Below are positions 1 through 28,849 of a stretch of DNA of 28,849 nucleotides, piece after piece. This DNA comes from JAZDEY01 sp043808325 [NCBI: Candidatus Eiseniibacteriota bacterium] (GTDB taxonomy: Bacteria; Arandabacterota; Arandabacteria; Arandabacterales). Under the pieces are notes generated by a model. The model was not told the origin of the DNA and did not search any database. It worked only from the letters and a program-made list of their open reading frames with translations. A program made the position numbers and the translations under genes. Every line of letters starts with the position of its first letter. Within the stretch, counting starts at the first letter, position 1. The stretch spans positions 1-28,849 of the forward strand of contig JAZDEY010000057.1 of assembly GCA_043808325.1 (NCBI GenBank). The letters run 5' to 3'.

Positions 1-1
1 A

Positions 2-139
2 TCACTCGTTGAAAAAATCCAGCTCTATATCGATAACTATAACCTCCATCCAAGACCTTTTGTCTGGACGGCAACTGCCGACTCAATCCTTCATAAGCTT
101 GAAAGACTTTGTCAACGTATTTCTGGGACACGACACTAG
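2..139 (+). mobile_element. IS630-family transposase, C-terminal fragment (runs off left edge)
   Basis: Frame 2 is open from the left edge to a TAG at 137-139 and gives about 45 residues. These include YIDNYN, then RPFVWTATADSIL, then a tail ending SGTRH. Spacing and residues match the C-terminal end of IS630-family (DDE) transposases, where a YN..PKPFVWT.TADEIL..I block precedes a final R.SGTGH-like tail. The catalytic core would lie outside the window, so it is unknown whether the element is intact. The 60 bases after the stop (140-199) should contain the right end of the element, but without the left end I cannot identify the terminal inverted repeat or target duplication. The fragment lies directly before the permease start at 200. 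Confidence 0.75.
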
Positions 140-199
140 GAGACGGTATCACGTGACCATTTGTGACCGCAGTGCGGTGTCAGAAGCGGGGACTGCAGC

Positions 200-1018
200 A
201 TGAGGCTCCTGAGGAAACTTCCCATCCACGTGCTTCTCATAATCGGCGCCTTTACCATGATCCTGCCGTTCTTCTGGATGGTTACGACTTCGCTTAAGAC
301 CCCGCAGGAGATCTTCAGGTTCCCGCCCACCTGGGTACCGGAGAAACCGATACTGGCCAATTACGTCCAGGCGTGGCGCGAAGTGCCCTTCCCGAGGTAT
401 TTCCTAAATACCATCTTCATCGCATTCTGCTGCCTGGTCGGGGACATCGTGACCGCCTGTCTTGCGGCCTATGCCTTTGCCAAGTTCGATTTTCCCGGCA
501 GAGAGCTGATCTTTATCTTCTTCCTGAGCATGATGATCGTCCCCGAGGCGGTCTACCTGGTGCCTTCCTTCATAATCCTTTCGGGGTTGGGCTGGGTCGA
601 CACCTATGCGGCTCTGATCGTCCCGTGGCTTGCCCAGATCTTTAGCATCTTCCTCTTAAGGCAGCAGTTCCGGACGATCCCGAATGATTTCTATGACGCG
701 GCGGTGATCGATGGGTGCAGCCGCATGGGCTTCCTGTGGCGGGTGCTGGTTCCGCTGTCGAGGCCCACGATCATAACGATCGGGCTGTTCTCAGTCCTGG
801 GTTCGTGGAACAGCTTCATCTGGCCTTTGATCATGACCAACAGCGACAAACTGAGGCCGATTCAGGTGGGACTGTCTTACTTCGCGCAGGAGCAGGCTAC
901 CGAGCACGGGCTGATGATGGCGGCGGCGACCTTCTGCATCACCCCGGTTATCATAATCTATTTCATTGCCCAGAAGCAGGTGATCGAAAGCTATGCCAAG
1001 AGCGGTCTCAAAGGATAA
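200..1018 (+). CDS. ABC sugar transporter permease, MalG/UgpE type
   Basis: This 272-residue protein is an inner-membrane subunit of a carbohydrate ABC importer (binding-protein-dependent, MalG/UgpE/AraQ-like). It has about six hydrophobic segments, near residues 12-32, 70-92, 104-127, 135-157, 188-208 and 242-262. The cytoplasmic EAA loop that docks on the ATPase is clear at about residues 164-188 (DAAVIDGCSRMGF...PLSRP). Length is normal for the family. The ATG at 200 is chosen because the hydrophobic N-terminus follows at once; the ribosome binding site is weak (GCGGGG near 185-190). The partner MalF-type permease expected just upstream is absent: an IS630-type transposase end occupies that place. 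The solute-binding protein follows on the same strand. The substrate cannot be told from sequence. Confidence 0.9.
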   Translation: MRLLRKLPIHVLLIIGAFTMILPFFWMVTTSLKTPQEIFRFPPTWVPEKPILANYVQAWREVPFPRYFLNTIFIAFCCLVGDIVTACLAAYAFAKFDFPGRELIFIFFLSMMIVPEAVYLVPSFIILSGLGWVDTYAALIVPWLAQIFSIFLLRQQFRTIPNDFYDAAVIDGCSRMGFLWRVLVPLSRPTIITIGLFSVLGSWNSFIWPLIMTNSDKLRPIQVGLSYFAQEQATEHGLMMAAATFCITPVIIIYFIAQKQVIESYAKSGLKG

Positions 1019-2510
1019 GCCTGCCGGCCAGCGACGGGCTACGCGAGCGCCTCGCGGGCCTGGTCTCCGGCTCAATACTACATTCGCCTCCGATCCAGGC
1101 CACGCTTCGGCTTCTCTCAATGTGCCGAGCCGACGGAATGCCCGGAGGGCATGTAGTTCTAACCGAAGGGCATCCGGCGGCGAAGCACTCAAGCCCTGGC
1201 GCCCGGTGCTGGTGGTCCTGGCGTGCTTGGTGCTGGCGCTGGTAGCTTGTTCCCCTCACCCGAGTGACGGCAAGGCGGTCAGAGTAACCTTCTGGCACGC
1301 GATGGGCGGCCCCCTGGGGCGCGTGCTCGAGGTCTTGGTCAAGGAATTCAATGCGACCCACCCCGACATCGAGGTGGTGTCAGTCTCGATGGGAACCTAT
1401 AATGCCCTGAGCCAGAAGATAATGGCCGCAGTCGCGGCGGGGAAGCCCCCCGTGATCGCCCAGGCCTATGAGAATTGGACCGTGGAGCTGATCATTAGCA
1501 AGAGCATCGTTCCCGTCCAGAAATTCATCGATGGGCCGAGCGGCCTGAGCCCCGAGAGTTTCGCCGACATCCTGCCGGTCTTTGTCGAGAACAACAAGTG
1601 GGACAATGTGATTTGGTCCTTCCCGTTCAACAAGAGCGTGCGGGCCCTCTACTATAATAAGAAGCTCTTTGCGGAGTCCGGGCTCGACCCCGAGCGCCCC
1701 CCTGCGACCTGGGACGACTATCTCAATTACGCCCGCAAGATCACACGCGACCTGAACGGCGACGGCCGCCCCGACATCTGGGGCACCGCGGGCCAGATAA
1801 ATGCCTGGACCTTCGGCAATCTGCTGCTCGAAAACGGCGGGAGGTTTCTCGATCCCAAGACCGATCTTGTCGCCTTCAATGGCCCGGAGGGAATCGGCGC
1901 GCTCAAGTTCATGAAGAAGCTCCTGGCCGACAGCGTGGGCTTCATCGCCTCCGGCTTCGAGTACCAGAACGATTTCCTGGCCGGCAAGGTGGGAATGATC
2001 GAGGGCTCGACCGTGTCAATCGCCTTCATGGCGGGCAAGTACAATTTCCCGCTGGGAGTTGCACCTGTGCCGGCCGGCAAGGTCAAGGGTATGACCATCG
2101 CGGGCACCAACGTCGTTATCTTCGCCAAAGCGAAGCCCGTGGAGCAGGAAGCCGCGTGGCAGTTCATAAAGTGGTTTACGGATACCGAGCAGACCGCGAA
2201 ATGGGCCGCGGGCACCTACTACGTGCCGGTCCGGCGAAGCGCCCTGGAGACCGATATCCTCAGGCAAAGGTTCGACCAGTACCCCGGCTTGAGAGAGACC
2301 TTCGGTCAGCTCGATTACGCGAGTTTCGAGCCGAAGATCGCCGGCTGGTATGCCGGCAGGAGATATCTTGACGAACGCGCGATTGAGGTGGTCCTCAAGG
2401 GGAACTCGGATGTGGCCACGGCGCTTGACAAAGCGGCCGCGCGTGCCAACGCGGAGATCCATAGACTTAAGAGGCTTCAGGAGAAGCTGGGACTCAGTTC
2501 CGGCAGTTGA
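993..2510 (+). CDS. ABC sugar-binding lipoprotein (extracellular solute-binding family 1)
   Basis: This is the extracytoplasmic binding protein of a UgpB/MalE-like sugar importer. A lipoprotein signal is clear: a hydrophobic stretch at residues 71-85 ends in the lipobox LVAC (Cys86). The mature part reads FWHAMGG, then YYNKKLFAESGLD..PP.TWDD, a hallmark of the family, and ends near residue 505. The start is uncertain. ATG 993 overlaps the permease by 26 bases and is the only in-frame ATG upstream of the signal peptide. GTG 1122 is an alternative. Neither has a good ribosome binding site, and residues 9-64 are Arg-rich and do not look like real protein. The natural start may have lain near 1188 and been lost when the unusual spacer formed. 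It probably works with the permease at 200-1018; no ATPase is visible here. Confidence 0.85.
   Translation: MPRAVSKDKPAGQRRATRAPRGPGLRLNTTFASDPGHASASLNVPSRRNARRACSSNRRASGGEALKPWRPVLVVLACLVLALVACSPHPSDGKAVRVTFWHAMGGPLGRVLEVLVKEFNATHPDIEVVSVSMGTYNALSQKIMAAVAAGKPPVIAQAYENWTVELIISKSIVPVQKFIDGPSGLSPESFADILPVFVENNKWDNVIWSFPFNKSVRALYYNKKLFAESGLDPERPPATWDDYLNYARKITRDLNGDGRPDIWGTAGQINAWTFGNLLLENGGRFLDPKTDLVAFNGPEGIGALKFMKKLLADSVGFIASGFEYQNDFLAGKVGMIEGSTVSIAFMAGKYNFPLGVAPVPAGKVKGMTIAGTNVVIFAKAKPVEQEAAWQFIKWFTDTEQTAKWAAGTYYVPVRRSALETDILRQRFDQYPGLRETFGQLDYASFEPKIAGWYAGRRYLDERAIEVVLKGNSDVATALDKAAARANAEIHRLKRLQEKLGLSSGS
1019..1190 (+). other. Unusual spacer between permease stop and lipoprotein signal peptide
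   Basis: About 170 bases separate the permease stop from the first convincing signal-peptide codons of the binding protein. The stretch holds a perfect 6-bp hairpin, ATGCCC-gga-GGGCAT (1138-1152), and a second GGGCAT at 1168-1173. Translated in the frame of the next gene it is Arg-rich and unlike a signal peptide. It could be an inserted repeat element or a degraded leader. No copy is recognised elsewhere in the window. Confidence 0.35.
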
Positions 2511-2535
2511 CCTTGGGGGAGCGTTCTGTTAGTAT
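2507..2535 (+). promoter_or_regulatory. Sigma70-like promoter of the 2566-12944 gene run
   Basis: TTGACC (2507-2512) and TAGTAT (2530-2535) are separated by exactly 17 bases. Transcription would begin near 2542, giving a leader of about 25 bases before the TTG start at 2566. The -35 overlaps the stop codon of the upstream binding protein. Confidence 0.55.
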
Positions 2536-2565
2536 ACATGAGCTCAACATTTCAGGGGTTAGGCC

Positions 2566-3609
2566 TTGAGGAATAATCCAGCAATCCTTATTACTATCGT
2601 GGTTTTGTTGTCGCTCGGTGCGGGCCGGCTCCACGCCACGACGATCTGCGAGGTCCAGGCCTACGATCCCGGCACCGGCTTTTCTCCGTTTAACGGCCAG
2701 ACCGTGACCCTCAAAGGCATTGTCACCGTCCCCGTCGGGGTCTTCCAGCCCACCGCGACCTCGATCTACATCCGGGGATTGGGCGGTGACGACTGCGGGA
2801 TCAATGTCTATTCCAGTACGCGCGTTGAGGACATCGGGCTTGGGGACACAGTTACCGTGACGGGCACGGCGATGGAGTACGTCTCGACTGCCGGCAACGG
2901 TGCTACCACCGAGATAACTTTTTCCGCGGCTTCAGCGGTCACCGTACGAAGGGGCAATGCCATTCCCGAACCCGTCGAGATGTCAACCGGCCAGGTCGGG
3001 CAGGAGAGTAATGAAGGCAAGTTCGTGAGGATCACGGGCAATCTGGCGAGCGGCGTCCTGGGCAGGAGCTTCATCGTCGACGACGGCACCGGTGAGCTTG
3101 AGGTCTTCGATCTAGGCCGGACCTTCACCGCCGATTCGACCTGGAGGGGCCTCACGTTTGGGGACCAGGTCACCGTAACGGGCATCGTGTCCCAGTCGGA
3201 TCCCGACATTCCTTTTCTGAGCGACTACAGTCTGATCCCGAGGAGTCCGCGCTTCGGCGATGTCACGACTCCGCTTTGCATTCCGGGGGGAAGTGCCGGG
3301 GCGGCGCTGAGCCTAAGCGGCAGCGTCTTTAGCCCGCTGGATGGAGAGAAAATAACGATAATCTACAATAGCCCCCATGGCACCAGGATGAGACTCAGGA
3401 TCTATGATGTCTACGGCCGCTGTGTGGCCAATCTCGATGACCGGATCTCGGTCTGCGGCGAGTCTCAGATCGCCTGGGATGGAAGGAACGAGGTCCTGGA
3501 GGAACTGCCGGCAGGGCTCTATCACGTAGTGGTGACCGCTGTCAACGCGGGGACCGGCCAAGAGACTCAGGAGACCGTGCCTGTGGTGATAGGAAGAAGG
3601 CTTAGATGA
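2566..3609 (+). CDS. Secreted OB-fold protein with FlgD-like C-terminal domain
   Basis: This 347-residue exported protein starts at TTG 2566, with an AGGGG ribosome binding site about 8 bases upstream. The signal peptide is at residues 1-24 (ending LHA). A YhcR/ExeM-type OB-fold module (about 26-225) carries the SP-x-NG-x-x-VT-x-x-G signature and a second-half motif NEGKFVRI. A FlgD/type IX-like immunoglobulin domain follows (about 245-347) with the YDVYGR...AWDGRN...LPAGLY pattern. OB modules of this kind occur in extracellular nucleases, but no nuclease domain is present. The gene resembles the last third of the next gene, with which it overlaps by four bases (ATGA), so the two probably arose by duplication. 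Likely role: surface or secreted binding protein; ligand unknown. Confidence 0.82.
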   Translation: MRNNPAILITIVVLLSLGAGRLHATTICEVQAYDPGTGFSPFNGQTVTLKGIVTVPVGVFQPTATSIYIRGLGGDDCGINVYSSTRVEDIGLGDTVTVTGTAMEYVSTAGNGATTEITFSAASAVTVRRGNAIPEPVEMSTGQVGQESNEGKFVRITGNLASGVLGRSFIVDDGTGELEVFDLGRTFTADSTWRGLTFGDQVTVTGIVSQSDPDIPFLSDYSLIPRSPRFGDVTTPLCIPGGSAGAALSLSGSVFSPLDGEKITIIYNSPHGTRMRLRIYDVYGRCVANLDDRISVCGESQIAWDGRNEVLEELPAGLYHVVVTAVNAGTGQETQETVPVVIGRRLR

Positions 3610-6509
3610 AACGGGGACTGTGGCTCCTCGGATTGATCGTACTGGTGGCGGCATCTTCCCACGCAGACGTGGTGCCCATCGCTGATGTCAAGACGATCTA
3701 TCCCAACGGCGACGGTGTGTCGAACGGCAAACAGGTCACCGTGAGCGGCGTCGTAACGGTCAGAAGCGACATCTTCAGCAAGACCGATCTTGATGTCTAC
3801 ATCCAGGATGCGACTGCCGGCATCAATGTCACCAAGAAGAATGCCGGATTCTTCAAGCTAAGACTTGGCGATAGCATAGTCGTGACCGGCACGGTCGATC
3901 AAGGTGGTGCGCCTCCATCCAAGGGGACCACCAAGATCTTCGTGGCCGATCTTAAGGACATTTCGATAGTGGGCAGGGGCACGGTGCCCGAGCCCGCAAT
4001 CCTTGATGCCGCGAGGCTCAACCGGGATGGCCAGCCTCCGCTTGAGCTCTATGAGGGCAGGCTCGTAAGGGTTGAGCACGTGACCATGAATCCTCTCGAC
4101 TGGCCGCCGGCCGGCATCGATAAGCTGATTACCTGCGAAGATCCTACCGGAAGCCTCAAACTCAGAATAGATCGTGATACCGATATCGGCGGCACCCAAC
4201 CGCCGCGTCAGCCCTTTATTGCCATAGGTGTGGTCGTACAGGATGACCAGACCGCACCAACGCTTTCCAACTACGTGGTGTGGCCCGGCGCCAAGCAGTC
4301 GGACTTTCTGGCCATGGGCAATGGCAGCGGCGTTGCCCGGCTTGACCCGGTTGTGGTCGACAATAGTGTCGGGTCTTTTGATCTTGCGGTCACCCTGACC
4401 GGCAATGGCACCGATACGATTACGGCGTTTTCGGTGGACCTGCCCGTCTCCGATGGCTGGGGATGGCCAAGCCCCGGGGTGGAGCTCGCCGGGCCCGGGC
4501 TTACCGGCGCCACGTATGAGATCGGGTCCGCCGGTGTCACGGTGTCGGGCGCATCGATCCTGGACGACCGGGCTACCTATGGCACGGTCACTCTCAAGAG
4601 GATCTCTCCACCCGCTACGCTCGTTTCATCATCGGTCGTGGTCAAGACCTCGGTGGACGGGACCTCCTTGGTCGATATCGCTGTTCAGCCATCCTTGAGA
4701 AGTGTTCGTCCCAAGCCCCTTGTCGTAATCAACGAGGTCTACCCCAACGACGGGGCGGCCGCCAAGAGCGACGCCTTTATCGAACTTCATAATCGCGGCG
4801 CCTCGACGGCCTATCTTCAGGACTTCGTGCTGTGCGAATCGAGACCGGTCCCCTATTGCGACGTCGAAGTACGCTGTACCTTCACATCGGCGGATACCAT
4901 ACCTGCGGGCGGCTACTTCGTAGTCGCCGAGGCAAGCCTGGGCCTGGCTCAGCGCTTCGGGGTTCAGCCCAATCGCCAGGCTGCCATCAATCTGCTCGGT
5001 AAAGTAACCGGTGACGGCGGCATCTGTGACGGCGAGGAGACCTACGAGGCCATATCGCTTTGGCGTGATGGTTCCCTCTCCGATCTTGTCGACTACGTGG
5101 AGTACCGCAACGCGATCGGCTGTTCGACGGACATGTGCGGGGACTTCGGCGCCGCCGGCGATGCTCTGCCGTGCATACCGCCCGTGGGATACGCGATCAC
5201 GAGCAGGGAATGGTCCGCGTGCTGTCCTTACGAGGCCCTGAGCGCTGCCCCGACGCCGGGGGCCGAGAATCGCCAGGTTTATCTCAATCCGACAATCCTC
5301 AAGGTCTCATCATACAGTCAGAATATCGTGGAAGTCTTCTTCAGTGAACCGATCGATCCGCGTACAATCGCCGAGAAGTCGAACTTCCGTTTGAACGGCG
5401 AGGAGGCCATTGCCGTGTACGCCTCGCTTTCGGGCGACAAGGCCCTCTTTCTTTTTGAGGATTCCCCCCTGGGCTCCAGCGCAGCCTTGGAGCTCACGGG
5501 CCTCGCGAGTTGGGCCGATATGGCGATGCGGGATACGGTCTACAGCCTCACGGTCACCCTGAATCCGTGTACCAAGGTTTGTGACATTCAGGCCTTCGAC
5601 ACCAACGGCTACTCGCCCCTGAACGGCAAGAGCGTGACCATGTTCGGCTTCATCACGGTGCCGCCGGGCGTTTTTCAACCCCAATACCAATCCATATACG
5701 TCCAGGGTCTCGACGGGTGCGGGACCAACGTGTTTTCCTATTCCGTCTCGTCTCCGCGCCCCCGGCTGGGCGACTTCGTCTCGGTGAGCGGTGAGGTTAC
5801 GGAGTACATATCGTCCAAGGCGGGGAGCACCACCGAAATCTCAATGAGCTCGCAGAACAACCTGACGATTTATTCAAGAGGCTACCCCGAGCCTGAGGCG
5901 CTTGTGCTCTCGACGGGCAACGTCAGCCGGGAGCAGTACGAGGGGAGGTTGGTCCAGGCCGAAGGCGCGGTGGTGACCGCCTCGGACTTCAGCTTCTACA
6001 TCGATGACGGCTCCGGCGGCATCCAGGTCTACCAGAACTATCTGCCCATCGATTTCACCAGATTCCACCAGGGGATGGATGTCCGAGTAAAGGGAGTGAT
6101 ACTCCAATACGACTACACGCTCCCCTTCCTCGAAGGCTACGAGCTGGTGCCGCGCTACGATAGCGATATCGAGATAGTCACCGACGCATTTCCAGGCAAG
6201 GCAAGCCTGGATGTCGAAGCGCGGGTCTTCTGCCCGTCATGCGGGGAAGAGAGCTTCCCGATAAAGTTCGGTGCGCCGCCCCAGAGCCTCGTGACTCTGA
6301 GGCTCTTCGACAGTGCGGGGCGGCTTGTCTCAACCCTTTATAGCGGCCTGAGCCTCGGTGAGCGCGAGATCGCGTGGTCGGGCAGGGATGCCGACGGCAA
6401 ACCTCTGCCCGCAGGGCTTTATGTTTGCCATGTAGAGGCCGTCGAGGCGGTCTCGAGCGCCGAGAGTCGAGCGAGCGCGCCGATTGTGATTGGCACCCAT
6501 CTTAAGTAG
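3606..6509 (+). CDS. Large secreted lamin-tail/OB-fold protein with FlgD-like C-terminus
   Basis: This is a 967-residue exported multidomain protein. Order: signal peptide 1-20; OB-fold module 1 about 22-236 (YEGRLVRV at about 149-156); an unassigned beta-rich domain about 240-370; lamin-tail domain about 372-550 (VVINEVYPNDG...FIELHNRG); a SbsA/Big-like domain about 560-650 (VFFSEPID); OB module 2 about 656-860 (YEGRLVQA); and a FlgD-like domain about 866-967 (FDSAGR...LPAGLY). Lamin-tail plus OB is the non-catalytic part of ExeM-type extracellular nucleases, but no endonuclease/exonuclease/phosphatase domain is visible. The ATG at 3606 overlaps the upstream stop, indicating translational coupling. 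OB module 1 resembles the module in the PHP protein at 26708; module 2 resembles the neighbour at 2566. Function is inferred to be surface binding. Confidence 0.85.
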   Translation: MKRGLWLLGLIVLVAASSHADVVPIADVKTIYPNGDGVSNGKQVTVSGVVTVRSDIFSKTDLDVYIQDATAGINVTKKNAGFFKLRLGDSIVVTGTVDQGGAPPSKGTTKIFVADLKDISIVGRGTVPEPAILDAARLNRDGQPPLELYEGRLVRVEHVTMNPLDWPPAGIDKLITCEDPTGSLKLRIDRDTDIGGTQPPRQPFIAIGVVVQDDQTAPTLSNYVVWPGAKQSDFLAMGNGSGVARLDPVVVDNSVGSFDLAVTLTGNGTDTITAFSVDLPVSDGWGWPSPGVELAGPGLTGATYEIGSAGVTVSGASILDDRATYGTVTLKRISPPATLVSSSVVVKTSVDGTSLVDIAVQPSLRSVRPKPLVVINEVYPNDGAAAKSDAFIELHNRGASTAYLQDFVLCESRPVPYCDVEVRCTFTSADTIPAGGYFVVAEASLGLAQRFGVQPNRQAAINLLGKVTGDGGICDGEETYEAISLWRDGSLSDLVDYVEYRNAIGCSTDMCGDFGAAGDALPCIPPVGYAITSREWSACCPYEALSAAPTPGAENRQVYLNPTILKVSSYSQNIVEVFFSEPIDPRTIAEKSNFRLNGEEAIAVYASLSGDKALFLFEDSPLGSSAALELTGLASWADMAMRDTVYSLTVTLNPCTKVCDIQAFDTNGYSPLNGKSVTMFGFITVPPGVFQPQYQSIYVQGLDGCGTNVFSYSVSSPRPRLGDFVSVSGEVTEYISSKAGSTTEISMSSQNNLTIYSRGYPEPEALVLSTGNVSREQYEGRLVQAEGAVVTASDFSFYIDDGSGGIQVYQNYLPIDFTRFHQGMDVRVKGVILQYDYTLPFLEGYELVPRYDSDIEIVTDAFPGKASLDVEARVFCPSCGEESFPIKFGAPPQSLVTLRLFDSAGRLVSTLYSGLSLGEREIAWSGRDADGKPLPAGLYVCHVEAVEAVSSAESRASAPIVIGTHLK

Positions 6510-6521
6510 GAGGAGACTGAA

Positions 6522-7409
6522 GTGCGGGTCAAGAGCTTTTCACTCTGGCTGATGATGCTGTGCCTGTGGGCAGGCTTAACACAGGCCTATGTCTTCGATG
6601 CGATAGACGTGAGCAGCAAGGCCCGGGGCATGGGTGGGGCGTGGGTCGCCGGCGCCGACGATGCCACAGCCATCTTCTATAATCCCGCGGCCATTCTCGT
6701 GGCCGACCGCGGCTGCGTGTCCGCATCCTACTTGAAGCCCAATTCCCAGAGCTATGAGGGGCTGACGTTTCTGGCCGTGGGCATGCCGATCAAGCAATCC
6801 CAGAGCCTGGCAGTCAGTTATCGGAAGTTCGGTGTCGAATACGGCGGTGAGAATCTCCTCGATGAATCGACCGTCAGCGTCGCCCATGGCTTGATGCTGA
6901 TGAGCGACATTCACTCATCCCTTGCCCTGGGATACTGTCTCAATATTTACAGCCTGGAATTCGGCCGCACGCAATACTTCGACCTGGGAAGGCAGACCGC
7001 CTACGGGCTGGACCTGGGTTTCATGGGTACGCTGCGGGACCGCACGCGAATCGGTTTCTTGCTTAAGAATATCAACGAGCCGTCGGTCGGGAAGGTGGTG
7101 GAGGAGCCGCTCCCCCAGTGGATAACTGCGGGTGTCGCCTACTCGCCCTATTATGGTGTTCTGACCGAGCTGGACGTACGGGCACTGAGGGGCGAGGATG
7201 CCGAAGTCCACATGGGCATGCAGTTTGCTCTGACCCAGTTCCTGGACATGAGATTCGGTTTCCAGACCGGGCCCAACTCCTTGACCGGCGGGTTCACGGT
7301 CAAGGTGGCGCCGGTCGAGCTGGATTACTCCTATTCCACGCACTCGGTGCTGCCGGGTACGCATCACATCTCGGTGCGCGGCTTCTTCCTGGGGAACAAG
7401 GTGCGATGA
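6522..7409 (+). CDS. PorV/UPF0164-like outer-membrane beta-barrel protein
   Basis: This 295-residue protein starts at GTG 6522 behind a strong AGGAGGAG ribosome binding site. The signal peptide is at residues 1-22 (ending TQA). The N-terminal motif ARGMGGAWVAGADD..A.FYNPAA (about 34-58) is characteristic of the PorV/PorQ/UPF0164 group of FadL-related barrels. The rest alternates short beta strands with polar turns. In Bacteroidota PorV is a type IX secretion component, and related proteins are general outer-membrane barrels. The nearby sorting-like C-terminal domains make a secretion role attractive, but this is inference. The gene sits 12 bases after the preceding stop and overlaps the next start by four bases. 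Confidence 0.8.
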   Translation: MRVKSFSLWLMMLCLWAGLTQAYVFDAIDVSSKARGMGGAWVAGADDATAIFYNPAAILVADRGCVSASYLKPNSQSYEGLTFLAVGMPIKQSQSLAVSYRKFGVEYGGENLLDESTVSVAHGLMLMSDIHSSLALGYCLNIYSLEFGRTQYFDLGRQTAYGLDLGFMGTLRDRTRIGFLLKNINEPSVGKVVEEPLPQWITAGVAYSPYYGVLTELDVRALRGEDAEVHMGMQFALTQFLDMRFGFQTGPNSLTGGFTVKVAPVELDYSYSTHSVLPGTHHISVRGFFLGNKVR

Positions 7410-9886
7410 AAGGTGCGATGACGAGAAACTGGTCGGTCCTGGTCTGCCTGGCGGCGGCTTGCCTTGTGCTGGCCGCGGCCTCAAGGGCGGCCGATGCTCC
7501 AGCCGTCACTTCAATAGATCTTAACTCTGCCACGCTCGAAGAGCTATCGGCGCTTCCCGTCTCGCCCGAGGCCGCCCGGGCGATCTACGAGTACCGGGAA
7601 TTCCGCGCATACTTCAAGAGCGTCTACGACCTGATGAAGGTGCCTGGAATCGACGCCGCTGCTCTCGAAAACCTGAAACCGCTGGTGCGGATCGAGCCCG
7701 TTGAGGCCGATCAACTTGCCCGCGACATAAGTGAGGCCCAGCGCAATATCAGAAGCTGGGGCTCTTCCGAGGGCTCCAACGAAGGCCTGATCGATCTCTG
7801 GATAGACATCGCGAAGGACCGCCCCAACATAAACACGGCGACCGTCTATGAGCTTATGAATCTTCAGAATGTCTCGGCGGTGGACGCGGTCGCGATCGTC
7901 AACCACCGCAAGGCGATCGAGAGCTACCGCTCGAGGCGGGACCTCCGCTATACTCCCAACCTTTCAGGCTGGGGCTACATGAATGCTCGGGGCCTCGTAA
8001 AGTACGAGGACACCGAGAAGACCGGCGATCTTCACGGCCGCTACCAGGTGAGATCGAGAAGCTCGATCTTGGATAGCGACATCTCCGAGCTTCTCTCGGA
8101 AGATGTCTACCCCGCCGAGGGTGTCTACGATTCCTGGTACGACAGGCTCGGGATGGATAAGAGCCGGCCGGAGATCTCCCAGAAGCTTTTCCTTAAGTAC
8201 TATGTCGGCCAGAAGACCACCCTCCACGGCGGCCTTCAGGCCTGGAGACTGGGTGGCGAGAAGGACCCGATCGGGCGCCGCAAGGGCTTTGCAGGAATCG
8301 AGGGGCTCAGGCTCGGCTCGCTCACGATCGAGAAGGTCTACGTCGGCGATTATCTGGTCTCCTTCGGCCAGGGCCTGGTGATGGAGAACAGTGATTACTT
8401 CAAATCGAGAAAGTCGGGCTACTCATTCGACACGCGTTACTACGGCATACTGGGGGACATGTCGCGGACCCAGGAGTACAAACTCTCGGGCGCGGCGGTC
8501 CAGGCGACCTGGAAGAATCTCAAAGGCATCGGCTTCTATTCGAATGATTGGAAGGACGCAGTCTTAAACGAGGACGGCTCGGCTGCCTCCTATATCGTCC
8601 TCGATCCGTCGATCGATAACGACACGCTCAAGCGTTATGGGCTGCGGCCGATGAAGGACGTTCTTCACGAACGCACGTTGGGCGGCAATTTGCGATACGT
8701 CTTCTATCCCGGCACCCACATGGGCGTCTCGGGCTATGAATCGCGATACAACCGCCGGTTTGATCCCGCGGGGGGCGCGAGCCTGATCGAGCGATTCGAT
8801 AAGATCACCTGGCCCGACAATGAGATCTTTGCTTCCTATCGGAGCCCGGGCAAGTTCAGGCGGGTCTATGGGCTCGAGATGCAGAGTGTCTACGAGAATT
8901 ACTGCCTCCAGGCCGAATATGCCGAGCTGGACTTGGGCGGCAGCGTCGCCAAGATCGGGGACGACCCGCACGGCTTCGTGGCATCCCTGTGGTCGCAATT
9001 CAACAACTTCAATCTGCTTGCCCTTTATCGGGATTACAGCATCGGGTTCGATAACCCCTATAACCGCGGGTTCGCCAACTACAGCCGCTTCAAGGGCACA
9101 ATCCTCGAAGATCAGTATTATCTTACGGACCCACTCTACGGCTTGATCTATGACAACGCGGTCAATCCTCAGGCCGAGCGCGGCCTCTATCTCTCATCGC
9201 GCTACCGGCTCACCACCGGGTTGATCCCGCGCTTCGAGTACGACCGGTGGACGCGCGTATCGGACGGCGCCAGCTACAGCAGGTTTGTCGCCAATGTGGA
9301 GCTGAGACTGGTTTATCCCTTGAGGCTCAAGCTTCGGCAGCAGTTCCAGGGCAGAAATCAGGATGACCAGATCGCTCCAAGCCGTTTCGATCTTACGGAG
9401 ACCAGAATCGAGCTTGAGATGAGGCTGTCCGCATACGATATGATTGAGTTCATGTACCTCACCGGCGGGACCAGATGGCCTCCGAGGCCGAGACTGGTGG
9501 GCGGCGTTACACCCGACGGCGATCACCCCGCCGAGGGCCAGTCCTTCCAGCCGGCGCGCGCCCTGTTGCTCCACGCGGTACACAATTTCAACGATGCCTT
9601 CAGCATGAGCGCCGGAGCGATAGCCTACAGCGGCTTCGTGTGGTTCTTTGAGGAGAGCGATTTCAAGGCCCTCAGCCGCGACAACTCGATGCGTTTCTGG
9701 TTCTCGATCGAGGACAGGCTCTCCGACCAGCTTTGGATCGAGGCCAAGGCGGCCTTTGACCGGGGACTTCCGGCCACCAATCTGGACATCAGGCGCTATA
9801 ACCAGCCGTTCGGCGACGCCATAGATGCCGACTATATGGTTAACAAGGAAAGATACTTCAGAATCCAACTTGATTACATGTGGTAG
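7406..9886 (+). CDS. Two helix-hairpin-helix domains fused to a large outer-membrane beta-barrel
   Basis: About 826 residues from ATG 7406, which overlaps the upstream TGA; ATG 7418 is a possible alternative. The frame stays open further upstream, but that part shadows the PorV-like gene. A signal peptide (about 1-31) precedes two ComEA/PulG-type HhH units: about 37-96 (IDLNSATLEEL..LP) and about 142-200 (NINTATVYELM.L). Residues about 210-826 are rich in alternating aromatic and charged strands and end in a C-terminal aromatic (LDYMW), as expected for an outer-membrane barrel. HhH pairs of this type bind DNA non-specifically in ComEA, so the periplasmic part may bind DNA. The barrel is too long for a simple porin. 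Function is not established; it could be a DNA-binding channel or a secretion-associated barrel. Confidence 0.8.
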   Translation: MKGAMTRNWSVLVCLAAACLVLAAASRAADAPAVTSIDLNSATLEELSALPVSPEAARAIYEYREFRAYFKSVYDLMKVPGIDAAALENLKPLVRIEPVEADQLARDISEAQRNIRSWGSSEGSNEGLIDLWIDIAKDRPNINTATVYELMNLQNVSAVDAVAIVNHRKAIESYRSRRDLRYTPNLSGWGYMNARGLVKYEDTEKTGDLHGRYQVRSRSSILDSDISELLSEDVYPAEGVYDSWYDRLGMDKSRPEISQKLFLKYYVGQKTTLHGGLQAWRLGGEKDPIGRRKGFAGIEGLRLGSLTIEKVYVGDYLVSFGQGLVMENSDYFKSRKSGYSFDTRYYGILGDMSRTQEYKLSGAAVQATWKNLKGIGFYSNDWKDAVLNEDGSAASYIVLDPSIDNDTLKRYGLRPMKDVLHERTLGGNLRYVFYPGTHMGVSGYESRYNRRFDPAGGASLIERFDKITWPDNEIFASYRSPGKFRRVYGLEMQSVYENYCLQAEYAELDLGGSVAKIGDDPHGFVASLWSQFNNFNLLALYRDYSIGFDNPYNRGFANYSRFKGTILEDQYYLTDPLYGLIYDNAVNPQAERGLYLSSRYRLTTGLIPRFEYDRWTRVSDGASYSRFVANVELRLVYPLRLKLRQQFQGRNQDDQIAPSRFDLTETRIELEMRLSAYDMIEFMYLTGGTRWPPRPRLVGGVTPDGDHPAEGQSFQPARALLLHAVHNFNDAFSMSAGAIAYSGFVWFFEESDFKALSRDNSMRFWFSIEDRLSDQLWIEAKAAFDRGLPATNLDIRRYNQPFGDAIDADYMVNKERYFRIQLDYMW

Positions 9887-9901
9887 AAGGGGGTAGGCAC
9901 T

Positions 9902-11203
9902 ATGAGAAGCGGCGGGATCGCGGCGATACTGGCACTTGCCTTGGTGTCGTCAGCATGGGGCTATGGCTATCTTGGGGTCGGTCTCGGCACGGGGGTCTTC
10001 CAGGGTTCCGCCAGAGGTGGCGGCATGGGTGAGGTTACCATGCTCAGCGAAGACGGCCCGCTTGCCGTTAGCCTGAATCCCGCGCTGCTGGGGCTTATGA
10101 AGGACGGCCGCGTGGAGGCCACCTATCGTGGCGCGTCCGTTCGCGAAGACTGGGCATTCCCGGTTCATGACAGTTTCGACGCCCTCTTGGGCTACAACAC
10201 CTACTCGGCGAACTCCAATATTTACCACGCCTTCTCGGGGCAGGCCGCTTCGGGGCCATTGACCAGGCTCGGCGGCGTTTGTTTCGCCTTGGCGTCACTT
10301 CCTGTCTACGACTTCAGGTACGATTATGAGGAAGAGGTCCGCGATAGGAACCCCAACGCGCAGCCACCCGATCGGGTGATCGCCAACAACTTCATTCGAG
10401 GCGATGGCGCCATCGCCTCGCTTTCCTTCGGACTCGGTAAGGCCTTCTATCCAAGTTTCTCGCTTGGGGCCGGCCTTGATTACCTCTTCGGCAAACACGA
10501 TCTTGAAAAAGGCATTTCCTTTGTGGATGCGACGCGGATCCCGTGGGCCAGTGGGAACCCGGACACTTCGGGCACGTTTTCGGCATCGGATCTCTCAGGA
10601 ACAAGATTCACCCTGGGTGCGACCTGGGTCTTGGGCGAGAGGGTTGAGGTCGGCGCGGCCTATAAGAGCCGGGCCGAGCTCGAGGGCGATTTCTCCGGAG
10701 AAAACTCGAGCCTGCTCGGGTTCGGGGGAGCGTCAGGGGCCGATGGCGCAAGGATCACCGTCAAGTACCCGGCTTCTTATGCTCTGGGTGTTAGCATCCG
10801 GCCCAGGAACGTGCTGGTCGCCGTCGTCGAAGGCGACGTGGTCTTGACCAAGTGGAGTGATGTCAGCGATGCAGCCGGCATCGCCGGCACCTACCTTGAC
10901 GATACCTACGAGTGGCATCTCGGAGTGGAACACATCTTCTATAACCGGCAGGCTTTGAGGTTCGGTCTGCTCTACAGGCCCTCACCCAAGGAGAAGGAGA
11001 CCAGTGAGGCTGCCGTGACCGCCGGGACCGGCTTCACGATTGCGGGGATCGGGGTCGATCTGGCCGCCAAAGTCGGATGGCGCGAATACCGCCAGCCCGA
11101 CATCTTCAGCGATGAGATCTTTGGAGCCAAGCTCAGGGGTTCGACCGATCTGGTGAAGGAGAGCATCACCGGCGCGGTCATATCAGTAAGCCGGAGATTC
11201 TAG
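9902..11203 (+). CDS. FadL/OmpP1-like outer-membrane transporter
   Basis: This 433-residue protein starts at ATG 9902 behind GAAGGGGG. The signal peptide is about residues 1-20 (SSAWG). The N-terminal pattern SARGGGMGEVTML...LAVSLNPALLGL (about 36-65) is the plug/hatch signature of OMPP1/FadL-type barrels, which take up hydrophobic compounds. The remaining sequence is beta-rich and ends in VSRRF with a C-terminal phenylalanine, the barrel-assembly signature. It lies 15 bases after the HhH-barrel gene and 40 bases before the 5'-nucleotidase, in the same run. Its N-terminal motif is a distant relative of that in the PorV-like protein at 6522. Substrate unknown. Confidence 0.8.
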   Translation: MRSGGIAAILALALVSSAWGYGYLGVGLGTGVFQGSARGGGMGEVTMLSEDGPLAVSLNPALLGLMKDGRVEATYRGASVREDWAFPVHDSFDALLGYNTYSANSNIYHAFSGQAASGPLTRLGGVCFALASLPVYDFRYDYEEEVRDRNPNAQPPDRVIANNFIRGDGAIASLSFGLGKAFYPSFSLGAGLDYLFGKHDLEKGISFVDATRIPWASGNPDTSGTFSASDLSGTRFTLGATWVLGERVEVGAAYKSRAELEGDFSGENSSLLGFGGASGADGARITVKYPASYALGVSIRPRNVLVAVVEGDVVLTKWSDVSDAAGIAGTYLDDTYEWHLGVEHIFYNRQALRFGLLYRPSPKEKETSEAAVTAGTGFTIAGIGVDLAAKVGWREYRQPDIFSDEIFGAKLRGSTDLVKESITGAVISVSRRF

Positions 11204-11243
11204 CAAGATGTTATAGGAATAAGCGAGGTTGGGAGGTCCTGTG

Positions 11244-12944
11244 GTGGACTTGATCAAGAATCTATCAGGCATCGTGCTTGGGCTTATCATGTGCCTTGTG
11301 GCCGCCGGCCTGGGGTTTGCCGGCGAGGCCAAGCCCATAGACATAACCATAATGCATACCAACGATGTCCACGGTGGCATCGATCCCACGGGTGCGACCT
11401 TCATGGATGAGGAGTTCCCGCCGCTCTTGGGGGGCGGCGCCTCGCTTGCCCGCCTTGCCGATGACGTGCGGACCAAGGCAGCCGCCGAGGGTCAAGGCTT
11501 TCTCCTCCTCGATACGGGAGATATCTGGCAGGGTACGCCGGTCGGGAATTACCGGGCTGGTGAAGTGGTGATCGAGTTTATGAACCGGGTCGGGTACGAT
11601 GCCTGGGTTCCGGGCAATCACGAGTTTGACGCGGGTCTCGACAATGCCTTCAAGATCTTCAAGATGGCGAAGTTCCCGGTGCTGGGAGCTAATATCGTTG
11701 ACAAGACCACCGGCCAGATCCCGGCCCCGTTTGTGCCTTACATCATCAAGGAAGCCGCCGGCGTCAAGATCGGCATAATCGGGATCATAACCGAGGAAAC
11801 CGAGTTCTATTCCACCGAGCAGAACCTGGGCAATTTCGATCTCATCGCCGTCAAGCCCGTGATCCAGAAGTACATGGCGGAGCTCAGGCCCAAAGTCGAC
11901 CTGATCTTTGTCCTGGGCCATATCGGTATCCCTTTCGATGTGTGGTCGGCCTACCGGGAGATGATCGAAACCGGGTCCGAGCAGAAGATCCGGTACGGCA
12001 TGAATGCCATGGAACTTGTTCACTATACGCCGGGTATAGATGTCCTGATCGGCGGCCATATCCACGTCGGGCTCGAGGGTGGTTGGGAAGATCCCGTGAC
12101 CCATACGATCTGTCTCCAGACCTACGGTAGGGGTACGGGCGTAGGCGTCTACGATCTCAATCTCGATCCCCGGACCAGGCAGATAATCGGATACACCCTT
12201 CCCGAGGCCGACGGCTCGATCGTCACGCTCTATGAGGACGAATACTGGCCGAAGCCCGAGATAAGCGAATTCCTTTCGGAGAAGATCGACAGCGCCGAAG
12301 TCGGCATGGACCAGCCCATCGGCAGAGCCCTGGTGGACCTCACCCGGGTGGGTGTGGGGGAGTCGGTGCTCGGTAATCTCGTGACCGACGCGATGGGGGA
12401 GGCGGTGGACGCCGACGTGGCTTTCACCAATCTTGGCGGCATCCGAGCCAATATCCATATGGGGGTCATCACGGCGCGCGACGTCTTCAATGCCGTTCCT
12501 TTCGAGAACCGGCTCGTCTATTACGACATGACGGGTTCCTTCCTGAAGCTGGTACTGGAGTGGCGTGTCAAGGGCATGCGGCAGGGGGCCTATGTGTCGG
12601 GCATCAAGATCGTTTACAGCCGGGCGCTCCCCGATTTCGACCGGCTAACCCTGCTTACGGTAGGCGGCAAGCCCTGGGACCCCGACAGCCTTTACCGTGT
12701 GGCGACCACGGATTTCATAGCCTCCGGCAATATAGGGCTTGAGATTCTTACGCAAATAGATCCCAAATATGTCCACAAAACCGACATCCTGGTAAAGGAT
12801 GCCATCGTGGACTATATTCAGCGCCATTCACCCCTTGACCGCAAGCTTGAAGGCAGGTTCTTGAGGGACGATGCGGCGCAGTATTCGCCCGAGATCCTCA
12901 ACGCCAGCAAGCGGATCAAGGACATCAAAGACCTTACCCACTAA
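11244..12944 (+). CDS. UshA-like periplasmic 5'-nucleotidase/metallophosphatase
   Basis: About 566 residues from GTG 11244, chosen because GGAGG at 11232-11236 lies seven bases upstream; GTG 11241 and TTG 11229 are alternatives. After a signal peptide (about 1-26) comes a calcineurin-like metallophosphatase domain with all metal motifs: HTNDVHG (D41, H43), DTGDIW (D93), GNHE (124-127), LGHIG (H226) and GGHIH (270-274). The C-terminal 5'-nucleotidase domain shows LGNLVTDAM, NLGGIRA and PFENRLV, the substrate-binding region. Such enzymes remove phosphate from nucleotides, and sometimes from UDP-sugars, outside the inner membrane. The gene closes the run that starts at 2566, which links that run to nucleotide or phosphate use. 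Highly confident for the family; exact substrate unknown. Confidence 0.92.
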   Translation: MDLIKNLSGIVLGLIMCLVAAGLGFAGEAKPIDITIMHTNDVHGGIDPTGATFMDEEFPPLLGGGASLARLADDVRTKAAAEGQGFLLLDTGDIWQGTPVGNYRAGEVVIEFMNRVGYDAWVPGNHEFDAGLDNAFKIFKMAKFPVLGANIVDKTTGQIPAPFVPYIIKEAAGVKIGIIGIITEETEFYSTEQNLGNFDLIAVKPVIQKYMAELRPKVDLIFVLGHIGIPFDVWSAYREMIETGSEQKIRYGMNAMELVHYTPGIDVLIGGHIHVGLEGGWEDPVTHTICLQTYGRGTGVGVYDLNLDPRTRQIIGYTLPEADGSIVTLYEDEYWPKPEISEFLSEKIDSAEVGMDQPIGRALVDLTRVGVGESVLGNLVTDAMGEAVDADVAFTNLGGIRANIHMGVITARDVFNAVPFENRLVYYDMTGSFLKLVLEWRVKGMRQGAYVSGIKIVYSRALPDFDRLTLLTVGGKPWDPDSLYRVATTDFIASGNIGLEILTQIDPKYVHKTDILVKDAIVDYIQRHSPLDRKLEGRFLRDDAAQYSPEILNASKRIKDIKDLTH

Positions 12945-12980
12945 GGCCTGGACGCCCCGCCTCCACCCCCATTTATTAGG

Positions 12981-13009
12981 TTGAAATCCTGTAGCCGGTA
13001 TGATATAGT
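12981..13009 (+). promoter_or_regulatory. Sigma70-like promoter of the 13078 gene
   Basis: TTGAAA (12981-12986), a 17-base spacer, and TATAGT (13004-13009) in an AT-rich pocket of otherwise GC-rich DNA. Transcription should begin near 13016, leaving a leader of about 62 bases. The leader holds a small GGGG/CCCC hairpin (13046-13061) just before the ribosome binding site. Confidence 0.65.
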
Positions 13010-13077
13010 ATATCTGTAAGGTGTAAGTCGCACATATTGGACAGCGGGGCGTAGTACCCCCAAAAACGGAGGTTGCA

Positions 13078-15966
13078 ATGCGAGTCATTGCCGCTACAGG
13101 CGTTTTGTTCCTATTTGCAGTCGTCGCGCTTTCGGGTGTCGTCCTGGCGGCCAGCGCCGGGGATGTTGTCATAAACGAGATCTGGGTCAATGACCCGACG
13201 TACTTTGACGGCGGGGAGTACATTGAGCTTTACAACCGCACTGCTTCCCCGATCAATCTTGCCGGCTGGGTAATAAGCGGGACCGAGTACGACGGCCTCT
13301 GCGGCGAGCATCATCACCAGATTCCCACCGGCATTACGATAGCGGCTCACGGCTACATCGTGATTGCCCGCGATGCCATCACCAATGATGAGGTCCCCGG
13401 TGGCAGCACCGGTTACAGGACCAAGTGGGGCGCCGCGCCGGATCTCGAGATGTACGACAATAGCCGGACCTACGAGGTTGACGATCCGGCTGTTCCCAAT
13501 ACCATCTGTCAGAATCCGGATGCTAATGACGACCAGATCAGGCTGATCCCGGGCACCAGCGATTATTCCAAGTCCTGTTCGGGCTCTTACAACAGGTACG
13601 AAGTGCTGTATCTTTACGATACGGCGGCGCGGACCAACCTCATAGATGCGATGGAATACCGGGACCCCGCGTACTGCACTGCGGATCAGTGCCTGGGTGT
13701 CAATGTATCGGACAACGATGCCTTCGCCGGCATTCCCGACGTGGGCATAAGCCTGGGCAGGGACGCGACGGGCACCGATACCAATAACTCGAGCGCCGAC
13801 TTCCATTATGAAGTGGCCACGCCCCGGGCAGTGAACATCGTGAACACTCCGCCGGATATTTGGACCTTGCGCTACAGCCCGTGTGAGCCGACCTCTTCCA
13901 GTACGGTCACAATCACCTGCTACGCCAAGGACCCTAACGGCGTCACTTCCATGAAATGCTATTACAGCGTGGACGGCGGGGCCTATACGTTTGTGGCGAT
14001 GTCGGCAGCTCCCGGCGACAGCCTCTACTCTTGCGTCCTGCCGGCCCAGGCCGATCAGAAGGAAATCACTTTTTATGTCGAAGCTACCGACGGCTTTGTG
14101 CCTCCGGCCACCAGCAAATACCCTGCGGATGCGCCGGGTGGCGCCTATAGATACCGAGTCGGCACGCAATTGATCTCGACGGTCCAGTACGTGGACATCG
14201 GTGGGGATTCCTCGAGCTATGCGGGCCACGCAGTTAACGTCAGCGGTGTGGTGACCGCGGGCCGAAGTATCTTCAACGCCAATATGTTTGTGATCCAGGA
14301 CGGCAGCGGCCCCTGGAACGGCATTTGGGTCTACGACCCGACCGCCTCGGTGCCGGCCGAAGAAGGCGACCTGGTCACAGTCTCGGGGAAGGTGCAGGAA
14401 TACTACCTGCGCACCGAGATCTATATGTTTGTGGGCTGCTACAACGAGGTCAGCTCGGGTAACGCTCTGCCGGCGCCTGTGACCGTGGCAACGAGCGCCA
14501 TGGCGACCACGTCGACCCTTGGGGAGCGCTATGAAGCCGTTCTCACAAAGGTTGCGAATGTGACCGTCACCAACGATAGCGCCGATGCTTACGGTGAATG
14601 GGAAGTCAACGACGGTTCGGGTGCCTGCCGGATCGGCGCTGCCGGTTTCTATGGCTACACCCCGAATACCGGCGACGTGCTGGACGGGGTCCAGGGCGTC
14701 GGCGACTACTCCTACAGCAACCGCAAGATCGAGCCCAGGTGGAGCGAGGACATCATCGGTCCGCCTATAATCTCGAGCTTGGTTTACGCGCCGCACGCCC
14801 CGCAGACCGGGAATGCGATCACGTTTAGCGCAACCGTGACCGGTGCGAACCCGCCGTTCACCGTGAAGCTCTTCTGCAGCACCAACGGCGGCGCCTCCTT
14901 CGACAGCACGACGATGACCACTTCCGACAGTGTTTATACGGCGGTCAAGGGGCCTTGGCCGAATGGCACGACGGTCGACTACTATGTCAGAGCCACTGAC
15001 GTTCAGCCAATGACCGCGCGCAAGCCTGCCTCCGGGACCTACGATCTCTACGTGGGCAGGGTGACCATCTATCAGGTCCAGTATGTTGCTCCGGGTCTCG
15101 ACAGCTCCAGCTATGCCGGTAAGCCCGTTAACCTCGGGGGCATCGTGACCGCCGCGAGCGGAGAACTCGGCATCAACTACTTCTATATCCAGAACCACGG
15201 CCTATCATCCGATTTCAGAGGTGTTAAGGTGTATGACCGGACGGGTACCGTGAGCGTAGCCCGCGGCGACAGCGTCACAGTTTCGGGAGACGTTCAGGAG
15301 TACTACAACAACACCGAGATTGCGATGTTCTTCCCTGCGGCCGTGACTATCCATTCTCACAGCAATAATGTGCCTGCCGCTACCCCGGTCACGACCGCAG
15401 CGGTCAATATCTCCGAGAAATACGAGGGTGTGCTGGTCCAGGCCAATACTGCAACAGTCAAGGCCGCCAAGGACCAGTACGGCGAGTGGCTGATCTCCAG
15501 CGGCGGCGCTGCCGATACCTGCAAGGTCGGCGATTACGGCACTTACGCCTACGTGCCCGTGGTCAACGACGTGGTGATCGTCCGCGGCGTGGTCGACTAT
15601 GCATTCAGTCAGTACAAGATCCAGCCGCGGCAGGACGACGACGTCTGCTATCCTGCCAAGGCCGGCACTCCTGACGGCACGACCGTGCCTTCGAGGGTGA
15701 TGCTGGCGGTAAGACCCAACCCAATGCTGGATGGCGGCGAAGTGAGATTCGCGCTGCCCGTGACGGGTAACGTGGCCCTCAAGGTCTATAACGTCAAGGG
15801 CGAGCTGGTGCGGACCCTGATCGAGGGCGCGAGCCCCGCCGGTGAGTACAAGATCGACTGGAACGGCGCCAACTCGAGGGGCAACCGCGTGACCTCGGGC
15901 ATCTATTTTCTAAGACTTGAAACCAGAGGTGGATCGGCTGTAAGCAAAGTGGTCGTTTCAAGGTAA
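13078..15966 (+). CDS. Large secreted lamin-tail/OB-fold repeat protein with type IX-like C-terminal domain
   Basis: This 962-residue exported protein starts at ATG 13078, with CGGAGG ten bases upstream. Domains: signal peptide about 1-26; lamin-tail domain about 28-250 (VVINEIWVNDP, GEYIELYNRT); an Ig-like domain about 258-360; OB module 1 about 363-560; a second Ig-like domain about 562-660; OB module 2 about 662-860; and a FlgD/type IX-like sorting domain about 875-962 (YNVKGELVRTL, SGIYFLRLE, ending KVVVSR). The Ig+OB pair is therefore repeated twice. Each OB module has the SSSYAG...VNVSG/VNLGG start and a YE-x-V-L signature. As in the relatives at 2566, 3606 and 26708, no catalytic domain is seen. 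Own promoter; the next gene lies 175 bases downstream. Likely an adhesin or surface binding protein. Confidence 0.85.
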   Translation: MRVIAATGVLFLFAVVALSGVVLAASAGDVVINEIWVNDPTYFDGGEYIELYNRTASPINLAGWVISGTEYDGLCGEHHHQIPTGITIAAHGYIVIARDAITNDEVPGGSTGYRTKWGAAPDLEMYDNSRTYEVDDPAVPNTICQNPDANDDQIRLIPGTSDYSKSCSGSYNRYEVLYLYDTAARTNLIDAMEYRDPAYCTADQCLGVNVSDNDAFAGIPDVGISLGRDATGTDTNNSSADFHYEVATPRAVNIVNTPPDIWTLRYSPCEPTSSSTVTITCYAKDPNGVTSMKCYYSVDGGAYTFVAMSAAPGDSLYSCVLPAQADQKEITFYVEATDGFVPPATSKYPADAPGGAYRYRVGTQLISTVQYVDIGGDSSSYAGHAVNVSGVVTAGRSIFNANMFVIQDGSGPWNGIWVYDPTASVPAEEGDLVTVSGKVQEYYLRTEIYMFVGCYNEVSSGNALPAPVTVATSAMATTSTLGERYEAVLTKVANVTVTNDSADAYGEWEVNDGSGACRIGAAGFYGYTPNTGDVLDGVQGVGDYSYSNRKIEPRWSEDIIGPPIISSLVYAPHAPQTGNAITFSATVTGANPPFTVKLFCSTNGGASFDSTTMTTSDSVYTAVKGPWPNGTTVDYYVRATDVQPMTARKPASGTYDLYVGRVTIYQVQYVAPGLDSSSYAGKPVNLGGIVTAASGELGINYFYIQNHGLSSDFRGVKVYDRTGTVSVARGDSVTVSGDVQEYYNNTEIAMFFPAAVTIHSHSNNVPAATPVTTAAVNISEKYEGVLVQANTATVKAAKDQYGEWLISSGGAADTCKVGDYGTYAYVPVVNDVVIVRGVVDYAFSQYKIQPRQDDDVCYPAKAGTPDGTTVPSRVMLAVRPNPMLDGGEVRFALPVTGNVALKVYNVKGELVRTLIEGASPAGEYKIDWNGANSRGNRVTSGIYFLRLETRGGSAVSKVVVSR
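13850..15660 (+). repeat. Internal tandem repeat: two Ig-like + OB-fold units
   Basis: Within the 962-residue protein, about 13850-14760 and 14761-15660 each encode an Ig-like domain followed by an OB module. Matching landmarks are PPDI/PPII at the unit start, DYYVRATD versus FYVEATD, SSSYAGHAVN versus SSSYAGKPVN, VSGKVQEYY versus VSGDVQEYY, and KIEPRWSEDI versus KIQPRQDDDV. This is a protein-level repeat of about 300 residues; the DNA has diverged. Confidence 0.7.
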
Positions 15967-16141
15967 CTCTAAGCAACCTTTAGGTGTGAAGGGGGTGGTT
16001 TGAGACCAGCTTGATTCAGGGGTGTGGTTGGGAGGTTGTGCTAAGTCCGGTGAGCCCGGCGAGGCCTGTGCGGCCTCAAGAGGTGCCGGAAGTGGAAGCA
16101 GCAATTCTGGGGCGAGTCCCAGGAAAGGGAGGTTGTAGAAA
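15967..16141 (+). promoter_or_regulatory. G-rich, hairpin-bearing leader before the 16142 gene
   Basis: This 175-base gap has no open frame of note. It contains a perfect hairpin GAGGCC-tgtgc-GGCCTC (16061-16077) and a second one, CTGGG/CCCAG (16107-16122), immediately before a strong GGGAGG ribosome binding site (16127-16132). I see no convincing sigma70 promoter in it. It may be a structured mRNA leader or the tail of the upstream transcript. It does not match a riboswitch class that I recognise. Confidence 0.3.
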
Positions 16142-16801
16142 ATGAAGAAGTTGCTCTTGGCTCTTGCAATGATTTGCCTTTTTGCCACCAGCGGTTGGGC
16201 CCTTACGGCCACCTACGGCTGGGAGGACTGCGGGACGGTATTGGGCAGATTTCCGGTCGCTGATCCCAGCGTGATCTGCACCAACGTTGTGGCTAGCGCG
16301 CTTCCGGATTACGTTCACAGTGGCCTGCGTTCGCTGAGGCTTGAGCGCATCGCTACTGTGACAACCCAGGCGTATGTGGCGTGGATCAAGGGTTTAACCA
16401 CCGGTGATATCGTCACGGTCAGAATCTGGGTCTATGACGTTACGACCAGCAACCCGTCGGGTCGTCTTTGGGCCCATTATGCCAACTCGACTGATCCGGC
16501 ATCCTACGGTGGCAGCGCAAGCGGCCCCGGAGAGTATAGCGGTTCGACTGGCTGGGTCCAGATGCTGGCAGCCGGTCCGGCCTCCTGGACCTTCGGTACA
16601 CCCGCGCCCACCGATCCGCTGGCGGATGCCATCATGATTGAATTTCGTAACTATGGCAATATACCCACCAACATTCTGTGGGTCGATGACATCGAGGTCA
16701 CAGCCCCGACTCGCCCTGGCGTCTCGATCGTGTTCCCGTCTCCCGGCCCTTCGGCTACCGAGCCGAGCACCTGGGGTGGCATCAAGGCGTTGTTCCGGTA
16801 A
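16142..16801 (+). CDS. Small secreted jelly-roll-like protein with TWGGIKALFR C-terminal tail
   Basis: This 219-residue exported protein starts at ATG 16142 behind GGGAGG. The signal peptide is 1-20 (ending SGWA). The mature part (about 22-190) begins YGWEDCGTVLG and alternates beta strands, with HSGLRSLRLER in the first half and NILWVDDIEVTAP at the end. This pattern is typical of carbohydrate-binding-module/galactose-binding jelly rolls, but I cannot name a family. A Pro/Ser-rich linker leads to a C-terminal tail (residues 206-219) TEPSTWGGIKALFR. This closely matches the tail of the unrelated lipoprotein at 24075. A strong ribosome binding site and a strong terminator suggest a well-expressed single gene. 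Function unknown; possibly a surface binding protein whose tail directs localisation. Confidence 0.78.
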   Translation: MKKLLLALAMICLFATSGWALTATYGWEDCGTVLGRFPVADPSVICTNVVASALPDYVHSGLRSLRLERIATVTTQAYVAWIKGLTTGDIVTVRIWVYDVTTSNPSGRLWAHYANSTDPASYGGSASGPGEYSGSTGWVQMLAAGPASWTFGTPAPTDPLADAIMIEFRNYGNIPTNILWVDDIEVTAPTRPGVSIVFPSPGPSATEPSTWGGIKALFR

Positions 16802-16824
16802 GAGGTTAGTGTAAGTAAGGTTTT

Positions 16825-16859
16825 AGGCCCCGTCTCGGCTGAGACGGGGCCTTCCTTTT
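16825..16859 (+). terminator. Strong intrinsic terminator
   Basis: A perfect 12-bp stem, AGGCCCCGTCTC paired with GAGACGGGGCCT, closes on the tetraloop GGCT (16825-16852). The T-rich tail TTCCTTTT follows. It lies 24 bases after the stop of the 16142 gene and insulates the glycosyltransferase region. Confidence 0.92.
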
Positions 16860-16939
16860 GGCCACAAGAAGAGGGGCCGCCCAAGAAGCATCTGCTACTG
16901 GTCGTTCGGCTTCTTGTCCTCGCCGGTTCCCAGGTGCCC

Positions 16940-16969
16940 TTGACACCTGCTCGCGTGGTTGGGTAACAT
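16940..16969 (+). promoter_or_regulatory. Sigma70-like promoter of the 17064 gene
   Basis: A consensus TTGACA (16940-16945), an 18-base spacer and TAACAT (16964-16969). The leader would be about 88 bases. The rest of the 16860-17063 gap shows no other clear element. Confidence 0.55.
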
Positions 16970-17063
16970 GGACCTGCGGATTGGCCGGCAGCCGCCCTGC
17001 GCGAATCCACCCGGTTTCGGCTCGGCAGATGTTTGTGGGCCGGCCTGAGGTGCAGTCAAATCT

Positions 17064-19175
17064 ATGCACAAAGCCCTTGAGAGTATCTGGTTGCCGTATC
17101 TTGTTGTCCTCGTCATAGGTTTCGCGCTGTATGCGAATACGATCCCGCACGATTACGCGCTTGACGATAAAGTGGTCATCGCCGAAAACCCGTTCACCCA
17201 AAAGGGCCTCAAAGGGATCGGGGATATTCTCTCGCACGATACGTTCTCGGGTTTCTATGGCGGGCAGGTGGCGCTTGTGCGGGGTGGACGTTACAGGCCC
17301 TTGTCACTGGTAACGTTTGCAGTTGAGCGCCAGCTCTTCGGACAGAATCCGCATATCAGCCATTTGATCAACGTTCTTCTATATGCTCTGACCGGCATTG
17401 TGCTATATGGCCTGCTTTCCACATTGCTTGCCCCTGGCCGGTCAAAGCGCGGGTGGTATTTCTCTCTCCCCTTCGTTGCTACCCTGCTCTATGTGGCTCA
17501 TCCGCTCCACACCGAGGTCGTGGCCAACATCAAAGGGCGTGATGATATCATGGCTTTGCTCGGTGCCTTGCTCGCCTTGCGCTATACGATTCGCTATCTT
17601 GCCACTAACAAAGCCATCTACCTCGTTACCAGCTTCGTCGTCTTCCTTCTTGCCTTGATGTCAAAGGAAAACGCGATAGCATTCGTTGCGGTGATTCCAC
17701 TGACCGTCTTTTTCTTCACCGATCACAAGGCCAGGAGAAACCTTGTTTCAGCCGCGCCGCTCCTCGTGGCAGCGGTTGCTTACATGGCTTTACGGCACGC
17801 AGCTCTGGGGGGGCCGAGAGTCGAGACCGTTCCAGACCTGATGAACAACCCGTTCCTCGATGCTTCAAAGGGAGAGGAGCTTGCGACCGTAGTCTATACC
17901 TGGTTGATCTACGCGAAACTGCTGATCTTCCCTCATCCCTTGACCTTCGACTACTACCCCAAGCAGATTGCTATCATCGGCTTGGCGAACCCGAGAGCGA
18001 TAGCGTCAGTTCTGCTCTGTTCGGCCCTCGTCGCCATTGCAGTAGCTGGTTTCAGAAAGAAGGGGCGGACATCCTATGGGATATGGTTCTACGCGCTCAC
18101 GTTCTTGCCGGTCTCCAATCTCGTATTCAACGTTGGCGCGTTCATGAATGAGCGATTCATGTATATTCCATCCCTGGGTTTCTGCCTCGTCGTTGCATAC
18201 CTGCTGGTCGGTTGCGCCCCCAGGCTCTTCAAGAGCGAAGAGATTGGCAGGTGCGTTCTTGCGGGGGTGGTGATAGCGATTCTATGCCTGTACGGTGCTA
18301 TCGTGACGGGCCGCAACAGGGTGTGGGCGAATGATTACACGCTATGCACGCACGATGTACGTGTATCATCCAAGAGTGCGAAGAGCGCGTGGTCGGCGGG
18401 ACAGCTGCTTGTCGAGGAGGCTGTCAAACTGCGGGACATCAGGACGCGGGGTAACTCGGCCGGGGAAATGATTGCGAGGATCGGCAAAGAGACGCTTCTG
18501 CCGAAGGAGGAGAGAGCTGAATTCCTTGCTTCAGATAGTCCCGATACGCTGAGATCAAAGATCGAGCGACGTGAAAGCGAAATGCACGCTCTCGCGTCGA
18601 AGTATCTAAACAGGGCCCTTGAAATCCATCCGACCTATATCGGTGCCCTGCTGGCGCTGGCCAATGCCCATTGTCAGTATGATGGGGATTATGAGAAAGC
18701 GGCGGAGATCTGTGTAAGAGTATTGTGGATAGACCCAAATTCCGACATTGCGTATCTCGACCTTGAGAGCTGTCTCGAGCAATGCGACGTCGATCTGCAA
18801 ATAAGGATGTGGGAAGAAGCTCTGCGGGTCAATCCTAGTCGTTTTGAACCCAATTTTCATCTGGGCATTCTATATGGCCACTACAAGAACGATCTCGGGA
18901 AGGCAGTTGCCTTTCTCGAGAGATCGGTTCAATTGAACCCCATGAACTCCGAGGCCTATAACAATCTTGGGGTGGCGTATGGATTGGCAGGGCGCTCCGA
19001 AGACGCCATCCGAACTCTGGAGCGTGCGGCCCAGCTCAATCCCACTGATGCCCAGGTGTATGTCAATCTCGGTGTTGCATACAGTTCTCTGGGAAATGAA
19101 GAACAGGCGCTGCGGTGTTCTCGAAAGGCAGAGGAGTTGCAATCGAATCCCCAGCACGGGGGAAACGGCAACTGA
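17064..19175 (+). CDS. TMTC-like membrane protein: GT-C glycosyltransferase core with C-terminal TPRs
   Basis: This 703-residue protein starts at ATG 17064 with GAGGTG about ten bases upstream. About ten hydrophobic segments span residues 8-430. Early loops have DYALDDKVVIAENPF and the RYRPLSLVTFA block, and a later one has HPLHTEVVANIKGRDD. These are hallmarks of the TMTC/DUF1736 family, whose eukaryotic members are O-mannosyltransferases. About four tetratricopeptide repeats follow (about 515-700), for example EAYNNLGVAYGLAGRSEDAI and AQVYVNLGVAYSSLGNEEQA. The family adds sugars from lipid carriers to proteins on the far side of the membrane; this role is inferred here. Its own promoter lies upstream, and another GT-C gene follows on the same strand after 51 bases. 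Confidence 0.82.
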   Translation: MHKALESIWLPYLVVLVIGFALYANTIPHDYALDDKVVIAENPFTQKGLKGIGDILSHDTFSGFYGGQVALVRGGRYRPLSLVTFAVERQLFGQNPHISHLINVLLYALTGIVLYGLLSTLLAPGRSKRGWYFSLPFVATLLYVAHPLHTEVVANIKGRDDIMALLGALLALRYTIRYLATNKAIYLVTSFVVFLLALMSKENAIAFVAVIPLTVFFFTDHKARRNLVSAAPLLVAAVAYMALRHAALGGPRVETVPDLMNNPFLDASKGEELATVVYTWLIYAKLLIFPHPLTFDYYPKQIAIIGLANPRAIASVLLCSALVAIAVAGFRKKGRTSYGIWFYALTFLPVSNLVFNVGAFMNERFMYIPSLGFCLVVAYLLVGCAPRLFKSEEIGRCVLAGVVIAILCLYGAIVTGRNRVWANDYTLCTHDVRVSSKSAKSAWSAGQLLVEEAVKLRDIRTRGNSAGEMIARIGKETLLPKEERAEFLASDSPDTLRSKIERRESEMHALASKYLNRALEIHPTYIGALLALANAHCQYDGDYEKAAEICVRVLWIDPNSDIAYLDLESCLEQCDVDLQIRMWEEALRVNPSRFEPNFHLGILYGHYKNDLGKAVAFLERSVQLNPMNSEAYNNLGVAYGLAGRSEDAIRTLERAAQLNPTDAQVYVNLGVAYSSLGNEEQALRCSRKAEELQSNPQHGGNGN

Positions 19176-19226
19176 TTGGTGGTAAGTGATAGAGGGGTCG
19201 AGGTTGCTCGGGAATTGGGGACCAAG

Positions 19227-20855
19227 ATGAAGCAACGCGCCCAGCCCAGGTCTGCTGCGTGGTTTAGGTATTGGGCTTGGGCAGTGCTCGTCTTGGCCAT
19301 CGTGTTTTCCGCGGCGATCCGTTTTCGCCTGCTGCAAGTTCCACTTGAGCGCGATGAGGGCGAGTACGCCTATGCCGGGCAACTCATCCTGCAAGGTATC
19401 CCGCCCTACAAGCTTGCGTACAACATGAAACTGCCGGGCATTTACTTCGCCTACGCGGGCATCATGGCGGTCTTTGGGCAAACAATAGCCGGGATCCACC
19501 TGGGGCTGATCGCCGCTAATGCGGCGACCATCGTTCTCCTCTTCTTGCTGGCGCGGCGAATTGCCAACGAGACCGTGGGGGTTGTGGCGGCTGTGGCCTA
19601 TGCCTTCGTGTCATTGAGTCCGGCCTTGTTGGGGTTAGCAGCACACGCGACGCACTTCGTGCTGCTGCCTGCGCTTGGCGGTTTGCTGCTGCTTCTCCGT
19701 GGCCTTGAGCGCGACCGTCTCGGCGCGATCTTTGGGGCCGGGCTTCTGCTCGGTTTCGCGTTCTTGATGAAACAGCAGGGCGTCTTCTTCGGAATATTCG
19801 GCGGCATCTACTTGCTCTATTGCGGACTTTCCAAGAGACCCGTTCGGTGGAATGGCATGCTGACGAAGATTCTGGTCTATTCTGCCGGGGCGGCCATTCC
19901 GTTTGGCGCCAGTTGCTTGGGGCTGCGGGCGGCTGGCGTTTTTGACCGTTTCTGGTTCTGGACCTTCTCTTACGCGCGTCAATATGCGAGCGCCCTTGGC
20001 CTTGGCCGGGGGCTGCGGGAGTTCTTAGCGAACTTCCCTGCCTACGTCAAGCCGACGATTCTTCTCTGGATCGCAGCCGGTTTGGGTGTCCTCGAGCTTG
20101 GCGCCGAGTGGAGGAAATGGTCCCACAGTGCTTTCATCGCGGGCTTCCTGATCTTTTCCTTCCTCGCGGTCTGTCCCGGTTTCTACTTCCGCAACCATTA
20201 CTTCATTCTGCTGCTGCCTGCAGTCGGCGTTCTGGCGGGTTTGGCCGTTGACCGCGCCCGCGCGCTGTTTGTGGCAGCACACTCGCGGCTCGGGTGGCTG
20301 GCCGCAGCCGGCTTCGTTGCGATTGTGTGCTTCGGCGTTTTCCAGGAGCGCGCGGTGTTGCTGCAGCTTTCCCCAGCTGCAGCCTGCCGTGCCATATACG
20401 GAGCGAATCCATTTCCAGAATCTTTGGAGATCGCGCGATTCCTGCGCGAGAATTCCTCCAAAGACGCGCAGATCGCCATCCTGGGCTCGGAGCCTCAGAT
20501 TTACTTCTACTCAAATCGACATTCATCGACAGGCTACATCTACACATACGGACTGATGGAGCCTCATCCTTATGCACTAAGAATGCAGCGGGAGATGATC
20601 AATGAGATCGAATCTTCGGCACCGAAATATGTGGTGGTGGTGAACGTCTCCACCTCCTGGCTTTTGAGGCCGAATTCGGAGAGACTGATTTTCAACTGGT
20701 TAAATACCTACATAAGGCAACATCTCGAGCTGCAAGGAGTAGTCGATATCCTGCCCAATGAGAAAACCGAGTATCGCTGGGGCAAAGATGCGGAAGGTTA
20801 CACCCCGCGCTCTCCATATTCCTTGACCATCTTCGGGCAAAAGGCCGGCCCATAG
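19227..20855 (+). CDS. GT-C (GT39/ArnT-like) membrane glycosyltransferase
   Basis: About 542 residues from ATG 19227 (GGGG six bases upstream). TTG 19176 would add 17 residues directly behind the preceding stop but has no good ribosome binding site. The first transmembrane helix is followed by LERDEGEYAYAGQLIL, carrying the Asp-Glu pair expected in the first periplasmic loop of GT39/PMT-type enzymes. Then come about ten more hydrophobic segments, LMKQQG in a cytoplasmic loop, and a soluble C-terminal part (about 400-542). Such proteins transfer a sugar from a polyprenyl-phosphate donor to protein or lipid. It is probably co-transcribed with the TMTC-like gene and points towards the minus-strand GT2 gene. 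Substrate unknown. Confidence 0.82.
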   Translation: MKQRAQPRSAAWFRYWAWAVLVLAIVFSAAIRFRLLQVPLERDEGEYAYAGQLILQGIPPYKLAYNMKLPGIYFAYAGIMAVFGQTIAGIHLGLIAANAATIVLLFLLARRIANETVGVVAAVAYAFVSLSPALLGLAAHATHFVLLPALGGLLLLLRGLERDRLGAIFGAGLLLGFAFLMKQQGVFFGIFGGIYLLYCGLSKRPVRWNGMLTKILVYSAGAAIPFGASCLGLRAAGVFDRFWFWTFSYARQYASALGLGRGLREFLANFPAYVKPTILLWIAAGLGVLELGAEWRKWSHSAFIAGFLIFSFLAVCPGFYFRNHYFILLLPAVGVLAGLAVDRARALFVAAHSRLGWLAAAGFVAIVCFGVFQERAVLLQLSPAAACRAIYGANPFPESLEIARFLRENSSKDAQIAILGSEPQIYFYSNRHSSTGYIYTYGLMEPHPYALRMQREMINEIESSAPKYVVVVNVSTSWLLRPNSERLIFNWLNTYIRQHLELQGVVDILPNEKTEYRWGKDAEGYTPRSPYSLTIFGQKAGP

Positions 20856-20990
20856 TCTTCTCTTGGCATGGTGGATTGCACGCGCATCAGTTCGCCCGAA
20901 CTCGACAGCCAGCAATATGACGATGAGGAACGGAAGCACCACCACGAGAAACCGAGTTCTAGGAGAGAATCTTTCTACCGTTCGGGTCAT
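20700..20990 (-). pseudogene. Possible truncated membrane-protein start downstream of the GT2 gene
   Basis: An ATG at 20990 (minus) overlaps the end of the GT2 gene by 32 bases. It opens a frame beginning MTRTVERFSPRTR, followed by a convincing transmembrane helix (FLVVVLPFLIVILLAVEF). After about 45 residues the frame enters the antisense of the GT-C gene and is no longer credible, ending at 20700. It looks like the N-terminus of a lost membrane protein, perhaps another GT-C enzyme cut off by rearrangement. It may equally be a chance frame; confidence is low. Confidence 0.25.
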
Positions 20991-21720
20991 AGATCGCGAA
21001 TTTCCCCAGGCGGCGTTTCTGTAAGAAGAACTTGAAGGAGGTGACCAGCACACCCCAGCCATAGACTACGCTCCGACGAAAACCTATCGAAGAGCAGCCT
21101 TTTGAGTAGTTGGTGGGCGAGGTGATCTCCCCGATCCTATAGCCGAAGAAGGCCGCCTGCGCCAGCATCTGGTTGTCGAATACGGAATCGTCCGAGTTCT
21201 CAAGCAAGGGAAGATTGGTGAGGACCGAGCTCGAGAAGGCCCTGTAACCTGTATGGTATTCGGAGAGCTTCTGACCCATCAGAAGGTTCTGCAGCAGAGT
21301 GAGTATGCGGTTCGATATGTATTTATAAGCGGGCATTCCCCCCTTACGAGCCATGCCGCCCAGTATCCTTGAGCCGAGCACCACGTCGAACATGTCCGAG
21401 CATATCAAGCCTGCCATTGCTGTAATTAGCTTAGGAGGATATTGGTAGTCCGGGTGCAACATTATGACGATATCGCCCCGTTTCTTGAGGGCCTCGCGGT
21501 AGCAGGTCTTCTGGTTCGCCCCATAGCCCATGTTGCGCCGATGCTCGAAGACCTCTATGCCGAGTTTTCGGGCGACTGCAACCGTATCGTCGCTCGAGTG
21601 ATCGTCGGTAAGCAGAATCTCATCCACGATGTCACTGGGGATATCGTTACAGGTCCTCTTGATGTTTTCCTGCGAATTGTAGGCAGGCATTACCACAATT
21701 ATCTTCTTGCCGTGAAGCAC
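20959..21720 (-). CDS. Family 2 glycosyltransferase, polyprenyl-phosphate hexose synthase (DPM1-like)
   Basis: About 253 residues from GTG 21720, chosen because KKIIVVMPAYNSQENI then falls at the N-terminus as in the family and GGGAGAG lies just upstream. TTG 21801 would add 27 residues without a ribosome binding site. GT2 features are the nucleotide-binding DDHSSDDT (Asp39, Asp40), NMGYGANQKTCYREAL and MLHPDYQYPP near the metal-binding position, then GSRILGG and YHTGYRAFS. DPM1-like enzymes load a sugar onto polyprenyl phosphate in the cytoplasm. That product would be the donor for the GT-C enzymes on either side. No C-terminal membrane helices are evident. It lies opposite to its neighbours, converging with the 19227 gene. 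Confidence 0.85.
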   Translation of the reverse strand: MLHGKKIIVVMPAYNSQENIKRTCNDIPSDIVDEILLTDDHSSDDTVAVARKLGIEVFEHRRNMGYGANQKTCYREALKKRGDIVIMLHPDYQYPPKLITAMAGLICSDMFDVVLGSRILGGMARKGGMPAYKYISNRILTLLQNLLMGQKLSEYHTGYRAFSSSVLTNLPLLENSDDSVFDNQMLAQAAFFGYRIGEITSPTNYSKGCSSIGFRRSVVYGWGVLVTSFKFFLQKRRLGKFAIYDPNGRKILS

Positions 21721-21863
21721 AATCTCTCCCTGTTCAAAAATGTACAGATCGATGCGAGGAGCGCCGCAGTCGTGCGCTCCATCTAACAGTTTAAAACACA
21801 AAGAGTGATTATGGGAGTGCTATTATTGGGTTGCTGCGGTTTCCTCCATTCTTGACTTACCGC

Positions 21864-21892
21864 TTGGCTGTAAGGGCAACCCGTCCTATAAT
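21864..21892 (+). promoter_or_regulatory. Sigma70-like promoter of the 21941 gene
   Basis: TTGGCT (21864-21869) and a perfect TATAAT (21887-21892), with a 17-base spacer. It lies in the divergent gap between the GT2 gene (minus) and the GT-C/TPR gene (plus). Confidence 0.6.
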
Positions 21893-21940
21893 CACGGCAT
21901 CTTGCGAACCGGATAGACCATATAGGAAGTGACCACTGTG

Positions 21941-23944
21941 ATGAGTGCGAGACCAGGAGCAGCCGGAGACGAGCGGGCGCACTCCTTCCGGTGGCGTTAT
22001 GCCCTCATCATCTTGTTTGTGGCTCTGTGCCTGCGCGGCCTATACCTCTTCGAAGCCGCGCCAAGGCCCGATTTCAGCATCTTCTACATGGACGAGGAGT
22101 ACAATCTTGGGTGGGCCAAGAGCCTGGCATCGGGAGTATGGAATCCGCCCTACGACCAGCTCCGCATTGCCCCCTATTTCCGGGCGCCGCTTTATTCCCA
22201 TTTCCTGGCTGGCCTCTTCGCCCTGTTCGGCCCCAATATGCTGCTGGCGCGGATCATCCAGATCATCCTGGGATCGATCTCCTGTGCACTCGCCTACGGT
22301 GTCGCCGCCAGGTGCTTCGGTCAAAGGGTCGGGGTGGTCACGGGAGTTATATGCTCTCTCTACTGGGTCTTGATCTACTTTGACTCCCAATTCCTCCAAC
22401 CGGTGCTCCTGGTCTTCTTGCTGCTCGGCGGGTTGCTGCTTGCCTTCGTGGCGGCCGAGCGGCGGAGCGCCGGGCTCGCAGGCCTGGCCGGGCTCGCGTT
22501 TGGCCTCTATGCCATCACGCGGCCCGAGATTCTGGTCTTCTTTCCATTTGTGATCTGGTGGGGAGTGAAAGTCGCCGGCGCTCGGGCCGGTGCCGGGGCC
22601 GGCGAGCGCGGCGCTCATGGTGCCCACGCTGTCCACGGTGCGCGTTGGTTTATTGCGCTGCTTGTGCTAGGTTTGGTCCTGCCGCCGGCCGCCGCCACGG
22701 TAAGGAACGCGGTGGTGGCGCGCGATCTCGTGTTTGTCGCCTCCCAGGGGGGCGTCAACTTCTATATCGGCAATAACCCCAAATCCAACGGCATGCAGGC
22801 CGTGGTGCCGGGGACACACGAAACCTGGTGGGGCGGGTTTGCGGACACCAAGGCGATCGCCGAGCAGGCCGCAGGCCGGAGCCTCAAGCCATCGCAGGTC
22901 TCGAACTACTGGTTTCGGCGAGGGTTCGCCTTCATACGTCAAGAACCAGGACGCTGGCTCAGGCTGACCTTGAGCAAGGCCGCTCTTTTCATCGGAAATA
23001 TTGAGATCCCCAATAACGAACCCTACGAGGCGCGGCGCAAGGAATACCCGGTACTCAGGATTCCTCTGGGCTTTGGCCTGCTGTTTGGGCTCTTTGCGGT
23101 CTCGCTGCCGGGGATGCTCGGCCTGCGGCGCCGCAGTGGGGCGGCCCGCCTCAAGGTGAGTGCGCCCGGCGGCACCGGGAGCCCGGACGGTCGCGCGGGC
23201 CAGGGGGACCGTGCTGAGTACCTACGGCGCTCTTTCATAAAGCTGATGCTTCAGTTCATGCTGCTCCATGCGCTCACGACGATCGCCTTCTTTGTGACCG
23301 GCCGATACCGTGTGCCCCTGGTTCCACTGGTCGCAATAGGGGCGTCGGTCACGGTTGTGAGCGCCGCGGAGCTTATACGCGCGCGAGCCTACACCCGCGC
23401 TCTTGGGATGGTGCTCGTCGCGGCCGCGATTGCCGGAGTCCTGAGTGTTGACTATTTCGGGGTGAGGCGCGCGACCAGTGGCTTTGCGGCGTATACCGAT
23501 GCCCTGGACCTGCTCGAGACCCGCGACTACGACGGCGCGATCACACGGCTTGAAGCCATCCGGCGCGAGCAGTCGGTCCGAGTGCCGGAACTTTACCTCT
23601 CGCTTGCGCGCGCCTATGCCGGAAGGGCAAGGCCCGAGGACAGCGGCTCAATCCTTCGAGTCGCCGAGGAGGGGCTCGCTTCATACCCGAATGAACCCGA
23701 GCTCTTGTGGTATGCGGCCCTCGGCCACCTAGCCGCGCGGCAGCAGGACCTTGCGCAGGATCGGCTTGACCGCTTGCTGGCTCTCAAGCCCCGGGACATG
23801 AAGGCTCTCCACCTGGCCTTCACGCTGGCGCTCGTTCAAGGGCGAACCCAGGAGGCTCTGGGTCTCCTCGCGCGGGCCGAGGCGATCGACCCGGCCGACC
23901 CTCTGGTAGCCGATATGCGCAGCCAGTTCGCGGCCCGCAAGTGA
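21941..23944 (+). CDS. GT-C membrane glycosyltransferase with C-terminal TPR-like repeats
   Basis: About 667 residues from ATG 21941; GTG 21938 and GTG 21929 are close alternatives, with AGGAAG at 21924-21929. After the first transmembrane helix comes YMDEEYNLGWAKSLASG, the acidic first-loop motif of GT39-like enzymes, then YFRAPLYSHFLAGLF. About ten membrane helices run to about residue 510, and three or four TPR-like helix pairs fill about 515-667. Two loops carry Gly/Ala/His/Arg-rich low-complexity inserts (about residues 214-233 and 375-400), probably recent expansions. The likely role is sugar transfer to surface proteins or lipids; the acceptor is unknown. It has its own promoter. Confidence 0.8.
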   Translation: MSARPGAAGDERAHSFRWRYALIILFVALCLRGLYLFEAAPRPDFSIFYMDEEYNLGWAKSLASGVWNPPYDQLRIAPYFRAPLYSHFLAGLFALFGPNMLLARIIQIILGSISCALAYGVAARCFGQRVGVVTGVICSLYWVLIYFDSQFLQPVLLVFLLLGGLLLAFVAAERRSAGLAGLAGLAFGLYAITRPEILVFFPFVIWWGVKVAGARAGAGAGERGAHGAHAVHGARWFIALLVLGLVLPPAAATVRNAVVARDLVFVASQGGVNFYIGNNPKSNGMQAVVPGTHETWWGGFADTKAIAEQAAGRSLKPSQVSNYWFRRGFAFIRQEPGRWLRLTLSKAALFIGNIEIPNNEPYEARRKEYPVLRIPLGFGLLFGLFAVSLPGMLGLRRRSGAARLKVSAPGGTGSPDGRAGQGDRAEYLRRSFIKLMLQFMLLHALTTIAFFVTGRYRVPLVPLVAIGASVTVVSAAELIRARAYTRALGMVLVAAAIAGVLSVDYFGVRRATSGFAAYTDALDLLETRDYDGAITRLEAIRREQSVRVPELYLSLARAYAGRARPEDSGSILRVAEEGLASYPNEPELLWYAALGHLAARQQDLAQDRLDRLLALKPRDMKALHLAFTLALVQGRTQEALGLLARAEAIDPADPLVADMRSQFAARK

Positions 23945-23968
23945 CGGCGCACGCAGCAAGCGATACTC

Positions 23969-23990
23969 GACCATATCTCCAATTATGGTC
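23969..23990. repeat. Inverted repeat GACCATA/TATGGTC
   Basis: A perfect 7-bp inverted repeat (23969-23975 and 23984-23990) with an 8-base loop, 25 bases after the stop of the GT-C/TPR gene. The following bases are not T-rich, so it is a weak candidate terminator or operator. The word GACCATAT also occurs before that gene at 21916-21923. Confidence 0.3.
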
Positions 23991-24013
23991 ACTTAACAAG
24001 CGTCGGTTCCAGA

Positions 24014-24042
24014 TTGCGTTCTAAGGCGCGCTGTGCTATTGT
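24014..24042 (+). promoter_or_regulatory. Sigma70-like promoter of the 24075 lipoprotein gene
   Basis: TTGCGT (24014-24019), a 17-base spacer and TATTGT (24037-24042). A strong GAGGAGG ribosome binding site follows at 24063-24069. Confidence 0.5.
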
Positions 24043-24074
24043 AGTAACTGAGCCAACCCCAAGAGGAGGCATAT

Positions 24075-24716
24075 ATGATGCCAGCTCGCCGTGTACGCCT
24101 TGCTTTGATTGCCTGCGTGCTACTCGGAGTCGCGCTGATCCTCTCATCGTGCGGGCATGACCGCTCCGCCAATCCCGACCCCGTTTTACCGGACCGACAG
24201 ACCCCGCAGGACTTGCTCGAGTTCTTCACCAAGAGCTTGGAGAATCGGGACATCGCCAAGTACGAGAAGTGCCTGGACAGCGGCTATCGCTTCCGCTTCA
24301 TGCCTCAGGACTGGGCAGTAGTGGGAGTCAGCGCCGATCGCCCTTACTGGGAGAGAACTGAAGACATCACGCGCACCGGGGCGATGTTCCTATCTACCCA
24401 AATCGAGTCAATCAGGTTTGAGCTGGGGGTGGCTGTGGTGGACTTCTTCGTTACTGGGGACACCCTGCTTGAAGCCGTGTATCGGCCGGACATCCGCGTG
24501 ATCGTCAAGATAGAGGGAGAGGAGCCCATGACCTACTGGGTTCACGAGTCGTTGCTCACCATCTTCGTGACGCCGGATCCCGGGGATCCCGCTCTTTGGG
24601 TGATCAGGCGTATTGAAGAGACTCCCACGGCGTATGCTTGCGCCACAGGCCCGGCTTCATCCGGTGCGGACACCGAACCACACACCTTCGGCAAACTCAA
24701 ATCGATGTTCAGATAG
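24075..24716 (+). CDS. Lipoprotein with NTF2/SnoaL-like domain and TFGKLKSMFR C-terminal tail
   Basis: This 213-residue protein starts at ATG 24075 (ATG 24078 is equally placed) behind GAGGAGG. The lipobox LSSC gives Cys26. The mature part begins with a Pro-rich linker, then TPQDLLEFFTKSLENRDIAK...YEKCLDSGYRF. This is a helical start typical of NTF2/SnoaL-like folds, followed by beta strands up to about residue 185. The C-terminal 14 residues (200-213), TEPHTFGKLKSMFR, match the tail of the unrelated secreted protein at 16142. The gene has its own promoter and ends ten bases from the convergent minus-strand gene. Function unknown; it is probably membrane-anchored in the periplasm. Confidence 0.75.
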   Translation: MMPARRVRLALIACVLLGVALILSSCGHDRSANPDPVLPDRQTPQDLLEFFTKSLENRDIAKYEKCLDSGYRFRFMPQDWAVVGVSADRPYWERTEDITRTGAMFLSTQIESIRFELGVAVVDFFVTGDTLLEAVYRPDIRVIVKIEGEEPMTYWVHESLLTIFVTPDPGDPALWVIRRIEETPTAYACATGPASSGADTEPHTFGKLKSMFR

Positions 24717-24726
24717 GGGCTGCCCT

Positions 24727-26461
24727 CTAACGGGGACGAAGTTCGATGGGCAGGAATCTCAGGGTGAAGAAGTTCAGACCCTCATCGTCTACCGTGGCAA
24801 CAGCCGCCTTTGCCTCGGCATCGGGCAACTGAGTAACGAAGAGCAAGTCTTTGTACCCCCTGGACCCGAGGGTCTGGATAAGAACGTCCAACTCCTCATT
24901 CGTATCGGCGAGGAAGATCGCTTTGTTCGAGAATTCCAGGCACATCTCGGAGGGTGCCCACCGTATGTCGGTGACCACTATAGTCTCGGGGCGCTTCGCG
25001 AGCGCCTCGTTGAGGCGTACTGAGAAATCCTCCTTCTTGCGCAAGATCTCGATTGAATACACCTGGGCCGCCAGGCTCAACAAGATCACCAGGAGTACCG
25101 GAACGAGCCGCCAGTCCGGTCTTTGCCCGATTCCCCGCGCCCATTCGGTGAGATTGACGGCAGCGAGAAGTCCGAACATGGGATAGAGGCCGAGCAGAAA
25201 ACGGTTGCCCCAATGCATGCCGATTGAGGCCTGGTTGGGTGCCAGGAGACCGTAGGCCACGGAATAGGCGAGTGCGATGGTCCAGAGTTGCGCTGCCTCT
25301 TGCGCGCGGGCCGCAGAACCGCTGGCGTTCCGTGAGCGCAGGAACCCCAGCACGAGCACCGGCGCCACGACCAGGAAGCTATTGCACGACTCGGTCATGT
25401 AACCGATCACACTCGCTGAGGTGAAGTAGCCCGCCAGGGAGATTACGGAACAAGCCAACGCCACTGCCGCAACGATCGGTACCGCGGCGCCGAATCTTGG
25501 CCGGGAGAGCTTAGGATTCACCAGAAACGCGATCAGCGAGGGTCCCCCCGGCAAGAAATGACAGCCAAGAGTGTGACGTCGAATTGATGAAGAGATTGTA
25601 GAGGACCGCAGGCCTGCCCGAAATGTGGCCTCGTATTCCACCCTCCGAGGCCAGCAGGCCCGCAGCGTGGTGCCCCCAGGGGAGACCCGTGGCCCTCCAT
25701 TGGAAAAGCCAGAGCGGCAGAAGCGTAAGAATCGTGACTGCGCCTGCAGCGAGGAGCGTTCGTAACCTCCGCGGCTTCTGCCAGAAATAAGCACAGGCAG
25801 CAAGAACGACGCAAAACAGATATAGCTCGTCTCTAAAATAGACTCCGAGTGCTGCCAGGACGCTTCCGAGAACAAGATCTCTGCCGGAATTGCTCCTGAG
25901 GAACCCCAGGTAGGAGCTGATGGCCCAGACAGATAAGCACACGGCGATGGTGTGCTCCCAAAAGACCACGCTGTAGAACCATATCGGCGTGCACAAACCG
26001 ACAATCAGGACCGCGGCGTGTCTGACAGCCACACCCTGGTTCATTCGGCGGGCGATAGCTGCGACTCCAGCAAGCATGAGGAGTGATGAGACCACGGGTA
26101 GCAGACACAGCCCGCGAAATCCAAAGGCCCTGAATAGGAAGGAGGACACGGTCGGGAAGAAAGGCGGATAAAAGGAGAACATCTTGCCGCGGTCGACATA
26201 GGAGAAGGGATCGGGAATCGGCTTGAATCTGAAGTCAGGATCGATCTCGCTGCCCGGCCAGGCAATCGAGTAGTCGGAGTAGCCGCTGGCGATAACGGAC
26301 TTCACCTGTAGGAATTTGTCGGCATTGTCGATCACCCAGAAGCCCTTTGCCGGGAGCAGGGAGAGGGTCACAACATAGATCGCGCCCACCAGCACTATTG
26401 GCAAGAGGGCGGACCTCGATGGATGAAGCCTGCGTATCAGCGATCCCACCGTGATTCTCAA
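24727..26461 (-). pseudogene. GT-C membrane glycosyltransferase, frameshifted in a C6 tract
   Basis: Two overlapping minus-strand frames make one protein of about 577 residues. The N-terminal part (26461 to about 25545, start TTG 26461, weak ribosome binding site) has a first helix, then GFWVIDNADKFLQVKS and FSFYPPFFPTVSSFLFRAFG, GT39-like, with many helices. It would otherwise stop at 25511. The C-terminal part (about 25543 to 24727) continues with PSLIAFLVNPKL, more helices and a soluble end. The frames meet at a run of six C on the plus strand (25544-25549). Removing one base joins LSFLAGG to PSLIAFL in a single frame. It may be an assembly error, a true mutation or a phase-variable switch. 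It converges with the lipoprotein at 24075. Confidence 0.75.
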
Positions 26462-26651
26462 GTTCTCGATTCTTAGTCCCCCAAGTGACTACCGCACCGG
26501 ACCCGCCTGCAGTCGCACTCGGGCCGTCAAGGGGAGCCTATCCCAGTTGATGCTTTTCGTCAATCCGGCTCGTCATAGCACACCCTTGGCCCCGGAAGCG
26601 CATCCTAAGTCTTGTAGAACCATAAAAGTATAATGGAGTAATTATGATCAA
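26462..26651. other. Divergent intergenic DNA, no gene seen
   Basis: The gap between the minus-strand GT-C gene and the PHP gene has no credible open frame. It becomes AT-rich towards the right, where the promoter at 26652-26680 lies. An isolated TATAAT at 26629-26634 has no fitting -35. Confidence 0.5.
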
Positions 26652-26680
26652 TTGAAGATCGGCCTCAAATGAGGTATAAT
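26652..26680 (+). promoter_or_regulatory. Sigma70-like promoter of the PHP-protein gene
   Basis: TTGAAG (26652-26657), a 17-base spacer and perfect TATAAT (26675-26680). Transcription would begin near 26687. GAGGTG at 26698-26703 serves the TTG start at 26708. Confidence 0.7.
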
Positions 26681-26707
26681 TAAGGTGGATAAATCGTGAG
26701 GTGAACC

Positions 26708-28723
26708 TTGAAAATCAGATTGCTAATGGGTATCGCTGTGCTGTTTGGGGTGATCGCCCCCTGCCAGGCTTACAATGTCTACTATGGTAACCTGCATGCT
26801 CACACATCCTACTCCGACGGCATCGGGACCCCCACTGAGGCCTATGCCTATGCCCGGGACTCGGCGGATGTAGATGTTGAGGCTCTTACCGACCACACCA
26901 ACATGATGACCTCCTCGGAGTACACGAGCATGAAGTCGGTTGCGGCCTCCTTTACTCAGGACGGCGTCTTCGTGGCTCTCGCGGGCCAGGAGCACGGCAG
27001 TCTGAGTACCTCGACCCCCGGATCCTTCGGACACATAAACTTCTACGAGGCGACTTCGCTGATCCCGCAGTACGACAACGGAGGTAAGGACTTCCGTTAC
27101 AATCTTACCGGCACCTACAACTGGATCTTCACTCACACCGACGGCATAACGGGGGCCAAGCTTTTCGGGGCCTTCAATCATCCTTATCCCGGCGCGGGGA
27201 CCGGCGCCGATGCTCAGTTCCACGATTTCGCCTACTCGGTGACGGGCGACTCGGCGATGTCCCTGTTTGAAATCAGGAACGGCAGGCGCACCGAGACCTA
27301 CGAAGCAGAGTTCCTCGAAGCCCTCTCGCGGGGCTGGCATGTGGGTGTGGTCGCCAATCAGGACAACCACGAAGGCATGTGGGGCGATTCTCCCAATCCC
27401 AACAGCGGAAACGATATCTATCTCACGGGGATAGTGGCAAGTTCGCTGAGTAAGGCCGACATCCTGGAGGCCTTGAGGAGCCAGCGCACCTTCGCCGTGG
27501 AAGTCAATCCGGCGACCGACCGGATGGCGGTGCTTTTCCAGTGCGAAGGCCATTGGATGGGCGAGACTTTCCCCTCCGCAGCCGATACCGTCCATTTCGA
27601 CATCACCGTGTCGGCCGTGAACAACTTCGTCACACTCGAACTCGTCCGGAACGGCATCCAGATCGCCTACGTGAGCCCCGGCAGCAACACCTATCACTGG
27701 CTTCCTAAGGATCGCCCGCCGATGGGCGAAAGCTCCTACTACGTGAGAGCCCAGCAGTCCGACGGTGACTATATGTGGTCGAGCCCCATCTGGGTAGTGA
27801 GCTCGAGTGGCGGCTGGAACCTGATAAGTCAGATCAATGCGGACAACGCCAACGGCGAGCCCGTGATGCTGGGCCAGCAGGTTACGATCAAGGGCATCGC
27901 AACGGTCGCCACGGGTACCTTCTCCACTGTCGATAACGACATCTTCGTGCAGGATGCGACGGGCGGCGTCAATGTATACAAGCGCAATACGCAGACCCCG
28001 ACTATCGCGGTTGGGGACAGCCTCAGGGTCACGGGCTATGTCGACCAATATTTCGGCTTGACCAGAATCACGAGCCCCACGATCACCAAGGAAGCTACCA
28101 ATGTCGGAGTTCCCGAGCCGAGGGTGGTCACCACTACCGAGCTTGAGACCGGCGGCGAGACCTACGAGGGCTCGCTGGTCCAGGTCGTGGGCTGCCTGAT
28201 TACCGGCGGCACCTGGCCTCCGGCGGGCTCCGACGGCAGTGTCACGATCGATGACGGTAGCGGCGGCTGCACGCTCCTGATCGATAAGGACACCAATATC
28301 GATGGAACCCCACAGCCTACCGGCCGGATCGATGTTGTCGGGGTCCTGACTCAGTATGACACCACGATTCCATATTTCTCAGGCTATAGACTCCAGCCAC
28401 GCTCCACCGCCGATATCGTGGAGTCGGTTGGGGCAGGAGTGACTCCGCCTGAGGCGGGCCTTGCCTTCACGATCCTGCCCAATCCGGCACGAGGCGATCT
28501 CAAGCTGGTCTTCGGTAAGAGCGGGGCGGTGGGTCCCACCCAGGTTCGTTTCTTTGATGTCACGGGCCGCCTGGTGCGTGAAGCCGTGGCTCAGCCGGGC
28601 GCCGCTTATCTTGACTGGAAGGGCGACGACGCCCAGGGCCGGCTCCTGCCGAGCGGCATCTATTTTGTTGCGGTGAAGACTCCGGCCGGGGAAGAGACAG
28701 CGAAGGTTGTGCTGGTGCGATAA
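26708..28723 (+). CDS. Secreted PHP-domain metallohydrolase with OB-fold and type IX-like C-terminal domain
   Basis: This 671-residue protein starts at TTG 26708 behind GAGGTG. The signal peptide is 1-21 (ending CQA). A PHP domain (about 22-268) resembles CehA/McbA-type metallohydrolases. Metal ligands are visible in NLHAHTSYSDG (H30, H32), LTDHTN (D62, H63), GQEHG (E95, H96), FNHPYPG and NQDNHEG. A beta-sandwich (about 275-365) and an OB module (about 372-580, with YEGSLVQV) follow, then a FlgD/type IX-like domain (about 588-671; FDVTGRLVRE, SGIYFVAVK, ending KVVLVR). PHP enzymes hydrolyse phosphate esters or related bonds; the substrate here is unknown. The OB module is closest to module 1 of the 3606 protein: both share WPPAG and an ID[RK]DT[DN]I block. 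An exported PHP fused to an OB domain is unusual. Confidence 0.87.
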   Translation: MKIRLLMGIAVLFGVIAPCQAYNVYYGNLHAHTSYSDGIGTPTEAYAYARDSADVDVEALTDHTNMMTSSEYTSMKSVAASFTQDGVFVALAGQEHGSLSTSTPGSFGHINFYEATSLIPQYDNGGKDFRYNLTGTYNWIFTHTDGITGAKLFGAFNHPYPGAGTGADAQFHDFAYSVTGDSAMSLFEIRNGRRTETYEAEFLEALSRGWHVGVVANQDNHEGMWGDSPNPNSGNDIYLTGIVASSLSKADILEALRSQRTFAVEVNPATDRMAVLFQCEGHWMGETFPSAADTVHFDITVSAVNNFVTLELVRNGIQIAYVSPGSNTYHWLPKDRPPMGESSYYVRAQQSDGDYMWSSPIWVVSSSGGWNLISQINADNANGEPVMLGQQVTIKGIATVATGTFSTVDNDIFVQDATGGVNVYKRNTQTPTIAVGDSLRVTGYVDQYFGLTRITSPTITKEATNVGVPEPRVVTTTELETGGETYEGSLVQVVGCLITGGTWPPAGSDGSVTIDDGSGGCTLLIDKDTNIDGTPQPTGRIDVVGVLTQYDTTIPYFSGYRLQPRSTADIVESVGAGVTPPEAGLAFTILPNPARGDLKLVFGKSGAVGPTQVRFFDVTGRLVREAVAQPGAAYLDWKGDDAQGRLLPSGIYFVAVKTPAGEETAKVVLVR

Positions 28724-28820
28724 GGCCATATGTCCTCCCACTTTCCGTTGAGAGTGGTGTGGTTGTTGTATAGTGTAGTGCGATTAGACCACATCTGGAC
28801 GGAAGTAGAAGGAGGGCGCG

Positions 28821-28849
28821 ATGGCACGCACAGAGGCGGAGCGGCTAAG
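28821..28849 (+). CDS. Start of an unidentified gene running off the right edge
   Basis: ATG 28821 follows a strong AAGGAGGG ribosome binding site (28809-28816) and encodes MARTEAERL before the window ends. A weak possible promoter lies upstream (TATAGT at 28769-28774 with a poorly spaced TTGAGA). Too short to identify. Confidence 0.55.

Follow-up and report, generated by a model that had tools for sequence, protein, structure and literature searches.

A short C-terminal tail that seems to serve as an address label on exported proteins of several little-known bacterial phyla

Exported proteins of several little-known phyla end in a tail of about ten residues that looks like a so far undescribed address label, able to replace the large T9SS secretion domain. 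The tail lies at the extreme C-terminus of proteins with an export signal, its W, K and R hardly vary, it is lineage-restricted, and on homologous bodies it swaps with T9SS C-terminal domains. We consider it very probable that the tail is a dedicated sorting signal. It is also likely, if less securely so, that it marks a new sorting system of the FCB superphylum, in which a ten-residue tag on up to ~60 or more exported proteins per genome does the job of an 80-residue T9SS domain; it would then either be the smallest known T9SS signal or belong to a distinct outer-membrane route that has no name yet. Given a dedicated sorting signal, T9SS is slightly favored as its reader. The proposal as a whole, a short dedicated C-terminal sorting signal read by an outer-membrane factor (most likely T9SS or a PorV/PorQ-type shuttle), we hold to be evenly balanced. 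None of the titles and abstracts listed in searches of the open-licence PMC literature describes the tail.

A shared ending on two exported proteins

Two proteins of the window (by which we mean the whole stretch of 28,849 nucleotides that was analyzed) have a 14-residue ending in common (Table 1). Translation confirmed its position and the 8 of 14 identical residues previously reported for it, and both endings fit T-[WF]-G-x-[IL]-K-x-[LM]-F-R. Searched as a DNA pattern with up to 3 mismatches allowed, the motif has two sites in the window, both of them the known tails with 0 mismatches (0.03 matches expected from shuffles). Among 122 distinct ORF ends of the window (stop to stop, at least 80 aa), TEPSTWGGIKALFR and TEPHTFGKLKSMFR form the closest pair; when the end residues were shuffled 2000 times, a best pair with equal identities arose 13 times.

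At E ≤ 1, neither protein has a Pfam or NCBIfam family covering the tail, nor any Pfam family at all, and the secreted protein matches no family of either collection. TIGR04183 / PF18962 (T9SS type A CTD) found no match in either. Two candidate relationships were rejected: the "lipo-invert" model NF058595 on the lipoprotein (E 0.041, below cut-off), whose span, residues 4–44, is the signal peptide and not the tail; and a match of the secreted protein to a tail protein of another genome (L153), which was weak and ended in the tail. In the phylum that includes G003, a genome titled Candidatus Eisenbacteria, 14 of 47 genomes have homologues of the lipoprotein, some of them tailed, with ends such as TWGMIKSLYR (L190), TWGAVKSVFR (L196) and SWGRIKSIY (L195).

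A known alternative C-terminal signal is present in the same window, namely the T9SS type A domain of 13078-15966. Four window proteins had been described as bearing an FlgD-like domain; this holds for 2566-3609 and 3606-6509, which match PF13860, but the other two have T9SS type A domains above the NCBIfam cut-off, that of 26708-28723 also reaching 27.2 bits with PF18962 (cut-off 27). The barrel at 9902-11203 has further matches below cut-off, to the BamG-like NF053685 (66.8 bits, cut-off 250) and the PorV-like NF033709 (34.1 bits, cut-off 90).

Table 1. Features of the window and the evidence for each
Feature	Position	Strand	Evidence
Secreted protein with C-terminal TWG tail, 219 aa	16142..16801	+	Translation; signal peptide by eye
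Tail TEPSTWGGIKALFR of secreted protein 16142-16801	16757..16798	+	Translation, DNA pattern; row of tail profile
Lipoprotein with C-terminal tail, 213 aa	24075..24716	+	Translation; lipobox LSSC by eye
Tail TEPHTFGKLKSMFR of lipoprotein 24075-24716	24672..24713	+	Divergent F/L variant
T9SS type A sorting domain (TIGR04183), end of 962-aa protein 13078-15966	15715..15957	+	37.2 bits, cut-off 23, residues 880-960
T9SS type A sorting domain, end of 671-aa CehA/McbA-type protein 26708-28723	28475..28711	+	26.4 bits, cut-off 23, residues 590-668
Protein, FlgD_ig-type domain near C-terminus	2566..3609	+	PF13860 27.9 bits, cut-off 27, residues 261-328 of 347
Protein, FlgD_ig-type domain near C-terminus	3606..6509	+	PF13860 33.2 bits, cut-off 27, residues 892-946 of 967
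PorV/PorQ-like outer-membrane barrel, candidate shuttle type	6522..7409	+	NF033709 54.8 bits, below cut-off 90
FadL-family outer-membrane barrel	9902..11203	+	PF03349 49.4 bits, cut-off 29.7

Conservation and shape of the tail

We relaxed each motif position one at a time over 4171 ORF ends and recovered W in 71 of 71 cases, K in 71 of 71, R in 71 of 72 and G in 71 of 75. R was never found at the K position, and 200 permuted motifs gave 0 matches in the same ends. Among the FN3-tail orthologues (51 rows, mean column identity 34%), the tail shows no variation at T, W, G, I, K, F and R. The tail is amphipathic, as had been claimed, with a helical hydrophobic moment in four tails of 0.54–0.60 at 100 degrees versus 0.22–0.38 at 170, yet its residues are near-invariant. 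In two AlphaFold models of unrelated proteins it is a detached helix, predicted there with low confidence (pLDDT about 70 and 50), instead of the folded beta-sandwich C-terminal domain typical of T9SS type A. For 78 diverse tail proteins, 25 of 31 matching NCBIfam families and 25 of 28 Pfam families were listed; none of those is a model covering the tail, and TIGR04183 / PF18962 are not among them.

PEP-CTERM, MYXO-CTERM and GlyGly-CTERM tags are read by intramembrane enzymes. Like the tail, these systems (the first with exosortase, the last with rhombosortase) use a short tag shared by many exported proteins of one genome that are otherwise unrelated, and the body families overlap, tail-protein bodies matching families that bear one of these tags elsewhere. 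Those tags, however, combine a transmembrane helix with a basic cluster, as PMC7468200 describes for PEP-CTERM, and the tail has neither. LPXTG/sortase likewise relies on a short motif found on many proteins, but the tail lacks both LPXTG and a hydrophobic segment, and its carriers have Gram-negative-type envelopes. The earlier statement that the tail is neither LPXTG nor PEP-CTERM-like thus agrees with the tail sequences and position counts, which reveal no hydrophobic segment.

Distribution and export signals

A scan of the genomes of 84,980 species returned at least 122 matches to the tail motif in at least 117 stretches. Although the pattern contained no stop codon, 108 of the 122 matches listed end exactly at a stop, which places the tail at the very C-terminus; the remaining matches listed lie within 10 residues of the stop (10) or are internal (4). 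A group is named for 91 of the 117 stretches listed: 87 are FCB-type, 1 is Poribacteria and 3 are others (Fervidobacterium, Bacillales and Altiarchaeales), all three with internal matches. The other 26 are labelled "bacterium" only.

For searches of single genomes we used a tail profile of 46 rows, TEPSTWGGIKALFR among them. Counts at E ≤ 10 may hold up to ~10 false matches per genome, and our claims therefore rest on E ≤ 0.01. At that threshold all 20 genomes examined of one phylum have 15–59 matches each, so that many further exported proteins are tailed, as anticipated. In the phylum to which G003 belongs, the profile located the tail in 41 of 47 genomes, G043, G046 and G058 among them. Seven genomes with a chance-looking match in the scan gave either 0 (G083, G085, G087 and G089) or 1 (G084, G086 and G088) profile matches at E ≤ 0.01, and a genome's single match therefore cannot be taken as evidence on its own.

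Export signals were assessed with a home-made signal-peptide rule. In regions of genome G011, a signal-peptide-like start was found in 25 of 26 tail genes versus 99 of 256 other genes (Fisher p 4e-9), and 147 of 158 tail ORFs uncut at the 5' end also have one; the tail is borne by signal-peptide proteins, not by cytoplasmic ones. Among the 11 complete ORFs failing the rule, L139 and L073 show an obvious signal peptide by eye, and L018, a membrane protein from a Bacteroidia MAG, is probably a chance match; the others are mostly without a plausible start. The preliminary description had proposed these surveys as tests that could refute its reading of the tail as a sorting, anchoring or secretion signal; they did not refute it, and the reading is supported.

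Exchange with T9SS C-terminal domains

A homologous body was available for 146 of 187 tail ORFs, and for 41 of these at least one such relative carries a T9SS-type domain at its end, as recognized by a home-made profile; five of its nine seeds are themselves choice-of-anchor V ends. The exchange also occurs within single genomes: the tail/T9SS-type pair L161/L149 is 38% identical over 332 aa, and further cases are found in adjacent genes in L071 and L008, and in L102. Among 17 choice-of-anchor V proteins, 8 have tails, 3 variant tails, 5 T9SS-type domains and 1 neither.

T9SS C-terminal domains are described as folded domains of about 40–100 residues (PMC11969387, PMC10202324), the short ones having 40–55 residues and three strands and thus being far longer than the tail (PMC11969387), with a conserved Lys near the C-terminus and a basic residue at it (PMC10202324, PMC10994853). 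The tail shares with the type A, B and C domains (TIGR04183/PF18962, TIGR04131/PF13585, cl41395) its extreme C-terminal position on Sec-exported proteins, the genomes and bodies in which it occurs, the Lys near the end and the basic last residue; unlike them, it comprises ~10 residues, and no T9SS model among the families listed matches it. K or R is the last residue in 57 of 64 T9SS-type domains and stands at −6 in 53. The end chemistry common to both consists of a Lys 5–6 residues from the end, two hydrophobic residues and a terminal Arg or Lys. Homology of the tail to the T9SS domain was considered and rejected, there being no profile match and just this similarity in chemistry.

Search for a reader and alternative explanations

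We suggest that a tail protein is made with a signal peptide and would cross the inner membrane by Sec. Its last ~10–16 residues, a Ser/Pro-rich linker followed by [ST]-P-V-E-x-x-T-W-G-x-I-K-[AS]-[LM]-[YF]-R-COOH, would protrude from the folded part of the protein and probably form a small amphipathic helix. A conserved outer-membrane factor may then read the tail as a peptide, and not merely as a greasy helix. The T9SS translocon or a PorV/PorQ-type shuttle is the most likely such factor, because the tail replaces a ~80-residue T9SS domain on homologous bodies and has similar end chemistry. We infer recognition of the tail, crossing of the outer membrane or attachment at the surface, and use of T9SS. 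Several points count against this proposal: we found no reader protein, the tail is far shorter than even the short T9SS domains and is predicted to be helical, not a strand, and some carriers are lipoproteins (24075-24716 in the window; L190, L195 and L196), which are not known to be usual T9SS cargo.

It is possible, but less probable, that the tail directs sorting or processing by dedicated machinery independent of T9SS (a receptor, transpeptidase or protease) that coexists with T9SS. Its presence on lipoproteins would suit such a system, as would the models, which predict no fold in common with T9SS domains, and the fact that choice-of-anchor bodies are elsewhere served by several different systems. 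SprA is above cut-off in 26 of 30, 38 of 47 and 11 of 16 genomes (overlapping sets), including most tail genomes tested, which speaks against independence; being near-universal in the genomes examined, however, it neither proves nor excludes T9SS. C25 peptidases (PorU family) are not discriminating either, since all 30 genomes tested have them, tail-less ones included. G074, G075 and G080–G082, which have no tails at E ≤ 0.01, retain both SprA and C25 peptidases. This favors a separate machinery, as do three tail-bearing genomes, with 9–13 tails, that lack a real SprA match: G007 and G048 have just ~50-residue stretches at 17–20 bits, and G049 has no match. Genome incompleteness could explain these absences; a T9SS-independent signal would also fit.

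A co-occurring processing protein of the kind to be looked for was not identified, and such a machinery is left without a candidate gene. We clustered and annotated the neighbors of the FN3-tail gene in several clades. In Ignavibacteria they include a SpoIID-domain protein, Maf and a lysyl-PG-synthase-like protein; Kapabacteria have a protein in which an HExxH motif was seen by eye, and other clades have MoxR or ParA-like ATPases (the latter by eye). No single neighbor is common across clades, and for this reason we claim no partner.

Direct binding of the tail, as an amphipathic helix, to a periplasmic or outer-membrane lipid surface without a dedicated receptor is unlikely. C-terminal amphipathic membrane anchors are known from PBP5 and from proteins of the MinD/FtsA type, and those of low-molecular-weight penicillin-binding proteins bind a lipid surface. 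The tail resembles these short helices in its hydrophobic moment, in being helical in both models and in having K and R on the polar face. Such anchors, however, vary freely in sequence, whereas the W and K of the tail are invariant and its G nearly so across unrelated bodies and phyla, which lipid binding does not need; moreover, ten residues are short for an anchor, and on lipoproteins it would be redundant. Chance or common descent of the two window proteins, with no signal involved, is practically eliminated by the unrelated bodies, the dozens of copies per genome and the C-terminal position, and we found no evidence in its favor.

Carriers of the tail

A dedicated signal would label a large, so far unannotated share of the exported proteome of its carriers, which include Eisenbacteria, Krumholzibacteriota, Latescibacterota, Ignavibacteria, KSB1, Zixibacteria, Kapabacteria and relatives. 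A search for its reader would become possible as well, with the low-copy FN3-tail protein of Ignavibacteria-type bacteria as a clean substrate for tests; MAGs of the Melioribacter roseus type (L032 and L112) have this protein. Should T9SS be the reader, the minimal recognition element would be separated from the folded domain that bears it in the examples known to date.

A probable new selenoprotein family also bears the tail. In viral contigs, a tail pattern that includes the stop codon gave 3 matches, all of them ending an ORF, as the pattern requires.

A C-terminal peptide motif on exported proteins

Translation of the two window proteins confirmed the ends reported in the preliminary description: a secreted protein and a lipoprotein both terminate in the tail T-[WF]-G-x-[IL]-K-x-[LM]-F-R. 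In a search of the window for the motif as degenerate DNA, tolerating three mismatches at most, these two tails were the only matches, both without mismatch (0.03 matches expected). The two tails were also the top-scoring pair among all pairs of window ORF ends, an equally good best pair arising in 13 of 2000 shuffles. Pfam at E ≤ 1 assigned no family to either protein, and NCBIfam gave a single sub-threshold match, on the signal peptide of the lipoprotein. Between the two genes (17064-23944) lie three membrane-enzyme-like genes.

Coordinates of the tail genes, their neighbors and other features discussed
Feature	Location	Strand	Remarks
Secreted tail protein	window 16142-16801	+	
Tail lipoprotein	window 24075-24716	+	
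PMT_2/TMTC-like gene with TPR repeats	window 17064-19172		under cut-off
PMT_2 gene	window 19176-20852		over cut-off
Gene with weak Agl23 and TPR-type matches	window 21929-23941		
Selenoprotein candidate	L151:16740-17321		homologues L168-L173, L176, L177, L232-L247, L249-L252, L028
FN3-tail protein (examples)	L012:476-871; L015:5561-5950		alignment A4
HExxH protein	L024:4714-6288; L046:6957-8000		motif by eye; apparently secreted

We scanned contigs of 84,980 species (genome_contigs) for T-W-G-x-I-K-x-[LMIF]-[FY]-[RS] as degenerate DNA, without requiring a stop codon, and obtained at least 122 matches in at least 117 stretches. The proposed C-terminal position held: 108 of the 122 matches listed end exactly at the stop, 10 lie within 10 residues of it, and four are internal. 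Among the matches listed, 87 of the 91 stretches whose title names a group belong to FCB-type groups (Eisenbacteria, Krumholzibacteriota, Latescibacterota, Zixibacteria, Ignavibacteria and Melioribacter, Kapaibacterium, KSB1, Delongbacteria, Calditrichota, Neomarinimicrobiota, Chlorobi-type, Gemmatimonadota and Bacteroidetes); 26 more are titled only "bacterium." One other listed stretch, from Poribacteria, carries an exact tail, and the remaining three (Fervidobacterium, Bacillales, Altiarchaeales) all match internally. The other internal match (L020) and two near-C-terminal ones (L026, L092) come from ordinary Bacteroidota and look like chance. Variants whose third residue is Ser rather than Gly, T-W-S-x-[IV]-K, end the ORFs L158, L183, L141 and L207; since they fall outside the scan pattern, our tail counts are lower bounds.

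When each position was freed in turn across 4171 distinct ORF ends, W, K and Y/F were each kept in 71 of 71, G in 71 of 75 (the other four Ser), I in 67 of 71 and R in 71 of 72, values somewhat inflated because the loci were partly picked by a profile containing the tested residues. None of 200 permuted motifs matched any of these ends. [ST]-P-V-E is preferred just upstream. In models of two unrelated carriers, the tail is a detached helix, predicted with low confidence. The tail is a peptide motif, more than a helix alone.

Carriers of the tail

The association with export, first suggested by two proteins, extends well beyond them. In G011, a tail-rich genome sampled over 20 regions (356 kb, 282 called genes), a signal-peptide-like start is found in 25 of 26 tail genes versus 99 of 256 other genes (p = 4e-9). 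Across all loci, 147 of 171 distinct tail ORFs have such a start, 13 are cut at the 5' end, and 11 lack it by our rule. The tail is also recurrent within genomes: counting matches at E ≤ 0.01 to a profile built from 46 tails, we found 15-59 in each of 20 genomes of the G011 phylum; in the phylum to which G003 (titled Candidatus Eisenbacteria) belongs, 47 genomes gave 0-33, 41 of them being positive. At the same threshold, a one-contig Latescibacterota chromosome (G097) has 28, a Gemmatimonadota record (G091) 17, and five Neomarinimicrobiota-, Chlorobi-, Ignavibacterium- and Melioribacter-titled genomes (G092-G096) one each. At E ≤ 10, the top counts among 23 genomes were 96, 89, 83 and 73, each of which may include up to about 10 false matches. 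The bodies in tail-rich phyla are unrelated, comprising beta-helix, LTD, CBM20, pullulanase X25, laminin G, plastocyanin-like, NHL and other types (78 proteins).

Ignavibacteria, Kapabacteria, KSB1, Delongbacteria and Calditrichota are low-copy carriers (1-5 tails at E ≤ 10 in G014-G018 and G021-G023), with the tail mainly on one signal-peptide protein of ~130 aa bearing an FN3-like domain, which is conserved across these five lineages. Its model reaches pLDDT >90 over most of the body, with FN3 domains among the best structural matches. In 51 sequences of this family, T, W, G, I, K, F and R of the tail are invariant, against a mean column identity of 34%. SpoIID-domain and Maf genes often adjoin the gene in Ignavibacteria. 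In several Kapabacteria loci, the HExxH-protein gene lies directly 3' of it; that gene also adjoins a tail gene in G011.

Homologues of the window lipoprotein occur in 14 of the 47 genomes of the G003 phylum, which suggests that the window comes from the vicinity of the Eisenbacteria. Among 13 distinct homologues (locus L200 not being one of them), the tail is recognizable in four (L190, L195, L196, L201), degraded in four (L189, L191, L197, L198) and absent from four (L188, L192, L193, L194); L199 is cut by a contig end. As read from these sequences, the tail is a module that has been gained and lost, and lipoproteins can carry it.

A probable selenoprotein family

In the G011 phylum, one tail-protein family is interrupted by a single in-frame TGA and is probably a new selenoprotein family. 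Read through, it would comprise a signal peptide, a CBM6/35-like domain, G-x-G-x-[GS]-Sec and the tail. The domain assignment comes from Foldseek, the PDB sequence match reaching only E 0.035, and Pfam gave no family. We detected it in 17 of 20 genomes of the phylum, with 20 matches having exactly one internal TGA. The TGA column is identical in all 19 aligned copies (including L028, from a MAG of the genome_contigs scan), and so is a Cys at position 60; in L246 and L247, which are incomplete, TGA falls at the same column. No Cys form was seen within the phylum. L254, a weak match lacking TGA (E 9e-4), proved to be a different tail protein.

A SECIS-like hairpin begins ~15 bases 3' of the TGA, its six pairs all showing compensatory changes, with 90% of cells paired. 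Its covariation score was 0.524 versus 0.226 ± 0.037 for shuffles (19 sequences), a kind of score that relatedness raises. tRNA-Sec matches of 67-77 bits occur in 21 of 30 genomes. Ten of the genomes tested have the Sec family, and nine of these are among the 21; the exception, G033, has a match of 50.6 bits. Matches over the cut-off occur in 25 of the 30 and in five of 14 controls. No family answering to this description appears in Table 1 (119 families) of PMC13188914, although a few "hypothetical proteins" there are not comparable.

Exchange with sorting signals and the putative reader

Among 78 tail proteins scanned with NCBIfam (E ≤ 0.01), some bodies were assigned to choice-of-anchor V (three), E, J and X (one each), a MYXO-CTERM family (three), ScyF PEP-CTERM, ExeM GlyGly-CTERM, and rhombosortase- and myxosortase-dependent M36 (one each). 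In other bacteria, these families carry other tags. Choice-of-anchor V gave 17 matches in 11 of 32 tail genomes (L219 under the family cut-off): eight end in the tail, three in a variant (L206, L207, L210), five in what by eye is a T9SS-type domain (L209, L212, L213, L215, L219) and one in neither (L211). A homologous body was available for 146 of 187 tail ORFs, and 41 of these have a relative that terminates with a T9SS-type domain, as called by a home-made profile from nine seeds. By eye, the exchanges amount to about six body families, mostly FN3 and choice-of-anchor V. Same-genome pairs include L161/L149 in G011, L102, and neighboring genes at L071 and at L008. The G011 regions, picked around tails, hold 26 tail genes and 22 T9SS-type-domain genes, none with both. 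The tail occupies the slot of a sorting signal.

Tail-bearing genomes are mostly T9SS genomes: the translocon SprA was over the cut-off in 26 of 30, 38 of 47 and 11 of 16 genomes (overlapping sets), and in none of the three non-FCB genomes among the 16. The last residue of T9SS-type domains is basic in 57 of 64 (versus 25% of all ORF ends), and in 53 of 64 the sixth residue from the C-terminus is K/R; in the tail, K is five from the end and R is last. The literature reports that T9SS domains have residues important for secretion in their final 13 positions and in the motif-E lysines (PMC10202324), that a Lys near their C-terminus is almost invariant (PMC10994853), and that one species has short domains of 40-55 residues (PMC11969387). 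The window itself encodes two T9SS type A domains over the cut-off and a PorV/PorQ-like barrel under it. On balance we favor an outer-membrane sorting signal, with reading by the T9SS slightly more probable than not. However, SprA and C25 (PorU family) peptidases are also present in tail-less relatives, and G007, G048 and G049 have 9-13 tails with no real SprA match, perhaps through incompleteness. A separate, T9SS-independent system may read the tail instead. In G097, SprA homology falls in two ORFs far apart on its one contig (profile positions 899-1714 and 44-258; main pieces 183 and 116 bits), as if the translocon gene were split.
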